A DNA stretch of 64,000 nucleotides from Sphingobacterium faecale (GTDB taxonomy: Bacteria > Bacteroidota > Bacteroidia > Sphingobacteriales > Sphingobacteriaceae), in assembly GCF_016746095.1 (NCBI RefSeq), contig NZ_JAERTY010000012.1, positions 62,001 to 126,000 of the forward strand. Reading direction: 5' to 3'. The notes below the pieces were generated by a model. It did no database searches. It saw only the letters and a program-made list of their open reading frames with translations, and was not told the DNA's origin. Position 1 is the stretch's first letter. Every line of letters starts with the position of its first letter. A program made the position numbers and the translations under genes. This document shows positions 1 to 64,000 of this stretch, piece after piece.

Positions 1-579
1 GCTTCTGATGGCAGTTGGGCAATAGACAAGCAAGGTGAAAAGCTCTTTCAAACCTATCCATCGCCGAATAATGGGCCAGATGAGGTAAATGAAGGCTTAT
101 TTCGGATTTTGGGAGCAGACGGGACAATCGGTTTTGCAGATATGGAGGGAAATATAGTTGTATCTCCGCGTTTTAGCGCTACTAGTATCTTTTCAGATGG
201 AAAGGCTACGTTTTGCCAAGGATGTCCTTTGGCAATGTACAAGATTGTTCAAACCGAGGGATTTAGACAGGTCATGTTAAAATTAAGAAATGAAAAGCCT
301 GACATTTTTTTCATTATTTCGGGGCGTAAATATGGGCGGATTAATTTAAAGGGAGATACTATTTTAAGACCGATATACGAAAGAATTTTTCCTACCTGGG
401 ATGGAATTACGATGGTATTAAAAGACGGGAATGCCTTTTACATTGATTCCGTTGGTAATGAGGTTGATTATGATCCATTAAAGCACCCTAGTCAAAAGCC
501 GATCCAAAGGGATGTAACTAAGTGTACTATCTATTTTAAAAATGAAGAAGAACTTCTAAAGTTTAGTAAGTCTTTATAA
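1..579 (+). CDS. WG-repeat protein, 3' part (N-terminus outside window)
   Basis: The frame is open from the first base, so the gene begins before the window; the first in-window ATG codon (145) is internal. The visible 192 residues contain degenerate WG repeats: GSWAIDKQG, GTIGFADMEGNIVV and later RKYGRINLKG, each a short hairpin of aromatic-G-x-[ID]-x2-G type. WG (KWG) repeat proteins of Bacteroidetes are usually surface or periplasmic and have no known enzymatic activity. The tail of about 60 residues after the last repeat is charged and has no recognised motif. Family call is good; function is unknown. Confidence 0.75.
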   Translation, partial: ASDGSWAIDKQGEKLFQTYPSPNNGPDEVNEGLFRILGADGTIGFADMEGNIVVSPRFSATSIFSDGKATFCQGCPLAMYKIVQTEGFRQVMLKLRNEKPDIFFIISGRKYGRINLKGDTILRPIYERIFPTWDGITMVLKDGNAFYIDSVGNEVDYDPLKHPSQKPIQRDVTKCTIYFKNEEELLKFSKSL

Positions 580-706
580 TCATTTAGCACCCGTATGATC
601 TATTCATAAAATAGCAAACCATGAGTGCGGATGCAAAGTAAACAAACAAAAAAGTGAACAGCTATATATAGACAGCCAAAAACAAAGCCGTCTGGAATCT
701 AATTTA

Positions 707-714
707 TATCTTTG
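707..714 (+). promoter_or_regulatory. Candidate -7 box for the next gene
   Basis: TATCTTTG fits the Bacteroidetes -7 consensus TAnnTTTG and lies 20 bp before the ATG of the following secreted-protein gene, giving a short leader. No clear -33 TTTG was found at the usual distance, so this is moderate evidence. Confidence 0.4.
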
Positions 715-734
715 TCACAACCAATCAGAGGCAG

Positions 735-1538
735 ATGTTAAATCAACTATATAAACTAACCTTTCTTTTTATTATCGTACTAAACACAGGAAGTCATACT
801 GCTAGGGCTAGTAATAGAATGGTAGCAGTAGAGGACTCCGTTGAAAATGCATTTCAGTTTGTTAAGCGGCTTTTACCTGCAGGTGAATATCAGGCCGATG
901 TACTGGGGGCTTCTATGATGGATCCAAAACAGCAGGAGCTGATGAAGAAGATGAAGATGGCTATAGCTAATAATATCGAATGGTATCAGGAGGTGCTACG
1001 TGGACTGAAGCCCGGCGAACCTATGCCTTATCATGAAAAATTAGGTATGAGCCGAGAGGAGTACAGCGGCATGTTGAAATCATTCGAAAGCGTAAAACTC
1101 GACAAAATGTTTTCAGCATCGCTAACGGTAAGTCAGGAAGGAGGAACGTTGACGTTTGATGGTGGTAACGATCTACCTTTCTTAGATCACATAGTTATAG
1201 ATTCTGATAGTAAGTGCATACTAATACAAGGAGATACCCTCTTGTATCAGAATGCTATACAGATGGATAATAGCAGGACGACACTCCAAGCTGGTCCTTG
1301 GCAAGGATACTCTTGGAAGAGAGAGGTGGTAAGTCGTGCCGGAGAACTGATCACGGACCATGAAAGTGTGGACATCGTGAATGATGAAGAACTGGATATG
1401 TCCATGTACAACTGTACAATTGGTAAACTCGATAATAAAGGGGAATGCTTTATGTATATTAAGGTATTGGTGCTGAAAGGCGGTGAAGTCGTAACCAAAC
1501 AAGATATTGCGTTAATAATTCGTGCTTCGCCGATTTAA
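735..1538 (+). CDS. Secreted protein of unknown function
   Basis: 267 aa. It has a hydrophobic N-terminus (LYKLTFLFIIVLNTG) followed by small residues, so export to the periplasm is likely; there is no lipobox cysteine. The body is polar, with no TM helix after the signal and no catalytic motif that I recognise. It contains a Met/Lys-rich stretch (ELMKKMKMAIANN) near residues 70-80. It stands alone: upstream is the WG-repeat gene, downstream the convergent AraC gene. The start is supported by a TAnnTTTG box 20 bp upstream. I do not recognise the family. Confidence 0.7.
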   Translation: MLNQLYKLTFLFIIVLNTGSHTARASNRMVAVEDSVENAFQFVKRLLPAGEYQADVLGASMMDPKQQELMKKMKMAIANNIEWYQEVLRGLKPGEPMPYHEKLGMSREEYSGMLKSFESVKLDKMFSASLTVSQEGGTLTFDGGNDLPFLDHIVIDSDSKCILIQGDTLLYQNAIQMDNSRTTLQAGPWQGYSWKREVVSRAGELITDHESVDIVNDEELDMSMYNCTIGKLDNKGECFMYIKVLVLKGGEVVTKQDIALIIRASPI

Positions 1539-1656
1539 AAACGTTAAAAGGTTCTATGAATCGCTTTTCTGAAAGAATAGATATTTGCTAAAATATGAAT
1601 AACCTTGTTCTGAAAGCCACATTTGCACACTGCATTAAAAAATAAATACATAAAAA

Positions 1657-1708
1657 ATGTTTAGTCCAATAAACAAAATATCCGTGTTTTATCTGTTAGA
1701 CTAAACAT
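1657..1708. repeat. Inverted repeat between convergent genes
   Basis: ATGTTTAGTC (1657-1666) and GACTAAACAT (1699-1708) are perfect 10-bp inverted arms separated by 32 bp in the space between two convergent genes. The arms are AT-rich and no long T-run follows, so it may be a weak bidirectional terminator or a protein-binding site. The rest of the 276-bp gap shows nothing else. Confidence 0.3.
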
Positions 1709-1814
1709 AATTAGATCTTTTATCCCCTTGTGGCAGTCATCCGTCCTAAAAACTACAACTATCTATTAGGTGTCAAATTATGGTATTAGTGATCAAAGCG
1801 CCATATAAAACGCT

Positions 1815-2804
1815 TTATACAGTCGACAACGAGAACCCTTTGGATCTGACCTCGCTAGGCCGACAGTTGTAGTATTGTGAGAATAACTGACTAAAATGAT
1901 GCGGATATTTAAAACCACAAGAGTAAGAGATCGTCTTGATATCGAGATTGCTGTGTTGCAATAAGTGCATAGCATGTTTTATTCTAGACTTTCGGATGTG
2001 ACCGAATACGGTGTCGCCATACCGCTCTTTGAAGGCCTTCTTAAGTTTAAACTCATTGATACCAAAAGCGCGGCTTATTTTTTTTAGACTGAGTTCTTCA
2101 GCAAAATGGCTGTCTAGGTAAGACTTTATTTCGGACAGTGTGAGTAGGTCCTGATTGTTCCAGGTGCTTCCTTCAATAGAATCTGTGCCTGCTGTAAATA
2201 CGGATAGGATGATCTCGATAGCTTTGCAACGTATGTATTCTTCGGCAAAACGACCGTGATAAGAATGATCTATAAGATTGCGGATGAGAACGCTTTGATC
2301 AAGAGTTATGGGAATAGCTTTTTTGAAGAATGTCCATCCATGTTTTTGAAAATGTTCGCTGAGCTGCGGCTTTGTAAAACCTTGTGCCTGGAGCAGATCC
2401 AGCAAGAAGTCAAAGTCGATATGTATGTCCAGTACGCTGCGTGAGGAGGGGTAGTAGATGGTTCCGGATGTGGGAGGAAGATATATAAATTGTTGTTGAC
2501 CGGAGCATATAGCGATCTCCCTACCACTAATATCCGAAAATATAGAATGGCCTGTTATCTCGAACTGAAATTTGACGAGATCCTCGGGATGATCTATCAA
2601 AAGCTGAAAAGGATCAAGAACAGCCCAGTCCTGATAACACACGACAAATTGACCAAAATGATGATAGTACATGTTGCCAGATACGGCACTATTAGATAGT
2701 AATTTATGTTTAAAGCCTTTTTGAGGCTCCTGCTTGACATCCTTTGAAAAGACTGCATTCAAAATAGTATCCCCATAAAATTCCCGTAAGGTGAGACTCT
2801 TCAT
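1815..2804 (-). CDS. AraC-family transcriptional regulator (siderophore-type)
   Basis: 329 aa, a usual length for AraC regulators. The C-terminal ~100 residues form the double helix-turn-helix: first helices around LSLKKISRAFGINEFKLKK, then the conserved second-HTH signature with IKTISYSCGFKYPHHFSQLF and RPSEVR. The N-terminal ~200 residues are a beta-rich effector domain like that of PchR-type regulators. It is divergent from a TonB-dependent siderophore receptor with about 100 bp between the start codons, the usual arrangement for an activator that senses an imported iron chelate. Inference: it activates the receptor/PepSY operon when the cognate siderophore enters. The family is certain, the ligand unknown. 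Confidence 0.9.
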   Translation of the reverse strand: MKSLTLREFYGDTILNAVFSKDVKQEPQKGFKHKLLSNSAVSGNMYYHHFGQFVVCYQDWAVLDPFQLLIDHPEDLVKFQFEITGHSIFSDISGREIAICSGQQQFIYLPPTSGTIYYPSSRSVLDIHIDFDFLLDLLQAQGFTKPQLSEHFQKHGWTFFKKAIPITLDQSVLIRNLIDHSYHGRFAEEYIRCKAIEIILSVFTAGTDSIEGSTWNNQDLLTLSEIKSYLDSHFAEELSLKKISRAFGINEFKLKKAFKERYGDTVFGHIRKSRIKHAMHLLQHSNLDIKTISYSCGFKYPHHFSQLFSQYYNCRPSEVRSKGFSLSTV

Positions 2805-2854
2805 TTTTCCGTTTTTTGATTCTTATAATCCGTAATCTGTTATCGCAGGAGTAA

Positions 2855-2871
2855 CAAAGTTAATACTTTTG
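2855..2871. promoter_or_regulatory. Divergent -7 boxes, araC / siderophore receptor
   Basis: On the minus strand CAAAGTTA (2855-2862) reads TAACTTTG, a perfect TAnnTTTG -7 box for the AraC gene with a leader of about 45 nt. On the plus strand TACTTTTG (2864-2871) is a second perfect box for the receptor gene. The two boxes are back to back with one base between them, so the two promoters must compete or share a regulator. Confidence 0.55.
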
Positions 2872-2907
2872 CGCTTGTTATTTGTACTTATTCTAAATAA
2901 AAACAAG

Positions 2908-5376
2908 ATGTTTTATAATTTATCGAAAATACAAGACTTGCTAGCAGTAGTAGCATTGTTGATATTTGGTCCACTTTACGGACTTGCACAAAACCGGATA
3001 GCATTGTCTGGGGAAGTGTATACGGCAGATGGAAGGCCATTGGCTTACGCAAATGTTAAATTGACGGGTACGCCTTATACGGCACGTGTCGATGAGCAGG
3101 GAAAATTCGCCATGCAGATACCCGAAGGTACTTATGTTTTGTTTGTGAGCTATGCTAATTATACGGTAGTCGAGCAGACAATCCAGACGAAAGGTCAATC
3201 GTCATTAGTTTTGCCACGTATCGTGGTGCCATCCAAGGCCAATGAACTACGCGAAGTAGTGGTATCCGATATTCAGAAGAATAAATTTGCGCGTAAAGAA
3301 ACGGACGATATCGCCAGAATGCCTTTGGCTAATCTACAGAATGCGCAGGCTTATTCCGTGATCAGTAAGGATTTTATGCAGGAGATAGCAGCGACTGATT
3401 ATAACAGTGCCTTGTCGCATGTACCTGGAGTGATAGTCACGACGGGAGTGAATGACAATGGAAATGGAATAAGCCTAAGGGGATTTTCCAATAGTGGCAC
3501 CGGGAATACGAATATGGTACGGAATGGCTTACCGATTAATTCCAGGGCTATATCAGAAATCTTCAACTTGGAGAAAGTGGAGGTGATCAAGGGGCCTTCG
3601 GCTACATTATTCGGTGCAGAGGTGACCTCCTACGGTGGTATCATAAATAATGTGACCAAGCGTCCATACGAGTCGTTTCGGGGTGAGGTCAATTACACAA
3701 CGGGGAGCTTCGGCATGAATAGGCTGACTGCAGATATCAATACACCGCTCAATAGTGACCGCACAGCCTTGGGAAGATTCAACGTGATGGGGATGCTTAA
3801 TAATGGGTTTCAGAATGAGGGTAAAGTGACGGCCATGGGGTTTGCGACGAGTCTCGCTTTTAAAGCGGGAGAAAAAACGATTGTCCGCTTTGATGCTGAC
3901 GTGTATAACACGACCAAGCCATTGGTCGCTTATCTCCGGAATACCGATAAGCTGAGTTTTGCAAATCTTAAGGAATATGGAATGCCTTATGATCGTTCCC
4001 TGACATCTAATGATATCGCGACCAACCGGACAAATGTCAATATCAGCGCTGAAATAGAACATCAGCTATCGGATAATTGGTCCTCGCGTACCTCTTATCT
4101 GTTTAATAACAGTGGTGATAAGGGATCTGTATTCATGGTGCCCATGGTGGTGGATGATACGCGTATCGAAAGACGCTACCGTATTTTTGATGACTATAAC
4201 CTCAATTTCTCCGTTATACAGCAGAATTTTAACGGTAACTATACCATTGGTGAGGTAAAAAATAAGGTTTTGCTCGGTGTCGATGCTACGCTTTATACGG
4301 AGAAGAACCTGTTTATGGTACCTTATTTTGCAATATATGATACGGTGGGGGTACACGATAAAGCATGGAAGCCGCTGACACGGTCGGAAGTAGAAAACTC
4401 AAGAGGAAAACGTAGCTATGGAGATGGGGTGGACAATGCTAAATACAATGTGGTTAGTGCCTATTTTTCCAATGTGACCAATATATCAGATCGCTTGTTT
4501 TTGATGCTGAGCGGACGGGTCAATCGATTTCATCAAGGTAAGCGAATGTCTTATTCTCCCGGACAGCCCCAGATCGTAGACGAACAGGGGAACATCGAAC
4601 AAAAGCAAACAGATGCTTCTTACAGTGAGTTGGAGGGCTATAACCAGGTTAACTTCTCGCCCAAGATAGGACTGGTGTATCAACCTATTAAAGATCAGGT
4701 TTCCATATTCGCCAATTATATGAATGGATTTACAAACGTGGCGGCTTCTGATGGGCTGAGTAATCCGAACGATCTGGACTCCGAGGTGATTAAGAAAAAT
4801 TGGCGCCCTGAGGAGGCCAACCAACTTGAGATAGGTACTAAAGTAGAGCTGTTTGACCGACTGCTGAATGCTACGGTATCCTATTATGATATAAGGGTTA
4901 AGAATCGCCTGCGTGAAGTAATAGATTATGTATACGTACAAGACGGAACATTCAACTCTAAAGGTGTGGAGATCGACCTTATTGCAAATCCTGCCCGTGG
5001 TTGGAATATGATCTTGGGCTATGGTTATAACGATAACAAGTACGTGAAAAGTGAAGACTATTCCCAAGGATTGCGTGAAGCGCATTCGCCAAAACATATC
5101 GCTAACTTTTGGACCTCCTATAAGTTCCTAGGTAGTGCTGTAAAAGGACTGGGGTTTGGTGCAGGTATGAATTATGTGGGTGCGGCATTGATGGATTATG
5201 AGGATGATTTTGAAATACCTGCATATACGGTAGTCAACGCTACTGCATTCTATGATCAACCGAAATATAGGGTCGGTCTTAAATTCAACAATATCGGAAA
5301 TGTAAAGTATTGGGACATATTTGCAAGGCCGCAGCGACCTTTTGAATTTCTGGCCAATATATCTTTCAAGTTTTAA
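2908..5376 (+). CDS. TonB-dependent siderophore receptor
   Basis: 822 aa from the ATG at 2908. A longer frame begins at a TTG at 2869, but that TTG overlaps the -7 box, so the ATG followed by a clean signal peptide (LLAVVALLIFGPLYGLAQ) is preferred. Order: signal peptide 1-28, carboxypeptidase-regulatory-like beta domain ~30-110, plug ~125-235 with the hallmark VEVIKGPSATLFG, then a 22-strand-type barrel ending in the aromatic signature ISFKF. It resembles FhuA/FoxA-type ferric hydroxamate receptors rather than SusC (no STN domain). It transports ferric siderophore across the outer membrane using TonB/ExbBD, which are not in the window. The PepSY gene follows after 14 bp, so they form an operon. 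Confidence 0.9.
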   Translation: MFYNLSKIQDLLAVVALLIFGPLYGLAQNRIALSGEVYTADGRPLAYANVKLTGTPYTARVDEQGKFAMQIPEGTYVLFVSYANYTVVEQTIQTKGQSSLVLPRIVVPSKANELREVVVSDIQKNKFARKETDDIARMPLANLQNAQAYSVISKDFMQEIAATDYNSALSHVPGVIVTTGVNDNGNGISLRGFSNSGTGNTNMVRNGLPINSRAISEIFNLEKVEVIKGPSATLFGAEVTSYGGIINNVTKRPYESFRGEVNYTTGSFGMNRLTADINTPLNSDRTALGRFNVMGMLNNGFQNEGKVTAMGFATSLAFKAGEKTIVRFDADVYNTTKPLVAYLRNTDKLSFANLKEYGMPYDRSLTSNDIATNRTNVNISAEIEHQLSDNWSSRTSYLFNNSGDKGSVFMVPMVVDDTRIERRYRIFDDYNLNFSVIQQNFNGNYTIGEVKNKVLLGVDATLYTEKNLFMVPYFAIYDTVGVHDKAWKPLTRSEVENSRGKRSYGDGVDNAKYNVVSAYFSNVTNISDRLFLMLSGRVNRFHQGKRMSYSPGQPQIVDEQGNIEQKQTDASYSELEGYNQVNFSPKIGLVYQPIKDQVSIFANYMNGFTNVAASDGLSNPNDLDSEVIKKNWRPEEANQLEIGTKVELFDRLLNATVSYYDIRVKNRLREVIDYVYVQDGTFNSKGVEIDLIANPARGWNMILGYGYNDNKYVKSEDYSQGLREAHSPKHIANFWTSYKFLGSAVKGLGFGAGMNYVGAALMDYEDDFEIPAYTVVNATAFYDQPKYRVGLKFNNIGNVKYWDIFARPQRPFEFLANISFKF

Positions 5377-5390
5377 ATCCGGGCAGAACG

Positions 5391-6581
5391 ATGAGTTATA
5401 TACCTAAGAGAATACCGAAGCCGGCGGCAGAAGGAATGCCACCTAAGAAAGCAGGTAAAACTTGGTTTGCTAAAATTAATGCTTGGCTACACCTGTGGCC
5501 AAGCATTATATCAGGTCTGGTGGTGGTATTTGTATGCCTGACGGGAACATTGATTGTCTATTGTGATGAGATTATGGAATGGAGCGCTGCTGATGCCCGA
5601 TACGTCGAAGTACAGCATCAACGCAGTACATCGGATCAGTTGATCCAATCTATACGTGATTTTGACCCTGAGCTGCAACTGTCCGAGTTGGTGTATTTTA
5701 ATGATCCTGAGCGAAGTGTCCGGGTGCGTGCTTTTCATAAGAAGACACATAAACTTACTTTTCTATATGTAGATCCCTACAGTGCTAAGGTACTGAAGGC
5801 CGATACATCAGCGCACTTTTTTTATATCACGGCACATCTGCATTCCGCTTTGCTGGCAGGGCAGGTAGGCAGTTGGGTTGTCTTAATATGCACCATTATT
5901 TTCTTTCTAAGCTGTATCACCGGCTTGGTGCTGTGGTGGCCCAAGCGCTGGACAAAGAAAACGGTGCAAGATAGTTTTACCATCAAGTGGAAAGCGCGAT
6001 TTAAAAGGTTCAATTACGACTTGCACAATGTATACGGTTTCTATTCGCTCCTGTTGTGTTTTGTGCTGAGCCTTACGGGGATTGTTATATTTTTCCATTC
6101 GCTGGGAGATCTTATTACTTCGGCCTTTGGTGGAGCAGATGAGCACATTGAAGAGGTGTTGGGCCAATACCAAGCTGAGCGTACTTCGTATGATATCAGT
6201 GCATTGGCCTATCAGACCCTGGCCGATCACCCTAAAGAAAAAAATGCAGCGATATGGGTTTATACCTTGGACGAAGCAGGGGTATATGTGTTTCGTCTCG
6301 GTGTTGCAGGACTGAAGAGTACCGAAGGGCAAAAGCTTAGCGTGTACGATCGGTACACGGGCGCCTCGTTGGCTATACCAAGGCCGCAACGTATACATGA
6401 GGAAGTGGAAAATGTGATATGGCAATTGCATATGGGGCAGTGGTGGGGGCAGTTTGGCAAGCTGTCGACTTTTCTGGCTGGGGTAATAGCGACATCATTA
6501 CCGATCACCGGCTTTCTGATCTGGTGGGGCCGCCGGAAAAAGAAACCAAAGAGAAAAACAGTAAAGGCGACTCTGTCTTAG
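5391..6581 (+). CDS. PepSY-domain membrane protein, probable ferric-siderophore reductase
   Basis: 396 aa. Four hydrophobic segments are visible: ~38-58, ~160-183, ~215-238 and ~358-379, with a periplasmic PepSY region after the first and another before the last. Histidines at the membrane edges (H34, H149/H151, H212, H347) match the haem-ligand pattern of the PiuB/FSR family, whose members reduce ferric siderophores in the inner membrane. It follows the receptor by 14 bp and the next outer-membrane gene starts within a few bases, so co-transcription is likely. Inference: it releases iron from the siderophore brought in by the receptor. The family is clear; reductase activity is inferred from family and context. 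Confidence 0.85.
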   Translation: MSYIPKRIPKPAAEGMPPKKAGKTWFAKINAWLHLWPSIISGLVVVFVCLTGTLIVYCDEIMEWSAADARYVEVQHQRSTSDQLIQSIRDFDPELQLSELVYFNDPERSVRVRAFHKKTHKLTFLYVDPYSAKVLKADTSAHFFYITAHLHSALLAGQVGSWVVLICTIIFFLSCITGLVLWWPKRWTKKTVQDSFTIKWKARFKRFNYDLHNVYGFYSLLLCFVLSLTGIVIFFHSLGDLITSAFGGADEHIEEVLGQYQAERTSYDISALAYQTLADHPKEKNAAIWVYTLDEAGVYVFRLGVAGLKSTEGQKLSVYDRYTGASLAIPRPQRIHEEVENVIWQLHMGQWWGQFGKLSTFLAGVIATSLPITGFLIWWGRRKKKPKRKTVKATLS

Positions 6582-6586
6582 TATTT

Positions 6587-9007
6587 ATGTTCATTATGCA
6601 AGATAATATGATGTATTCAACGGCGATAATGACTGCTACCCTTGTCCTTTGTGCTACCTTGGAGATCTATGCGCAGAGCGGGGTGAGAGGTTATGTACTG
6701 GATAGCCATAAACAGCCTGTTCCGAAAACCAGTGTGATTGCTTCATCACAAACAGCGACGGAAAGCTATCAGACGTCTACGGATCATCAGGGGCTGTTCC
6801 AAATGGATCTCCCCCAAGGAAAGTATGTGTTGGATATATATCATATGGGCTATGAGAGACACAGGATATCGGTCGATGTAGTACCTCAAATTTGTACCGT
6901 CCTCGATACGATACCGCTCGTGGCGGAAAGTCAGCAACTGGAAGAAATTACGGTACAGGGAACAAGGAGACTTATCGAACAGAAGAACGACCGGACAGTG
7001 ATCAATGTAGAAAATAGTATTCTGGCCTCGGGAGCGACTGCGCTGGAACTCCTAAAACGAGCGCCATCACTGCGGGTCGATGAGGAGGATCATATCTATA
7101 TGAGAGGTAAGTCGGATATTGGTATTCTGATCAATGGTAAGCTTTCTTACCTATCGGACAAAGAGATCACCAATATGCTGAAAAGTATGCCATCGGAATC
7201 GATAAAACGTATTGAGTTAATAAGTAATCCTTCGGCAAAATTCGATGCCAAAGGGGTGGCTGGAATGATCAATATCGTCATGAAGCAACCAACGGCTCAA
7301 GCATTGTCTGGCAGTGTGCATACTTTTGGTGGTGCGGGTAGGAAGGAACGTTACGGACTAGGGGCTACCCTTGGAGGGCAAAAAGATAGATGGCGATGGC
7401 AAGGGGGAATAGAATATGCGTACCGGGGGGAAGAGGAGTTTCGAAACTTTGATCGGCTTTACACGGGGATAGAAGGCGGTAAATCACTTCAATACGCTAG
7501 GACAGACGAACCGCTGCGTACACAACAGGCTAGAGCGGGACTGGAATATGTACCTACGGATAGAACGAGTATAGGTGTGCTATGGACGGGCAATTTTGGG
7601 GTATATAAGAGTTCTAGTAAGGGGTATAACGACATCTATACGCCGACTGGGGAGCGAAGTGTACATACCCTTACGGATAATACAAATGATAGCCGCTGGC
7701 AAACGCATAATGTGGGATTTAACCTGGTGCAAAAGATCGGAAAAAAAAGCGAGCTGAGTGCGGATTGGGATATCCTATACTCGACTTACAAAGCGGATCA
7801 GATACTGCGTTCCTCTATACAGAAATATGAAAATGGTCATTCCGGACTGGAAGCCCGTCGCAACGCGACCCCGTCAACAACATACCTGCAGATAGCAAAG
7901 GTAGACTATCAGTACCAATGGAACGAGTCATTGACAGCGGAGGCTGGATGGAAGAGTAGCTGGATGGAATCCGACAATAATAGCCGATCGGACACATGGA
8001 AGAGTGAGCAATGGGTGGCAGACTTACAGAATAGTAACCACTTTGTGTATAAAGAACAGATCCATGCGGCCTATGCGAATTTCAATCTGTCATTGGACCA
8101 TTGGGGAGTCGTTGCGGGGGTACGTACAGAACATACCAAAGCGGATGGCGAGTTAAAAACAGATGGAAGAACGCTGAACAGGGACTATATAGATTTTTTT
8201 CCTGCTGTTTCATTTCGATATGAGATCAATGCTAAGAATCAGATCCAGTTGTCCTACAGTCGCCGGATCAATCGTCCCGATTACGAAGATCTTAACCCAT
8301 TCGGGTATTATGTGGATGCGTATGTCTATTGGGAAGGCAATCCGCTATTGCAGCCTGAATTGGCCAGTTCTTATGAATTGAAATATAGCTTTAATCGAGA
8401 TCTGCTGTTTTCTTTTTACTATACGGATGTAAAGGATGTGATGACTTCGGTGCTCACACAGCTACCTCAGGAAAATAAAACGATTCGTAGTGTGCATAAT
8501 ATTAAAGGCTTCCAAAATTACGGGGTCAATATGGATTACTCTTTCTCGTTAATGCCTTTCTGGTCTGCCCAATGGAATGTTAATGCCTTTGAAAATAACT
8601 ATTTTGGCAGTTTTGGAGGCGAGCAGATCGCTAATCGGTTATGGTCTTATACGGTACAGACTAACCACAATTACCGCCTGCCCAAACGCTGGTCTGCCGA
8701 ATGGACTGCTGCCTACGAGAGTCCACAGACAGATGGCGTCTTTCGGCAGAAAGCAAGTGGCTATGTTTCGTTAGGGCTGATGAAAAAAATGTTTGACGAC
8801 AAGCTTAATCTGAAATTAGCTGTGGATGATATATTTAAGACAGGCCGTTATCGCACGACTTCTTCCGTAGCGGATGTCTATATGGATCAGCGAATAGATT
8901 TAGATAGCCGCGTGTGGCGTATCAGTATCAGTTATTCCTTTGGTAAAAATGGGACTGATAGGAAGATGAAAGATAATGAACAACAACGTCGGGTGAGAGG
9001 GATGTAA
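6587..9007 (+). CDS. Outer-membrane beta-barrel protein (TonB-receptor-like, OMP_b-brl_3 type)
   Basis: About 806 aa. The open frame extends back into the PepSY gene, but real starts are the ATG at 6587, 6596, 6611 or 6614, just after the PepSY stop; the ones near 6611 give the best signal peptide. A carboxypeptidase-regulatory-like domain (SGVRGYVLDSHKQPVPKTS onwards) is followed by a plug-like region with IKRIELISNPSAKFDA and a large barrel. This group of Bacteroidetes proteins looks like TonB receptors but often ends without the terminal aromatic residue; here about 20 charged residues follow the last strand (ISISYSFG). The ligand is unknown; position in the operon suggests metal or siderophore use. 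Confidence 0.85.
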   Translation: MFIMQDNMMYSTAIMTATLVLCATLEIYAQSGVRGYVLDSHKQPVPKTSVIASSQTATESYQTSTDHQGLFQMDLPQGKYVLDIYHMGYERHRISVDVVPQICTVLDTIPLVAESQQLEEITVQGTRRLIEQKNDRTVINVENSILASGATALELLKRAPSLRVDEEDHIYMRGKSDIGILINGKLSYLSDKEITNMLKSMPSESIKRIELISNPSAKFDAKGVAGMINIVMKQPTAQALSGSVHTFGGAGRKERYGLGATLGGQKDRWRWQGGIEYAYRGEEEFRNFDRLYTGIEGGKSLQYARTDEPLRTQQARAGLEYVPTDRTSIGVLWTGNFGVYKSSSKGYNDIYTPTGERSVHTLTDNTNDSRWQTHNVGFNLVQKIGKKSELSADWDILYSTYKADQILRSSIQKYENGHSGLEARRNATPSTTYLQIAKVDYQYQWNESLTAEAGWKSSWMESDNNSRSDTWKSEQWVADLQNSNHFVYKEQIHAAYANFNLSLDHWGVVAGVRTEHTKADGELKTDGRTLNRDYIDFFPAVSFRYEINAKNQIQLSYSRRINRPDYEDLNPFGYYVDAYVYWEGNPLLQPELASSYELKYSFNRDLLFSFYYTDVKDVMTSVLTQLPQENKTIRSVHNIKGFQNYGVNMDYSFSLMPFWSAQWNVNAFENNYFGSFGGEQIANRLWSYTVQTNHNYRLPKRWSAEWTAAYESPQTDGVFRQKASGYVSLGLMKKMFDDKLNLKLAVDDIFKTGRYRTTSSVADVYMDQRIDLDSRVWRISISYSFGKNGTDRKMKDNEQQRRVRGM

Positions 9008-9008
9008 T

Positions 9009-9060
9009 TATCGCTACCGCGGTTACTGTAATTGCGGTAACGATAGTAAAGTTGTTTTTT
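9009..9060 (+). terminator. Intrinsic terminator after the iron operon
   Basis: Stem arms TATCGCTACCGC (9009-9020) and GCGGTAACGATA (9034-9045) pair with one mismatch across a 13-base loop, and a run of six T ends at 9060. It begins directly after the stop codon of the barrel gene. Confidence 0.7.
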
Positions 9061-9164
9061 GACGTGTATCCCTGTTTTCAGCCAATTTTGTATGATATGC
9101 CGCCGATGTCTTGCTGGATTCTGTGATTACTGATATATTCGCTAATAAAATAGAACTCGCACAG

Positions 9165-10244
9165 ATGAAATCCTTATATCAATTTTTACTCGTTTCTACC
9201 ATCGTAGGTACAGTCACCGCATGTAATTCAACGCATAAAAAATCGGAATCGGACAAAGTGGAAGTACAGGCTACACCGCGGGGGGGCACTTTGGCGGATT
9301 TTAAGAAGATAAAAGGGGTGGACAATGTGCAGGAGGTGCCCTTTCAATTGTTTACCAAGCTGGACTCCGTCCATTTTTTTACAGCGCCCAGTGCGGATTC
9401 CACTTCCCTGAAGGTGCAGCGCCACGACCTGGATAATTATTATGGCTTTGAGGAGGTCGGTGACTTCTATGCGATACATTATAGCATCGGGAATAATATC
9501 TCCAATAGTATCGAGGCTTACGTCCTGAAATCGGAATTTACAGCTTCATTTGATCTGACGCTGAAAGGGGCAAAGCTGGATGAGATCAGAAGCAGTAACT
9601 ATAAAACTGTGGATGATTTTAAGAATAAGTCGTTTGATAAATATGGGACGATAGCCGAAGTATCGGAGCAGGAGTTTCTAAAAGCATCACAGCACAGGGT
9701 TGATGAAGTCCTGGTAAAGCATCCGGATGTCAAACTGAAGAACAATATCTGGACGTACACGGATAGAGACAGGGAGTATAGTATTACCCCGTATGAGAAT
9801 ACCTCGGAAGAAGAAGGTACTTTTTACAATGCATATATCGGCCAATCGAAGTTTATGGGGCTACAGGTATTTCACGAAAGTTCGGATGCTACAAATGAGA
9901 CTTACTACACGTTTTATGAGCCGCTGGCTGCGGTCAGGTATGATCTGTATGCCGCAGGTTATCCGCAGGTTCTCCCAGCCAGAAGCTGCCTGTCGTGGGT
10001 TACTTCCAACTCCAGTGTCGGTAGTGATTTTGTGATCAGCAGGTATGTGCCTCAGGAAAAGGGGCAGCAAGGCCTGTTGTATGTCAACTTTACCAATTTC
10101 AAAATAGCGGATGATGAAAAAGCATTCTGGGCAGATAAGAATACATATTATGCAGCGGTGTATCCGCTCAATTCGGCTCCTGCAAAAGGTAAGGTCCAAA
10201 AGATGGCTTTCGTAAAGATACAGGTCAAAGAGGAATTGTTTTAA
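9165..10244 (+). CDS. Lipoprotein of unknown function
   Basis: 359 aa from the ATG at 9165; the frame extends upstream to a TTG, but the ATG begins directly at a lipoprotein signal (MKSLYQFLLVSTIVGTVTAC), with the lipobox cysteine at residue 20. After a short polar linker the body is mixed alpha/beta with many aromatic residues and no later membrane segment. No catalytic motif is recognised. It stands after a terminator and before a convergent lipoprotein gene, so it is probably monocistronic. The function cannot be inferred. Confidence 0.7.
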   Translation: MKSLYQFLLVSTIVGTVTACNSTHKKSESDKVEVQATPRGGTLADFKKIKGVDNVQEVPFQLFTKLDSVHFFTAPSADSTSLKVQRHDLDNYYGFEEVGDFYAIHYSIGNNISNSIEAYVLKSEFTASFDLTLKGAKLDEIRSSNYKTVDDFKNKSFDKYGTIAEVSEQEFLKASQHRVDEVLVKHPDVKLKNNIWTYTDRDREYSITPYENTSEEEGTFYNAYIGQSKFMGLQVFHESSDATNETYYTFYEPLAAVRYDLYAAGYPQVLPARSCLSWVTSNSSVGSDFVISRYVPQEKGQQGLLYVNFTNFKIADDEKAFWADKNTYYAAVYPLNSAPAKGKVQKMAFVKIQVKEELF

Positions 10245-10407
10245 TCGGCGTATAATCTCCTAATGAAGTCCTTGCGGGAGGTGATTTTTTAAACAAACAC
10301 AGTGGAGTTTTAATGACAGTAGAAGTAAACGTCACCTCGGGAACCTTGTGGAGAGGTCTACAAACTGTACAGGGTTAAATAGTTTCTAGATAGTGCTATA
10401 CCTGGAA

Positions 10408-10998
10408 TTAATCTACAAACTCCGTTTTGCAGTAATCAATTTTATAACCGCCATTTTCAAGGACTAGGGTAACCTCATTCTGTGTTTTTATACCCTCGCC
10501 ATAATCGATAGATACACGGTAGACATTGTCTTTGAGTTTCGCAATATCCAGCTTTTTGAGTTCTCCCATATCGCCATTGCCTCTCCCGAACAACCACATT
10601 TCACGCTCTTCGATGGGATAGATTTTGGACCATTTGTCTTTATAGCGTTTCTCGGCAGCAGGATATTCTTCCTCAGTGAGGTTTGAAGGGCCGTAGAGTT
10701 CTCCTGATTCGGTGATGAATTCCTGGAATTGCTTGGTACACAGTATTTCTTCCACATTGTACGCAGGGAAGTATTTATCCGAGGTTTTGGTCTTGAAAAT
10801 GTTTTTCAGCCACTCTTGCCCCTCATCATGGGGGGTGTCAGGCGCTGCTTCTTTTTGAATTGCTTCAGGAGCGGATTCCTGATGGTTCGTAGCGGCTGTT
10901 GCAGAATCGACTGTTTTTTGCGTAGACTCGCTGTTTGTTTGACTGCAGGCACTTATCAAAAAAGCATATAAGCAGATCGGTAAAAATTTTATATACAT
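10408..10998 (-). CDS. Lipoprotein of unknown function
   Basis: 196 aa from the ATG at 10998; the frame continues 19 codons upstream but the signal peptide starts here (MYIKFLPICLYAFLISAC, lipobox LISAC). A low-complexity Ser/Thr/Ala/Glu linker follows to about residue 60, then a compact C-terminal domain with the pattern KLKDNVYRVSIDYGEG and VTLVLENGGYKIDYC near the end. The last part resembles the small beta-rich domains common in Bacteroidetes lipoproteins. Nothing links it to a pathway. Confidence 0.65.
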   Translation of the reverse strand: MYIKFLPICLYAFLISACSQTNSESTQKTVDSATAATNHQESAPEAIQKEAAPDTPHDEGQEWLKNIFKTKTSDKYFPAYNVEEILCTKQFQEFITESGELYGPSNLTEEEYPAAEKRYKDKWSKIYPIEEREMWLFGRGNGDMGELKKLDIAKLKDNVYRVSIDYGEGIKTQNEVTLVLENGGYKIDYCKTEFVD

Positions 10999-11330
10999 AC
11001 TATCTCTTTTGCTAGAATAGACTTCAATATTAAGAACAATTGGGGAAAAAGGCAATCCCTATTATAGATCACTGGTAAAAAACGGAATTATTTATTTGGG
11101 GCTGTATAAAAGTTTTCTTTAATTCACTGCAAACTGACCAACTCATAGACCCTGGGATTACGCTCTGAATATGATGTAAATTAATTGTCTGCCGGTTCGG
11201 AATTTTGCTTTATTTAATCCTAAGAAAACTTGTTCATCAGTGCAGTAATTGCTAGTTGTACTAAACAGATTGCTTCTTAATTTGTTATATATAGTACAGG
11301 AGCATATATATAAACACATAAGGAGATCGG
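10999..11330. other. Intergenic gap, 332 bp
   Basis: AT-rich spacer between two divergent genes. I see no convincing -7 box for either side. A purine-rich ribosome-binding sequence (AAGGAG at about 11321) sits just before the plus-strand ATG. No ORF above about 30 codons with coding character was found. Confidence 0.4.
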
Positions 11331-11633
11331 ATGAAAACTATATTTAACTATGAATCGGCTAGCGTAGCACTCAAAAAATTAAGTGAAAAAGGATATACAA
11401 TTGATTTCAATATCCATTTTGACCACCTGCTTGATCAGGCTGATACCTACATTATTGATTATCTGTACCGCTATGAGGGAGCGACAGATCCGGGGGATGA
11501 GTCTACCGTATATGGTATAAGGAATACGAGCACCGACGCTAAAGGAGTATTTGTGGCGGGAGATCTTGGGCAGATAGAAGGTAAGAAGCGTGATATTATA
11601 GTGAGTTTGGAGATGAGGTCGAGAAATAGCTGA
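11331..11633 (+). CDS. Small conserved Bacteroidetes protein (database name: phosphoribosylpyrophosphate synthetase)
   Basis: 100 aa. The arrangement 'ALKKLSEKGYTIDFN ... YRYEGATDPGDESTVYGI ... KGVFV' matches, as I recall it, a small Bacteroidetes family that databases often label phosphoribosylpyrophosphate synthetase. Real PRPP synthetases are about 310 aa and carry a PRPP-binding loop; neither feature is present, so the label is very doubtful. It is probably a single-domain cytoplasmic protein of unknown function. The AAGGAG ribosome-binding sequence supports the start. No operon partner: 194 bp separate it from rocD. Confidence 0.75.
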   Translation: MKTIFNYESASVALKKLSEKGYTIDFNIHFDHLLDQADTYIIDYLYRYEGATDPGDESTVYGIRNTSTDAKGVFVAGDLGQIEGKKRDIIVSLEMRSRNS

Positions 11634-11720
11634 TATCGGAGACATTCAGCCTTTATTTTTGAATAAAATCTTGTGAAATTCTATTTTTTACATACCTTTT
11701 ATTGAATTTGGTGTTTGATT

Positions 11721-11750
11721 TTTTGGTGCGCTAATATTTTTCTAGCTTTG
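11721..11750 (+). promoter_or_regulatory. Promoter of rocD
   Basis: A TTTTG (-33 element, 11721-11725) and a perfect TAGCTTTG (-7 TAnnTTTG, 11743-11750) are 17 bp apart. The transcript would begin about 70 nt before the rocD start codon. Confidence 0.55.
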
Positions 11751-11827
11751 AGAAAATAGTAATTTTATTTTCTGCTATGCGAGTATATACCGGCATAGCG
11801 GAAAAAGAAAAAAACAAGCGTAAACTT

Positions 11828-13069
11828 ATGAATCACAATTATCAGATTCCCCAAAAAACCGCTTCGTATATCGAGGTTGAAGAAAAACACGGAGCACACA
11901 ATTATCATCCTCTGCCTGTTGTTTTATCAAAGGGGCTCGGAGCTAAGGTATGGGATGTAGAAGGGAAAGAGTATTTTGATTTTTTGTCTGGATACTCGGC
12001 AGTAAACCAAGGACATTGCCATCCGGATATCATTAAAGCATTGACGGATCAGGCGCAGGAGTTGACATTGACTTCGCGTGCCTTTCACAGTGATAAAATG
12101 GCCGGATATACGAAATATATCACGGATTATTTTGGCTACGATAAGGTGCTTCCGATGAACACCGGGGTGGAAGCTGTAGAAACGGCATTAAAGCTAGCAC
12201 GTAAGTGGGGCTATGAGGTAAAAGGTGTAAAAGAAGACCAGGCTAAGATCATTACCGTAGAAGGAAACTTTCATGGCCGTACGATCAACGTAATCTCTTT
12301 CAGCACCGATGAGACCGCCAAAGGTGGATTCGGTCCCTTTGTATCGGGTTATGTGACAATTCCGTATAATGACCTGAATGCCTTGGAAGCTGCAGTCAAA
12401 GATCCTAATGTAGTAGCGCTATTGGTAGAACCTATACAAGGAGAAGCTGGCGTATATGTGCCTGACGCTGGTTATTTGTCATCTAGCTATAAAATCTGCA
12501 AAGACAATAATGTTTTATTTATAGCCGATGAGATACAGACAGGATTGGCCCGTACAGGTAAAATGCTGGCCTGTGATCATGAATCGGTTAGAGCAGATAT
12601 TTTGATACTCGGTAAAGCATTGAGTGGAGGTGTATTGCCGATATCTGCTGTGCTCGCCGATGATGAAATCATGCTCTGTATCAAAGCTGGAGAGCACGGA
12701 TCGACTTATGGTGGTAATCCGTTGGCCTGTGCGGTAGCTATAGCGGCACTGGAAGTGTTGAAAAATGAAAATCTGGCGGATAAGTCAGAACAATTGGGGC
12801 AGTTGTTCAGAACGGAACTGGAAAACCTAAACCATAAATATATTCAACAGGTACGTGGCAAAGGATTGTTAAATGCCGTGGTAATTAATCATGCTAATCC
12901 GGATGCGGCTCAGCATCTTTGTATCGAATTGATGAAAAATGGACTATTGGCTAAACCAACACACGGTGACAAAATCCGGTTTGCACCACCATTGGTAATT
13001 TCTGAAAGCCAGCTTTTTGAAGCGATTGAAATTATCAGGAAAAGTCTGGCGGTCTTGGATCAGATCTAA
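11828..13069 (+). CDS. rocD: Ornithine aminotransferase
   Basis: 413 aa, the usual length. It converts L-ornithine and 2-oxoglutarate to glutamate 5-semialdehyde and glutamate, linking arginine breakdown to proline synthesis; cytosolic, PLP-dependent. Class III aminotransferase signatures are complete: [17 protein letters not shown], the PLP N1-binding Asp in [14 protein letters not shown] (about D234), and the Schiff-base lysine in LGKALSGG (about K263). The N-terminal motif [18 protein letters not shown] is typical of ornithine rather than acetylornithine aminotransferases. The frame extends 17 codons upstream, but the ATG at 11828 matches the family N-terminus. It is monocistronic between its own promoter and terminator. 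Confidence 0.95.
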
Positions 13070-13093
13070 GACGCCTATATGTATCGATCAATT

Positions 13094-13125
13094 AAAAGCC
13101 GTCTCTCTCCAAGAGATGGCTTTTT
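13094..13125 (+). terminator. Terminator after rocD
   Basis: AAAAGCCGTCTCT pairs with AGAGATGGCTTTT around a short loop (one G-T pair), followed by a T run ending at 13125. It is symmetric enough to serve also the convergent gene. Confidence 0.75.
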
Positions 13126-13236
13126 GTCTATAGTAGATATGCCAAAGGCCAACAGATGAGAATTAGAGCACGTTAGGTAAAAGCTAGGGGGCGATAGGTA
13201 TTTATTGATCAATGGTTCCAAATATTAACAATGCGC

Positions 13237-13809
13237 TTAGTCTCTGGCAATGAATACGGCGGCTACTGTAGATAGTATGCCGATCGATAATAGTAATTTG
13301 AGACCATTTCGGACAGATACCTGTGACGATCCCGATTGGGGCGTTCTCACATTCTTTTCCCTCATTTTATTAGTGGTTTTTAATGGCGGGATATATTCCT
13401 GCCTTTTTTCGTTTTCGGGATTTCCGTTTTTTATTATAGAACCAGCTAGGTAATTCTCACGCCATTGACGGTAAGGCCGCGGTTGGAAATCTATCAGTAT
13501 AGCAAGCATCTTGACGATATCCTCCGATGGATTGGATGTATACCCAAGGATATAGTTCCGCAGGGGCCTGAACTTGTCCAGATCATACCTCCGGATATGG
13601 GTGTCCAGCTCCGCATACTCTCCGCGGTACTTAAAAAAATGTACAAACGTATCTTGATCTTCCGGTGATAACCCTCCAGCCATAAGCAAGAGAAATAAAT
13701 TCCGCAAATCTCCAGGTGACGGTTTTTCCAACTCATCGTATGGAAGGGACCTGTCATTCTTTTTCATTAGGTATGCAGCCCTGACTGCTTCTTTAAATAT
13801 CTCGAACAT
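13237..13809 (-). CDS. Tail-anchored protein of unknown function, candidate regulon member
   Basis: Up to 190 aa. The N-terminal ~110 residues are soluble and helix-rich; a basic/polar linker (~125-165) leads to one C-terminal helix (LKLLLSIGILSTVAAVFIA) that ends four residues before the stop, so it is probably tail-anchored in the inner membrane with the N-terminus in the cytoplasm. No family recognised. Upstream, a perfect -7 box lies only 4 bp before the annotated ATG, so either the mRNA is leaderless or translation starts at the ATG at 13767 (residue 15, MKKNDRSLPYDE). The palindrome shared with the other flank of the two-component pair occupies the -33 position, so this gene is probably regulated by that system. 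Confidence 0.65.
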   Translation of the reverse strand: MFEIFKEAVRAAYLMKKNDRSLPYDELEKPSPGDLRNLFLLLMAGGLSPEDQDTFVHFFKYRGEYAELDTHIRRYDLDKFRPLRNYILGYTSNPSEDIVKMLAILIDFQPRPYRQWRENYLAGSIIKNGNPENEKRQEYIPPLKTTNKMREKNVRTPQSGSSQVSVRNGLKLLLSIGILSTVAAVFIARD

Positions 13810-13813
13810 ACAA

Positions 13814-13858
13814 CAAAGTTAAGCTCCTCCGTAGTCGGAATTTACGGAAACCCGTAAG
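13814..13858 (-). promoter_or_regulatory. Palindromic operator plus -7 box upstream of the tail-anchored protein gene
   Basis: Read on the minus strand: a palindrome TTACGGGTTTCCGTAA (within 13841-13858), a 19-bp spacer, then TAACTTTG (13821-13814), a perfect TAnnTTTG -7 box. The palindrome replaces the -33 element, as expected for an activator-dependent promoter. The same half-site (ACGG/CCGT with a 4-bp centre) and nearly the same spacing recur at 16873-16918, after the response regulator gene. Confidence 0.55.
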
Positions 13859-14223
13859 TAGATCGGTTTTTTAATAAGCCGCATCTGACCGGAATTTTTG
13901 GAAAATAAACAACCATCACGGAATAGTATTGGAAGTATTGGAAACATCGGAATCGTTTGTTTTTTAGTCGATTGCGTGGTTTATGTTTGCTTTAGTAAAT
14001 CACAATAGACAGGGTGTTGCTACTAGTGCAGACGAATGTTGTTGAGATTTTTAAAGGCATATAGCACGGGAAATTTAAACCGGATTGGGAAGCAGTTTTT
14101 GTCTCCCGTACTATATGTCACCACTTCCCAAAAAGTTCAGAAGGCCTTCTGAAGACAAACGTAGCAATCTCGTGCGTGGAGCATTGGACCTACCTGTTTT
14201 TAGACTTTTAAATTTTTTGACCT
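13859..14223. other. Intergenic gap, 365 bp
   Basis: It holds a possible promoter, TATGTTTG (13982-13989, perfect TAnnTTTG) with TTTG at 13956-13959, which would give the downstream peptide gene a leader of about 230 nt. It also holds the 18-bp palindrome listed separately. A frame from ATG 14114 stays open for 58 codons across the peptide gene start in another phase; I do not think it is coding. Confidence 0.35.
14136..14153. repeat. Perfect 18-bp palindrome
   Basis: TTCAGAAGGCCTTCTGAA is its own reverse complement. It lies about 70 bp before the 59-aa peptide gene in the possible leader. With no loop it is more likely a dimeric regulator site than an RNA hairpin. No second copy was noticed in the window. 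Confidence 0.4.
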
Positions 14224-14403
14224 ATGTGGCATTTAATTATCGCCTTGTTTATGGCGGGCAGCTTTTCTATGCAGTTAACAACTCAAGTTAAACAACCTAT
14301 TGAAGGAAATATAATAGTAAAGGGAGAACGACCCAAAGGTGGAGACAAAGGTGATATACGTCCCCCCATCCCTAAACCAAAAGGATTAAGATACACCGCT
14401 TAA
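14224..14403 (+). CDS. Small secreted peptide, 59 aa
   Basis: The ATG at 14224 opens a frame of 59 codons ending exactly where a strong terminator hairpin begins. The N-terminus MWHLIIALFMAGSFSMQ looks like a signal peptide; the remaining ~40 residues are hydrophilic and rich in Lys, Gly and Pro (KGERPKGGDKGDIRPPIPKP). There is no cysteine or known motif. It lies directly upstream of the TPR sensor kinase gene, a place where exported peptides that act as signals or accessory factors are sometimes found. Function unknown; the coding call rests on the signal peptide, the composition and the terminator directly at the stop. Confidence 0.5.
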   Translation: MWHLIIALFMAGSFSMQLTTQVKQPIEGNIIVKGERPKGGDKGDIRPPIPKPKGLRYTA

Positions 14404-14437
14404 AAATATAAGACGGCTGAATGCCGTCTTATATTTT
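14403..14437. terminator. Strong hairpin terminator between peptide gene and sensor kinase
   Basis: Perfect 15-bp arms (14403-14417 and 14423-14437; core AAGACGGC/GCCGTCTT) around the loop TGAAT, with flanking A and T runs, so it can work in both directions. It starts on the last base of the peptide stop codon. Only 25-35 bp remain before the kinase start, so the kinase is either transcribed by read-through or from a promoter inside the hairpin region. Confidence 0.8.
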
Positions 14438-14462
14438 ACTTTTTCGTAGATTAAGGGCATAA

Positions 14463-16181
14463 TTGAGTGCCTTGAGATCTATAAAGTTATTTTTGAATTT
14501 TATTTTGATTATTTTTTTTTCCTGTACGGCAAGTGAAAAGAGGGAAAAAAAAGTTGATGGAGCAAAGTTGGATCTCTCCGCACATTACCAGTGTGCCTTT
14601 GATTTTTTGGATGAAGGGAGGCTAGACAGTGCTTTTGCTACATTTGAAAAAATGAAGAATATCGCTGTAGAAGCCAAAGATAGTCTTAATGCCGCTAGCT
14701 GCCTTATCCAAATGGCGATTACACTCAACAATATAGGCGATTACCTGACTTCACAAGAGTTGTCGTTGGAAGCCCATTCATATCTCGATACGGCTAATGT
14801 CGATCACGCTCAATATCTGAGTTCAAATTATAATAACCTCGGTAATGTTACTGGGGAATTAAAAGAGGATGAAAGAGCCCTGCTCTTTTATGATCAAGCG
14901 ATTTATTATTCAGGAGACTCGACAAATACCAAAGTGGTTATGAATAATAAAGCCAGAACGCTGTCTGCTATTGGCAAAGAACACGAGGCTTTGGGTATAT
15001 ATGAGGAAATTTTGAAAAGTGAATACAAAAATACGCAAGGGTATGCCCGAGCGTTGACAAACTATGCTTTTCAAAAAGGAATAATAGATGAAAGTTATGA
15101 TCCTTTACCGGATATGCATAAAGCGTTGCAGACTCGGTTAACCCAAGGTGACGACTGGGGACTAAATTCAAGTTTGGCTTATTTGACTATCTTCTATGGC
15201 GATAAAAATCCAGATTCGGCTCTGTACTATGCGGAGAGAAGGCACGATATAGCGACAGCCTTAAATAGTGTCGACGATCGTCTCGATGCTTTAACACATT
15301 TGATTAAATTTAGCCCTGTAGAGAGATCAAAAGTGTATTTTAAAGACTATATAGCGCTGAATGATAGTATACAGCTTGTTCGGCTTAAAGCAAAAAATCA
15401 ATTTGCATTGATACGTTATGAAGTAGAGAAGAATAAAGCAGACAACCTCCGGCTTCAGAATGAAGTCAATGATAAAATGTATCGGATCAATATGCAGTAT
15501 CTACTCACTACTGCTATCGTCGTAGTATTTGCGCTGATCGGTGTTTTTAGTTTTTTCTGGTATAAGCGACGAAGGCAGCGTCTTGTTCTTGAAGCCAACA
15601 ACCGTATAAAAGCAAGCCAGTTAAAGACTTCCAGAAAAGTCCATGATGTGGTGGCTAATGGATTGTATCGGGTGATGACCGAGATCGAAAATAGAGAGGA
15701 CATCGATCGGGAAGGAATATTGGACCGCCTGGAGAATATGTATGAAAAGTCAAGAGATATTTCCTACGAAGTTGAAGACGCAATAGTAGCCAGCCGACAA
15801 TCGTACAGCGAATTGTTGGGAGAGATGCTGCATTCTTATGCAACAGAAAGCCGGCAGGTTATAATAGCTGGTAATGAAGCTGACATGTGGGATTCTATCG
15901 CAGCAAATGTTAAAGACGAAATTGGAAATGTGATTCAGGAGCTTATGGTCAACATGAGGAAACACAGCCAGGCAGACCGGGTAGTTCTACGCTTCGAACG
16001 CCAAGGAGATAGACTAAATATCTATTACATCGATAATGGCGTCGGTTTTTCGGATGATGTCTCCAAAGGGAACGGTTTAAATAATACGGGAACCCGTATG
16101 GAAAACATAAACGGTACTATTAAATTTGTCAGTGAGCGAGGAGGGGGACTGAAAGTACATATTTCAATTCCCATTCGCTGA
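14463..16181 (+). CDS. TPR-containing sensor histidine kinase
   Basis: Up to 572 aa. Start is TTG (14463, or 14472, which gives MRSIKLFLNFILIIFFSC); no ATG occurs near the N-terminus. The signal/lipobox-like segment ends IIFFSCTA. Residues ~35-310 are TPR-like helical repeats in the periplasm, a TM helix lies at ~348-370 (LLTTAIVVVFALIGVFSFFW), followed by a basic stop-transfer sequence. The kinase part has a divergent HisKA_3-like box (SRKVHDVVANGLYRV, His near residue 395) and a HATPase_c domain with VIQELMVNMRKHSQA (N box) and DNGVGF...GNGLNNTGTRM (G boxes). The NarL/LuxR-type response regulator follows after 13 bp. The signal sensed is unknown. Confidence 0.9.
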   Translation: MSALRSIKLFLNFILIIFFSCTASEKREKKVDGAKLDLSAHYQCAFDFLDEGRLDSAFATFEKMKNIAVEAKDSLNAASCLIQMAITLNNIGDYLTSQELSLEAHSYLDTANVDHAQYLSSNYNNLGNVTGELKEDERALLFYDQAIYYSGDSTNTKVVMNNKARTLSAIGKEHEALGIYEEILKSEYKNTQGYARALTNYAFQKGIIDESYDPLPDMHKALQTRLTQGDDWGLNSSLAYLTIFYGDKNPDSALYYAERRHDIATALNSVDDRLDALTHLIKFSPVERSKVYFKDYIALNDSIQLVRLKAKNQFALIRYEVEKNKADNLRLQNEVNDKMYRINMQYLLTTAIVVVFALIGVFSFFWYKRRRQRLVLEANNRIKASQLKTSRKVHDVVANGLYRVMTEIENREDIDREGILDRLENMYEKSRDISYEVEDAIVASRQSYSELLGEMLHSYATESRQVIIAGNEADMWDSIAANVKDEIGNVIQELMVNMRKHSQADRVVLRFERQGDRLNIYYIDNGVGFSDDVSKGNGLNNTGTRMENINGTIKFVSERGGGLKVHISIPIR

Positions 16182-16194
16182 AAAAATAATCTCT

Positions 16195-16860
16195 ATGTTT
16201 AGAAAAGTACTTATTGCAGAAGATCATGAAATAGCCAATATTTCTGTTCAGAAAACACTTCAGGAGGTTGGGATAATAGATACCAAATATGTCTATTACT
16301 GTGATGATGCGTTAAGCTGGGTACGTAACGCGCTGCGCGACGACGAACCTTATGATTTGTTGATTACCGACCTGTCGTTTGAGGATGATTATAACCAACA
16401 ACGGATTACGGGAGGCATAGAGTTGATCAAAGAGGTGAAGGCAGTGCAACCGGATATAAAAATTATGGTATTTTCAGCAGAGAATAGGGGGAATGTCATA
16501 GAACAGCTCTTTAGTAAGTATGGTATACACGGCTACGTCCGAAAAGCCAGAAGAGATGCCCAGCATCTAAAAGAGGCATTACAGGCTATCGCGGATGGAC
16601 GTAGCTATCAATCTTCTGACATCAAGCAGGCCATACGTAATCGAAATTCACACGATTTCAGCTCGCTGGATCTCAATATTGTATCATTGCTGGCAGAAGG
16701 CGTGTTGCAGAAAAACATTCCTCAGCATCTGCAGGAGCGTGATATCAGGCCATCAGGATTGAGTAGTATTGAGAAGCGGCTGTGTTTAATGAAGGATTTA
16801 CTGGGGTTCTCAAAGAACGAACAATTGGTCGCTTATTGTAAGGATATAGGGCTCATTTGA
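16195..16860 (+). CDS. Response regulator, REC plus divergent LuxR-type HTH
   Basis: 221 aa. The REC domain (1-~125) has the acidic pocket ED at 9-10, the phospho-acceptor Asp at about residue 59 (LLITDLSFEDD), Ser in VFSAENRG and Lys in GYVRKARRD. The C-terminal ~70 residues have a LuxR-like helix set (LNIVSLLAEGVLQKNIPQHL ... SSIEKRLCLMKDLLG), but the recognition region lacks the usual T-V-x-x-H pattern. It is 13 bp downstream of the sensor kinase gene. Inference: it binds the TTTACGG-N4-CCGTAAA palindromes found upstream of the tail-anchored protein gene and just after its own gene. Confidence 0.85.
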   Translation: MFRKVLIAEDHEIANISVQKTLQEVGIIDTKYVYYCDDALSWVRNALRDDEPYDLLITDLSFEDDYNQQRITGGIELIKEVKAVQPDIKIMVFSAENRGNVIEQLFSKYGIHGYVRKARRDAQHLKEALQAIADGRSYQSSDIKQAIRNRNSHDFSSLDLNIVSLLAEGVLQKNIPQHLQERDIRPSGLSSIEKRLCLMKDLLGFSKNEQLVAYCKDIGLI

Positions 16861-16872
16861 TAAAAAAATCAC

Positions 16873-16918
16873 TTTACGGTTTCCCGTAAACTTTTACTTA
16901 TTCTTCTGTTTACTTTTG
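16873..16918 (+). promoter_or_regulatory. Palindromic operator plus -7 box after the response regulator gene
   Basis: TTTACGGTTTCCCGTAAA (16873-16890; 7-bp perfect arms, 4-bp centre), a 20-bp spacer, then TACTTTTG (16911-16918), a perfect TAnnTTTG box. The architecture equals that at 13814-13858. It should start a transcript at about 16923 that enters a stretch with no annotated gene before 17436. Confidence 0.55.
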
Positions 16919-16993
16919 TGGGTGTAAGAAGGGGACATAATATAAACAGTATTATAGTGATCCAAGGCTTACATACAAACACAGCAGCTGGCC

Positions 16994-17062
16994 ATGAGCA
17001 TGTTCTTTGGTTCGAATATCATTTCCTTCTTAGTGAAGGAGCTATTACCAATTCCATCATAA
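16994..17062 (+). CDS. Possible 22-aa peptide in the operator-controlled transcript
   Basis: ATG-started frame of 22 codons, hydrophobic, with the core FFGSNIISFLVKELLPIP. It lies about 70 nt after the predicted transcription start. Its TAA overlaps the ATG of the next short frame (TAATG), an arrangement used for translational coupling. Too short for coding statistics, and no good ribosome-binding sequence precedes it. An alternative is that the transcript is a regulatory RNA. Confidence 0.2.
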   Translation: MSMFFGSNIISFLVKELLPIPS

Positions 17063-17133
17063 TGACGAAGAGAATCTGCGACCTGTTGACATATCACAAT
17101 GAAAGCTTCGGTGACCTAGAGCCGACATTGTAA
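17062..17133 (+). CDS. Possible 23-aa peptide coupled to the preceding frame
   Basis: ATG overlaps the preceding stop as TAATG. The product (MTKRICDLLTYHN, acidic C-terminus) is soluble with one cysteine. The same phase is open back to 16918, so this could also be the end of a 71-codon frame with a GTG start; that GTG overlaps the -7 box and cannot be the start of the predicted transcript. Speculative. Confidence 0.2.
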   Translation: MTKRICDLLTYHNESFGDLEPTL

Positions 17134-17435
17134 CGGTGTCAACAGGGACATGGTCATACTGATTTCTACCTATCAGACCTTTAGGACAACGTGTTAAAAT
17201 AATACGACCACGGCGAACTTTATTTGGTTGTTTTAAAATTTAGTATTATTTTAGTTGTTAAATAAATATTAAGTAATCAAATTAAACCTTTTTTAATCAG
17301 TTTTTTTGTGTGGCTTTTAGTGTTTTGAAAATTCATATAAACTTAACATAAGCCTTGATTTAAAAGGATAACTTTGTGTTTTTACTAATTTCTGACTACT
17401 GGGGCGGTCCACTCGACAGAAAATTAGCGAAAAAT
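17134..17435. other. Intergenic gap, 302 bp, with promoter of locus A
   Basis: AT-rich. The only clear signal is TAACTTTG (17369-17376), a perfect TAnnTTTG -7 box about 60 bp before the start of the first lipoprotein gene of locus A. No T-run terminator with a good stem was found for the response regulator transcript. Confidence 0.45.
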
Positions 17436-18446
17436 ATGAAATCAGTTATTTTAAAGAAAACCGACATAAAGCATGTGCGTTTTGTGCCATGGTGTGTGTG
17501 TATAGGCTTGGTATATACGCTTTCAGCCTGTGATAAGGACCATGAAAAGGGATACCTTGTCGACAGTATCAAAGCTTCAGAAACGGAGAGTTTTGAAGAA
17601 AATGTGGGACAGCTTATCTGGAAGGCTGAGGGCGGTAAGGATACGCTCTATGTAGCGAGTAATTCCGCTTTAACAGTTTCGTTCGAAACAAACGAAATTA
17701 ACAGTTGGGTGGAGGTAGACAAGATAGAAGCCATCCCGGGAACAAACAAGTCTCGCGTTATTTTGAACGTGGAGCCTATGGAAAAAAGTTATAAAAAGCG
17801 TGTAGGTGTGCTGAATCTCAATAATGGAGAGGCGTTTTCAGGCGTGTTTATTCGTCTGAATCAGGGCTATAATACGCGTATAGAAGAAAATTTTTCATGG
17901 CTTAAATACGGAACGGGGTCGCCTCTGGATTTGACTAAGGCTACGGCGATGACACAATGGACAGCGGCGCAGAAGCAAGTCGGTTGGATAAGCTCAAATA
18001 CGGCATCTGCTCTCGGAATGAACGGGTATATGTTATTGGGGACTGCAGATAAAGGAGGTAATCTATCCTCATCTATATTTCCTGGGTTAGAAAAAGATAG
18101 TTTGTTACTGCTCACTTTTGATGCTGTAGCGTATGTCTCTAAAACGGGACTCAAAGATGATAACAAGCTGACCGTGAAATTGGTCGGAGCGGAGTTTGAA
18201 GACGGTCAGACGAGCAAAGTACTCACACTGAATTATTATGACTATCAATCTGCGCTACTTTTAAATAGTATGTGGGAGGGCGGTAGGTTTGAATTCAGGG
18301 TCAAAAAGCCGAGTCTAAACCCAACTGCATCAACAATACAGTTGCAGTTTATGACTGGCGACCAACAGGAAAAAGCAGCTAATAGGCTGTTTATAGATAA
18401 TATAAACCTATATATAACAGAACAGTTTACACCGGTTAAAAAATGA
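17436..18446 (+). CDS. BACON-like surface lipoprotein at head of locus A
   Basis: 336 aa from the ATG at 17436 (the frame extends further upstream to a codon overlapping the -7 box). Signal peptide with lipobox LSAC. Residues ~45-130 look like a BACON domain: alternating strands with VGVLNLNNGEAFSGVFIRLNQG. The C-terminal ~190 residues resemble a jelly-roll binding domain ending RLFIDNINLYI. BACON domains are found on Bacteroidetes surface proteins, where they serve as spacers or binding modules. It precedes the sigma/FecR/SusC/SusD genes, and similar BACON lipoproteins occur at the other end of the locus, so it is probably a surface binding subunit or a separately expressed sentinel protein. 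Confidence 0.65.
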   Translation: MKSVILKKTDIKHVRFVPWCVCIGLVYTLSACDKDHEKGYLVDSIKASETESFEENVGQLIWKAEGGKDTLYVASNSALTVSFETNEINSWVEVDKIEAIPGTNKSRVILNVEPMEKSYKKRVGVLNLNNGEAFSGVFIRLNQGYNTRIEENFSWLKYGTGSPLDLTKATAMTQWTAAQKQVGWISSNTASALGMNGYMLLGTADKGGNLSSSIFPGLEKDSLLLLTFDAVAYVSKTGLKDDNKLTVKLVGAEFEDGQTSKVLTLNYYDYQSALLLNSMWEGGRFEFRVKKPSLNPTASTIQLQFMTGDQQEKAANRLFIDNINLYITEQFTPVKK

Positions 18447-18537
18447 TGACAAAATAATTTGTTAATCTTTAAATAACCTGAAGGATATACAGATTCACTT
18501 AGTTTGCACAACCAAATAGGTCATCTGGTATTACACA

Positions 18538-19104
18538 ATGAAAGTAATGAACGGTATTTTAGAAGATGTGGAATTTGAGCGGTTTATCTCGGGGGATGCT
18601 AAGGCCTTTCAAAAAGCTTTTGATTTCTATTTCCCGATTATCTTCCGTTACGCGCTGAGTAAAGGCACGGAAAAAGAGGATGCGGAGGATATTAGCCAGG
18701 AAGCATTTACATTGTTGTTTTTACATCGGGATAAGATTCGTACGCCTAAAGATCTGTATCCCTATTTGTACATCATTACTAAGCGTTTGTGTATATCCTT
18801 CTTTAGAAAAAAAATAAGCGGAGCCAAAACCGTCAAAGAAGCGTGTTCCGAATGGTCTGCTATATCTCTGCATCTGGAGCAGAAAATAGACTTTGGAGAA
18901 CTGAATACTATTCTCCAGCAGATTATTGCCACGCTGCCTCCACAACAACAAGAGATTTATCGCCGGTTTAGACTGGAGGATGAACCACAGCGGGAGATTG
19001 CCGAAAGTATGGGGATTTCGCGCCATACCGTGAAGAACCATCTACAGGTTGCCACAAAATTAGTACGTCTAAAACTACAGAAGATGTATCTTTTTCTCTT
19101 TTAA
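18538..19104 (+). CDS. ECF RNA polymerase sigma factor (locus A)
   Basis: 188 aa (starting at 18538, or at the ATG 18547). Sigma region 2 includes RYALSKGTEKEDAEDISQEAFTLL-type core binding and -10 recognition helices; region 4 has LPPQQQEIYRRF and the HTH IAESMGISRHTVKNHLQVA. This is the SigFec-like type that pairs with FecR in Bacteroidetes nutrient loci. The anti-sigma gene follows after 88 bp. It probably activates the SusC operon once substrate binding is signalled through the STN domain of SusC. Confidence 0.92.
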   Translation: MKVMNGILEDVEFERFISGDAKAFQKAFDFYFPIIFRYALSKGTEKEDAEDISQEAFTLLFLHRDKIRTPKDLYPYLYIITKRLCISFFRKKISGAKTVKEACSEWSAISLHLEQKIDFGELNTILQQIIATLPPQQQEIYRRFRLEDEPQREIAESMGISRHTVKNHLQVATKLVRLKLQKMYLFLF

Positions 19105-19192
19105 CCCTACTTTATACTTTTTTTAAAAAAAAATCATCCGTCACTAGTACATTTCTGTCTGACTCTCGTTTATAGATTTAAATTGAAAACAG

Positions 19193-20386
19193 TTGGACAA
19201 GAAAGAACTATATATATTGGTCAGGCGCTATCGAAAGGGGACTATTGATGCGGACAGTCTGGCACGGTTAAATCTATTCCTGGAAACGGAGGAAGGTCGG
19301 CGTTTGCTGGAGGAAACATGGGATGACGAACTTGAACCAGCGTATTATATCGGAGATGATCTGGTACGATCACGTGTGTTTCAAAAAATTGCTAACGATT
19401 CACGTATTATTCCGGAATTGACTACGGGTCGATCGGCTATTAGAACAAAATGGTACAGAATTTCTGCGGCGGCTGCTTTGTTATTGATAGGAGCGGTGTG
19501 CGCGGTATGGTGGTATAGTAACGAAGAGACGGCGAAAAACCGTCTGGCTATGCAGGAGACGGAGACGATCATGCCAGGAAGTAATAGGGCAAGGATTCAG
19601 TTTGAAGATGGTAGTTTTATTGAGTTGGATGAGATTATGTCCGATACTGTCCTAGCAGATAGGGGGCTGCGTATTTTTAAAAGAGCTGATGGTAGCATCA
19701 GTTATGCATATGACGATAATAAAGCTGTACAGCGGGAATTGTATAATACGATCGTAACACCCCGGGGCGGAGAGTATAGCCTTACCTTGCCCGACGGGTC
19801 GAAAGTATGGTTGAATGCAGCGACTAAGCTCAGGTATCCTTTGCAGTTTGAAGATGATAATAGAACGATAGAACTAGATGGGGAGGCTTATTTCGAGATC
19901 GTCAAACAGAAAAATGAGAACCATGCTGTGCCTTTTTATGTGGTGAGCGGTAATCAGAAAGTTGAAGTTTTAGGAACACAGTTTAATGTGAATACGTATG
20001 GTGCCATGTATAAGACCACCTTGGTCGAAGGAAGCGTAGCCATGCATTATAAAGGTCTTTCAGGAAATCACACGCTAAAACCTTCTCAACAGGCCGTTTT
20101 TTCGGTGCAGACGGGTACTAGTACAGTACAATATGTAGATCCTTCGTACAGTATTGCCTGGCGCTCAGGAAAGTTTGCCTTCGATAATGTGTCGATTTAT
20201 GAAGTGATGGAAGAAATTGCCCGATGGTATGATATAGAAGTCAGTTTTGACGGGGATATGTCGACTGTTAGATACTCAGGGAGTATATCAAGATTTGAAA
20301 AATTTGAACAATTGTTACAATTAATAGAGTGGACCGACCTAGTAACATTTAAAGTAGATGGAAGGAGGATTACCGTCATGAAATAA
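19193..20386 (+). CDS. FecR-type anti-sigma factor (locus A)
   Basis: 397 aa with a TTG start (19193, MDKKELYILVRRYRKG); no nearby ATG fits. The cytoplasmic N-terminal ~85 residues bind sigma, a TM helix lies at ~89-108 (ISAAAALLLIGAVCAVWWYS), and the periplasmic FecR domain contains IVTPRGGEYSLTLPDGSKVW. The C-terminal DUF4974-type domain is FDNVSIYEVMEEIARWYD. It relays the signal from the SusC STN domain to the sigma factor encoded just upstream. Type and partner are certain from order. Confidence 0.92.
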   Translation: MDKKELYILVRRYRKGTIDADSLARLNLFLETEEGRRLLEETWDDELEPAYYIGDDLVRSRVFQKIANDSRIIPELTTGRSAIRTKWYRISAAAALLLIGAVCAVWWYSNEETAKNRLAMQETETIMPGSNRARIQFEDGSFIELDEIMSDTVLADRGLRIFKRADGSISYAYDDNKAVQRELYNTIVTPRGGEYSLTLPDGSKVWLNAATKLRYPLQFEDDNRTIELDGEAYFEIVKQKNENHAVPFYVVSGNQKVEVLGTQFNVNTYGAMYKTTLVEGSVAMHYKGLSGNHTLKPSQQAVFSVQTGTSTVQYVDPSYSIAWRSGKFAFDNVSIYEVMEEIARWYDIEVSFDGDMSTVRYSGSISRFEKFEQLLQLIEWTDLVTFKVDGRRITVMK

Positions 20387-20401
20387 TGCTACTTAGCCCT
20401 A

Positions 20402-20448
20402 GCATAAAAAAGCAGGAACGTTGGAGCCGTCCCTGCCGGATGTTATGC
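20402..20448 (+). terminator. Stem-loop between fecR and susC (locus A)
   Basis: Inner arms GCAGGAACG (20412-20420) and CGTCCCTGC (20428-20436) pair with one mismatch around TTGGAGC; outer arms GCATAA (20402-20407) and TTATGC (20443-20448) extend it. It isolates the regulatory genes from susC, which must then use its own sigma-dependent promoter. No T-run follows, so attenuation or RNA stabilisation is also possible. Confidence 0.5.
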
Positions 20449-20505
20449 CAATAGGCAATTTTTGGATTGAAACGTAATGTATTATTTATCTCAACCTATT
20501 AACAA

Positions 20506-23500
20506 ATGTATGAAAAAAAAAGGTTAGGGGCGGGCTATGCCTTTAACTTACCCAAACTGAAAATTCCATTGTATATGAAATTGACGTGGATTATTATTTT
20601 AGTAGCCTCCATGCACGTTAGTGCGACTACCTTTGGGCAAAAGATTACGCTTAAAGGGAAGAATGTTCGATTGGCCACTCTATTAAAGGACTTTGAAAAA
20701 CGCAGCGGTTATACGATATTCTATGCACAGGATATACTCCCTAATAGTGCCATATCTCATGTAGAGCTGGTAGATATGGAGGCTTTAGATGCCCTAAGAC
20801 AGTTATTGAGACCTTATGAATTGGATTTTAAGCGCAAGGATCGTAGTATAGTATTGTTACCTAAACAGGAACAACAGCAGAAGAGCCCGGTCGTGGTCGG
20901 GGGAGCTGAACAGCAACAGGTACTGAAAGGTATTACGCGCATGACGACGGGCGCTGTGCTGGCTAATGTGACAGTACGCGAAAAGTCATCTGGAAAAATG
21001 ACACGCACCGATGAGTCAGGCGCTTTTACAATAGAGGTAACGCTGCCTACCGTATTGGAGTTTTCTCTTTTGGGATTTGATAGAAAGGAGATCAATGTGC
21101 ATAGTGCAGCAGAGTTAAAAGTCGTGATGGAAGAGAAGATCACGGATATGGAAGAGGCTGTTGTTATCGGTTATGGTCAGGTCAAGAAAAAAGATCTGAC
21201 GGGATCTGTCGTCAATATCAAAATGGAGGATGTAAAGGATGCTCCTGTACTTTCGGTCGACCTGGCGCTACAAGGACGTGTGCCAGGTGCGGAATTTACG
21301 GCAACGACCGGTGAACCTGGAGCAACGACCTCGATACGTATACGGGGTACCCGCTCGATCACAGCAAGCAATGAACCATTAATCGTGGTGGATGGTGTAA
21401 TGGATGCAGTCAGCAGCTTGACGGATATCAATACTTCCGATATCGAGTCTATTTCTGTCTTGAAGGATGCTTCCGCCACAGCAATATATGGTACGAGGGG
21501 AAGTAACGGGGTGATTATAGTGACCACCAAGCAAGGTAAGTCTGGCAAGGACAATATTACATTGCGGAGTACAGCTGGTTTGTCCCAGCTGCCCAGAAAA
21601 CTGGATATCATGAATGCCGCGCAATATGCGCAGTACCGTAATGATTTTGCTTTGTTTACATCTGCCGATCCGTACGGAGATATTACCATCAATTCGCCTA
21701 TGTCGGCATATCCCTATCCAGATCCCCATTCTTTGGGAAAAGGTACCGATTGGGTCGACGAGATCACACGGATTGCACCGTATCATACACACAACTTATC
21801 GTTGTCCGGTGGCCGGAATAAAAGCAGTTACTATGCATCGATAGCGTATGACAATACACAGGGAATTATTCAGGAAAGTGGTCTGGGACGATTTACGGGG
21901 CGTCTGAATCTTGACTACCAGTTGTTCCCATGGATGAAAATAGGGTTGAAATACAGTTATACCAAACGGGACGAAAATAAAAATCTAGTAACCATAGGCG
22001 GTACTAACTGGTGGAGCGGTGCTATTTATTTAAATCCGATGATCAAGGTGTATGATAACTTTAACGACCTCTGGTATTCGGGACAGAAATTTAACTCGCC
22101 ACGTTCTATTCTCGATGCGGATGTGATTAATAATATCAAGCATGACGGAATCACCAATACGGGATATGTAGAAATAGAACCTATAAAAAATCTGAAATTA
22201 AACTCACAGTTGACGTATTATTCGTATGCACGGCACACCTTTCAATATGAACCAGGTAGCTTGCCTGCGAAAGCAGATAATGAAGGAGGAACGGCCTACA
22301 GGGGGGAGTATACGCAAAGTAACTTGATGAGTCAGACCACATTGAATTACTTGAAGAAATGGGATGATATACACCATTTGGATTTTACAGTAGGTTTCGT
22401 GGGGCAGAAAATATCGGATGATAATCTTACCCTACGCGGTGAAGGATATCAATCGGATGCCATTCTCTGGAATAATATGAATGCCATACCGGATAAAGAA
22501 AACTATGTGGGGGGATCCGGTAATACGACCAAAACGTCGATGTCCTATCTGGCACGTGCCAATTATAACTATAAAAGCAAGTATTACCTGACGGTTACGG
22601 GACGTAGAGACGGCGCTTCAAACTTTGCGAAAAACGAAAAGTGGGCGTTTTTCCCTTCGGCAGCATTGAAATGGACGGTGAGCAATGAAGAATTTTTGAA
22701 AGACTCCAGATGGCTCAATGATCTTTCGGTGCGAGCGAGTGCGGGCCGTACCGGAAATGACGGTATATCGTCCTATAGGTCATTAGCGGCGCTTTCCTCT
22801 TCGACCAGTGGTTATCTTTTTAACGGCTCGCAACCTGTTGCATTCTATCCTTCACGTTTGGCCTCCGAGGAATTGTCGTGGGAAAAAACAGATATGTATA
22901 ATATCGCTACCGATATCGCGCTATTCAATAGTAGGGTAAATATGACTTTTGAGGCTTATCTATCGTATACCAAGGATCTCTTGCTCGATGTACAGACACC
23001 TAGACAAACGGGATATGCTACGCGGTTTGCAAATATCGGGAAAACCTCCAATAGAGGACTTGAATTTAGTGTGGAGACACGCAATATACAAAAAGATAGA
23101 TTCTCCTGGTCCAGTACGTTTTCTATCTCGCATAATAAGCAGAGGGTCGATGATATCGGTCATTACGGGTATGTAAGTGCTTATTCGGCAGCGGGTAATA
23201 ACAGTTATATGATGTATGGTTACGTTAAAGATTACCCTTTGAATGCTTTATGGGGATTCCAATATGCTGGAACGTGGAAGTCACAGGAAGAAATAGATCG
23301 TAATAAAGTTACTAGAGCTTATGTATCCGCTTCGGCGCAGCAGTATAGGCTCGGATCCGCACGTTATATCGATTCGAATCATGACGGTGTATTCAATGAG
23401 AATGATCTTATTTACCTAGGGAATGCAGACCCTCTTGTACATGGAGGTTTCCAGAATAACTTTAGGTACGATAAATGGACACTCGGGGTATTTTTAAATT

Positions 23501-23922
23501 ATTCCCTGGGCGGTAAAATATATAATATCTCGGAACAATGGATGGGTAATGGAAGCAACTTTGCGAATCAATACGCCTATATGCTGGATGCCTGGCATCC
23601 TATCCGTAATCCTAACTCGGATCTGCCAAGAGCAGGATCAGTGGATAATATAGCATCAAGTAGGATGGTGTATGATGCTAGTTTTTTGAGACTTAAGAGT
23701 GTTTCAGTCGGATATACATGGGATTTGGGCAAACTGACCAATAACAAATTAAGAGATGTACAGTTTGGACTTGCTGGCGAAAATCTATTCGTGTGGAAGA
23801 AGTATAATGGGTTCGATCCGGATGTGTCATCCTCCAGCAGTACATCGACTTTAAGAAGGGTCGATATCGGAGCTTATCCCAAACCTAGAACCGTTGTGGG
23901 CAGTATTCAAATAAGGTATTAA
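20506..23922 (+). CDS. SusC-family TonB-dependent receptor with STN domain (locus A)
   Basis: 1138 aa. A 40-residue N-terminus with a hydrophobic export segment (LTWIIILVASMHVSATTFGQ), an STN signalling domain ~48-115, a carboxypeptidase-regulatory-like domain ~135-210, the Bacteroidetes SusC signature near VIGYGQVKKKDLTGSV, the plug with IRIRGTRSI and IESISVLKDASATAIYGTR, then the barrel to the terminal SIQIRY. It forms an outer-membrane importer with the SusD lipoprotein encoded 17 bp downstream. The STN domain indicates substrate-dependent signalling to FecR. Substrate is not shown by the protein itself; the adjacent EEP enzymes suggest a phosphoester-containing polymer. Confidence 0.93.
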   Translation: MYEKKRLGAGYAFNLPKLKIPLYMKLTWIIILVASMHVSATTFGQKITLKGKNVRLATLLKDFEKRSGYTIFYAQDILPNSAISHVELVDMEALDALRQLLRPYELDFKRKDRSIVLLPKQEQQQKSPVVVGGAEQQQVLKGITRMTTGAVLANVTVREKSSGKMTRTDESGAFTIEVTLPTVLEFSLLGFDRKEINVHSAAELKVVMEEKITDMEEAVVIGYGQVKKKDLTGSVVNIKMEDVKDAPVLSVDLALQGRVPGAEFTATTGEPGATTSIRIRGTRSITASNEPLIVVDGVMDAVSSLTDINTSDIESISVLKDASATAIYGTRGSNGVIIVTTKQGKSGKDNITLRSTAGLSQLPRKLDIMNAAQYAQYRNDFALFTSADPYGDITINSPMSAYPYPDPHSLGKGTDWVDEITRIAPYHTHNLSLSGGRNKSSYYASIAYDNTQGIIQESGLGRFTGRLNLDYQLFPWMKIGLKYSYTKRDENKNLVTIGGTNWWSGAIYLNPMIKVYDNFNDLWYSGQKFNSPRSILDADVINNIKHDGITNTGYVEIEPIKNLKLNSQLTYYSYARHTFQYEPGSLPAKADNEGGTAYRGEYTQSNLMSQTTLNYLKKWDDIHHLDFTVGFVGQKISDDNLTLRGEGYQSDAILWNNMNAIPDKENYVGGSGNTTKTSMSYLARANYNYKSKYYLTVTGRRDGASNFAKNEKWAFFPSAALKWTVSNEEFLKDSRWLNDLSVRASAGRTGNDGISSYRSLAALSSSTSGYLFNGSQPVAFYPSRLASEELSWEKTDMYNIATDIALFNSRVNMTFEAYLSYTKDLLLDVQTPRQTGYATRFANIGKTSNRGLEFSVETRNIQKDRFSWSSTFSISHNKQRVDDIGHYGYVSAYSAAGNNSYMMYGYVKDYPLNALWGFQYAGTWKSQEEIDRNKVTRAYVSASAQQYRLGSARYIDSNHDGVFNENDLIYLGNADPLVHGGFQNNFRYDKWTLGVFLNYSLGGKIYNISEQWMGNGSNFANQYAYMLDAWHPIRNPNSDLPRAGSVDNIASSRMVYDASFLRLKSVSVGYTWDLGKLTNNKLRDVQFGLAGENLFVWKKYNGFDPDVSSSSSTSTLRRVDIGAYPKPRTVVGSIQIRY

Positions 23923-23939
23923 ATCAAAAAAGTTTATAC

Positions 23940-25418
23940 ATGAAACGTCTATTTATATTTTTTATTAGCAGCTTACTCTGGACGGGGTGTTCTATAGACG
24001 AGGAACCCACGTCTTTTGTTAATACGGATAATTATTACTTAACAGAGGCACAGTGTATCTCGGGTCTCAATTCTACTTATATTCCGCTAAAGACTATTTA
24101 TACATATACTTACTTGATCGCAACAGAGGGGGTGACAGACCTGATGTATATTGCATCGGGTACGCTCGATGCACAATTGGATATATCGCCTGCGTTGCCT
24201 CGTTTCGGACAGAACATGTGGAATCTAGGTTACCAAGGTGTTATGTACTCTAATTCGATTATAGAAGGAATTAAACGCTCTCCGCTACCCGAAGAGACTA
24301 AAAATAGGCTTTTGGCCGAGGGGATGGTTATGCGTGCCTATTACTATTGGTTTTTGACATCGACGTTTGGTGATGTGCCATTTTATACCGAAGATGTAGC
24401 TAATGCCGAAGTATTGGATCGGATTTCTAAAATGGGCAGAATGCCTGCGATAGCCACGCGCGATTATCTGATCGCCGAGCTACAGGAGTATGTGCCCTAT
24501 CTAGCGCAGATACGGACCAATGATGTACCAGGAAATCGCTCGGGTGCTGCTATGGGCTGGATGCTGATCGGAAAGCTTGCCCAATGGAATAAAAAGTGGG
24601 ATGTCGCAAAAGATGCGATGGACAGACTAGAGGCTATATACGGCGATTTCAACAAATATCCATTGGCGGATATTGCATTGAAAAATAAGAATATACCAGA
24701 GTCTATTTTTGAAATCCAATATACCTATTCGGAAACAGGTTTGCAGGTAACGACAAATTCGGGTGCGATCTGTATGCCCACGCGCAGTACCGGAGCCATC
24801 TATGACGGTGTAGAGATTCCTGAGCTAGGTACAAATGCGACAACGTGGTCTCCGCTTCGTCCGAATAACTTCTTCTTTCAGAGTGTAATGCGCAGAGGTG
24901 GTGAGGATCTGAGAACTAATCTTAATATGGCTTGGGAATATAAAGGGGTAGCATTTAAAAGTACGGCTACACGACCTTGGCCGGGACCTAAATTCTGGAC
25001 ATATAATATGTACAATGTTGCCGACGGAAATAATCAACGGGTATTCCGCTATGCGGATGCCTTATTGATGCAGGCAGAGAATTATATGGAACTGAGAGAT
25101 CAGACTACGGCGATTAAATATTTAAATATGGTGCGTAACAGAGCAGGATTGCCGGTATATGAATTTAAGAACTGGGATTTACTACGAGAAGAGATTCAAA
25201 AGGAACGCGGAAGAGAGCTGTTGGGTGAATATCAACGAAAGTATGATCTGGTACGTTGGGGCATCTGGTATCAGGCGACGTATGACTATACCGATTATGC
25301 TGCCTTGAAGAATAATATGCTGCCTTGCCATGAGTATTATCCTATACCGGATATCGAAGTCGTGAAATCAGGCAATAATTTGGATAATAAAGCTTATGAA
25401 TTTTATGGAAAAGGTTAA
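23940..25418 (+). CDS. SusD/RagB-family surface lipoprotein (locus A)
   Basis: 492 aa. Lipoprotein signal with lipobox WTGC (Cys 17). Residues after that carry the SusD N-terminal part, TPR helices (MVMRAYYYWFLTSTFGDVPF) and the C-terminal RagB/SusD signature with YADALLMQAENY and IQKERGRELLGEYQRKYDLVRWG. It caps the SusC barrel and binds substrate at the cell surface. The gene overlaps the start of the next gene by 14-23 bp, indicating translational coupling. Confidence 0.93.
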   Translation: MKRLFIFFISSLLWTGCSIDEEPTSFVNTDNYYLTEAQCISGLNSTYIPLKTIYTYTYLIATEGVTDLMYIASGTLDAQLDISPALPRFGQNMWNLGYQGVMYSNSIIEGIKRSPLPEETKNRLLAEGMVMRAYYYWFLTSTFGDVPFYTEDVANAEVLDRISKMGRMPAIATRDYLIAELQEYVPYLAQIRTNDVPGNRSGAAMGWMLIGKLAQWNKKWDVAKDAMDRLEAIYGDFNKYPLADIALKNKNIPESIFEIQYTYSETGLQVTTNSGAICMPTRSTGAIYDGVEIPELGTNATTWSPLRPNNFFFQSVMRRGGEDLRTNLNMAWEYKGVAFKSTATRPWPGPKFWTYNMYNVADGNNQRVFRYADALLMQAENYMELRDQTTAIKYLNMVRNRAGLPVYEFKNWDLLREEIQKERGRELLGEYQRKYDLVRWGIWYQATYDYTDYAALKNNMLPCHEYYPIPDIEVVKSGNNLDNKAYEFYGKG

Positions 25419-26328
25419 TACATATATAAAAATAAAGAGTGTTGGACATACTTCTTTTTGGGGAGCCTTAGTTGTCGCAATAGCTATGCTATCGATAGTG
25501 TCCTGTAAAGAAAAAGAGGTGTCAGAGCCGATTATAGAAGTGCCAGAACCAACGGAGCCTGTTTTACCGGACACGCTCAAGATTATTAGTTATAATATTC
25601 TGGAAGGCATGAAAAATGATAAGGCAAACAATTACAATAAGTTTGTTGAATGGATCAAATTACAGGCACCGGATGTCTTGGCATTGCAGGAGGTTAATGG
25701 TTTTAATCAGCGGGAGCTGGAAAAGCTAGCCAAACGCTATGGACACAATTATGTGATTACGAACCTGAAATCTACCGATAATTACCCCGTAGCCTTGACA
25801 TCTAAATATCCAATAGAGTCTAGACGCAGAATTACGCTGCATGTATCTCATGGGGCTATCTTTGCACGGCTTAAGAATACGGATTTGAATATTGTGGTTA
25901 CTCACTTTTGGCCGCAGGCTTATTGGAAGACAGTGGGGGACAATCTGGGAAATGATTATCGCTTGCAAGAGGCGAATGTCGTATTGGATAGTACTATCCG
26001 CAAATTTACACAAGAGAAGGATTGGGTGTTTATGGGCGATTTTAATTCGGTATCACGTCGTGATTACGACCCTGCTGTTACAACCAATAATTATTGGGCT
26101 ATAGACGAGATTATGGGAGCAGGATATGTCGATGCTATCCATTATTTACATGGGAATAAGGAAGATGGCAGTGCTAAGTACGATTTTCAATATCCAGGGC
26201 GTCGCATCGACTTTATATTTGGAACAGAGTCTGTCCTGAAGAGAGGAACGAAGGCCATGCCGATTTATGATGAATTTACGAAGGTGTATTCTGATCACCC
26301 TCCAATGATGTTCCATTTGTTACTTTAG
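25396..26328 (+). CDS. Exported endonuclease/exonuclease/phosphatase (EEP) family protein
   Basis: 310 aa, or 307 from the ATG at 25405; both starts lie inside the 3' end of susD. A lipoprotein signal ends LSIVSCKEK and an acidic/proline linker (EVPEPTEPVLP) follows. The EEP fold has all metal-site motifs: LKIISYNILEG (Asn), DVLALQEV (Glu), VVTHFW (His), FMGDFNSV (Asp, Asn), RRIDFIFG (Asp) and SDHPPMMF (Asp-His). Such enzymes cleave phosphodiester or phosphomonoester bonds in DNA, inositol phosphates or sphingomyelin. As a surface-anchored product of a SusCD operon it is likely to trim a phosphorylated polymer for uptake. Substrate uncertain. Confidence 0.88.
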   Translation: MNFMEKVNTYIKIKSVGHTSFWGALVVAIAMLSIVSCKEKEVSEPIIEVPEPTEPVLPDTLKIISYNILEGMKNDKANNYNKFVEWIKLQAPDVLALQEVNGFNQRELEKLAKRYGHNYVITNLKSTDNYPVALTSKYPIESRRRITLHVSHGAIFARLKNTDLNIVVTHFWPQAYWKTVGDNLGNDYRLQEANVVLDSTIRKFTQEKDWVFMGDFNSVSRRDYDPAVTTNNYWAIDEIMGAGYVDAIHYLHGNKEDGSAKYDFQYPGRRIDFIFGTESVLKRGTKAMPIYDEFTKVYSDHPPMMFHLLL

Positions 26329-26353
26329 TATTTAACGCTCGAATAATACAAAA

Positions 26354-28762
26354 ATGAATAAGATAAAAATATATAAAATGCTTTCCCTTAAAAGTCTAGC
26401 GCTTATTCTTTTGACGCTTTTGGTGGGCTGCGAAAGGAAGTTTGACTTGGGACTTTCCTTATCGGTCAACTCTAACGAGATGCATCTTGAAGCCACTGAA
26501 GGAAAGACAAAAATTATGGTGTATGCCGATGGTGATTGGAATGTCAGCGTAAAAGAGGAAGCAGATTGGCTAGCGCTGGATCGCCTGTCTGGAACAGGAA
26601 ATTCTGATGTCTTGTTTTCCTATTCGCAAAACTTTGGAGTTTCCAGATCTGCCACGTTAGTGATAACAAAAGGAAAAGAGAAGCAGGAAGTTAAGATTAT
26701 ACAAGCGGGACTGAATGCAGCTTTCCGTTTTTCAAAATCAAAATATACGATCACACGTAACCCATTCCAGATTAACCTCCCCATTGTAAATGATCTAAAG
26801 TCTAATGTCAAAAATATCAAAATAGATTATCTATATGATGATGAAACATCTGAAAAGTGGATTACGGAAGCTTCTTTTACGGACAATGGTTTTCAGTTTA
26901 AAGCACTGGAGAACAACGCTGGGAGAAACCGTACCGCAAGAGTGTATCTAACCGTGATTGATGGATTTGATAAAGAGTATACCGTATTTGCAGATGTTGA
27001 TCAATCCTTACAGGAGCCTGTATTGATACCCCGTAAACAGGTGTCAATGCTGACACGGAGTGCTAAAATTGATACGGTAATCATAAAGGGGAACGTAGGA
27101 GCGTTGTTTCCGGATTTTGAGCATGAGGTATCATATGATCAGGGAAGCGGATGGATTGAAAAAGTAGAACTTGCTAATGATAGCTTGCTGATGATCGCAG
27201 TCCGTGCCAACGATTCTGGCGAACAGCGTACCGCACAGGTACGGTTGAAGTACAGCAATAATGGGATCAACTATATTGATCTGACCCATCAGGTGGTACA
27301 GTCGGCCGATGATTTTGAGGTACTGACTATGGATGATTTGAAAGCAATGATACCGGGAGAGACCGGTGAACTCATACTCCGTACTCCTCTTCAGGTTTTA
27401 GAAGCTTTTGTAATTTCCGATGCAGGAAATACCAATATGGACGTAAATCCCAACCGGGCATTTAACGCGATTGATTACGACGAAGCGCTCAAGACAGCAT
27501 ATGTACAGAATGCGCAGGGCAGCTCCGGTTTACGTTTGAAATTTGCCGCTAAAGCAGCAAATACCTTGAAAAGGTATAGTAAAGTATCACTTTCTGTTGA
27601 CGGATTTGTATTGGTTAAGGAGTCCAATCCGACACGATACACTATCAAAGGACTCACTTCCAGTGCCATTATTAAATCAGAAACCGGCACTGCTTCGAAT
27701 TTGCCTGCGAAAGTAAAGTATATCAGCGAGCTGAAAGATAGCGATTTATATACGTATGTAAGTTTAAAGAATACGAGTATTTCTGTGCCTTATGGAAGTT
27801 ATGTGAATGTCAACATGGGGTATGCTGGAATCTTTAACTGGAATCAAGCGGGTGCGTCAACACCTTACGTAGACGCCGTACCAACCTCAATTTATGACGA
27901 TCAGGGAGGGAGCCTGAAGGCGGTAGTGAATGTGGCTACCTCATGGAGCCGTAGTACACTGCCTACTGGATCCGGTACGTTTTCGGGAGTAATTGTACAT
28001 CACAAACTCCTCAAATATGGTATAGGAGATGGCGAGATAGGCCGTTATTCTATTCGTCCTGTCACACAAGGTGATATTAAGCTTAATGAAGCGGAAAAGG
28101 CAAAAACATTAGTCGAATGGAAATGGATGAATCCAAGTAATCTAGCTGCCGGTGGTACAATACAGAAAGATGGAGATAAGATCCGTCCTGCCGTAGGTCA
28201 GGGGGAGATGACCTGTACAGTACCTGGAGCACCTTCATCGACAGGAGCACACCCTATCTATCATACCGATCTTACCTCTAAAGCTGTACCTAGTTCGGCA
28301 GCCCAGTATAATACCAAATGGTGGAATACGACCACCAACAAAGGAGAGGGATTTGTATTTAAATTCTCAACAACGGGGATCAGCGCACAGCATTTATTGG
28401 TTAACTTCAGCCAAGGTGGTGGATCAGGTACAGTAGCAACATTAAATGTTCCTGCATATTGGGAGATCGCTTATTCTTTGAATGGAGTGGATTACACGGT
28501 GGTGCCCAATTCGACCTATGGTATACGTCCATTGGCAGGATGGGGTCTGAACCACATGTACACGGCTAACGGCCTGAATACGTTTACATTTAAGTTGCCG
28601 AATGAACTGTTGAACAAAGCGAATGTATTTGTCAAGCTACAGGCACAAAAGGATATTTGTGGTGCGGATAATCCAAATGGAGCGGAAGAGGGAAGGATTA
28701 CGGCGTCCTCAGGGGCAGTAACAGTACGTTTGGGAGCGGTAGCTGTTAAATATATACCTTAA
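26354..28762 (+). CDS. BACON / DUF5689-type surface lipoprotein
   Basis: 802 aa. Lipobox LLVGC after a short signal (a second possible start is the ATG at 26378). A BACON domain (~38-120) has MVYADGDWNVSVKEEADW and a terminal VKIIQAG; a second, BACON-like region precedes a DUF5689-like domain (~325-565), with VYVQNAQGSSGLRLKF, the phrase ESNPTRYTIKGL, GSGTFSGVIVHHK and IGRYSIRPV. The C-terminal ~200 residues are a jelly-roll-like module (KGEGFVFKFSTTGI). It is a paralogue of the next gene. Proteins of this build sit next to EEP enzymes in Sphingobacteriaceae and are probably substrate-binding surface proteins. Confidence 0.75.
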   Translation: MNKIKIYKMLSLKSLALILLTLLVGCERKFDLGLSLSVNSNEMHLEATEGKTKIMVYADGDWNVSVKEEADWLALDRLSGTGNSDVLFSYSQNFGVSRSATLVITKGKEKQEVKIIQAGLNAAFRFSKSKYTITRNPFQINLPIVNDLKSNVKNIKIDYLYDDETSEKWITEASFTDNGFQFKALENNAGRNRTARVYLTVIDGFDKEYTVFADVDQSLQEPVLIPRKQVSMLTRSAKIDTVIIKGNVGALFPDFEHEVSYDQGSGWIEKVELANDSLLMIAVRANDSGEQRTAQVRLKYSNNGINYIDLTHQVVQSADDFEVLTMDDLKAMIPGETGELILRTPLQVLEAFVISDAGNTNMDVNPNRAFNAIDYDEALKTAYVQNAQGSSGLRLKFAAKAANTLKRYSKVSLSVDGFVLVKESNPTRYTIKGLTSSAIIKSETGTASNLPAKVKYISELKDSDLYTYVSLKNTSISVPYGSYVNVNMGYAGIFNWNQAGASTPYVDAVPTSIYDDQGGSLKAVVNVATSWSRSTLPTGSGTFSGVIVHHKLLKYGIGDGEIGRYSIRPVTQGDIKLNEAEKAKTLVEWKWMNPSNLAAGGTIQKDGDKIRPAVGQGEMTCTVPGAPSSTGAHPIYHTDLTSKAVPSSAAQYNTKWWNTTTNKGEGFVFKFSTTGISAQHLLVNFSQGGGSGTVATLNVPAYWEIAYSLNGVDYTVVPNSTYGIRPLAGWGLNHMYTANGLNTFTFKLPNELLNKANVFVKLQAQKDICGADNPNGAEEGRITASSGAVTVRLGAVAVKYIP

Positions 28763-28777
28763 AATTAAGATAGAAAG

Positions 28778-30949
28778 ATGTTTAAATTACGATATTTCGG
28801 TGTTTTTTGTATGTTATTATTCGTGTTAGCGTGCAAAAAAGATGATGCAGAGTATCTCCGGTTTTCAGAACTCGGAGCTGCCAAGAAAGAATATACGATA
28901 CCGGCTACCTCTGGACAGTTTGAGATCAATGTACTGTCCAGTGGTAACTTTGAAGTTGTGCTGCCACAGGATCAGAATTGGTTAAAACTGAGCAGCAATA
29001 AGATGAAAGGCGATACGAGCTTCTTATTGGATCATGAAGCCAATGCTGGTTTTCCACGTAAATCTATAGTAACCCTATATGCTGCTGAAAGCGAACGGTA
29101 TGACACGGTTTTGGTTAAGCAGAACGGAACCGAACAACCGATGCTGAACTTCCCAACATTAAATACCACGGTATTGGGAGACGGAGGACAAGTGGCCGGC
29201 AAGTTGAAGACGAATATCCCATTAGAGGATATTGATATAGCTGTTATCTATCCGTCCCCAGATGTAGAACCTTGGGTCAATGCGGATTTTGCATACGATA
29301 AAGCTACAGAGGACTTTAGCTTTACAGTAAAACCGAATACTTCGCAGACGGAGTTACGAAATGTGCAGATCCGTCTGTCTTATAAAGACGGTTGGGACAC
29401 GGAACATGTGTCGACCCTGTATCTCCTGCAGGCTAATGCCCAGAATATGTTCGGAACACAGGCAGATTTTCCGGAGATACGTATCTGGGCAGGAGAGAAA
29501 ATAACTTCTGATCTCTTTATAGAGGGACATGTAGTCAGCGAAGCTGGAAACCCCAATGTAGGAGATGCCCCTCAAACTACACCAACGGCTATTAATTACA
29601 CCGAAAATGATCGGACGGTGTACGTACAGAGTTTGGATGGTCGTTATGGCTTTCGGATTTTAACCAGCACCCCTTCGGATAATATCTTTAAAAGATATAG
29701 TAAGGTACAGATCCTATTGAAAGGAGCGGGGGTAGAGCGGGAGTCTAATCCAAACCGTTATACACTGACAGGGGTGACATCGATGATGGTCATGAAACAG
29801 GAAGAAGGGAACGCTGCCCAGCTTGCCCTCAAACAGAAATATATGGGCGATTTGACGGATGATGATATTTACACTTTCGTAACACTGAAGGATGTGGAGT
29901 TCCCGATACGTAAAGGGTCGTTTACGCCGGTAAACGAAGGGTATTCGACCTTATTCTCTGCACACCGGATCGGTAAGTATCCCCTGTTGATGCGTGATAA
30001 GAACGGAGATGCACTCTTCACCATGACCAATACGCGTACTTTATACCGTAGAGATGGAGACATATTGCCTTATGGATCAGGAACAATATCCGGCATTGTT
30101 GTTCATGAGAAGTTTACCCGTTTCGAATATCAGGATGCTGCTCTGGAACAGGATTTTGGCAATATTGGACGTTATCAGATACGCCATTTGGCAAAAGAAG
30201 ATATAAAAATGAATAAGGAAGTAAGTAACGGATTCTCTGAGCTGCTTACCGAATATCAATATCCGAATATTGTAAATGGTATAGCATTGCCTACATGGGG
30301 TAATAATGGTAGTATCAGTTTTTCAACCAATACAGTCAACCTAAGCAGGGGAAGCGATTATAGTTACCTAGGGCCTGTAGGTGCATCGAATCTGGGCAAT
30401 ACCAACCAATATGGCAACGGCGTACTGACAGGAGCTGGAAGTAAATTTGATACAGAGGCGACGACAAACTCTGATGGTAAAGGCGGCGTAACAAATGCAG
30501 CCATGACGGCCAATAATACCTGGTGGAACTATGAGAAGAATAGAGGAGAGGGCTTTGTAGTTGATTTTTCTACGCAGGGAGTTAATTCAAGCCAGCTTTC
30601 CTTACAGTTTACAGCTTTAAATCTCGTGGGTGGGACAGGTAAAGGGGCTCCTCGTTATTGGAAAGTCGAGTGGTCTGAGCACGGAAACATGGACGGCAAC
30701 TGGACGAAAATAGAAAGCTATACCGTACCAGATGCACCACTTTGGGCCAATACGAATATACATCAATTACCTGCTTACAAAAATATCAATGTAAAGTTAC
30801 CTTTAGCCTTATTGGGAAAACAGAAAGTGTATTTGAGGCTGGTGGTAGAAAAGAATCTTTCATCGGATGGGAACAGTTATGCTAGTGAGCCTTTGGAAGT
30901 AGCAACATCTACTGGAATAGGTTATTTAGCAATTCGTTATAACAAATAG
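28778..30949 (+). CDS. DUF5689-type surface lipoprotein, paralogue of the preceding gene
   Basis: 723 aa. Signal with lipobox LVLAC. One BACON-like domain (~30-120: FEINVLSSGNFEVVLPQDQN) comes before a DUF5689-like region that repeats the marks of its neighbour: RYSKVQILLKG, ESNPNRYTLTG, GSGTISGIVVHEK and IGRYQIRHLAKEDIKMN. The C-terminus also matches (NRGEGFVVDFSTQG). It starts 15 bp after the preceding stop. Tandem duplication followed by divergence is the simplest origin; the two proteins may bind different parts or forms of one substrate. Confidence 0.75.
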   Translation: MFKLRYFGVFCMLLFVLACKKDDAEYLRFSELGAAKKEYTIPATSGQFEINVLSSGNFEVVLPQDQNWLKLSSNKMKGDTSFLLDHEANAGFPRKSIVTLYAAESERYDTVLVKQNGTEQPMLNFPTLNTTVLGDGGQVAGKLKTNIPLEDIDIAVIYPSPDVEPWVNADFAYDKATEDFSFTVKPNTSQTELRNVQIRLSYKDGWDTEHVSTLYLLQANAQNMFGTQADFPEIRIWAGEKITSDLFIEGHVVSEAGNPNVGDAPQTTPTAINYTENDRTVYVQSLDGRYGFRILTSTPSDNIFKRYSKVQILLKGAGVERESNPNRYTLTGVTSMMVMKQEEGNAAQLALKQKYMGDLTDDDIYTFVTLKDVEFPIRKGSFTPVNEGYSTLFSAHRIGKYPLLMRDKNGDALFTMTNTRTLYRRDGDILPYGSGTISGIVVHEKFTRFEYQDAALEQDFGNIGRYQIRHLAKEDIKMNKEVSNGFSELLTEYQYPNIVNGIALPTWGNNGSISFSTNTVNLSRGSDYSYLGPVGASNLGNTNQYGNGVLTGAGSKFDTEATTNSDGKGGVTNAAMTANNTWWNYEKNRGEGFVVDFSTQGVNSSQLSLQFTALNLVGGTGKGAPRYWKVEWSEHGNMDGNWTKIESYTVPDAPLWANTNIHQLPAYKNINVKLPLALLGKQKVYLRLVVEKNLSSDGNSYASEPLEVATSTGIGYLAIRYNK

Positions 30950-30953
30950 AAGT

Positions 30954-31766
30954 ATGATAAAAAGAATTACAGGATTGCTGGGTATTTGTGTGTTGACATG
31001 TGCGGCAGCATTCGGACAGTTGCAGGATAATTTGCCCCTACGTATTAAAGTAGGGGTATACAATGTAGGTCACTTTAATCAGGGAAGGCTTGGAGGTTTT
31101 CAAGGAGATGGCAAGATGATGCAGGCAGAGCTGTTTCGTTGGAAAAGCTGGATAGCTCAACAAGGGCTTGATATATTTGCTTTCAATGAATGGAATCGGT
31201 ATTTTGATAAGGATAGCACAGTGATTGCCGAAGAGTCTATATTGAAACCATCCTATAAGAATATTTATTTAGGCAAGGAAAACAGGTGGATATACAATGG
31301 TATCGCGACCAATTATACATTGGAAAACATCCGGCAGGAAAAATGGGATGGCGACTATTATGCAGTATTGGGTGATTTGAAAGTAGGTAATAAGACCATC
31401 ACCGTGATATCTTCGCACATCCCATGGCAAAAAGAATGGCACGAAAGCTCTATCAACGCATTACTGTCTACACTGAAAAAGTATGAATACTTCATCTGTA
31501 TGGGTGATATGAATGCTTTTGATAAAGTCCAGATGAAGTTTACAGAAGCGGGGTTTAATATGGCTAATGGAGGAACACAAGGCTGGTTCGCAACAGCGGC
31601 AGGCACCAATGCTGCTGAAGGCAGAATAGGTGCTGTCCCTAATCGTAGTATTGATAATATAGTAACGAGTAGCAACATTAAGATAATGAATGTATCTGCT
31701 CCATTTACTCATTTAAATGATCTGGATCATCTTCCCATTTTAGCGGATTTGGTAGTGACTTGGTAA
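30954..31766 (+). CDS. Second EEP-family protein, divergent
   Basis: 270 aa. Cleavable signal peptide (ITGLLGICVLTCAAAFGQ) without a lipobox, so soluble in the periplasm or secreted. The EEP metal-site residues are present in altered motifs: VGVYNVGHFN, FAFNEWN (Glu), ISSHIPW (His), CMGDMNAF (Asp, Asn), NRSIDNIV (Asp) and LDHLPIL (Asp-His). It is shorter than the first EEP protein of the locus and only distantly related, so the two probably act in sequence: one at the surface, one in the periplasm. It begins 4 bp after the preceding stop and is followed by a strong terminator. Confidence 0.85.
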   Translation: MIKRITGLLGICVLTCAAAFGQLQDNLPLRIKVGVYNVGHFNQGRLGGFQGDGKMMQAELFRWKSWIAQQGLDIFAFNEWNRYFDKDSTVIAEESILKPSYKNIYLGKENRWIYNGIATNYTLENIRQEKWDGDYYAVLGDLKVGNKTITVISSHIPWQKEWHESSINALLSTLKKYEYFICMGDMNAFDKVQMKFTEAGFNMANGGTQGWFATAAGTNAAEGRIGAVPNRSIDNIVTSSNIKIMNVSAPFTHLNDLDHLPILADLVVTW

Positions 31767-31772
31767 CATTCC

Positions 31773-31803
31773 GGGGTGTCTTGCAAAAGACACCCCATTT
31801 TTT
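31773..31803 (+). terminator. Terminator of locus A
   Basis: Perfect arms GGGGTGTCTT (31773-31782) and AAGACACCCC (31787-31796) around loop GCAA, followed by ATTTTTT. A textbook intrinsic terminator that marks the end of the SusCD/EEP operon. Confidence 0.9.
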
Positions 31804-31890
31804 AGAACGTCTCTATAGCTAATAAGTCTACCTATTTTCATCCAGTATGGCTGACATATGGATATCTTTGACGCCGCTCGAACATCAGCT

Positions 31891-32193
31891 TTATCGTTGT
31901 TCACTTACATCAATAATCTTATTACTTCCGTTTTCTACACCTATGTCGAGAGGTGTGCGTTTTTTTAGACTGCTTTCCAATAAGGACAGGTGTTTTGAAA
32001 AATCCTTAGTATCTGTCGGGAGCCAGAATGAAGAAGCCATAATACCAATCTGTACGCGGTATACCGAGTCCCCTTGAGCTTCTAATTGTTCGATGACTTG
32101 ATTTTGATACCTACTTCTATTACTTTTTTCCTGTTTTGCTGTGCAGGAAAAAAGAACCGCAGTTAAGGCTAAGTATACTGTCTTTTTGAACAT
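31891..32193 (-). CDS. Small lipoprotein of unknown function
   Basis: 100 aa. Signal peptide with lipobox VLFSC at residues 13-17. The mature part is hydrophilic, with VYRVQIGIMASSFWLPTDTKDF as the only distinctive segment; no domain recognised. A TAnnTTTG -7 box (CAAATTTA on the plus strand, 32212-32219) lies about 20 bp upstream of the start. Divergent from the YncE-like gene. Confidence 0.65.
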   Translation of the reverse strand: MFKKTVYLALTAVLFSCTAKQEKSNRSRYQNQVIEQLEAQGDSVYRVQIGIMASSFWLPTDTKDFSKHLSLLESSLKKRTPLDIGVENGSNKIIDVSEQR

Positions 32194-32211
32194 AAATGAA
32201 TAAACCTAGTT

Positions 32212-32219
32212 CAAATTTA
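32212..32219 (-). promoter_or_regulatory. -7 box of the small lipoprotein gene
   Basis: Reads TAAATTTG on the minus strand, 18 bp before the start codon. A second TAnnTTTG (TAATTTTG, 32263-32256) is also present, so the true box is not certain. Confidence 0.35.
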
Positions 32220-32382
32220 GTGTTTTAATTTATAGCGATGATAACCTAAGAGCGACAAAATTAGAATTTATTTGCAAGTATCTTGTTAATTGCAATCCGT
32301 TACTTCGGAAACAGGAGGGTTGGGCAACTCTCCTAACAAAGACTTGTTTATAATGGGTCTAAATAATGTAATAATGTATACT

Positions 32383-33417
32383 ATGAAACAGATACTCCTA
32401 GGTGCGGCGATAACATTCGCCTCAGTTCTTGCATATGGGCAAGAAAACACTGCCAATTTTAAAATTGAACAGGCACAGAAACTGCCTAATGAACTTTACC
32501 AATTAGTCTATAATCCGACCACTCAGCTTGTGTATGTTGCCGGGCCACAGAAAGGATTTAATAAAGAGACCGAAAACTTTGTATATGTTTTAGACGGACA
32601 GAGCTTAGCCTTACGGGACTCTATTTCATTGGGTAAATACCTTCCATTCGGTATTGCATTAAACAATCAGACGCAAACATTATACGTCGGACATTCCTTA
32701 CAGAATGCCGTCTCCGCGATTGATTTGAAAAGCAAAGAACAGCATGTGATCAGCAACGGCAAAGAAAAGTCTAAGATTCGTGAAATAGCGGTAGATGAGA
32801 TTCGGAATAAGGTATATGTCTCTGATCACGGTAACCCCTCCATTTGGGAAATTGATGGAAAGAGTAACACCTACTTGGGGTCATTTGAAAAGGCAGGTGC
32901 TTATCTTTTAGGGCTTAATGTTGATCCACAGCGTGGCAAGGTGTATGGTACAGATGCCAATACGATGGAGGGAAATATCCTTGTTTATAATAGTGATTCG
33001 AGAGCCTTAGAAGGACAATTCAAAACCTGGTCTTATTGCCCTCTAAATATTGCTCTGGATAAAAAGGAAAATAGATTGTTCGTGAGTCAGTCGAATGACA
33101 ATAACATAACTATTGTAGACGGCAATACGGGTGATATTCTTCAGAAAGTATATCTAGGTTATGATTCATCGCCTATAGGACTGGTCTATGATGAAAATAG
33201 TAAACTGTTATATACAGCTAACCGAAATAAACAAGAAGTAGCCATTATCGATACAGATACGTATAAAGTAGTAGAACGTATCGCTACTAAGGGATTACCG
33301 AATACCATTACACTGGATCCGGTTTCAGGCGCAGTCTACGTAACGAATAAGCAAGCAGGAAAAAAAGGGGAGCCTGTAGAGAACGCAAATACAGTCTTGA
33401 AAATTAATAGGATTTAG
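32383..33417 (+). CDS. YncE-like periplasmic beta-propeller protein
   Basis: 344 aa from the ATG at 32383, where a signal peptide begins (MKQILLGAAITFASVLAYGQ); the longer frame starts at a TTG with no signal. Seven blades are suggested by repeats of the form V-Y-V-[SA]-x-x-x-x-x-x-I-x-x-[IV]-D, e.g. NKVYVSDHGNPSIWEID, NRLFVSQSNDNNITIVDG, LLYTANRNKQEVAIIDT and GAVYVTNKQAG. The E. coli homologue YncE is an iron-regulated periplasmic propeller with DNA-binding properties and no established enzyme activity. It has its own terminator and stands alone here. Family good, role unknown. Confidence 0.8.
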   Translation: MKQILLGAAITFASVLAYGQENTANFKIEQAQKLPNELYQLVYNPTTQLVYVAGPQKGFNKETENFVYVLDGQSLALRDSISLGKYLPFGIALNNQTQTLYVGHSLQNAVSAIDLKSKEQHVISNGKEKSKIREIAVDEIRNKVYVSDHGNPSIWEIDGKSNTYLGSFEKAGAYLLGLNVDPQRGKVYGTDANTMEGNILVYNSDSRALEGQFKTWSYCPLNIALDKKENRLFVSQSNDNNITIVDGNTGDILQKVYLGYDSSPIGLVYDENSKLLYTANRNKQEVAIIDTDTYKVVERIATKGLPNTITLDPVSGAVYVTNKQAGKKGEPVENANTVLKINRI

Positions 33418-33440
33418 TATTATTTTTATGAGTTAGTATT

Positions 33441-33474
33441 AGAGCGCTATGTCACAGACAAGCGCTCTTTTTTT
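33441..33474. terminator. Terminator between convergent genes
   Basis: Arms AGAGCGCT (33441-33448) and AGCGCTCT (33461-33468), then T7. It ends the YncE-like gene; its T-run reaches the stop codon of the convergent ATP-grasp gene. Confidence 0.75.
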
Positions 33475-34615
33475 AATGCCTGATGATATGCGGTATAAAC
33501 CGGCTTTGATCTGTTGTAATCGGCATATCCGATTCTCTAAAAGAGATGCCACAGGATTCCTGTCCGATGATCCAGCTTCCAATTATAGAGAATCCCGTTT
33601 CTTCGCGGTGCAGTGTGGCCAACTCTTGATAGATAAAACCTTCTTGCCCATACTCGCCTGCTGTAGCATAGATCATCTGCTTGTCATAGTACATCTCTAC
33701 GTTTGCGCCTTCCCGTGAGAGGATGGGTTTTTTAACAAAATGGCGGAGATGCTTGGGTTCTTCAAAATAAGAAGCCAATAGATAAGGATGATTGGGGTAT
33801 AGCTCCCAAAGAATAGGCAATATCGCTTTGTTAGACAAGAGCATCTTCCATGATGGTTCAATCCATTGTGCTTTGTTTAAATCGTTGACGATATGCACAC
33901 CAAACTCTTCGCTTACCATCCATTCCCAAGGATAAAGTTTAAATATAGCATGGATGGGTTGTCCCTCGAGGTCGACAAAATCACGTCCGGACCAACCGAT
34001 GTCATCGATATAAATCAGTTTGGTCTGCAACCCGGCTTGTATAGCGGTATCTCTGAGGTACTCGACATTGGTGAGATCTTCCAGCGTCTCCTTTGCACAG
34101 GCAAAGTGGAGCATATCGCCTTTCAAATAAGGTTTTAATTCCCCCCAGCTATTTATCAGCTGTTCATGAATGCTGTTGAATTGGTCTGTCAGTTCGGGAA
34201 AATAGTGTTTCTTCCAATACCACTGTACGATACCTGTTTCAAACAAAGAGGTAGGCGTGTCCGCGTTGAATTCCAACATTTTTAACGCATTATTGTCTTT
34301 GTCATAAGCAAAGTCAAATCGCCCATATAAAGAAGGTTCATCATCTTCCCAAGTGCGCTCGATATGATGTATAATATAAGGCGGGATATGAAAATGATGG
34401 TAGCGCTTATTTTTGATGATATATTCGACTGCTTCCAGACACATCGTCCAGAGCTCACTACTTGCTTTATAGATCAGGTCCGCTTCCTTAGCAGTGATTT
34501 CATAATAGTAATCATCGACCCAATAGGGTACGCCATCTAAGGTATGGTAACCATAGCCGATAGACTCCAGACGGGACTCCCAATTGGGATCAATACGTAA
34601 TTTGTTTATCCGCAT
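33473..34615 (-). CDS. Glutathionylspermidine-synthase-like ATP-grasp enzyme (YgiC/YjfC type)
   Basis: 380 aa, the length of the stand-alone synthetase domain (the bifunctional E. coli Gss is about 620 aa, with an amidase in front). Family marks: SLYGRFDFAYDKDNNALKM, LEFNADTPTSLFETG and the ATP-grasp motif KPILSREGANVEMY near residue 315. These proteins form an amide bond between a peptide carboxylate and an amine, but the substrate of the YgiC/YjfC group is unknown. It is the last gene of a three-gene operon; its start touches the stop of the preceding lipoprotein gene. Cytoplasmic. Confidence 0.88.
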   Translation of the reverse strand: MRINKLRIDPNWESRLESIGYGYHTLDGVPYWVDDYYYEITAKEADLIYKASSELWTMCLEAVEYIIKNKRYHHFHIPPYIIHHIERTWEDDEPSLYGRFDFAYDKDNNALKMLEFNADTPTSLFETGIVQWYWKKHYFPELTDQFNSIHEQLINSWGELKPYLKGDMLHFACAKETLEDLTNVEYLRDTAIQAGLQTKLIYIDDIGWSGRDFVDLEGQPIHAIFKLYPWEWMVSEEFGVHIVNDLNKAQWIEPSWKMLLSNKAILPILWELYPNHPYLLASYFEEPKHLRHFVKKPILSREGANVEMYYDKQMIYATAGEYGQEGFIYQELATLHREETGFSIIGSWIIGQESCGISFRESDMPITTDQSRFIPHIIRH

Positions 34616-34983
34616 TATGATCCAGCAGATGCTCTAGGTGTACTTACTGCACTTTTTCCAAAACCACCCCGTTGGGCTTTGAAGGCCGCAGCCTTAGCAG
34701 TGTTGGTTCCTGCTACCGATTGGGGGTGTAAGCTGTTGTTGGCATAGCCCAATACACCTCCCATATGTCTGAATGCCATGAACCACAGAAGAGAAGAACC
34801 TAGTCCTCCCACACCATGGCTACCCTGACGATAGTTGTCCGTCACCTCGGTGTAAGGGGCTGTCGAATCCGCCCGCATATATACCCGTTGCCGATCATCC
34901 GCCTGAGGCTGTGGTTGTGCACACGATGCAAGTACTGACGTAATCAGTACCAGTTGAATATTTTTTGCTGATGGTTTTCTCAT
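34615..34983 (-). CDS. YgiB-like lipoprotein
   Basis: 122 aa from the ATG at 34983, which overlaps the stop of the preceding gene as TAATG; an upstream in-frame extension lies inside that gene. Lipobox LASC after the signal LVLITSVLASC. The centre is rich in Gly, Ser and Met (GVGGLGSSLLWFMAFRHMGG), and the C-terminus has RGGFGKSAVSTPRASAGS. E. coli YgiB, encoded next to YgiC, also ends with an RGGFG motif followed by a Ser/Arg/Gly tail (recalled from its sequence). The pair is therefore probably the Bacteroidetes version of YgiB-YgiC. Function unknown. Confidence 0.7.
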   Translation of the reverse strand: MRKPSAKNIQLVLITSVLASCAQPQPQADDRQRVYMRADSTAPYTEVTDNYRQGSHGVGGLGSSLLWFMAFRHMGGVLGYANNSLHPQSVAGTNTAKAAAFKAQRGGFGKSAVSTPRASAGS

Positions 34984-35285
34984 TATTGTACGGTTACATA
35001 AATGGGGACTTTGCTCAGATTTTTGGTAGAGTCGATGCCATCCCATGTATTAGGGGCAGCAGCAGTCTTGATCGTATCGCTTTTTGCAGCGATCTGTTCT
35101 CCATTATACCAGATATGCTGCACTGTGATGTGTAATATGGAGTCCCCTTGTGTCACTGTTTTTAAAGTCACTTCGCGAGCTGATTTTTTATCCAGTTGCT
35201 CTAGCGTCTGTTCGTTCTGCTTGTTGTTACATGAAGCGAACAATATCGTAGAAAGAGCAGCTAAAAAGTAGTTTATTACATTCAT
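34983..35285 (-). CDS. Small lipoprotein at head of the YgiBC-like operon
   Basis: 100 aa. Signal peptide with lipobox LFASC (NYFLAALSTILFASC). The mature part has a beta-rich core (DSILHITVQHIWYNGEQI) and no recognised domain. Its stop overlaps the ATG of the YgiB-like gene, so translation of the three genes is coupled. Its -7 box lies only 6 bp upstream of the ATG, so the leader is extremely short. Confidence 0.7.
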   Translation of the reverse strand: MNVINYFLAALSTILFASCNNKQNEQTLEQLDKKSAREVTLKTVTQGDSILHITVQHIWYNGEQIAAKSDTIKTAAAPNTWDGIDSTKNLSKVPIYVTVQ

Positions 35286-35291
35286 ACCTTA

Positions 35292-35299
35292 CAAATCTA
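35292..35299 (-). promoter_or_regulatory. -7 box of the YgiBC-like operon
   Basis: CAAATCTA on the plus strand reads TAGATTTG, a perfect TAnnTTTG. It is 6 bp from the start codon, so the mRNA would be nearly leaderless. Confidence 0.4.
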
Positions 35300-35479
35300 C
35301 ATAAAATGATCTTGATAGGCAATATCATAAGAACGACTCCGTATCTTTCATACTTCAGGCTGGGGGATGTCGGGTATCTTACTTACAAAAAGTTTTTTTT
35401 CTTAAAATATTTTTGATACTTGATTGTCTACATAGATAGCATGCGATTTAAATAATGAATGTATAATTTTAAAAATACT

Positions 35480-35854
35480 ATGAAATTAAAAAAAATAAAA
35501 TTCGCCTTATTGGCTATAGCTTGTATGGCCGCTTTAAGTGGTGTCATTATGATATTATGGAATTTGCTCATTCCGGAAATTTTTGGGCTCACTACGCTTA
35601 ATTTTTGGCAGGCACTGGGTCTGTTTGCTTTAACCCGCCTTCTTTTTGGTCGATTTGGCGGAGGCCGGGGGAAGGGATGCCGACCGGGATTCGGATCAAT
35701 GAAAAGAGGAGCTATGGCAGAAAAATGGGCTAAAATGACAGCAGAAGAGCGAAAAGAGTTTATTTGTAAGCGGCGTAAATTTGGTTTCGGAGACCCTTTT
35801 GGAGCGGATCATTTTGATACAGCACAGGATGACGGAGCCAGGAAAGAAGATTAA
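35480..35854 (+). CDS. Small membrane protein of unknown function, upstream of sigma factor
   Basis: 124 aa from the ATG at 35480 (an ATG at 35459 is also in frame). Two hydrophobic segments: FALLAIACMAALSGVIMILWNLL and FWQALGLFALTRLLFG (first about 22 residues). A Gly/Arg linker (RFGGGRGKG) and a basic cytoplasmic tail with MAEKWAKMTAEERKEFI follow. Similar short proteins with a 'W..M..EEREKF' tail occur in other Bacteroidetes. The end of the gene overlaps the next sigma factor gene by 26 bp. It could be the anti-sigma or sensor partner, but there is no FecR-type or zinc-ribbon motif to prove it. Confidence 0.65.
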   Translation: MKLKKIKFALLAIACMAALSGVIMILWNLLIPEIFGLTTLNFWQALGLFALTRLLFGRFGGGRGKGCRPGFGSMKRGAMAEKWAKMTAEERKEFICKRRKFGFGDPFGADHFDTAQDDGARKED

Positions 35855-36392
35855 TGTAGAGCTGCTCGTTCGGGAGCAACAGCCTAAATTGCGCTCTTTT
35901 ATCCGTAAGCACGTTTCCAGTGCAGAGGATGCAGAAGATATTCTTCAGGATGTGTTTTATCAGCTAGTAAAAACTATTGATGCCAACCTAAGTCCTATAG
36001 AGCAAGTCTCGGCATGGCTCTTTCGTGTAGCACGCAATATGATTATCAATAAAGGCAAAAAGAAACGGGAGGTTGAGATGCCTTTTTCGGAAGAGGACGA
36101 GGGGCAGGTGCTTGAAGAATTTTCCAATATTCTATTCGGAGAGCCTAGTCCTACCCCCGAGATGGTCTATTTCCGTTCTATGGTCTGGAAGGAATTAGAA
36201 AGGGGACTTTCCGAATTACCAACAGAACAGCGGGAAGCTTTTGAGCTTACGGAGATAGAGGGGATGCCCGTAAAAGAAGTCGCTATAAGTTTGAATATTC
36301 CGCTTAATACGTTGCTGTCCCGAAAACACTATGCCGTTAAGCAGCTGAGAAAGAAACTTTATGGGCTTTATAAAGATATTATGTTTTATTAA
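35829..36392 (+). CDS. ECF RNA polymerase sigma factor
   Basis: 187 aa from the ATG at 35829. Region 2 has VSSAEDAEDILQDVFYQLVK and WLFRVARNMIINKGKKKR; region 4 has LSELPTEQREAFELTEIEG and the HTH MPVKEVAISLNIPLNTLLSR. Unlike the two other sigma genes here, no fecR or susC gene follows. The gene overlaps the membrane-protein gene by 26 bp and the next small gene starts 20 bp downstream, so the three form one transcription unit. Role: probably an envelope or stress response rather than nutrient uptake. Confidence 0.9.
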   Translation: MTEPGKKINVELLVREQQPKLRSFIRKHVSSAEDAEDILQDVFYQLVKTIDANLSPIEQVSAWLFRVARNMIINKGKKKREVEMPFSEEDEGQVLEEFSNILFGEPSPTPEMVYFRSMVWKELERGLSELPTEQREAFELTEIEGMPVKEVAISLNIPLNTLLSRKHYAVKQLRKKLYGLYKDIMFY

Positions 36393-36412
36393 TCTAGAAA
36401 TACGAAATCATT

Positions 36413-36631
36413 ATGGTTTATATATTTGCCACCTCGGTACAGGATGACCGGGATATTCAGAAACTGACACCCTATCTGGAGGAAAAGCTTCCCGACGCAA
36501 GATGGAACTTTGATCTGGAAGACTGTGATAATATATTTCGTGTAGATAGCCCAACATCGGAGGCGGATACGATCGTGAAAATTTTGTTAGACGTGGGCTA
36601 TCATTGCGAAGAGTTACCTTACTCACTTTAG
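36413..36631 (+). CDS. Small conserved protein, HMA-like fold without metal motif
   Basis: 72 aa. Pattern beta-alpha-beta-beta-alpha: VYIFATSVQ, KLTPYLEEKLPDARWNFDLEDCDNIFRVD, IVKILLDVGYHCEEL (cited in parts). This resembles a ferredoxin-like/heavy-metal-associated fold, but the CxxC metal-binding motif is absent. Small proteins of this type with WNFDLEDCD are, as I recall, widespread in Bacteroidetes. It is the last gene of the sigma-factor unit and is followed by a terminator. Confidence 0.7.
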   Translation: MVYIFATSVQDDRDIQKLTPYLEEKLPDARWNFDLEDCDNIFRVDSPTSEADTIVKILLDVGYHCEELPYSL

Positions 36632-36677
36632 TTAGTTTACGAAAGAATAGAATCGTCAATAGGAGTTATTCTTGTTG

Positions 36678-36720
36678 AACAAAGGAATATTTGGATAACA
36701 GATATTCCTTTGTTTGTTTA
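36678..36720 (+). terminator. Terminator after the sigma-factor unit
   Basis: Perfect 13-bp arms AACAAAGGAATAT (36678-36690) and ATATTCCTTTGTT (36702-36714), followed by TGTTTA. Loop TTGGATAACAG. Confidence 0.7.
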
Positions 36721-36842
36721 ATCATAGCTTTGATCTGGGTTAGAATCCTAGTCTTTGGGATTAAATGAAAAACTTTAATTTTTTGTTACCCTAACGCAAC
36801 TTGAGTTCGTCATAAAAGAAAGTACTAATTATTAACCATTTC

Positions 36843-37928
36843 ATGATGAATACAATAATGAGAAAAAAAATTGTAGCACTATTCATTTCGATGTTTTCTC
36901 TTTACACTGTTTTTGGGCAAGAAACAGACTTGTCTGCAGAGGTAAAGTTGTTAAATGAACGGATTTCAAGTTTATCTTACTCGTTCGACCAGTTGTCCAA
37001 ACGAATAGAAGACAACGGCTGGTATAACAAGTTAAGTGGATTAGCCTACGTAGATAAGGTACGCATCACTGGCCCTGCAGCACCTTCGAAAAGTAAAACA
37101 GCTAAGGGTGCAGGAAACCCGCTTATTTTCTGGTCTTATGTATTTATTCCAAAAGAATTTAATCCCGCTAAGAGCTATCCATTGATCGTGCTGGTGCATG
37201 GTGGCGTACATGGTAACTTTGGGCTGAATAATGATCATATTGTAAAAGAGTTTTTGGCGCAGGGATACATCGTAGCGGCACCGGAGTATAGGGGGAGTAC
37301 GGGGTATGGAAAGAGGTTTCAGCAACAGATAGACTATGGTGGCCTGGAGATAGACGATACCAAAGCCTGTAGGGATTATATGATAGAAAATTATAGTTTT
37401 ATTGACAAAAAGAGGGTCGGTGTAGTAGGCTGGAGTCATGGCGGATTTCATGCATTGCACAATATATTTAACTATCCGGAGAGTTATACAGTAGCCTATG
37501 CCGGGGTACCTGTCAGTGATCTTATTATGCGCTTGGGCTATCAGGACAATAGCTATAGGAGATTGTTCTCGGCCGACTATCATATCGGCAAAGAAGTTGC
37601 ACAGGATGTGAAAGAATATCGTCGTAGATCTCCGGCATTCCAGGCCCATAAGCTCCAGACTCCTTTATTAATACATGCCAACACCAATGATGACGATGTC
37701 CTTATAGAAGAGGTAGAGCATCTGATAGCAGCGCTGAAAGCCAACAATAAGAAGTTTGAGTATGAGATTTATGATGCCGTACCAGGAGGTCATCATTTTG
37801 ATCGTATAGATAGTTATAAAGCTAAAGAAGTGCGTTTAAAGGTTTATCAATATCTACAAAAGTACTTAAAACCCAATAAGCCTTTTACCTCGCTGTCGGA
37901 ATTGATGACTGCTAGTTATATGCCGTAG
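36843..37928 (+). CDS. Secreted prolyl-oligopeptidase-like alpha/beta hydrolase (locus B)
   Basis: 361 aa (ATG at 36843; a second ATG at 36858 gives the better signal start). Signal peptide ends SLYTVFGQ. The catalytic domain starts with YPLIVLVHGGVHG (oxyanion hole), then the nucleophile elbow GWSHGGF (Ser), the acid in HANTNDDDVLIEE and His in PGGHHFDR. This is an S9-like catalytic domain without the N-terminal propeller; the short N-terminal helical part (~25-70) is coiled-coil-like. It stands 43 bp upstream of the sigma gene of locus B, so it may be part of the same regulon. Probably a periplasmic or secreted peptidase or esterase. Confidence 0.85.
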   Translation: MMNTIMRKKIVALFISMFSLYTVFGQETDLSAEVKLLNERISSLSYSFDQLSKRIEDNGWYNKLSGLAYVDKVRITGPAAPSKSKTAKGAGNPLIFWSYVFIPKEFNPAKSYPLIVLVHGGVHGNFGLNNDHIVKEFLAQGYIVAAPEYRGSTGYGKRFQQQIDYGGLEIDDTKACRDYMIENYSFIDKKRVGVVGWSHGGFHALHNIFNYPESYTVAYAGVPVSDLIMRLGYQDNSYRRLFSADYHIGKEVAQDVKEYRRRSPAFQAHKLQTPLLIHANTNDDDVLIEEVEHLIAALKANNKKFEYEIYDAVPGGHHFDRIDSYKAKEVRLKVYQYLQKYLKPNKPFTSLSELMTASYMP

Positions 37929-37971
37929 GAAATCGATAACGTTTATTTATATTTGGAAGGATACCTAAGTT

Positions 37972-38568
37972 ATGAATATAAAATCCTTGGTTGAAAAGCT
38001 AAAAAAAGGAGATCATCAGTCTTATATGAAGATCTATGACTGCTATTTTAAGCCTATACATCAGTTTATTTTACGTTACGTTCATGCCGACTCTGTAGCA
38101 GAAGATCTCACACAGGATGTTTTTGTTAAAGTATGGGAGAAGCGGGACTATTTAGATAAAGTAGATAATTTCAATGCTTATATCTACCGTATAGCAAAAA
38201 ATCATACCCTGGATTATTTAAAAAAGGTATCTCGTCTAGAGTTTATGCCGGATGAAATCCTAAAGGAGTTTAGGTTCTGTAGTGACGAGGTCGAACTATT
38301 TGTTACCAACCAGGAGTATTTCCATTTTTTAGATGCTTATATGGCGAATCTGCCAATCAAATCACAGCAGATTTTTATGCTGTGTAGAGAATTTGATAAG
38401 AGTTATGACGAAGTAGCAGCTGAACTATCTATATCAAAAAGTACGGTCAAGCATCATATGGTGGCCACCATGCGTAAGCTGTCTAAAGAAATCAAACAGA
38501 AATTCAAAATTGATCGATTCCATTCGTCACATATTATACATTTTTTTAAAATGTTTTTACCCTTCTAA
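37972..38568 (+). CDS. ECF RNA polymerase sigma factor (locus B)
   Basis: 198 aa. Region 2: VHADSVAEDLTQDVFVKVWE and NAYIYRIAKNHTLDYLKK; region 4: LPIKSQQIFMLCREF and YDEVAAELSISKSTVKHHMV. Same family as the sigma factor of locus A but clearly diverged. The FecR gene follows after 24 bp. Expected to transcribe the susCD operon downstream on receipt of the substrate signal. Confidence 0.93.
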   Translation: MNIKSLVEKLKKGDHQSYMKIYDCYFKPIHQFILRYVHADSVAEDLTQDVFVKVWEKRDYLDKVDNFNAYIYRIAKNHTLDYLKKVSRLEFMPDEILKEFRFCSDEVELFVTNQEYFHFLDAYMANLPIKSQQIFMLCREFDKSYDEVAAELSISKSTVKHHMVATMRKLSKEIKQKFKIDRFHSSHIIHFFKMFLPF

Positions 38569-38592
38569 TTGGCATTATCGTCTTATTTATAA

Positions 38593-39708
38593 ATGAAGAT
38601 AGAAGACACATATTACAGAAAGTTAGTAGATGGATATCTTAATAAAACGCTGACAAAAAGAGAATTGACCATATTCTTTGATCTTTTGTCTAAGGGGGAG
38701 TTGGATTTTTATCTCGAAGAAGACATGATCAGTAATTTTCCGCAAGAGCCCAAGCGGGAAAGAAAGTTAAAGGTATCTAGAACGACGTGGTTTGCGGCGG
38801 CGGCTGTTCTCGTCATGTTAATCGGATTGTCTAGTCCACTATGGTTTTCGAAAGAAACCGTGGAGGAGCCTTATGTCATGCCGAAAAGTTCAATCAAAGC
38901 TGGGGGAAACCATGCTGTTCTGACACTTTCGGACGGGCGTGAGGTTGTTTTGGGAGGAGATAGTAATGCCGACATTATACAGGACAATCAGGTTAATATA
39001 GCCAATTCGGTAGCAGGTGTGTTGAAATACGATTTCAGCAGCTTATCCTTGGATAAAGGGGATCCGGATAAAGCGCAGGAAAAGACAAACTGTATAAAAA
39101 CGCCGAATGGCGGTACCTATCAGATCATTCTATCCGATGGTACCAAAGTATGGCTCAACTCCCGTTCGTCGATTAATTTCCCTTTGATATTTGACAAAAA
39201 TGAAAGAGTAGTGGATATCGAAGGAGAGGTCTTCTTTGAGGTGGCCAAGAACGAACGCAAACCGTTTATAGTGCGGACAAAGTCACAAGAGATAAAAGTG
39301 ATCGGAACTTCCTTCAATGTCAATGCTTATAGTGATGAACCATTTGTCCGGACGACACTGGTTACGGGCAAGATTAAGCTGAAGGCCTCGGATCAACTCT
39401 TCTATCTGGAGCCAGGAGATGAACTTATTAACTATGGTGAGCATAGCAGATTGCAAACGGGAGATATAGAACAGGTACTGGCATGGAAAGAAGGGTATTT
39501 CAAGTTTGATAAAGTAGATCTAAAAACCTTAATGAGGGAAATAAGCCGTTGGTATAATGTTTCTGTAAATATAGATGCACAACTGAAAAACGACCGGTTC
39601 GTTGGTAAGATAAAGCGTTCAGAAGACCTGGATAAAATGATATATATTCTAAAAGAGGGCGGATTGAACATTCGTTTAGTAGACCGTACTATTATTGTGC
39701 GGGATTGA
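38593..39708 (+). CDS. FecR-type anti-sigma factor (locus B)
   Basis: 371 aa. Cytoplasmic N-terminal part ~1-65, TM helix ~66-86 (WFAAAAVLVMLIGLSSPLWF), periplasmic FecR domain with IKTPNGGTYQIILSDGTKVW and FEVAKNERKPF, and a C-terminal DUF4974-type domain (YFKFDKVDLKTLMREISRWY). Pairs with the sigma factor upstream and the STN domain of SusC downstream. Confidence 0.93.
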   Translation: MKIEDTYYRKLVDGYLNKTLTKRELTIFFDLLSKGELDFYLEEDMISNFPQEPKRERKLKVSRTTWFAAAAVLVMLIGLSSPLWFSKETVEEPYVMPKSSIKAGGNHAVLTLSDGREVVLGGDSNADIIQDNQVNIANSVAGVLKYDFSSLSLDKGDPDKAQEKTNCIKTPNGGTYQIILSDGTKVWLNSRSSINFPLIFDKNERVVDIEGEVFFEVAKNERKPFIVRTKSQEIKVIGTSFNVNAYSDEPFVRTTLVTGKIKLKASDQLFYLEPGDELINYGEHSRLQTGDIEQVLAWKEGYFKFDKVDLKTLMREISRWYNVSVNIDAQLKNDRFVGKIKRSEDLDKMIYILKEGGLNIRLVDRTIIVRD

Positions 39709-39765
39709 TTGACTGGCATTTTAGTCGGTATTTGATGACATAGTTATAAACCTAATTTACTTTTT

Positions 39766-42700
39766 ATGATTCCAAAGTTTAACTTAAGGCAGATTCTTCT
39801 GTCTTCACGACGGAAGAACACGATCTATAAACGCTTGATTGCTATCGCGCTTATAAGTCTGTCTCTATCCCCGTTGTATGCCTCTATTATAGGATTTACA
39901 TTTAAAAAAAAGAATGTCACTATTGAAGCTGTGTTGAAAGAGCTTGAAAAACAGACTTCTTATAATCTGTTCTATAAGTTTGAAGAGGTACGTATGTTAA
40001 AAAAAGTGGATGTTAATTTTGTTAACGCCTCACTTAAAGAAGTCTTAGATCAATTGATCAGCAATAATGGGCTAACGTACTCTATAACAGATAATACTAT
40101 TATTATAAAAACTACCGCATTGAGCAATCCTCCGGTGAAAAATAGCGACAATGTGCTACAGACAGGGACTATCAAAGGAAAAATCAGTGACAGGGCTACA
40201 CAGGCACCGCTTTCAGGTGCGACATTAAAAGTGAATAACAAAAGCCTACAATCTAATAATAACGGCGAATTTGTACTGAATAATGTCAAACTAGGCGATA
40301 GAGTAGAGATCTCCTTTACAGGATATATTGCAAAATCGATTACGCTGTCTGCTTTTAACGACCTTGATGTAGCGTTGGAGCTGGACTATAGCAGTCTGGA
40401 TGAGGTTGTTGTAACGGGATATACCGTTCAAAAGAAAAGAGAGCTTACCGGGGCGATATCATCCTTAAAAGCATCGGATGTCTCCGGTTCTTTGGCTGTG
40501 AGTCTAGACGGTGCTATGCAAGGACGTATGTCGGGTGTGAATGTGCAGTCAAGGGTAGGGGTGCCCGGAGCAGCGATAAAGGTGGAGGTAAGGGGCCCCG
40601 GATCTATTTCTGCAGGTACAGAACCTTTGTATATAGTAGACGGGCTAATCGTGAATAATAATAATGTGAGTAATACGGTGTCTACCAATCCATTGGCCAA
40701 TATTAACCCTGAGGATATTCTAACGATTGAGGTGCTGAAAGACGCAGCCGCAGCATCGGTGTATGGTGCACAGGCTGGTAATGGGGTTGTATTGATTACT
40801 ACGAAGAAGGGAAAGGAAGGAAGAGCAACGATAGATGTAGGGTACCGTGGGGGCAATGTAAAGCCGATTAATTTGCTGCCATTGATGAACTCACAGCAAT
40901 ATTTGAATGCACGCTATGAAGCATTGAAAAATAAAAACCCCAACCAGACCGATGAACAGATCTGGAAGACAGTCTTAACACAATCGCGATTGGATGTCAA
41001 TATGAACGCCAGTGACATTGCCAGGTTAGAGACTTACGATTGGCAGAAGGCAGCTTATACCGGAGGAGGGACTAATAAGTTCGACTTAGCGGTGTCCGGA
41101 GGTACGAGCTCCAGCAACTATCGTTTGTCGGGAAGCTGGGAAGATACGGAAGGTAGTATTGTTGGATCGGACTTTTCGAGGGGAACGGTTAATATGAACT
41201 ACAATAATCAACTGTCCAAAAAGGTAAGCGTACAGACGAATGTTAACCTTTCGGCTATTGACCAACACGGTCCATTGGGAGCGATGGGGACTACAACGCA
41301 GTTTTCTTCGCCAAGTTATGCAAATCCGATGATTCTTCCGTTCCTTCCGATTTATAATGAAGACGGAAGTTATAATTTCTCTTTAGCAGGTTTTCCGGGG
41401 ACTTTTACCCGTAATACGTTACACTCTACAGCGCTGAACGAATCCCGCGAGAAGAATAACAGTTTATTTGGCAATCTGCAGATCAACTATAAGATTTTAG
41501 ATAATCTTACCTATAAAGGAATGGCAGGTATTGATTACCGAGATATCTCGGCGAGGCAATACTACGATCCAAGAAGTATAGATGGAAATGCTAGGGGAGG
41601 AATTCTGATACAGTACACGGACAAACCGATTACATTCACGACGACACACACCTTGCAGTATGCACCCAAGCTGACAGACGGACATTCGCTTAATAACTTA
41701 TTGGGGACAGAGTACCGTAGTTTTTCTAATCAGGGAGGCAACGTGCGGGGGGAAGGGTTTCCTAACCATCTATTTACGGAATTAGCTTCGGCTGCGGTCA
41801 TTGTATCAGGTACATCACAGTGGACCGGTGTAAAGCGAATGGGCAGTTTCTTCCAGAGTAATTATAACTATGCCGATAAATATTTTGCATCAGGTATAAT
41901 CCGTTACGACGGTTCATCGAGATTCGGAGCTAATTCCAAATTTGGTTTTTTCCCAGCTATTTCATTAGGATGGGACATGGCGCAGGAAGACTTTATAAAG
42001 AATCAGGCCGTGAACCAGTTAAAGTTGAGGTTAGGCTATGGGCAGACAGGGAATGACCAGATCGGTAATTTTGCCTCACGTTCACTTTATGGCGGTGGGA
42101 TTACCTATAATGGTTCGGCAGGAATTCAATCCAATACTTTGGGTAATAGTGAGCTGAGATGGGAGAAAAATGTAACGACAAACCTAGGTTTGGACTATGC
42201 TTTTTTCAATAGTAGAATATACGGTTCTATCGAAGCATATCATAGGCTCAGCAAGGATTTGTTTCTTGACAAACCTGTGGTGTGGGCTGGAGGTTATAGT
42301 CAGATTACGCAAAATCTAGGAGAGGTGATTAATCAAGGACTAGAGTTTGAAGTTGGAGCGGTAGTGTGGAATAGAAATAATTTCAAATGGACATCCAATT
42401 TTAATATTTCGTTTCAGCGCAATGAGGTCACCAAGCTTTACGATGATGTTACCTTGCTGCCGGGGGACAATTCCGTAATGGTTGGACAATCATTGCGTAC
42501 ATTTCTTTTACCGCAATATGCAGGTGTCAGCAGCGCCACAGGACGAGCCGTATGGTATGACAAAGAAGGCAATTACTCCTACAATCCGGGCACCATGGAG
42601 CTGGATTCCTATGCACCTCATGGATTGCCCAATGAGTTACCCGATTTTTACGGCGGCTTTAACAATTTGTTCGAATATAAAGGACTCTCCGTAGGGATAT

Positions 42701-43149
42701 TCTTTCAGTACGATTATGGTAGGGTACTGTATGATAATTTTGCTAGAAACCTATCGAGAAAAGGAGATTCTCAAATTAATGGTATGGCTTGGTATTATGA
42801 TAACAGGTGGCTATCCGAAGGGCAGGTTACAAGTGTCCCGAGACCAATAGATGGCGCTGCAGAAACCAACAATGCGAGAGGAGATCTTGCTTCAACACGC
42901 TACCTACAGGATGGATCGTACATCCGGTTGAAAAACATCAACCTCGGTTATCAGTTACCGAAAACAATAATCAGCAAAGTAGGATTGAAGCAAGCTCGCG
43001 TGTTTATGCAGGGCAATAATCTGTATACCTGGACAAAGTTTGCAGGTTATGATCCAGAGTTTTATGTTGTAGGCTCCAATACCTCTTCCAATGTCGGTGT
43101 TGTCCCTACAGCCAAGTCGTATTATTTCGGAGTTCAATTAAGTTTTTAA
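39766..43149 (+). CDS. SusC-family TonB-dependent receptor with STN domain (locus B)
   Basis: 1127 aa. N-terminal export segment RLIAIALISLSLSPLYA, STN domain ~45-117 (KKNVTIEAVLKELEKQTSYN), carboxypeptidase-regulatory-like domain ~133-212, SusC plug signatures VVVTGYTVQKKRELTGAI and ILTIEVLKDAAAASVYGA, then the barrel ending GVQLSF. It is the outer-membrane importer of locus B, working with the SusD protein encoded 12 bp downstream. The downstream genes encode peptidases, so a peptide-like substrate is likely. It shares only family-level identity with the locus A receptor. Confidence 0.93.
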   Translation: MIPKFNLRQILLSSRRKNTIYKRLIAIALISLSLSPLYASIIGFTFKKKNVTIEAVLKELEKQTSYNLFYKFEEVRMLKKVDVNFVNASLKEVLDQLISNNGLTYSITDNTIIIKTTALSNPPVKNSDNVLQTGTIKGKISDRATQAPLSGATLKVNNKSLQSNNNGEFVLNNVKLGDRVEISFTGYIAKSITLSAFNDLDVALELDYSSLDEVVVTGYTVQKKRELTGAISSLKASDVSGSLAVSLDGAMQGRMSGVNVQSRVGVPGAAIKVEVRGPGSISAGTEPLYIVDGLIVNNNNVSNTVSTNPLANINPEDILTIEVLKDAAAASVYGAQAGNGVVLITTKKGKEGRATIDVGYRGGNVKPINLLPLMNSQQYLNARYEALKNKNPNQTDEQIWKTVLTQSRLDVNMNASDIARLETYDWQKAAYTGGGTNKFDLAVSGGTSSSNYRLSGSWEDTEGSIVGSDFSRGTVNMNYNNQLSKKVSVQTNVNLSAIDQHGPLGAMGTTTQFSSPSYANPMILPFLPIYNEDGSYNFSLAGFPGTFTRNTLHSTALNESREKNNSLFGNLQINYKILDNLTYKGMAGIDYRDISARQYYDPRSIDGNARGGILIQYTDKPITFTTTHTLQYAPKLTDGHSLNNLLGTEYRSFSNQGGNVRGEGFPNHLFTELASAAVIVSGTSQWTGVKRMGSFFQSNYNYADKYFASGIIRYDGSSRFGANSKFGFFPAISLGWDMAQEDFIKNQAVNQLKLRLGYGQTGNDQIGNFASRSLYGGGITYNGSAGIQSNTLGNSELRWEKNVTTNLGLDYAFFNSRIYGSIEAYHRLSKDLFLDKPVVWAGGYSQITQNLGEVINQGLEFEVGAVVWNRNNFKWTSNFNISFQRNEVTKLYDDVTLLPGDNSVMVGQSLRTFLLPQYAGVSSATGRAVWYDKEGNYSYNPGTMELDSYAPHGLPNELPDFYGGFNNLFEYKGLSVGIFFQYDYGRVLYDNFARNLSRKGDSQINGMAWYYDNRWLSEGQVTSVPRPIDGAAETNNARGDLASTRYLQDGSYIRLKNINLGYQLPKTIISKVGLKQARVFMQGNNLYTWTKFAGYDPEFYVVGSNTSSNVGVVPTAKSYYFGVQLSF

Positions 43150-43161
43150 AGAAAGATAATT

Positions 43162-44571
43162 ATGAAACGAAAATTTCTAGTTTCCATTATATGTTTAGGT
43201 TTATTCTCTTCGTGTGAAAAACTGTTGGAGATTAATCCTAAACAGTCTATTGATTCTTCAATAGCTCTTACTTCTACAGAAGGGATCTCAGCTGCATTGA
43301 CCTCTGTATATGCGCGTCTACAGCATTACACGCTTTACGGCAGGGATTACCTTGCGCTAGCGGAGGCATTATCGGACAATATGATTCATACCGATAACTC
43401 GTCACATCTGCGGCCCGAGGCGACGAATACCCGTAACGCGCACTTATCAGGCTGGCAGATGGGATATTATGCTATTAATCAGGCAAACCTGATTATCGAT
43501 GCCTTGAACAATGGCACCTACGAAAGCTCATGGAAGGCAAATACGTTGGGACAGGCATATTTCTTAAGAGCATTATGCTACCATGATCTTATGCGTACTT
43601 ATGCTTACGATCCTACTGCCATAGTAGATGCTTACAATTATGGAGGGGTGCCCTTGATGTTGGTCGGTGTAGATGATGTAGGTAAGATCGCGGCATTGGA
43701 AAGACCGACTCTGGAAAAAGTATATGATCAGATCTATGCAGATCTGGATCTGGCACATACCAACCTTACGAGCTCCAACTCCAGCTCAGTTCATTTGGCC
43801 ACCAAAGCTGCGGTCAGTGCTTTATATGCTAGAGTAGCCTTGTATAAAGGGGATTATGGAAAGACGGTTGAAATGGCAACCCAGGCGCTAGGGGAGACGA
43901 ATGCAGTGTTTTCAAACCAGGCCAATTTTCTAGCAGACTGGCGTAAAGAGGTGCATCCCGAATCTATATTCGAGCTGAAATTCAATATTTCTGAAAATAT
44001 TGGCAGCGACCGGTCACTGCGGTCCACGTACACGAGTAGAGCGACTTATGACGCTACATCCTTTTCAATTCAGGCTGTATTGGCGGTAGATCCTACCTTT
44101 TATACGAGTTATAGCAATGATGACGTACGTCGTGGACTGATAAGATCAGGAGTGGGTAAAAATGAAAGGTTTTTAGAAAATTATAAGTTTATATCCAAAA
44201 GTGGAACATTAGGGCTCGATAATGTTCCGATCCTCCGTCTTTCAGAATTATACCTAAATCGCGCCGAAGCACTAGCCCGTCAAAGTACGCCTGATGCCAA
44301 TGCTGCGATGCAGGACCTCAATAAAATAAGAAATAGAGCCGGACTCCCGTCAGTGACCCTCACTGGAGAGAGTCTGATCAATGAGATTATGCTGCAACGT
44401 CGTTTAGAGCTAGCTTTTGAGGGACATCGCTGGTTTGATCTGAAAAGAACAGGAAAGGATATCGTCAAAGTCAGCGGAAATATTGCTTTTACAGATTATC
44501 GTATCCTAGCTCCGATTCCTATCCGTGAAACGATAGCCGACCCCAGACTGAAACAAAACTTTAACTATTAA
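43162..44571 (+). CDS. SusD/RagB-family surface lipoprotein (locus B)
   Basis: 469 aa. Lipobox LFSSC (Cys 18). SusD N-terminal part with TSVYARLQHYTLYGRDY, TPR-like AQAYFLRALCYHDLMRTY, and the C-terminal RagB/SusD signature ILRLSELYLNRAEALAR and LQRRLELAFEGHRWFDLKR. Surface cap and binding subunit of the importer. Co-translated with susC and followed after only 4 bp by the small lipoprotein gene. Confidence 0.93.
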   Translation: MKRKFLVSIICLGLFSSCEKLLEINPKQSIDSSIALTSTEGISAALTSVYARLQHYTLYGRDYLALAEALSDNMIHTDNSSHLRPEATNTRNAHLSGWQMGYYAINQANLIIDALNNGTYESSWKANTLGQAYFLRALCYHDLMRTYAYDPTAIVDAYNYGGVPLMLVGVDDVGKIAALERPTLEKVYDQIYADLDLAHTNLTSSNSSSVHLATKAAVSALYARVALYKGDYGKTVEMATQALGETNAVFSNQANFLADWRKEVHPESIFELKFNISENIGSDRSLRSTYTSRATYDATSFSIQAVLAVDPTFYTSYSNDDVRRGLIRSGVGKNERFLENYKFISKSGTLGLDNVPILRLSELYLNRAEALARQSTPDANAAMQDLNKIRNRAGLPSVTLTGESLINEIMLQRRLELAFEGHRWFDLKRTGKDIVKVSGNIAFTDYRILAPIPIRETIADPRLKQNFNY

Positions 44572-44575
44572 TATC

Positions 44576-45049
44576 ATGCCTACTTCAATTATAAAACTAA
44601 GTATACTTTTGATAAGTATATTCTTTATCTCGTCATGTCAGGAAGACTACAACGAGCGTTATTTGATAAAAGAGAATAGTATAGAGCTGGAAGATGCGAT
44701 TACGACCACACTGGTTCCGGGAAAACCATATGGTATAATCAAGCGAAAAATTGGTGCTACTGCGTCAGTTACTTTACAGGTGAATATGTTTGGCGTTCAG
44801 CATAATCAGGATCAGTCTTTTTCATTCCGTGTGGTCGAGAATGAAAGTACTGCGATAATAGGTAAGGATTACCTGTTGCCCAACGGCAATACATTTATCA
44901 TACCTAAAAACAGCAACAAAGGCGTTATTCAGATCGACGGTGTGCCGTCAGGCGTAGGAAAATCCTTACTTGTATTGGAAATAATCGGCAATGAGCAGAT
45001 CAAAGTTGCTCAGAACTATAAGCTGATCGCTATAGAATGTCAATATTAA
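44576..45049 (+). CDS. Small surface lipoprotein, DUF4843/DUF1735-like
   Basis: 157 aa. Signal with lipobox FISSC. The mature part resembles the beta-sandwich lipoproteins that often follow susCD genes: VTLQVNMFGVQHNQDQSFSF, VENESTAIIGKDY and FIIPKNSNKGVIQIDG. The phrase 'A.eGkDY...  ...iP.g...G.i.I' is typical of these families. It is probably the accessory surface binding protein (SusE/F position) of locus B. Confidence 0.75.
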   Translation: MPTSIIKLSILLISIFFISSCQEDYNERYLIKENSIELEDAITTTLVPGKPYGIIKRKIGATASVTLQVNMFGVQHNQDQSFSFRVVENESTAIIGKDYLLPNGNTFIIPKNSNKGVIQIDGVPSGVGKSLLVLEIIGNEQIKVAQNYKLIAIECQY

Positions 45050-45191
45050 TTAGAAGTTTCAAACAGAAAGTGTTTTGGATGTTGTCTGATAGTTTGTATC
45101 TTGTTGCTTCCCAGTTAAAACCTACTAAAATAGTTTTGACGCTAGATCTTATAAGCCTTAAAAAAAAACACGTTATTGACTCAATGAGCAT

Positions 45192-46784
45192 ATGATGTAT
45201 AGATATATATTGTTGTTAATCAGTGTAGTATTATTCACCGCACCGGCTGTCGCTCAGGTAGACGATGTACATAGTCATTGGACCGGTAGCTGGCAGACTA
45301 TTGGTCCGCCAACAGGAACATTAATGATTATAGGAGGGGCTGCTTCTTCTGCTAATTATGATTATTTTATGCAGCTTGTGGGTGATCCTGCGGCTCCGAT
45401 AGTATTTATTCCTACTGCCGGAGATATATTTGACGAGACTAATACCGCTTATCAGGGGCTGGTAAAGGCCGGCGCAACGAATATCACCATATTGCATACA
45501 AAGCAACGGGATGTGGCTGACAGCGAGTCTTTTGTTGCTCCCTTAAGAAGTGCCAGAGCGGTTTTCATAGGAGGCGGATTCCAAAAGCGTTTGGCCGAGG
45601 CCTATCTTAATACATTGACCCATCAGTTGATGTTCGGGATCTTAGCCAAAGGCGGCGTGATTGCAGGCAGTTCTGCGGGCGCGTCTATACAAGGTTCGTA
45701 TCTCTATGGCGGAGGACCCGAACAGAAAATAGGTTTTGGTTTTATGAAGCAATCTATTATCGGTCAGCATTATATTCGTCGGAATCGTATGGGGAGTATT
45801 GCTAAGATCTTGAACAAGGAAGTCGATTTATTGGGCTTTGGTATAGATGAAGCAACTGCGGCGATCATTAAGGGCGATGTACTAGAGGTCGTAGGAGAAG
45901 GAAAGATAGCGATGTACAATCCGTTGCGGCCTGGATATACAACGGATAGTCCGCAGGAGTATTTGTTTTCTGGAGACCGGTACGACGTCCATACAAGGGA
46001 GATTATACATCGTTCCGACTTATTGTCCACGTCTGTATGGACAGAGGAGCAACGGGTAGAGCTGATAGCGAGAGTCAATAGCGGACCTGGCAGAGATTCT
46101 TTCGCTGGAAAGGTGATGATTTATGGCAGCCATAAACTGACTGATCAGGATCTCCGATTTTTTCTTGAAAAGCTCAATAAGCCAGCCGCTAAGATTGTCG
46201 TTTTATCTACAGGGAATGATACCATGCGTACAGAAGGGCTGACTTTGGTCAGGCGGCTACATCAGTTAGGCGGGCAGCATGCGGTACTTTTACATACAAT
46301 AAACAGCAGTAAAGCAAACACGGACGATATTACTGCACTATTGAAGGGTGCTGATGCGGTCTGGATAGGTGACACACGGAGCTGGCAGCTAGCCGATACT
46401 TATTTGTATACATCGGTGCATAGAGAGATGTTAGATATCGTACAACGGGGCGGAGTTATTGCAGGCAACGGGGCTGGTGCCGCCATGCTGTCGACCCGAT
46501 TATTTAGTGAGCCCGAGAAATACGGCTGGCACCACGGATTTGGTTTTGTCCGTGACGCTATGATCGTCAACCCTCATGCGGATCAAAAGTCGTTGGCACA
46601 GATGAAGACTGTTTTAAAACAGAATAAAAGGCTGAATGCTATTGTTTTGAATGAAGATTCTAAACTATTGGTAGAGGCAGGCCGTCTTCGTTTATTAGAA
46701 GGGAAACCTATATTTTTATATAATTCTGCAACCAATAAAACAAAGATAACAGCAGGCAAGGAAATTTTATTGAACGGACTATAA
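45192..46784 (+). CDS. Secreted cyanophycinase-like S51 protein with two S51 domains, second degenerate
   Basis: 530 aa, about twice a normal cyanophycinase. Signal peptide ends FTAPAVAQ. First domain (~35-270): GTLMIIGGAAS, IVFIPTAG and the nucleophile motif VIAGSSAGASIQG (Ser), then GFGFM...IGQHYIRRNRMG and GFGIDEATAAII, all typical of S51 cyanophycinases. Second domain (~305-510) repeats the fold: KIVVLSTGND, DAVWIGD, then VIAGNGAGAAMLS, in which the catalytic Ser is replaced by Gly, and HGFGFVRDAMIV. Family members release beta-Asp-Arg dipeptides from cyanophycin. Secretion and the susCD context suggest use of an extracellular polymer or isopeptide. It starts 142 bp after the preceding gene. 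Confidence 0.85.
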   Translation: MMYRYILLLISVVLFTAPAVAQVDDVHSHWTGSWQTIGPPTGTLMIIGGAASSANYDYFMQLVGDPAAPIVFIPTAGDIFDETNTAYQGLVKAGATNITILHTKQRDVADSESFVAPLRSARAVFIGGGFQKRLAEAYLNTLTHQLMFGILAKGGVIAGSSAGASIQGSYLYGGGPEQKIGFGFMKQSIIGQHYIRRNRMGSIAKILNKEVDLLGFGIDEATAAIIKGDVLEVVGEGKIAMYNPLRPGYTTDSPQEYLFSGDRYDVHTREIIHRSDLLSTSVWTEEQRVELIARVNSGPGRDSFAGKVMIYGSHKLTDQDLRFFLEKLNKPAAKIVVLSTGNDTMRTEGLTLVRRLHQLGGQHAVLLHTINSSKANTDDITALLKGADAVWIGDTRSWQLADTYLYTSVHREMLDIVQRGGVIAGNGAGAAMLSTRLFSEPEKYGWHHGFGFVRDAMIVNPHADQKSLAQMKTVLKQNKRLNAIVLNEDSKLLVEAGRLRLLEGKPIFLYNSATNKTKITAGKEILLNGL

Positions 46785-46796
46785 TCCACCTAACTT

Positions 46797-48875
46797 ATGA
46801 AAACAAGACTATATTTATCAATTTTACTATTTGGAATGATGGTCGTTTCTGCTTTTCCGCAGAATCAGGAATTAGCAAGACTATTGGCTACGCCCTATAT
46901 CGGTAAAGTGGTAGGAGCCACCAATGCCAATGTAGTAGCCTTCACGGTAAATGAAAGAGGACATCGGAATATTTACATCGCGGAGGGGGCAGGTTATAGG
47001 GTTAGAAAGCTAACCGATTTTGATAGCGATGATGCGCAGGAAATCAGCAGTCTGTCGATTAGCAGCGATGGTAAGTGGATCGTATTTGTCCGGGGCGGGG
47101 ATCACGGCGCTAATAGTGCTGCAGTAGCGACCAACTCGGCATCTTTTGTCGATCCTACTAAAATTGAGGTTTTTAGTCTTTCTGTTGGTGACCGAAGTTT
47201 ATATAAGATAGGTCTGGGAGATTTTCCGATCCTTCATCCGGATGGGACTTCCGTTTCTTACTTTCGTTCGGGGCAGATATGGACAGCTTCTTTAGATGGG
47301 GAGAAGGCGGGCAAGCCCTTATTTAATATGAAAGGGGCGGCTGGTAATATGAAATGGTCGCCGGATGGAACAAAATTGGCCTTTATGTCCCGCCGCGGTG
47401 ACTATAGTTTTATAGGGATATACAGCAAGTCTAATCCTAGAATACAATGGATAGGACCCTCCTTCCATTCTGATAGTTCTCCGCAGTGGTCTCCTGATGG
47501 ACGTCACATTGCATTTGTGCGTCGGGATGCAACCGGTGGAGCCTTAGATTCGTTAACCTCGTTTACCTATGAAGGCTGGTCGGTTATGTTAGCATCTGTA
47601 GATGATGGCATAGCGCATGAAATCTACCGTGCCCCCTTAAACAAAGAAGCAACTTTTCCACGCATTTCAGGACAGGTCAATTTGAGCTGGGTACATCAGC
47701 GGTATCTTACTTTTATGTCTTACGAAAGCGGATGGCCACACTTGTATCGTCTAGAAATAGGCTCAAAAGAAGTAAAGCAGCTTACCAAAGGAGCCTTTAC
47801 TGTTGATAATCTAAACTACAGTAGCGATGGCAAAGAAATTGTCTTTGCTGCGAATACGGGCAAGGACAAGTATGATTTTGAGAGATCACATATAGGAAGA
47901 GTAGATGTAGAGTCAGGGCAATTCAAGATCTTGACCGAAGGAGAGGAGATTGAGACAGCTCCTTTCTATTTTAACCAAGGGCAGTCGATCGGCTTTTCAT
48001 CAAGTTCTTTTAATAGACCGGTACATCCGAAAGTGTACCATCTGAAAGACAGGCAATCAGAATTGATTGGTAAAGAGATTTTTGACACACAGGGGGACAG
48101 TTTTGTAAAACCGGAACAGGTCTTTATTACGTCCGAAGACGGCGTCCGTTTTAGCGCGCAGTATTTTAAACCCCGGCACAAAAATAAGGATCTTCCCGCT
48201 TTAGTTTATATTCACGGTGGTCCCCGTAGGCAGATGTATCTCGGCTGGCACCATATTGATTACTATTTTTATGATTACATCGTCAATCAGTATCTAGTTG
48301 AGCAGGGATATGCCGTATTATCTATCAATTACCGAATGGGTACCGGTTATGGTTTTGACTTTCAGCACCCACGGTCTGCAGGCAATCTGGGCGCTTCCGA
48401 ATATTTGGATGTATTGGCGGCAGGGAAATGGCTGAAACAACAGTCGGATATCAATCCTTCCAAAGTAGGACTATTTGGAGGCTCCTACGGCGGCTATCTG
48501 ACGGCAATGGGCCTCGCTAAAAATTCTGATATATTTAAAGCCGGAGTAGATATACACGGGGTGCATAATAGAGAGCGTAAACAGAATCCTTCTCAATATG
48601 CGCCGGATTTTGAATTAGCAACACAGCTCAACTGGGAATCCTCTCCATCAAAGTGGGTAGACACCTGGCGTTCGCCGGTTCTGATCATACATGGTGATGA
48701 CGACCAGAATGTCGCTTTTTCCCAGAGTATAGATTTATACAATAGACTCAAAAAACAAAATGTAGAGGTAGAGGTGTTGGTACTTCCCGATGAAAACCAC
48801 CATTGGCAGTTATTTGAAAACCTGGTGAAGGCAAAAGAAGCCACAGTAGATTTTCTAAACCGTAAACTGAAATAA
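46797..48875 (+). CDS. Secreted S9-family (acylaminoacyl/dipeptidyl) peptidase
   Basis: 692 aa. Signal peptide ends SAFPQ. N-terminal beta-propeller with TolB/WD-like repeats (WSPDGTKLAFMSRRGD, WSPDGRHIAFVRRD, YSSDGKEIVFAANTG), then the S9 catalytic domain from about residue 440: oxyanion loop YIHGGPRRQM, nucleophile elbow FGGSYGGYLT (Ser), Asp in IIHGDDDQNV and His in PDENHHW. Typical complete S9C/S9B architecture; cleaves short peptides, since the propeller filters by size. It lies between the cyanophycinase-like and carboxypeptidase genes, with 12 bp and 1 bp gaps, so all three are one operon. Probably periplasmic processing of imported peptides. Confidence 0.9.
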   Translation: MKTRLYLSILLFGMMVVSAFPQNQELARLLATPYIGKVVGATNANVVAFTVNERGHRNIYIAEGAGYRVRKLTDFDSDDAQEISSLSISSDGKWIVFVRGGDHGANSAAVATNSASFVDPTKIEVFSLSVGDRSLYKIGLGDFPILHPDGTSVSYFRSGQIWTASLDGEKAGKPLFNMKGAAGNMKWSPDGTKLAFMSRRGDYSFIGIYSKSNPRIQWIGPSFHSDSSPQWSPDGRHIAFVRRDATGGALDSLTSFTYEGWSVMLASVDDGIAHEIYRAPLNKEATFPRISGQVNLSWVHQRYLTFMSYESGWPHLYRLEIGSKEVKQLTKGAFTVDNLNYSSDGKEIVFAANTGKDKYDFERSHIGRVDVESGQFKILTEGEEIETAPFYFNQGQSIGFSSSSFNRPVHPKVYHLKDRQSELIGKEIFDTQGDSFVKPEQVFITSEDGVRFSAQYFKPRHKNKDLPALVYIHGGPRRQMYLGWHHIDYYFYDYIVNQYLVEQGYAVLSINYRMGTGYGFDFQHPRSAGNLGASEYLDVLAAGKWLKQQSDINPSKVGLFGGSYGGYLTAMGLAKNSDIFKAGVDIHGVHNRERKQNPSQYAPDFELATQLNWESSPSKWVDTWRSPVLIIHGDDDQNVAFSQSIDLYNRLKKQNVEVEVLVLPDENHHWQLFENLVKAKEATVDFLNRKLK

Positions 48876-48876
48876 T

Positions 48877-50202
48877 ATGCGCAATTCTGTTTCTTATCTT
48901 ATCGTTATGCTCTGTTTCTTTATATTGCAGAGCTGTGCTGTCAAAAAACATACCGACCAGCGATATACCATTGGCCACGATTCCCTGCTGAATACCGCCA
49001 GTTATGGATTAAAAATAGTCGATCTGGACAAAGGTACAACGCTTCATAGTTTAAATTCCGATCGTTTTTTTATACCGGCAAGCAATACGAAATTATTGAC
49101 GATGTACGCCGGATTGCGGACATTTGGTGACAGCATCCCCGGTTGGAGTATTGCCGAAGACAATAACCACATCTATCTCGAACCCAATGGCGACCCCACG
49201 TTTTTGAACGATGAATTTCCAGAACAGCGTATTTTTGAAATTCTTAAAAATACCCACAAAACCTTGCGTGTTGTCATGCCCGGGAATACCGCTTTTGGAC
49301 GGTTTGGCTCAGGATGGTCCTGGGGAACCTGGCAAGAGACCTATTCACCAGAGCGTAGTGTGATGCCTGTCTACAACAACATGGTCAGATTTTATAAGGA
49401 AGGTAATACCTTTAAAGCTATTCCTTCTTTTTTTAATAACCTGATTGAACCACCTACCGAGGACGCTCTGCGTGCCGCACACAGTATAGTATTGCGTGCA
49501 GAGACCAGCAATCATTATAAGGTACAAAAGAATAGTGATCGAAATAGCTGGATCAGGCCGTTTACCGGCCTTAATAACGACACGTTGGCCTATATGCTGC
49601 TAAGCGATACCTTGCGGCGGGCCAATGCCGGTATCAGTATGTCTATTGTCCGGAATAAGCCAGACCACTTGATATTTTCTCCTGTGCATACCGTGGCGAC
49701 AGACACACTGTTTGCTAAGCTGATGAAGCGTAGCGATAACTTTTTTGCGGAGCAGATGATGCTTATGGCCGGAAAGATAAGGTATGGTTCGTTTGCTGAC
49801 TTCGGAACCATTAGAAAGCTCCGTGGGGATCTATTTGATGGCATCCTCGATCAGGGAAAGTGGGTGGATGGCAGCGGATTGAGCAGAGGCAACCTGATAT
49901 CTCCCGATGAGTTTGTAAAACTACTGACAGTAATATATAAGAGTAACGATTTTGAGCGTGTCAAAAGGATTTTACCCTCAGGCAATGAAGGCACCCTCCG
50001 TGGATTATATAAAGGATACGAGTCCCATATCTGGGCCAAAACCGGAACATTGGCCGACCATCTCGGACTGAGTGGCTATCTTAAAACGAAGAAGGGAAAT
50101 AATTTAGCCTTCTCTTTTCTGATCAATAACTACCGCGGCAGCGCTAACGATTATCGCAAAAAGATAGAGGAAATATTAATCTGGATTATAGAGCATGATT
50201 AG
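48877..50202 (+). CDS. dacB: D-Ala-D-Ala carboxypeptidase/endopeptidase, PBP4 (DacB) family, lipoprotein
   Basis: 441 aa. Lipobox LQSC (Cys 20). All penicillin-binding motifs of the S13 family are visible: SxxK as PASNTKLL (Ser69/Lys72), SxN as RSDNFFAEQ and KTG as WAKTGTLADH. The inserted domain between the first two motifs (~100-270) is of the PBP4 type. It removes the terminal D-Ala and cleaves D-Ala-mDAP cross-links of peptidoglycan. It begins 1 bp after the S9 peptidase stop, so it is transcribed with a peptide-import locus rather than a cell-division cluster. This suggests a role in degrading imported muropeptides or cross-linked peptides, although it could be ordinary cell-wall trimming. 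Confidence 0.9.
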   Translation: MRNSVSYLIVMLCFFILQSCAVKKHTDQRYTIGHDSLLNTASYGLKIVDLDKGTTLHSLNSDRFFIPASNTKLLTMYAGLRTFGDSIPGWSIAEDNNHIYLEPNGDPTFLNDEFPEQRIFEILKNTHKTLRVVMPGNTAFGRFGSGWSWGTWQETYSPERSVMPVYNNMVRFYKEGNTFKAIPSFFNNLIEPPTEDALRAAHSIVLRAETSNHYKVQKNSDRNSWIRPFTGLNNDTLAYMLLSDTLRRANAGISMSIVRNKPDHLIFSPVHTVATDTLFAKLMKRSDNFFAEQMMLMAGKIRYGSFADFGTIRKLRGDLFDGILDQGKWVDGSGLSRGNLISPDEFVKLLTVIYKSNDFERVKRILPSGNEGTLRGLYKGYESHIWAKTGTLADHLGLSGYLKTKKGNNLAFSFLINNYRGSANDYRKKIEEILIWIIEHD

Positions 50203-50261
50203 CATACGTTGTATAGATTCGTAAGAATGCTTCTCCCGTATCAAGGTTTACATTTGAACAG

Positions 50262-51539
50262 TTAGGATGACAATGACAGTAACTTAGCGATTCTTTCCCG
50301 TTCCTTATCCAGTAGTGGGATAGCCTGCTCTATAATAGGCAATATTTCCGCTTTGCGGTCAGTCTGTAACAGCAGATCCAGGAATCCCAGATACGTCCTG
50401 ATCAGGTCTGCCTTTATACCTACAAAGGCACGTGGGTCAGCAATATAAAGCTCCTGAATCAGTTGCAGCAGCGTAGCCTTACGCTGCCTATCCACATCCG
50501 ACGAGCTGTATCGAGGCAACAGGTTTTTATAAATGAGTTCCTCTAGCTTAATACCCACCGCTTGTTCACGCACATACTTCTTCTGCTTACGATCCAGCAT
50601 ATCCCGGAGCTCCGTCAATAGCTTGCGGTACACCACCAGATGCTCCTTTTCACTGAATAGATTCCCCTCGGAGGACAATGTCATATCAGATTGCTCAAAG
50701 CCATTAAAAAAAGTAGACTCCACATACACCGAATGGTGAAAATCAATCGCATTATTGTTAAAACTACTTAGTAGCTTCGCCACTTCCAGTTTATTACTAT
50801 CCATAAAATAATAATAGTAGCGGTCACCAATAGGGTATTTCCAACGGATATAGTTGACCCTAAATACAAATGAATTCTCCTCAGGGCTGTATATAGTCAA
50901 AGCAGTTTCGTCCGTTTCCTCAATCAGCTGTTGATAGGAGATGGGCTTATCATTTATCTCGATTTTATAGCCCATATCTTTGTTAAGGTGTAGGAACCAT
51001 CCAAACTCTTGCGCCATAAAATCCAAAAACTCATCTGCGTCAAGGGCTACAGCATTCAGGCCGAATACCCCCTCCAGCACCACAGTAGTACCCGTATGAT
51101 CAGCATTCGACGGTTGCAGTTCTGTGCTATCGTAAGTTTCTTTAGATTCCCGGTCGATGACCAGCTTATACTCCATCAGCTCCTGGCCAATAGCCACGAC
51201 CGTATTCCAGGTAGCACGTGTAGCGAATAGCGAAAAAGAAAACCGGCCTTTACCCTTTTTACCCCGCATGTACGATGTCCTTTTAGGCTGTCCCTTTTTT
51301 AGTGAATCCAAAAAGTTGCCAAAAGAATAGTCCAGCGTATCAGGCGCTATACCCTCACCGTTATCGGTAATATAAATACGTTCAATATAGCCCAGCTGAT
51401 TACTCCTTATATCGATAGATACCGTAGTAGCCTTGGCATCAAATCCATTCCATACATATTCAGCAATGACCTGCTTTGCATCTTTTGGTAGACCTGCAGA
51501 CTCTATACTCGCATTTGTTATCCTGGTGCTATTCTTCAT
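50262..51539 (-). CDS. GHKL ATPase-domain protein (Hsp90/MutL/MORC-like), lone
   Basis: 425 aa from the ATG at 51539; 15 codons of frame further upstream are less likely. N-terminal Bergerat ATPase: VIAEYVWNGFDAKA (Asn and Asp of the N box), YITDNGEGI (DxGxG), MRGKKGKGRFSFSLFA (lid) and HTGTTVVLEG. A transducer-like domain follows (~155-300), then an alpha-helical C-terminus with RKLLTELRDMLDRKQKKYV. The family is cytoplasmic. Related ATPases of this size occur in restriction, defence and DNA-repair contexts; no nuclease or partner gene is adjacent, so the role is open. It is convergent with the DacB gene. Confidence 0.8.
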   Translation of the reverse strand: MKNSTRITNASIESAGLPKDAKQVIAEYVWNGFDAKATTVSIDIRSNQLGYIERIYITDNGEGIAPDTLDYSFGNFLDSLKKGQPKRTSYMRGKKGKGRFSFSLFATRATWNTVVAIGQELMEYKLVIDRESKETYDSTELQPSNADHTGTTVVLEGVFGLNAVALDADEFLDFMAQEFGWFLHLNKDMGYKIEINDKPISYQQLIEETDETALTIYSPEENSFVFRVNYIRWKYPIGDRYYYYFMDSNKLEVAKLLSSFNNNAIDFHHSVYVESTFFNGFEQSDMTLSSEGNLFSEKEHLVVYRKLLTELRDMLDRKQKKYVREQAVGIKLEELIYKNLLPRYSSSDVDRQRKATLLQLIQELYIADPRAFVGIKADLIRTYLGFLDLLLQTDRKAEILPIIEQAIPLLDKERERIAKLLSLSS

Positions 51540-51744
51540 GATTGTAAGCCTTTCATCAAATCTAATCAAAATATCTTTTACCACGTTGTTTTATGCTAAA
51601 AAAAATAGCATTTCAAATTCACTATACGGATGTAGATGTTCGCTATCAGCCCTGTGTTTTTACACAATATTATTTGATTCACTATTAGATATCATGTATC
51701 TTGTTGTATACTTCAGTATAGAAGGCTGGTAGAGAATTGTATAT

Positions 51745-52467
51745 ATGAGATCATTTTTTATAATATCTGTAGTTTTAGTTTCATTTATTTGGGTTTCGTG
51801 TTTCGAAGGGCGCGACGCAAATCAAAATAAACTATCTGATTATACCCGGAAAGTAGAGTTTTTTAGCGATTCAATTTCGAGCCGTTATCTAAAAACGGAA
51901 CAAACCGATTCAACTACAACGATTTTTGTCTATAACGAAGGCGATAGCTCTTTCACCCGTAAGATTGTTGAACGTGACAATCCCGATAATAAGCAAGAAG
52001 GATTAGCCGTTCTAAATAATACCACAGCAATTGATTCGAATACATTCTATAGCTCGATTTATCCGGCTATTGAATCTAAAGTTTTCTCTTTACCCAGAGA
52101 TCGGAAGATTTTAGACCAGACTTGGCGTAGGGATCGTTCAAAAAAATTGGTCATACATATAGATAGAATAAAAATTGATTCTAAAAGTTTTACTGAGTAT
52201 AATAGAGTTTTTGTAGGATTAAAAATTAAAGTAAATAAAAAAGGTAGAATAGTAGATGTAGCATATTATTCTAAGGACCAACAATCCGATCATGTACTCA
52301 TTCCAATTGTATCAGATGATTTATTGGCAGAAATCATAAATGAGTTGAAAACTATGTCGATTCCCCCGTATTCATTATTAGGCATAGCGGTCGATGTCGA
52401 GACGCCCATAACTGTGAAAATTATACATTCAGTTACTGTCCCATCAAAGTCTGATGTTGTCGGTTAA
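51745..52467 (+). CDS. Lipoprotein of unknown function
   Basis: 240 aa. Lipobox VSC (Cys 19). The C-terminal ~100 residues have a beta-rich TonB-C-like pattern (LKIKVNKKGRIVDVAYYSKD, then PIVSDDLLAEIINELKTM), reminiscent of the energy-transducer TonB C-terminus, but the match is only partial. The gene is alone, with low GC. Function unknown. Confidence 0.65.
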   Translation: MRSFFIISVVLVSFIWVSCFEGRDANQNKLSDYTRKVEFFSDSISSRYLKTEQTDSTTTIFVYNEGDSSFTRKIVERDNPDNKQEGLAVLNNTTAIDSNTFYSSIYPAIESKVFSLPRDRKILDQTWRRDRSKKLVIHIDRIKIDSKSFTEYNRVFVGLKIKVNKKGRIVDVAYYSKDQQSDHVLIPIVSDDLLAEIINELKTMSIPPYSLLGIAVDVETPITVKIIHSVTVPSKSDVVG

Positions 52468-52532
52468 AATTTCTGAAATTACATATCACTGTACCAGCGA
52501 CAATGATCGGAAGCTACTAGCTTGTTGTTTTG

Positions 52533-52583
52533 GGAATTTATGATCACCGAGACTATCAATCCAGTAACGGTAGCGCGAGTAGG
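52533..52583 (-). pseudogene. Remnant of a small membrane protein gene (copy of the gene at 56098)
   Basis: Translated on the minus strand, 17 codons read PTRATVTGLIVSVIINS. They align without gaps to the last 16 residues of the 60-aa protein encoded at 56098-56280 (VLATITGLIAAAIINS), with differences such as AAT/AAC and TCC/TCA that keep the amino acid. The homology stops abruptly on the 5' side and the stop codon is lost (read-through into CAA). This is a decayed duplicate of the other gene's 3' end. Confidence 0.6.
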
Positions 52584-52681
52584 GGAGTTAGGGTATCCTA
52601 TTGTATTATAGTGTTATAATTGTTATATTTATGTATTCATAATTTAATATATTCCGCGCCTGCGGTTATAATTGGTTTGGT

Positions 52682-52711
52682 ATAGCCCTCGCGTCCGCGA
52701 GGGCTATTTTT
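52682..52711. terminator. GC-rich hairpin terminator
   Basis: Perfect arms ATAGCCCTCG (52682-52691) and CGAGGGCTAT (52698-52707) with loop CGTCCG, then TTTT. Located between the convergent ends of the lipoprotein gene on the plus strand and the one on the minus strand. Confidence 0.75.
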
Positions 52712-52736
52712 GAATGTTTGAGTTTGTGACGAGACA

Positions 52737-53936
52737 TTAATACTCGAATGTCACATATTCTACACTTTCTAATTTTCCATTATCCCATATTTTTTTATCA
52801 ATTCGGGTAGGAGCACCTTCTTTTCCATAAATGTATTGAAAGCTATAAATTAGATCTTCTGTAGTATCTTCGTAGGTTTCAAACCTTTTGTCGCCACGTG
52901 CCCCCAAATCAAGACTCCTGTTATATATTCTTACAGGATTGTTCTGGTTGCACGATAAGAACAGCTGAGTGGGGAGAAAATAATCTGCAGCATGTATTAA
53001 TTTTGATAGCCCTGTTACTCCATTGAATGGAGCTGGATTATCATCGTATTCTATGATAGTAGCGAGTAATGCATAATTCGTATTGCTGATGGATACCACA
53101 TGTACTAAGTTACCTTTTTTAAATTTCATGCGTAGTCTGTGGCCCCCTGGATAATGCGCAATGACTACATCATCTTCTTCGTAGGTAAATGATATTGGAG
53201 GATCTCCAATCATAACTGACTCGGCAGATTTATGCTGTGTCATACGTTTTTCATCATTACCCTGAGCCGAGGCATATACAAAGATATCTTTACCCATATT
53301 ACCATCGATTTCCGTAATCATATCACCGGTATATTTATATTTAAAGAGCGGAAAACGATTTCCATCAATATTAAACCCTATACTTTGCAGCTTACCCCCT
53401 GTATACACAACCTCATAGTTTGTCTTAGTCGGATTGTTCGAATCCCAAAAAGACATTTTCTTTGCTATTGCCTTTTTTGTAGCGCCACCACCGCCGCTTT
53501 GCCCAGAATTTAACCATCCTCCCGAAAAATTAAAATCTTTTTTTAGGTATAATTTGTTTCCTTGATTGGTTAAGACCATGGTTTCGGGTTGAAGGTCTGC
53601 TATTGAGAAACGCATAGGCTCACCCGTCTTGTCGTTGACTATATTTATACCGGTATCATCTACATCAAAAGAGAATTTAAAATCTTGCTGAGCGTTTGTT
53701 AAAATACCTGCTGCGCTGAACAGTTGCCCCGTACCATCACTATTTAGTAATAGGCTGAGGTCATTTTCGGATATCGTGATGTCGATACCATCCCGGATTA
53801 AACGACCAATGTCCCACTTACCTATGGCCTCATCAAACTTACTTTTGACATATTCTTTAATTTTCTTGCAGCTAGACATTTGCATGGAAGAGCCTATTAG
53901 CGTAAATATCAGGAAGTAATAGCTTATTTTTTTCAT
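52737..53936 (-). CDS. Lipoprotein, lipocalin-like N-terminus and DUF4595-like C-terminus
   Basis: 399 aa from the ATG at 53936 (two codons after an upstream ATG). Lipobox MSSC. N-terminal ~130 residues: GKWDIGRLIRDGIDITIS and LLLNSDGTGQLFSAAG, like the calycin/lipocalin-type domains of Bacteroidetes lipoproteins. A Gly/Ser linker (GQSGGGGAT) precedes a C-terminal part with YD/RHS-type repeats (NYEVVYTGGKLQSIGFN, FKYKYTGDMITEIDG, FSFQYIYG-like strand near the end) typical of DUF4595. Surface or periplasmic; function unknown. The same type of C-terminus is found in the next gene. Confidence 0.65.
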   Translation of the reverse strand: MKKISYYFLIFTLIGSSMQMSSCKKIKEYVKSKFDEAIGKWDIGRLIRDGIDITISENDLSLLLNSDGTGQLFSAAGILTNAQQDFKFSFDVDDTGINIVNDKTGEPMRFSIADLQPETMVLTNQGNKLYLKKDFNFSGGWLNSGQSGGGGATKKAIAKKMSFWDSNNPTKTNYEVVYTGGKLQSIGFNIDGNRFPLFKYKYTGDMITEIDGNMGKDIFVYASAQGNDEKRMTQHKSAESVMIGDPPISFTYEEDDVVIAHYPGGHRLRMKFKKGNLVHVVSISNTNYALLATIIEYDDNPAPFNGVTGLSKLIHAADYFLPTQLFLSCNQNNPVRIYNRSLDLGARGDKRFETYEDTTEDLIYSFQYIYGKEGAPTRIDKKIWDNGKLESVEYVTFEY

Positions 53937-54037
53937 AATCAAAGCTATATTAGGCTATGCTTTTAAGCAATACCCTTTTATAGGTATTTTTGTCCAATAC
54001 ATAGAATGACTTGATTTAGGGCGCATATTCATATCCT

Positions 54038-54080
54038 GCCTACGAACTACAGGTCAGCTGATTTTGTGAAGTTTTGCGGA
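54038..54080. repeat. Direct repeat, 43 bp (copy 1)
   Basis: 40 of 43 bases match copy 2 at 55050-55092. The core AGCTGATTTTGTGA is identical. The two copies flank the single lipoprotein gene 54090-54839 at a distance of 1012 bp. Confidence 0.75.
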
Positions 54081-54089
54081 ACCAATACT

Positions 54090-54839
54090 TTATTTATTAT
54101 AGAAATACTCTTTATCATACAGGTCAGAGGTACATGACGTAGGAAAATTATTTGAATTATATTTATATTTTATATGGCCTCCGGACACATGTTCATCATT
54201 AATATATTTCATATAACCGTTCACATTTTCTTCTGCATACACATATGGATCTATTCTTAGCAATTTATTCCAGCCTATTATATTTTTGTGAGGGTTTGCT
54301 TTTCCTATTTCAAGTGTAATAAAATCTCCCGTACCGTCTAAATCTAACTGCGTTATAGAATTGTCTAAAGCATTGTATTTAATTTCTACTTGTTTCTTTA
54401 AGACTTCGCCTTCACGGTATTTAACCGTTTGACTTCCGTCTGTATTGTACTCAACCGTTGCCGTGATTTCGCAGGCAAAGCAAGTTTCAGAATCAGTTTC
54501 GTAATTTTCTGCCCACATTCTCAACTTGCCGTCTACGTATATGAAACTTTGACTTTTCACAATTCCGTCCTCATTACTTTCTGCTATTTTGGTAATTTCA
54601 TTACCCGTGTAAGTATAGTTAAAAACGGTAGTTCCCAAGTCAGAAGTTTCGGTGATTTTTTTGATTTTTGTACCATCATATTCATACAAACTAGAGGTTT
54701 TTTTTCCTTCCACATCTGTGGTAATGATTTTTGTAACCAATATGGCGTCAGTGTTGGTGCTGTCATCGTCATCTTTTTCACACGATACCGTCATCGCTCC
54801 TATGAGGATTAGAGTTAAAAATAGTTTGATCTGTTTCAT
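54090..54839 (-). CDS. Lipoprotein with DUF4595-like YD repeats
   Basis: 249 aa. Lipobox MTVSC (Cys 20) followed by an acidic run (EKDDDD). The body has YD-type strands: SSLYEYDGTKIKKITET, FNYTYTGNEITKIAE and SFIYVDGKLRMWAE, followed by a CFAC pair in the middle (possible disulphide) and a C-terminal HIKYKYNSNNFPTSCTSD. Closely related in build to the C-terminus of the upstream lipoprotein. It lies between the two copies of a 43-bp repeat, as though it entered or was duplicated as a unit. Confidence 0.7.
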   Translation of the reverse strand: MKQIKLFLTLILIGAMTVSCEKDDDDSTNTDAILVTKIITTDVEGKKTSSLYEYDGTKIKKITETSDLGTTVFNYTYTGNEITKIAESNEDGIVKSQSFIYVDGKLRMWAENYETDSETCFACEITATVEYNTDGSQTVKYREGEVLKKQVEIKYNALDNSITQLDLDGTGDFITLEIGKANPHKNIIGWNKLLRIDPYVYAEENVNGYMKYINDEHVSGGHIKYKYNSNNFPTSCTSDLYDKEYFYNK

Positions 54840-55300
54840 TTTTGATTAATTTTTTGAAAGTATAATATTGGCACAAATGTATTCCCAATGGGTTTTTAAT
54901 GTCAATTTTCTGGGATAGAATGGTGATTTTAGGGGTAGAAAGTTTTTTGAGGTCTTTTCTGATGGAGAAAATCAGCTTATTTTTCCCAATAGTACCAAAA
55001 CTAGGGTAGACTTCTCTGTTTTTGAAGCCTTATCGTTTGCGCGTATACGGCCTACCAACTACAGGACAGCTGATTTTGTGAGGTTTTGCGGATAAAGATC
55101 CTTCACATCAAAAAGAGCCATGTTGAGCATATCCGCTTCTGTAGCATATACATGACCCACTTATTGTTTGGTAATTTCGTCCGGTACGAGATTTTCTTTT
55201 ATTGCATCGGTATGTATCTGATAATTTAATATTGAAATCCCTATTTAATAAGAAGCAAAAAGTAGTATCTTGTAGAGATTCACTTACTCATTATTGATCT
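54840..55300. other. Intergenic gap, 461 bp
   Basis: Contains copy 2 of the 43-bp repeat (55050-55092). No other ORF of more than about 35 codons with coding character and no clear promoter or terminator was found. Confidence 0.4.
55050..55092. repeat. Direct repeat, 43 bp (copy 2)
   Basis: Same orientation as copy 1 (54038-54080), three mismatches. Both copies are preceded by a GCGC-containing AT stretch, so the homology may be longer but with indels. Confidence 0.75.
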
Positions 55301-55987
55301 ATGCATATCATAAACCGAATAGTCATCCTTTCTCTCTTATTCTTCATGGCATCGTGCGCACAGGAGAAAAAAAATGCCGATGACATTAGAATGTTGCCAA
55401 AGTATGGAGGTGTCCAGAAAAGCAAAGAACAGCTGGCTGCCGACCAGGACTTTTTAGATACAATTTTTAGTGACGATAAGTATAGAGATAATAAAAGACT
55501 AGCTTCGGACGAATTAATAAAAATCGGTTTTGACTATCTCTATAAGGGAGATGTTAAGACAGCCATGTACCGATTCAATCAGGCCTATTTGATTGATAGT
55601 ACCAATACAGATATCTATTGGGGATTCGGTGGAGTATATATGACGCAGTCGATGCCGGATAAAGCTAAAGAGCAGTATGAGATAGGACTGCGGGAGAATC
55701 CACAGAATACACATCTCCTTACGGATTTAGGGACTTATTATATGATCAAGTTCCAAGAGGGAGAAAACAGGAATACTAAAGAATTAGAGCAGGCACTCAG
55801 CTTATTCGAAAAATCCTACGGGTTAGACGATAAGGATCAAAATACACTGATCAAATTATCAATGACTCATCTTTTAAATAGCAATTGTAAAGCAGCATGG
55901 AAGTATTATAGCGAATGTCAGGCATTGGGTGGACTTCCGATTACCAAAGAATATAGCGCTCATCTGCAGGCTACCTGTATAGAGTAG
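55301..55987 (+). CDS. TPR-repeat lipoprotein
   Basis: 228 aa. Signal with lipobox MASC (Cys 19). Residues ~75-215 are tetratricopeptide repeats: IGFDYLYKGDVKTAMYRFNQAYLIDS, IYWGFGGVYMTQSMPDKAKEQY and LTDLGTYYMIKFQEGEN (each about 34 residues; first shown in part). TPRs mediate protein-protein contact; nothing shows the partner. Alone between a repeat and a small membrane protein gene. Confidence 0.75.
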   Translation: MHIINRIVILSLLFFMASCAQEKKNADDIRMLPKYGGVQKSKEQLAADQDFLDTIFSDDKYRDNKRLASDELIKIGFDYLYKGDVKTAMYRFNQAYLIDSTNTDIYWGFGGVYMTQSMPDKAKEQYEIGLRENPQNTHLLTDLGTYYMIKFQEGENRNTKELEQALSLFEKSYGLDDKDQNTLIKLSMTHLLNSNCKAAWKYYSECQALGGLPITKEYSAHLQATCIE

Positions 55988-56097
55988 GTCCTGTTGGGAT
56001 AAATTCAGTCCATTATTGGAGCGTCCACTGCCAGAGGAATCATTGTGAATATACGCCTTCAAGCGTTATAGGGACCCACGCTGTGCTTATTTCGGAT

Positions 56098-56280
56098 CTA
56101 TGAGTTTATGATCGCCGCAGCTATCAACCCAGTAATGGTCGCTAATACGGTAGTGATCTTAATAGCACGTGAATGGGTGGTTGAAAACAAAAGCGCAAAT
56201 ACGCCTGCTATTGGTGATAAGAAAAAAGTAACATCTAATGCTCTTTTATTTCCGTCTTTGTACCTGTCTAGTTTACTCAT
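56098..56280 (-). CDS. Small two-helix membrane protein
   Basis: 60 aa. Hydrophilic N-terminus (MSKLDRYKDGNKRALD), helix 1 (VTFFLSPIAGVFALLF), a short basic loop (HSRAIK) and helix 2 (ITTVLATITGLIAAAIINS). The plus-strand frame over the same DNA is less plausible. A decayed copy of its 3' end at 52533-52583 conserves this frame with synonymous changes, which supports the coding call. Function unknown. Confidence 0.6.
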   Translation of the reverse strand: MSKLDRYKDGNKRALDVTFFLSPIAGVFALLFSTTHSRAIKITTVLATITGLIAAAIINS

Positions 56281-56457
56281 GTCTAATAACTTTATTGATT
56301 GTGAGCCATGGGCGCCGAATAAATATACACATAATTTCTAAGAAGTAAGGAGAAACTGTCATTCAGATGAAGGAGAGCGATCAGAGACTACAAATGCAGT
56401 CTATAATTCTAAATAAGTAATTGCGTAACCTAAAAATAATAAATAAATTGTAACTAT

Positions 56458-57339
56458 ATGTATCATTATAAACCATTTCTCACGTTACTATGCTGTACAG
56501 CTTTATTATTAAGCAGTGTGCCAGCCTACAGTCAAACCAAGCTAGCGTTAGAAAATATCAATGAAAAACTAGAAGAAGTATATACCACCGATCAGCTGAC
56601 CCGAAGAGAACTAAACGAGGCGCAGAAAAAATACGGATACGGTTCCAAAGAATTTAATGAAAGGCTAAATGCGATGAACGTCCAGGACTCCATCAATCGC
56701 GGGATAGCTTTAAATATATTGGATAGATTTGGCTGGCTTGACAAGACCGTCTTATCAGATAAAGCAAACAAAGCTTTTTTCTACACCATCCAGCACGCAG
56801 ACCTCGAAACTCAAATAAAATATAAGCACTTCATGGAAGAAGCTTTCCGAAGTGGACAGATATCGAATCACGAATATGCTATATTTCAGGATCGTCTAAG
56901 CGTTAGATTAGGGAAGAACCAACTGTTTGGCAGCCAGACCGCCTTCGACAACATTGGGAATTCCTACCTATACCCAGTTGATAATATCGATTCCATCCAT
57001 AGGAGGAGGGCCGAGATCGGTCTCCAGGAACTAGAGCTGCAGCTTAAACAATCAAATATTAAATACGACTTTCCGCAAAGCAATAGCTCAATATATGACA
57101 TTACGTTGATTGGACATTTTTGGAACACGTCCAATATTGGTGTCGCCAATATTGCTGTATGGCATGGCGAAAACCTTATTGGAAAATCTGATTTAAATGG
57201 CTTTCTCTTTAGCAAATACAGTTTTTTCGACAAAGACGAAATAACGCTTACATTCAGGCAATTGGATAAAACTGTCGGTCAGCAACAGATAAAAAAGGGA
57301 AAAGACTTTTACGAGCTATATATTCAAATAAAGCAGTAA
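56458..57339 (+). CDS. DUF6624-like exported protein
   Basis: 293 aa. Signal peptide ending VPAYSQ. Residues ~30-160 match the DUF6624 pattern: an aspartate/aromatic segment ILDRFGWLDKTVLSDKANKAFF, IQHADLETQIKYKHFMEEA and ISNHEYAIFQDRL (first string slightly over half quoted). The C-terminal ~100 residues are beta-rich, beginning near SIYDITLIGHFWNTSNIGVA. No catalytic residues assigned. Alone; AT-rich. Family is fairly certain, function unknown. Confidence 0.7.
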   Translation: MYHYKPFLTLLCCTALLLSSVPAYSQTKLALENINEKLEEVYTTDQLTRRELNEAQKKYGYGSKEFNERLNAMNVQDSINRGIALNILDRFGWLDKTVLSDKANKAFFYTIQHADLETQIKYKHFMEEAFRSGQISNHEYAIFQDRLSVRLGKNQLFGSQTAFDNIGNSYLYPVDNIDSIHRRRAEIGLQELELQLKQSNIKYDFPQSNSSIYDITLIGHFWNTSNIGVANIAVWHGENLIGKSDLNGFLFSKYSFFDKDEITLTFRQLDKTVGQQQIKKGKDFYELYIQIKQ

Positions 57340-57445
57340 CTCTATTAAATTTATACTAATAGCGGCGATCATCCTTACGTTGACCGCATAGGTTACATCC
57401 TCCTATGAGCCTATTTTCGTTCCATAAAACCTTTTTAATCTCAAT

Positions 57446-57529
57446 TCATCTAATGTCTCCTTTTCTGTACTTTACCAGTTTACCCCTTACTTTATCAGGT
57501 GAGGTCTGTTTTATTTTGGTTGGTTTCAT
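57446..57529 (-). pseudogene. Possible short gene or remnant, 27 aa
   Basis: ATG frame of 27 codons, very basic (KPTKIKQTSPDKVRGKLVK). The same phase continues past the TGA with another 28 sense codons before the next stop, including GGCNLCGQRK, so it may be a longer ORF broken by a stop. It begins 3 bp after the stop of the fragment at 57533. No family recognised. Confidence 0.25.
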
Positions 57530-57532
57530 GTT

Positions 57533-57640
57533 TTAGCGCTTTAATAGTGTAGCGGACCATTCATCCCAATACACGATAGTACTATCATCTGTAGTTAGCT
57601 TTGGTATCTTACCAAAATCTGACTCGTTATTTTGAACCAC
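57533..57640 (-). pseudogene. Gene remnant, C-terminal part of an unknown protein
   Basis: GTG-started or open frame of 35 codons ending in TAA with good coding character (NNESDFGKIPKLTTDDSTI, YWDEWSATLLKR). No ATG start exists; upstream the frame meets a stop after about 12 codons. It looks like the 3' end of a lost gene. The whole 474-bp gap between the DUF6624 gene and the next minus-strand gene is occupied by this and the fragment at 57446; nothing else was seen. Confidence 0.35.
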
Positions 57641-57813
57641 TATTTTTATAAAAAAAGCTAATGATTAAGTTATTGAGAAAAAATATTCACGACTACCGTT
57701 GGTAAGCATTTCTGACCTTCAAAAAAGGACTAGAATACTACACTCTTGCTATGAAGATTCAGTATTTGAATTATTACTGCAATGTTCGTAACTATATAGC
57801 TGAAAACAAGTTA

Positions 57814-58374
57814 TTAGTTCAAATTGATATTCACTAATTTTTGGGTTGACATCTCTTTGATTTTCATATATTCCATTTCAATAAATTCATATTCATCAAT
57901 CGTGATTTCTAAAGTGCTCTGTAATACAAAATTTTTTAGTTTAGTAGTAGGATCAACCGTATAAAATAATAGCGTACCTACCTGTTTGGACTCATATTCG
58001 TCTGTTGGAATAAAATCAATATTGTATTTTATTGCTTCATAGGATTTTAACTCTGATAGTTTAATTCCATTATTAATCTGATGGCTGATATTGTCTATAG
58101 CCAGCAAGAAAAATTCTTCACCTCTATGATGCCACATGTATGTTTTGAAAAAAGCAAACGACACTATTAATCCAAGTGTTAGAGGAACGAAAGACATGGG
58201 GCCAAGATGATCAAAAATATTAAATATGATAATCAAAGAAAAAGTGGCAGCTAAAGAGATTGTCGATAGTAAAGCAAATATAAACTTATATGTTTTCGGA
58301 TGCACCATTTTAATCACAAACGAGATATGATCTTCATTCTCTTCAAAGTAAATGTCGTTTCGAGTTAGAGGCAT
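57814..58374 (-). CDS. Two-helix membrane protein with cytoplasmic domain
   Basis: 186 aa. TM helices at ~29-51 (FIFALLSTISLAATFSLIII) and ~58-79 (MSFVPLTLGLIVSFAFF), then a soluble ~100-residue domain of PH-like beta strands (FFLLAIDNISHQINNG onwards). No motif for catalysis. AT-rich, alone. Possibly a sensor or stress protein; unproven. Confidence 0.6.
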   Translation of the reverse strand: MPLTRNDIYFEENEDHISFVIKMVHPKTYKFIFALLSTISLAATFSLIIIFNIFDHLGPMSFVPLTLGLIVSFAFFKTYMWHHRGEEFFLLAIDNISHQINNGIKLSELKSYEAIKYNIDFIPTDEYESKQVGTLLFYTVDPTTKLKNFVLQSTLEITIDEYEFIEMEYMKIKEMSTQKLVNINLN

Positions 58375-58670
58375 TGTATTATTGCTATTTTGTTAGGTCC
58401 ATATTTAGATTATAAGTTTCTTATCTATTATAAAGCTAAGAAATATAATTATAGTTTTTCCGGGCCAATGTTTTTCTTTTTTGAACTTTGGGTGCTTATG
58501 AAGCCGTTACGAAACAGATAACTTGACCCAATTAATAATGTCGTTTTTACTAGCTTAACGTGTAATTATCCTTTAATATTGGGATATTTCTTTAGTAGCT
58601 CTTTTCTGATGGATATAACTATTGTTTCTCTGGTTTCGGGGGCGCAACTGGCTCATCTACCTAGTTGAGT
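58375..58670. other. Intergenic stretch, 296 bp
   Basis: AT-rich sequence between the membrane-protein gene and the DUF4919-type remnant. No gene, hairpin or promoter of note was found. Confidence 0.3.
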
Positions 58671-58856
58671 TTAATGTTCATCTGATATAAAAATCACTTT
58701 TAGTGCAGTCTCGCACGACCGTCCGTCACCACTGGTAGCGATTGTTTTGCGTATTGCTCGGTATCTATTCTTACACAAGCTCACTGTTGATGTATAGATA
58801 GAGTTCGTCCTCTTTAATTTTTCAGGATCATCTTTGCCGTATATTTGATCAATATC
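58671..58856 (-). pseudogene. Remnant of a DUF4919-type protein gene (3' end)
   Basis: Open frame of 61 codons ending in TAA, with no start codon and an in-frame stop directly upstream. It contains IRKTIATSGDGRSCETALKV and FISDEH, which match the C-terminal signature that I recall for DUF4919 proteins (a SGDGK..ETA.hVI.VSdEY pattern). Only the last third of the family length is present, so the gene is a 3' fragment. It begins just after the stop of the 123-aa gene. Confidence 0.55.
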
Positions 58857-58864
58857 TCAATAAA

Positions 58865-59236
58865 TTAACTTAAAAAACCCGATAATAAGTCACCATCAAA
58901 ATCTATTTTATAGATGTTTCCGCTGAAGTCACTAAGGAGAATACCATCGTTGTCCATTTTGAAAACCTCTGCATTATCTATAGATACAAAGATGTCAGCA
59001 CCACCAAACTCCCATTTTTTATTCCCGTCTCTGTCTAGCTTTGTTATCAGAAGTTCACCATGCACAATGTAGCCGTCATGCAGTTTGAAAATTTGAAAAC
59101 AAGTGGCCTGGTCAGCTTGGATTTTCCACTTTAAGGTAAGGTATATCGTTTCGTTAAGGACCTCAATAATCAAATCTTTATACGGGTGTTGGTTCATTTG
59201 TTGAACACTATCAATCTTTTCATTATCCTTCATCAT
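58865..59236 (-). CDS. Small cytoplasmic protein of unknown function
   Basis: 123 aa, no signal or TM segment. Beta-rich, with a repeated pattern ITKLDRDGNKKWEFGG ... VFKMDNDGILLSDFSGNIYKIDFDGD, like a short propeller or a stalled repeat. Likely an immunity-protein-type or orphan gene. It lies between a DUF4919-type remnant and a 35-bp repeat, in an AT-rich stretch. Function unknown. Confidence 0.5.
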   Translation of the reverse strand: MMKDNEKIDSVQQMNQHPYKDLIIEVLNETIYLTLKWKIQADQATCFQIFKLHDGYIVHGELLITKLDRDGNKKWEFGGADIFVSIDNAEVFKMDNDGILLSDFSGNIYKIDFDGDLLSGFLS

Positions 59237-59259
59237 ATTTCCAGAGAAGAACTAAGAGA

Positions 59260-59294
59260 AATAGCGCTACAGTTTCCCTTACAAGAGTTATTTG
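59260..59294. repeat. Direct repeat, 35 bp (copy 1), left of the RhuM-type gene
   Basis: 30 of 35 bases match copy 2 at 60260-60294, exactly 1000 bp away and in the same orientation. Shared core AATAGCGCTAC and GTTTCCC. The RhuM-type gene lies between the two copies. Confidence 0.65.
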
Positions 59295-59403
59295 TCATTC
59301 TTGTGTTTTATGCAATGTTATTTGTTTAGTTGCTCATTTACAGTTATATTAGCGTATAACCGATTAAATAAGCAATAAGCTTTAATACCAATTATGAGGA
59401 TCC

Positions 59404-60264
59404 ATGGCTAACAATGAAATCATACTTTACCAAGCTGATAATTTACCGGAACGTATCGAAGTAAGGATAGAGGACGAAACGGTTTGGTTATCTCAACAGC
59501 AAATGGCAGAATTATTTCAGCAGACAAAACAAAACATCAGTCTGCATATCTCCAACTGCTTTAAAGAAGGTGAATTAGACAAGCAAGCAACTGTCAAGGA
59601 ATACTTGACAGTTCAGAAAGAAGGAAGCAGAAACGTAAAAAGAAAGATTGAATACTATAATCTCGATATGATCATATCAGTAGGTTACCGTGTTAAATCC
59701 CGGCAAGGTACACAATTCCGTATCTGGGCAACCAATGTATTACGAGACTATATGTTAAAGGGCTATGTGCTAAATCAACGGATGAATCGTCTGGAAAATA
59801 CCGTAGAAGGTTTGGTCAATAAGGTACAGAATATAGATTTTCAAATTAAATCCTCCGAGTTACCCCATCAAGGGTTGTTTTTTGATGGTCAAGTTTATGA
59901 CGCCTATAAATTTGCGAGTAATGTTATAAGAAAAGCAACATCTTCCATTGTCCTCATTGATAATTATCTAGATGATACCGTACTAACGCTATTGAGCAAA
60001 AGGAAGAAGAATGTAAAAGTGCATATTTATACCGCTAGTATCAGCAAGCAATTGCGACTGGATGTAGAAAAGCACAATCAACAATACCCTACTGTTGCGA
60101 TCCATGAATTCAAGCAGAGCCATGACCGATTTCTTATTATTGACGGGAGCGAGCTTTACCATATCGGCGCATCGTTAAAAGATCTGGGAAAAAAGTGGTT
60201 TGCTTTTTCAAGAATGGATAGTTTGGTAGAGGAAGTTTTGGCTAGAGTTAAAATGGTAAAATAG
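59404..60264 (+). CDS. RhuM-type N-terminus fused to a PLD-like C-terminal domain
   Basis: 286 aa. The N-terminal ~130 residues are RhuM/KilA-N-like: VRIEDETVWLSQQQMAELFQ, QNISLHISNCFKEGELD, YYNLDMIISVGYRVKSRQG and FRIWATNVLRDYMLKG. A short coiled linker (~130-160) is followed by a PLD-like domain with IVLIDNYLDDTVLTLLS and the degenerate HxK-type motif SHDRFLIIDGSELYHIGASL (Asp and His retained, Lys replaced by Arg). RhuM proteins occur as single mobile genes and have been linked to virulence in Salmonella; the PLD-like part suggests nuclease or phosphodiester binding. Start after a GAGGATCC-type leader. Likely a horizontally moved gene. Confidence 0.8.
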   Translation: MANNEIILYQADNLPERIEVRIEDETVWLSQQQMAELFQQTKQNISLHISNCFKEGELDKQATVKEYLTVQKEGSRNVKRKIEYYNLDMIISVGYRVKSRQGTQFRIWATNVLRDYMLKGYVLNQRMNRLENTVEGLVNKVQNIDFQIKSSELPHQGLFFDGQVYDAYKFASNVIRKATSSIVLIDNYLDDTVLTLLSKRKKNVKVHIYTASISKQLRLDVEKHNQQYPTVAIHEFKQSHDRFLIIDGSELYHIGASLKDLGKKWFAFSRMDSLVEEVLARVKMVK

Positions 60265-60294
60265 CGCTACGGTTTCCCGTACAGAGGTTATTTG
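60260..60294. repeat. Direct repeat, 35 bp (copy 2), at the 3' end of the RhuM-type gene
   Basis: Overlaps the stop codon of the RhuM-type gene. It also holds the inverted repeat TACGGTTTCCCGTA (60268-60281), whose 13-mer ACGGTTTCCCGTA is identical to the operator at 16873-16890. The copy at 59260 has this palindrome broken by substitutions. Confidence 0.65.
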
Positions 60295-60632
60295 ATATTG
60301 GTACGGTCTTCCTAATATTGCCTATAACAGTTGCGTCAGCGAAAGCTAATATACAAAATCTAGTACCAATCCGCTTTTATAAAGCACCCACAAACGTAGC
60401 ATCCAACTGCAAAAATGAAACCTTGGCCGCATAGTTTTTAATTTCAAGTTTCTATCTCGCAAAAAACCAATTATATTGACTTTTTTCTTAAATTTAACTC
60501 ATAGGAATGTGTTTTGGTTCACCTCACAGCTGAATTTAAGCTTTCAGCCCTAAAGTCCCCGCCTTCAGCAATATTCAAACTGTTAGCGGTAATTGTGACG
60601 AACTAACTGTCAAAAACTAAACTTATGACAAC
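60295..60632. other. Intergenic gap, 338 bp, with cassette-like junction motifs
   Basis: TATAACAG (60323-60330) and CTGTTAGCGG (60580-60589) are partly complementary and bracket a non-coding stretch. The second lies 44 bp before the NTF2-like gene. Sequences like CTGTTAGCGG often precede single mobile genes in Bacteroidetes (recollection, not verified). No other gene is seen. Confidence 0.3.
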
Positions 60633-61013
60633 ATGAACGAAGAAAGACAAAAAATAATTCAGAACTATATTGACGGTTACAATGAATTCGATATAGAAAA
60701 AATGATCTGTGATTTTGACGACAATATCATTTTTAAAAATGTTCAGAATGGCAAAGTGAATATGGTATTGAATGGAATAAATGAGTTTAAGCAACAAGCC
60801 GAACAAGCGAAATCATTTTTCGATAATAGACGACAACAAATCACTTTCTTAAAACACAACAATGGCACCACGGAAATAGAAGTAGATTATTCTGCGACTT
60901 TAGCAATGGATTTTCCAAATGGATTGAAAAAAGGCGATAAATTAGAGCTAAAAGGAAAATCTGTTTTTGTGTTCTTTGGCGACAAGATTATTCAACTAAC
61001 TGATGAATATTGA
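60633..61013 (+). CDS. NTF2-like (SnoaL-type) protein
   Basis: 126 aa, the usual length of single-domain NTF2-like proteins. Alpha+beta cone: IIQNYIDGYNEFDIEKMICDF, then NVQNGKVNMVLNGINEF and ITFLKHNNGTTEIEVDYSAT, last strand VFVFFGDKIIQLTDEY. No signal peptide. The fold hosts enzymes and binding proteins; no active-site residues can be assigned. First of three same-strand genes in an AT-rich segment. Confidence 0.8.
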   Translation: MNEERQKIIQNYIDGYNEFDIEKMICDFDDNIIFKNVQNGKVNMVLNGINEFKQQAEQAKSFFDNRRQQITFLKHNNGTTEIEVDYSATLAMDFPNGLKKGDKLELKGKSVFVFFGDKIIQLTDEY

Positions 61014-61049
61014 GTGCAACTATTCAGTATTAATGTATAAAATATAATT

Positions 61050-61511
61050 ATGAGCTATTTAGTAGATTTTAAAAATGTTAACGAGAAAGGATTAGAAACA
61101 TCACCATTTGCATCTGCACTTGCTGGTTTGCGAGCCAATGAAGCCCGATATTTTCAAAACAAATACAAAGCAGAATTTGTAACAACTCCAGTTTCAGATA
61201 GCAAAGAAACTTTGGATTGGGTTACAAATATTCTCAAGGAAGAACGCAATATTGTCATTGCATCAAAACCATTAGAAACCGCGTCACTACTTGTAGAAGG
61301 AATTAAATGGGTGTTTGTTTTTTATGAAAGCGGTCTTTCCATTAATGTACTATATACCTTGGACAGCTCAAAGAAAAGAGCCGTAGGTTTCAAACTTTCC
61401 GAAGGTATGGAAGTGCCGGAAGAACTGAACAAATTTAAATTTGCCCAGCAGAAATCAAAATTGGCAGGAACAATAAGAGGTTCATTTTTTGTGATTAAAA
61501 AAGAATATTAA
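61050..61511 (+). CDS. Small cytoplasmic protein of unknown function
   Basis: 153 aa, no signal or TM segment. Mixed alpha/beta, with GLRANEARYFQNKYKAEFV near the start, VEGIKWVFVFYESGLSINVL in the middle and KLAGTIRGSFFVIKKEY at the end. I do not recognise the family. It is 36 bp after the NTF2-like gene and 10 bp before the YdeI-like gene, so the three are probably co-transcribed. Confidence 0.65.
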   Translation: MSYLVDFKNVNEKGLETSPFASALAGLRANEARYFQNKYKAEFVTTPVSDSKETLDWVTNILKEERNIVIASKPLETASLLVEGIKWVFVFYESGLSINVLYTLDSSKKRAVGFKLSEGMEVPEELNKFKFAQQKSKLAGTIRGSFFVIKKEY

Positions 61512-61521
61512 TAGTATTTCG

Positions 61522-62085
61522 ATGGCAGAAGCGATAATCAAATCTTTTAAATCCCAAGAAGCCTGGCGAAATTGGTTAGATAAAAATCAAGATATGCAGG
61601 AAGGCATCTGGCTACAAGTATTCAAAGTTAACTCTGGGATTGAATCCATAAAAATTACAGAAGCTTTGGACGAAGCTCTATGCTTTGGTTGGATTGATGG
61701 ACAGCGGAAAAGCTATGATGAACACTCGTACCTGCAGAAATACACACCAAGAAGAGCACAGAGCATTTGGTCAAAACGCAATATTGGTATAGTGGAAAAA
61801 CTCATTGCAGACGGAAAGATGATGCCAAGGGGGTATGTAGAAATTGAAAAGGCTAAAACTGATGGTCGATGGGCAAGAGCTTACGACTCCCATACTACGA
61901 TGCAGGATGCCGAAGACTTGTTGCAAGAATTAGCAAAGGATAAAGAAGCAGAAACATTTTATCAATCCCTTAGCAAGACCAATAAATTTGCTATCAATTT
62001 TAGATTACAAACCGCTAAGAAGCCTGAAACAAGAGCCAAAAGACTGAGGGAAATTTTGACAAACCTTCAACTGAAAAAAATGTGA
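61522..62085 (+). CDS. YdeI/OmpD-associated family protein
   Basis: 187 aa, full length for the family. Marks: EGIWLQVFKVNSGIESI, ALDEALCFGWIDGQRKSYDE, YTPRRAQSIWSKRN and the C-terminal AINFRLQTAKKPETRAKRLR. The family includes bacterial proteins named for association with OmpD in Salmonella; the biochemical role is not established. It ends 7 bp before the stop of a convergent small gene. Confidence 0.88.
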   Translation: MAEAIIKSFKSQEAWRNWLDKNQDMQEGIWLQVFKVNSGIESIKITEALDEALCFGWIDGQRKSYDEHSYLQKYTPRRAQSIWSKRNIGIVEKLIADGKMMPRGYVEIEKAKTDGRWARAYDSHTTMQDAEDLLQELAKDKEAETFYQSLSKTNKFAINFRLQTAKKPETRAKRLREILTNLQLKKM

Positions 62086-62092
62086 CAGAATG

Positions 62093-62224
62093 TTAAGCCA
62101 GAAGCCTCATATCCTCCAATGATTTAAAAGACATAGTGATGTCTTTGGCGTCATCCATTGAAAAAGCCAATAATAATGCGCATATAATGCTTAATCCTGT
62201 AAAATGTAAAATTGCTTTTTTCAT
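62093..62224 (-). CDS. 43-aa exported or membrane-anchored peptide
   Basis: ATG (62224) frame of 43 codons on the minus strand. MKKAILHFTGLSIICALLLA is a clear signal or anchor, then an acidic/polar tail (FSMDDAKDITMSFKSLEDM). It starts 12 bp after the Kelch gene stop on the same strand, so it is co-transcribed. Too short for automatic calling. Without a partner domain, the function is unknown. Confidence 0.5.
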   Translation of the reverse strand: MKKAILHFTGLSIICALLLAFSMDDAKDITMSFKSLEDMRLLA

Positions 62225-62236
62225 ATATACTTCTTA

Positions 62237-63937
62237 TTAATTTTGTCCGTTACTTAATTTGTATCCCCAAAAACTTGAATAACGTTGACTGTTTCCTATA
62301 GCTTGCCCAAGGCCAATAAATAGTGTGTTGTCCAAAAAGAAACCTGTGCTTTGGCTTCTAAAGCTGTTTGATGTTTCGTCTGCATAATTTATAAATTTTG
62401 ACCACGTATCTGACCCAGGAGTATACTTATAAATCTCATTTGTGCTATAGAATTGAGGACTTTTATCACGATCATATCCTAATCCTACATAAGCTTCACT
62501 TCCAGTTGTTACGGCTACATTTCCACTGGTATATTCGTAGGATGGAATTCCTTTTTTTTGAATCCAAGTGTCCTTACTCGCATCATATTGATATAAATCA
62601 TAATATTTTAGTCTGCCCAATCGGCCTCCACCCACGTAGCCTTTCCCATCCAGTGAAAAGGAGTAGGCTTCCGTTCTTTCACCTGGTACATTCGCTTTCT
62701 TCGTCCATGTGTCTGTTTGGGCATGATATGCATAGAAATCATTAAAATACTGATCGTTATTTGATCCTGCGCCAATATAACCTATGCCATTGGCAGAAAA
62801 ACCTACGGCAAAAGCTCTTTTATCTCCCGGAAAGTTTGCCTTTTTCTCCCATGTATTTAACTTGGGATCATAGCAGTAGAAGGTGTTGCTTTCTTGTTCA
62901 TTGCTAAAACCTGTTCCAACATAAGCTTTGCCATCGATTACAAAAGCCACTGCATGTGAAAGCGATCCGGCTGGAAAATCGGCTTTGGGTAACCAAATGT
63001 CAAAATCGACATCATATTCCCATAGCTTCTTTGAGTCCGGATTTCCTCCAAAGGCCTCAAAACCTGCTCCACCTACTATGTAAGCGGTGTTGTTGGCGAC
63101 AAAAGAGCTAGCCCCTGAGCGGGATTCTCCTATACTGCCTTGTTTTAGATATTCTTCCAAGACAACGCTATAATTTTCTCCTGCCCCAAAATTAGCTCGT
63201 TGTCCCCAATATCCCTGTTTTAAGGCGGGAAAAGAAGGGACGATTGTCAGAGGGTTCTGGCTTTTTGAAATGACATGACCATCTAAATTCAATTCAATAT
63301 CTCCAGGCTGAATTCCTTTCGGGATTTTAAAATAAGCCCGCCCTACCAGGTATTCCTTGAAAGCTTCTACGTGAAAGGCTGTAACCCATTCATCACTTCC
63401 TGTAAAACGAATCTTCACCTCGTCCTTTGCTGCCTCCATGAATTCACTCGATGCTAAGATGATAACCTCTCCAATACGGGCTTTCCAAGGCCCAAAACTA
63501 AACTTAACGGCAGGGAGAATTCCCTGCAATTCGATGGTCGTAGAAGCATATTGTGGATCTCGTTTGCCATTAACCAACATGTCAACTACCGCAATCTCTT
63601 TGTTGTTGATGTTGAAATTGGCAATTAAGGTGATTTGGCTTTTAGTGATTTCTTGTATCTCAATAGTCACTGGAAAGGGAATTTTCTCTCGTCTGTCAGA
63701 TAGCCACATCCAAGCGAAAAAATCAAATGTTATATTTTTAGGGTTTTCCTTTAGTAGCTTTTCGAAATTTCCGAAAAGGGTAACCGTTTCTCCTGATTTT
63801 ATTTTTTCCTTGCCAAATTGAATTTGGATGATCTGCTCAGGTTCTATGATCGGATCGTTTTTGTCTTTATTACAAGAGATGAGTGTTAGTAATACTGCAA
63901 TAGCAATAAAACAAATGGGTAATGAAATACTCTTCAC
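62237..63937 (-). CDS. Kelch-repeat lipoprotein with IPT/Ig-like N-terminus
   Basis: 566 aa. Lipobox LISC (Cys 22). Residues ~30-230 contain two or three IPT/Ig-like beta domains (FGKEKIKSGETVTLFGNFEK, FGPWKARIGEVIILAS). From ~270 to the end there are at least five Kelch blades of ~48 residues with the pattern 'G.gYvg.G......d.y.YD...dtW..ka..P': KLWEYDVDFDIWLPKADFP, FYCYDPKLNTWEKKANFPG, FYAYHAQTDTWTKKANVPG, LYQYDASKDTWIQKKGIPS and IYKYTPGSDTWSKF. Surface beta-propeller, probably a binding protein; function unknown. It is transcribed together with the 43-aa peptide gene. Confidence 0.85.
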   Translation of the reverse strand: MKSISLPICFIAIAVLLTLISCNKDKNDPIIEPEQIIQIQFGKEKIKSGETVTLFGNFEKLLKENPKNITFDFFAWMWLSDRREKIPFPVTIEIQEITKSQITLIANFNINNKEIAVVDMLVNGKRDPQYASTTIELQGILPAVKFSFGPWKARIGEVIILASSEFMEAAKDEVKIRFTGSDEWVTAFHVEAFKEYLVGRAYFKIPKGIQPGDIELNLDGHVISKSQNPLTIVPSFPALKQGYWGQRANFGAGENYSVVLEEYLKQGSIGESRSGASSFVANNTAYIVGGAGFEAFGGNPDSKKLWEYDVDFDIWLPKADFPAGSLSHAVAFVIDGKAYVGTGFSNEQESNTFYCYDPKLNTWEKKANFPGDKRAFAVGFSANGIGYIGAGSNNDQYFNDFYAYHAQTDTWTKKANVPGERTEAYSFSLDGKGYVGGGRLGRLKYYDLYQYDASKDTWIQKKGIPSYEYTSGNVAVTTGSEAYVGLGYDRDKSPQFYSTNEIYKYTPGSDTWSKFINYADETSNSFRSQSTGFFLDNTLFIGLGQAIGNSQRYSSFWGYKLSNGQN

Positions 63938-64000
63938 GTCAATATTGGTGTTTTATTTCTAAAATAACAAACGGATATTTTTTATCCCTAAAGATAACTA

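Follow-up and report, generated by a model that had tools for sequence, protein, structure and literature searches.

A peptidase-type SusCD locus of Sphingobacterium with a SusC of mixed descent

The locus described here raises the question of what a SusCD system imports when it is accompanied by peptidases instead of glycosidases. It lies in a stretch of 64,000 nucleotides, here called the window, from the soil-type bacterium Sphingobacterium faecale. An earlier note on this DNA had proposed the uptake of a peptide polymer and had named cyanophycin and muropeptides among the candidates. Our results favour a locus that imports and degrades oligomers from outside the cell, either peptides or other amides, and whose transport core has been exchanged; we assign to this reading a probability of about 0.6. 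Protein sequence comparisons indicate two properties which were not part of the first reading, namely a hybrid SusC and a dead half of the S51 protein.

Gene order and protein families

All nine genes announced in the earlier note were found on the + strand between positions 36843 and 50202, and Pfam and NCBIfam profiles, which were used for all family calls, confirmed their assignment. Their order is abH (an alpha/beta hydrolase), ECF sigma factor, FecR, SusC with STN domain, SusD, a DUF4843-like lipoprotein, a double S51 protein, S9, and S13. The gaps from abH to S13 are 43, 24, 57, 12, 4, 142, 12, and 1 bp; the proposed spacing of 1-60 bp holds for all but the 142 bp between the lipoprotein and S51 genes. 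In agreement with the note, no glycoside hydrolase or polysaccharide lyase was detected by Pfam or NCBIfam among the nine proteins, which distinguishes the locus from a PUL. Several elements of a SusCD uptake locus are present: a SusC/RagA receptor followed after 12 bp by SusD, a sigma/anti-sigma pair with an STN domain, and linked enzymes. Scans of the locus for promoters and terminators gave no excess over shuffled sequences, nor was the Bacteroidetes -7/-33 promoter pattern detected in its vicinity. A literature search for SusCD combined with peptidase and cyanophycinase found nothing.

The first gene (36843..37928) encodes abH, a secreted S9-type hydrolase of 361 residues (PF00326, 123.8 bits), in which Ser198, the Asp283-285 region, and His317/318 are conserved columns across orthologs. 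It is followed by the ECF sigma-70 factor (37972..38568; Sigma70_r2/r4, with TIGR02985 just under the cut-off) and the FecR anti-sigma factor with its FecR_C domain (38593..39708; PF04773, PF16344). SusC scores 710 bits against TIGR04056 (SusC/RagA; cut-off 368) and consists of a sensor front (39766..40428; residues 1 to about 221, comprising signal region, STN, and CarboxypepD_reg) and a transport core (40429..43149; residues about 222-1127, plug and 22-strand barrel). The SusD lipoprotein (43162..44571; PF07980/PF14322) has its lipobox cysteine at position 18. The adjacent surface-type lipoprotein of 157 residues (44576..45049; lipobox Cys21) belongs by its own sequence to no family; it is DUF4843-like via a 38%-identical paralog at L038, whose domain E-value of 1.2e-05 is below gathering. 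A literature search found no paper on the function of DUF4843, and the predicted model of the lipoprotein (pLDDT 42) was too poor for a structure search. The secreted S9 peptidase with a beta-propeller (46797..48875; PF00326, DPPIV_N) has the conserved catalytic columns Ser563, Asp634-636 region, and His668/669; its nearest solved structures are DPP4-type enzymes. The PBP4-like DD-peptidase of family S13 (48877..50202; PF02113) matches PBP4 structures, and its motifs SxxK (Ser69/Lys72), SxN (Ser286), and KTG (Lys388) are kept in 7 orthologs; judged by its LQSC motif it is probably a lipoprotein. The catalytic residues of abH, S9, S13, and the double S51 protein (45192..46784) are intact, the exception being the second S51 repeat. 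A lasso-peptide isopeptidase (NF033523) was also considered; its matches were far below the cut-off.

Relatives of the locus and the exchange of its transport core

The search for the same gene order in other Bacteroidetes, which the earlier note had suggested, was successful. The complete row of nine genes is kept in S. yanglingense (L055/L095) and in genome G319. SGG-5 and SGR-10 have the same frame around an unrelated SusCD, in the order abH, sigma, FecR, SusC, SusD, Mx1, two DUF4302 genes, S51, S9, and S13; S. paucimobilis contains a tandem version of this arrangement. In two genomes of another genus (L155, L156), the order is SusC, SusD, Mx1, two DUF4302 genes, S9, S13, and abH. Thus abH, S9, and S13, in some cases with S51, accompany Mx1/DUF4302 SusCD pairs, and abH, which adjoins sigma/FecR in SGG-5, SGR-10, and S. 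paucimobilis, sits behind S13 in L155/L156. The Mx1 proteins of the relatives contain an HExxH motif and belong to TIGR04549, "substrate import-associated zinc metallohydrolase lipoprotein". Altogether, the peptidase genes stay behind SusCD in five species of the Sphingobacterium group and in the two genomes of the other genus. The conservation of the whole row or frame across species indicates an association beyond chance, and we classify the window locus as a peptidase-type SusCD locus of Sphingobacterium. A replacement at the same chromosomal site, relative to S. paucimobilis, was considered and not adopted: some downstream genes match at 90-97%, but their order is rearranged, and the sequences flanking the S. 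yanglingense locus correspond to another region of the contig that holds the window.

The STN and CarboxypepD domains of the window SusC match the SusC proteins of the peptidase loci, whereas its plug and barrel match another SusC-SusD-lipoprotein clade. The STN is 49-52% identical to SusC of the SGG-5, SGR-10, and S. paucimobilis loci and 24% identical to the closest barrel relatives. Conversely, identity to SusC of L084/L085 is 80-81% for the plug and 71-72% for the barrel, compared with 29-33% to the peptidase-locus SusCs. SusD follows the barrel (69-70% to L084/L085, about 24-25% to SusD of Mx1-type loci), and the C-terminal part of FecR follows the front (51-54% to FecRs from peptidase loci of the Mx1 type, and 26% to the one encoded next to the closest barrel relatives). 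The halves of SusC meet at the conserved DEVVVTGY segment (TonB-box). In the tree of the SusC front, the grouping with peptidase-locus SusCs had a support of 100/99; the AU test of the front alone gave p = 0.067, which is short of 0.05. The concatenation of sigma, FecR, and front likewise had a support of 100/99 and gave a p-AU value of 0.0017 against the barrel grouping, and for the barrel the grouping with peptidase-locus SusCs was rejected (p-AU 9e-35). Among 756 SusC pairs with a barrel identity below 36%, drawn from a sample of 44 genes, the nine highest front identities were exactly those between the window group and the peptidase-locus SusCs.

These comparisons show a constant frame (sigma, FecR, STN and CarboxypepD front, abH, S51, S9, S13) that is common to loci with different SusCD pairs, and they assign the plug and barrel, SusD, and small lipoprotein of the window to another SusCD clade. 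As front and core point to different origins, we infer that the locus kept its sensor and enzymes and received a new transport core in exchange for the old one. An assembly artefact is an unlikely cause of the junction, because three genomes have the joint in common. A second swap at the TonB-box joint is seen in S. paucimobilis, so that two independent exchanges are attributed to one joint, one in the window group and one in the tandem S. paucimobilis/SGG-5 loci. A more general model can be offered only tentatively: Sphingobacterium SusC genes might be assembled from interchangeable halves at this joint, the sensor-and-enzyme frame receiving new cores of plug/barrel, SusD, and lipoprotein by recombination. 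A locus for D-amino-acid peptides (murein or non-ribosomal) might thereby have gained a new importer while keeping its regulation. Like the SusC shufflon of the Bacteroides type, such a system would combine alternative transport parts with one regulator front; in contrast to it, different species appear to have fixed the exchange. Positions 36000-51000 of the window contain no inverted repeats of at least 18 bp, and no recombinase was recognised among the genes of the locus.

With an exchange of this kind, a cell could alter its import while keeping switch and enzymes, and the locus offers a natural experiment on cargo change, in which sigma, FecR, and STN stay together while the pore changes. 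It also opens a test of whether a foreign STN can carry the signal from the barrel of another locus. For SusC proteins, function should be predicted from plug and barrel, and regulation separately from the front.

Cargo and competing explanations

At the level of substrate class, the earlier proposal of a peptide rather than a glycan is supported: the peptidases are intact and are kept together across species with two types of SusCD, one of which includes an HExxH metallopeptidase. What lost weight is cyanophycin as the specific candidate. The suggestion of muropeptides or D-amino acids is strengthened by the genes which adjoin the window's SusCD clade elsewhere. These include an AmpH-like peptidase, a beta-lactamase-fold peptidase, and an L-Ala-D/L-Glu epimerase (L098, L099, L158), two beta-lactamase-fold peptidases (L161, L162), and FGase/amidohydrolases (L038, L163, L164); at L157, an S13 gene adjoins amidohydrolases. 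Amide or D-peptide hydrolases occur in 12/23 clade loci and in 0/21 SusC loci outside the clade from the same genome. The labels for this count were taken from the clade loci themselves, and related loci, with about five distinct enzyme sets, are not independent, so that the p value of the contrast should not be read as a true probability. The remaining 11 contain no such hydrolase, and several of them bear a metallophosphoesterase-like gene instead. PdxA, found behind the L084/L085 triads, was judged a housekeeping neighbour. Because of this neighbourhood, peptides are the likely cargo, perhaps with D-residues or derived from murein; the choice of a D-residue peptide such as murein stem peptides as most likely cargo is the weakest step of our explanation. 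If it holds, the locus would allow peptides of the cell wall to be salvaged by TonB-dependent uptake.

With enzyme locations deduced from signal sequences, we propose the following mechanism. Surface-bound or secreted abH, S9, and S13 (probably a lipoprotein) would trim peptides; the small lipoprotein and SusD would capture them, and SusC would import them driven by TonB. Occupancy of the barrel by ligand would be signalled via the retained STN and FecR to the ECF sigma factor, which would switch on the operon. In the periplasm, S51 repeat 1 could remove Asp- or isoAsp-type residues and S9 di- or oligopeptides, while S13 could cut bonds of D-amino acids.

That the locus instead scavenges cyanophycin or other beta-Asp isopeptides, S51 being a secreted cyanophycinase and SusCD importing beta-Asp-Arg dipeptides, is highly unlikely. 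The double S51 protein exceeds the cut-off of the cyanophycinase family TIGR02069 (139.6 versus 126.6 bits). Repeat 1 (about 37-290) has the intact triad Ser161/His193/Glu220, shares Q131 and the RNR motif with CphB, and in the predicted model superposes on cyanophycinases (7uqv, Z 23.8; 3en0, Z 22.6). Moreover, Bacteroidetes possess clusters with transporters for cyanophycin scavenging (PMC10206079), and two Asparaginase_2 genes on another contig of the genome could split beta-Asp dipeptides. However, both pocket aspartates of CphB are replaced in 7/7 double proteins (GGDQ to GGFQ, F130; DQH to GQH, G191), whereas single-domain S51 proteins linked to SusCD keep the second one. Repeat 2 (about 300-525) resembles peptidase E (Z 18-19); a glycine (Gly427) occupies the nucleophile position in all 7 doubles examined, and this repeat is catalytically dead. 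The locus contains neither IadA nor IaaA, and in the genome no IadA match exceeds the cut-off; the same is true for the synthetase CphA, so that storage of cyanophycin was rejected as well. It is the two invariant pocket changes and the lack of a clustered isoaspartyl dipeptidase and of a genomic synthetase which disfavour this substrate. Further, several relatives of the cassette (L090-type tail, L091, L155, L156) have no S51 next to S9-S13, and the use of cyanophycin needs neither S9, S13, nor Mx1. Cyanophycin utilisation loci resemble the window in placing a cyanophycinase-family enzyme near a transporter; they differ in having the dipeptidase, unaltered pocket residues, and neither a dead repeat nor additional S9 and S13.

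Two further alternatives were considered. S9, S13, and possibly S51 could have general roles in the periplasm or cell wall and just happen to lie behind an ordinary glycan SusCD, in line with a free-standing S9-S13 pair in G074 (L091), the 142-bp gap in front of S51-S9-S13, and the GH32/PfkB/MFS genes directly upstream of the SGG-5 and SGR-10 loci. We consider this rather unlikely: the peptidases recur behind SusCD in the species listed above, in the other genus with a metallopeptidase, and the frame retains them when SusCD is swapped; the locus has no glycoside hydrolase, and of two further S13 genes elsewhere in the genome one is more canonical. The sigma/FecR/STN arrangement is the classic layout for sensing ferric siderophores, and it would fit a locus whose peptidase frame, coming from an ICS-like ancestor, strips iron off metalloproteins or peptide siderophores while sigma/FecR sense the iron complex. 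The relatives' SusCD pairs are of the Mx1 type, and the Mx1-family protein of Riemerella anatipestifer is encoded in an operon that is reported to be a homologue of the iron capture system of Capnocytophaga and to respond to iron limitation by induction (PMC5429918). The order SusC-SusD-Mx1-further lipoproteins of this ICS type (IcsC-IcsD-IcsE...; TIGR04549 lipoprotein) is found in the relatives L035/L036/L057/L155/L156; it is absent from the window, where the core is replaced, the SusCD is different, and both Mx1 and DUF4302 are lost. Since the locus also has no iron-handling gene, and DUF4302-type SusCD genes of B. thetaiotaomicron had negative values in an iron study (PMC10434189), iron capture is improbable.

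Peptide uptake, the reading we prefer, has a counterpart in RagAB of Porphyromonas gingivalis, a SusCD that imports peptides. SusCD loci of this peptide/amide class have received much less attention than those for glycans, and the window adds an example. Both systems have the SusC/RagA-SusD/RagB pair, and peptide cargo is proposed for both; the window differs in its sigma/FecR/STN sensing, the DUF4843-like lipoprotein, its own S51, S9, and S13 enzymes, and the composite ancestry of its SusC. The sequence similarity of SusC and SusD to solved transporters did not discriminate between importers of peptides and glycans; a search of the structural database with the window SusC placed RagA among the best matches.

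Gene content and the peptidase loci of relatives

Annotation by Pfam and NCBIfam of the nine plus-strand genes at positions 36843-50202 returned the families that the earlier note had listed: a secreted S9-type alpha/beta hydrolase (abH), an ECF sigma factor, FecR, SusC with an STN domain, SusD, a lipoprotein of 157 aa that fell into no family, a double S51 protein, an S9 peptidase with a propeller, and S13. As claimed there, none of the nine is a glycosidase or lyase; most spacings are 1-57 bp, within the 1-60 bp proposed, but 142 bp lie ahead of S51. The genome (5.40 Mb, 53 contigs) belongs to the Sphingobacterium group, the window being positions 62001-126000 of its contig C3; the nearest named relative for the locus is S. 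yanglingense (S51 protein 84% identical).

Sphingobacterium sp. SGG-5 and strain SGR-10 share the gene order abH-sigma-FecR-SusC'-SusD'-Mx1-DUF4302-DUF4302-S51-S9-S13, where SusC'/SusD' are of a type unrelated to that of the window and Mx1 is an HExxH metallopeptidase (TIGR04549). S. paucimobilis possesses two tandem copies, upstream SusC'-SusD'-Mx1-...-S51 and downstream abH-sigma-FecR-SusC''-SusD''-Mx1-...-S9-S13; two genomes of another genus (loci L155, L156) contain SusC'-SusD'-Mx1-DUF4302x2-S9-S13-abH. Thus, abH, S9 and S13 go with the Mx1-bearing SusCD, which is probably their ancestral partner. An S9-S13 pair without SusCD was seen once (L091). Directly upstream of the Mx1-type loci of SGG-5 and SGR-10 lies a fructan set (L123:1606-8282; L124) of GH32, PfkB kinase, MFS transporter and hybrid regulator.

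Two affinities within one SusC

The SusD of the window is 70% and its SusC barrel 71-72% identical to those of SusC-SusD-lipoprotein loci (L084/L085) in SGG-5 and SGR-10, which sit apart from the peptidase loci of these genomes and lack peptidases. The SusC front behaves differently: its STN domain shares 49-52% identity with the SusC' proteins of the peptidase loci versus about 24% with SusC of L084/L085, and its CarboxypepD domain 39-45% versus about 30%. The affinity switches at the DEVVVTGY segment (residues ~213-221). A tree of the front places the window with the peptidase-locus SusCs (support 100/99); for the front alone, the p-AU value of 0.067 against the barrel grouping does not count as a rejection. 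After combination of sigma, FecR and front, support was 100/99 and the barrel grouping was rejected (p-AU 0.0017); conversely, joining the window to the peptidase-locus SusCs is rejected by the barrel tree (p-AU 9e-35). In the 756 SusC pairs whose barrels are less than 36% identical, front identity averaged 24.8% (sd 4.1), and the nine top values, 38-43%, are exactly those between the window group and the peptidase-locus SusCs. For the pairs of the window with L084/L085, front identity is only at background level at a barrel identity of 72%.

A second front/barrel exchange is seen at the same joint in the tandem loci of S. paucimobilis (L057) and SGG-5 (L123): the downstream SusC of S. paucimobilis combines a front of SGG-5a/SGR-10 type with a barrel of SGG-5b type, the upstream one has the opposite combination. 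The FecR C-termini track the front and not the barrel, as expected from the known FecR-STN mechanism if both must match. The best reading is that the transport core of the window was replaced by recombination under a retained sensor and retained peptidases.

RagAB-type peptide importers (PMC11817032), iron-capture SusCDs (PMC5429918), cyanophycin-scavenging clusters (PMC10206079) and, in Bacteroides, phase-variable receptor shufflons beneath one regulator (PMC12548429) are known. The window differs from all of these by an evolutionary plug/barrel exchange under a fixed front and peptidase set, which is what is new here; a limited literature search found no paper describing such an exchange.

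Enzymes and cargo

The enzymes look active by their conserved catalytic residues: Ser563 of S9, Ser69, Ser286 and Lys388 of S13, and Ser198 of abH are kept in every ortholog compared. In S51 repeat 1, aligned to cyanophycinases, Ser161, His193 and Glu220 occupy the triad positions (Ser132, His174 and Glu201 in CphB). In repeat 2, the nucleophile position is taken by Gly427 in 7/7 double proteins, and none of the other active-site motifs is present. In an AlphaFold model (pLDDT 73), repeat 1 matches cyanophycinases (7uqv, Z 23.8; 3en0, Z 22.6) and repeat 2 peptidase E (Z 18-19); repeat 2 therefore probably serves a structural role or holds the substrate. The double architecture of S51 turned up only in a few Sphingobacterium-group genomes and in one Pedobacter MAG. 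In Pedobacter/Mucilaginibacter-type genomes (L039-L054, e.g. L049:4559-17748), a widespread locus has SusC, SusD and a single S51, and after these two proteins that fit no known family (443 and 567 aa), a cytochrome c, a SoxC-like sulfite dehydrogenase, an FAD enzyme and a YeiH-type exporter; this ties a cyanophycinase-like enzyme to sulfite oxidation, perhaps for a sulfonated peptide.

We read 23 loci of the window's SusC-SusD-lipoprotein clade. Amide or D-peptide hydrolases lie within the gene run of 12, compared with 0/21 other SusC loci of the same genome; note that the label set was drawn from the clade itself and that kinship reduces the 12 to about five independent enzyme sets. These are an AmpH-like peptidase with a second beta-lactamase-fold protein and an L-Ala-D/L-Glu epimerase (L098, 6495-19667; L099; L158), in loci suggestive of murein-peptide uptake; two beta-lactamase-fold peptidases (L161, L162); FGase and amidohydrolases (L038, L163, L164); two amidohydrolases with an S13 gene next in row (L157); and S51-S9-S13 (window, L095, L096). 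This distribution suggests peptides or amides as cargo, leaning to D-residue (murein-like) peptides.

The earlier note had proposed uptake and degradation of a peptide polymer such as cyanophycin, beta-linked peptides or muropeptides. Peptides as substrate class stand as the best reading, whereas cyanophycin itself is very improbable: at two pocket positions where CphB has Asp, all double S51 proteins have Phe130 and Gly191, so that cyanophycin is not the obvious substrate; moreover, the locus has no isoaspartyl dipeptidase, neither IadA nor CphA scored above cut-off in the genome, and some cassettes lack S51. Iron capture is about as improbable: the Mx1-type core is homologous to the Riemerella iron capture locus, which is induced under iron limitation (PMC5429918), but the window has lost that core. 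That the peptidases are chance neighbours of a glycan SusCD is unlikely too, given their conservation across SusCD swaps. In the peptide reading, SusCD would import the peptides, secreted S9-type and S13 enzymes would trim them, and sensing would proceed via STN-FecR-sigma.

Surroundings of the locus

A second sigma/FecR/SusCD locus at 17376-33417, likewise without glycosidases, carries two BACON/DUF5689 proteins, two endonuclease/exonuclease/phosphatase-fold proteins and a beta-propeller. A tblastn search of the whole genome (G000) with the SusC of the window gave about 204 matches, hence probably more than 100 SusC-like genes; the genome contains three S13 genes in all. GC content is low at positions 50262-62000 (0.345-0.366 beyond 52 kb); encoded there are a GHKL-ATPase (HgiDII-/MutL-like), a RhuM-family protein, a TPR protein and DUF6624, the last two of which have counterparts of about 90% identity close to the S. 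paucimobilis locus.
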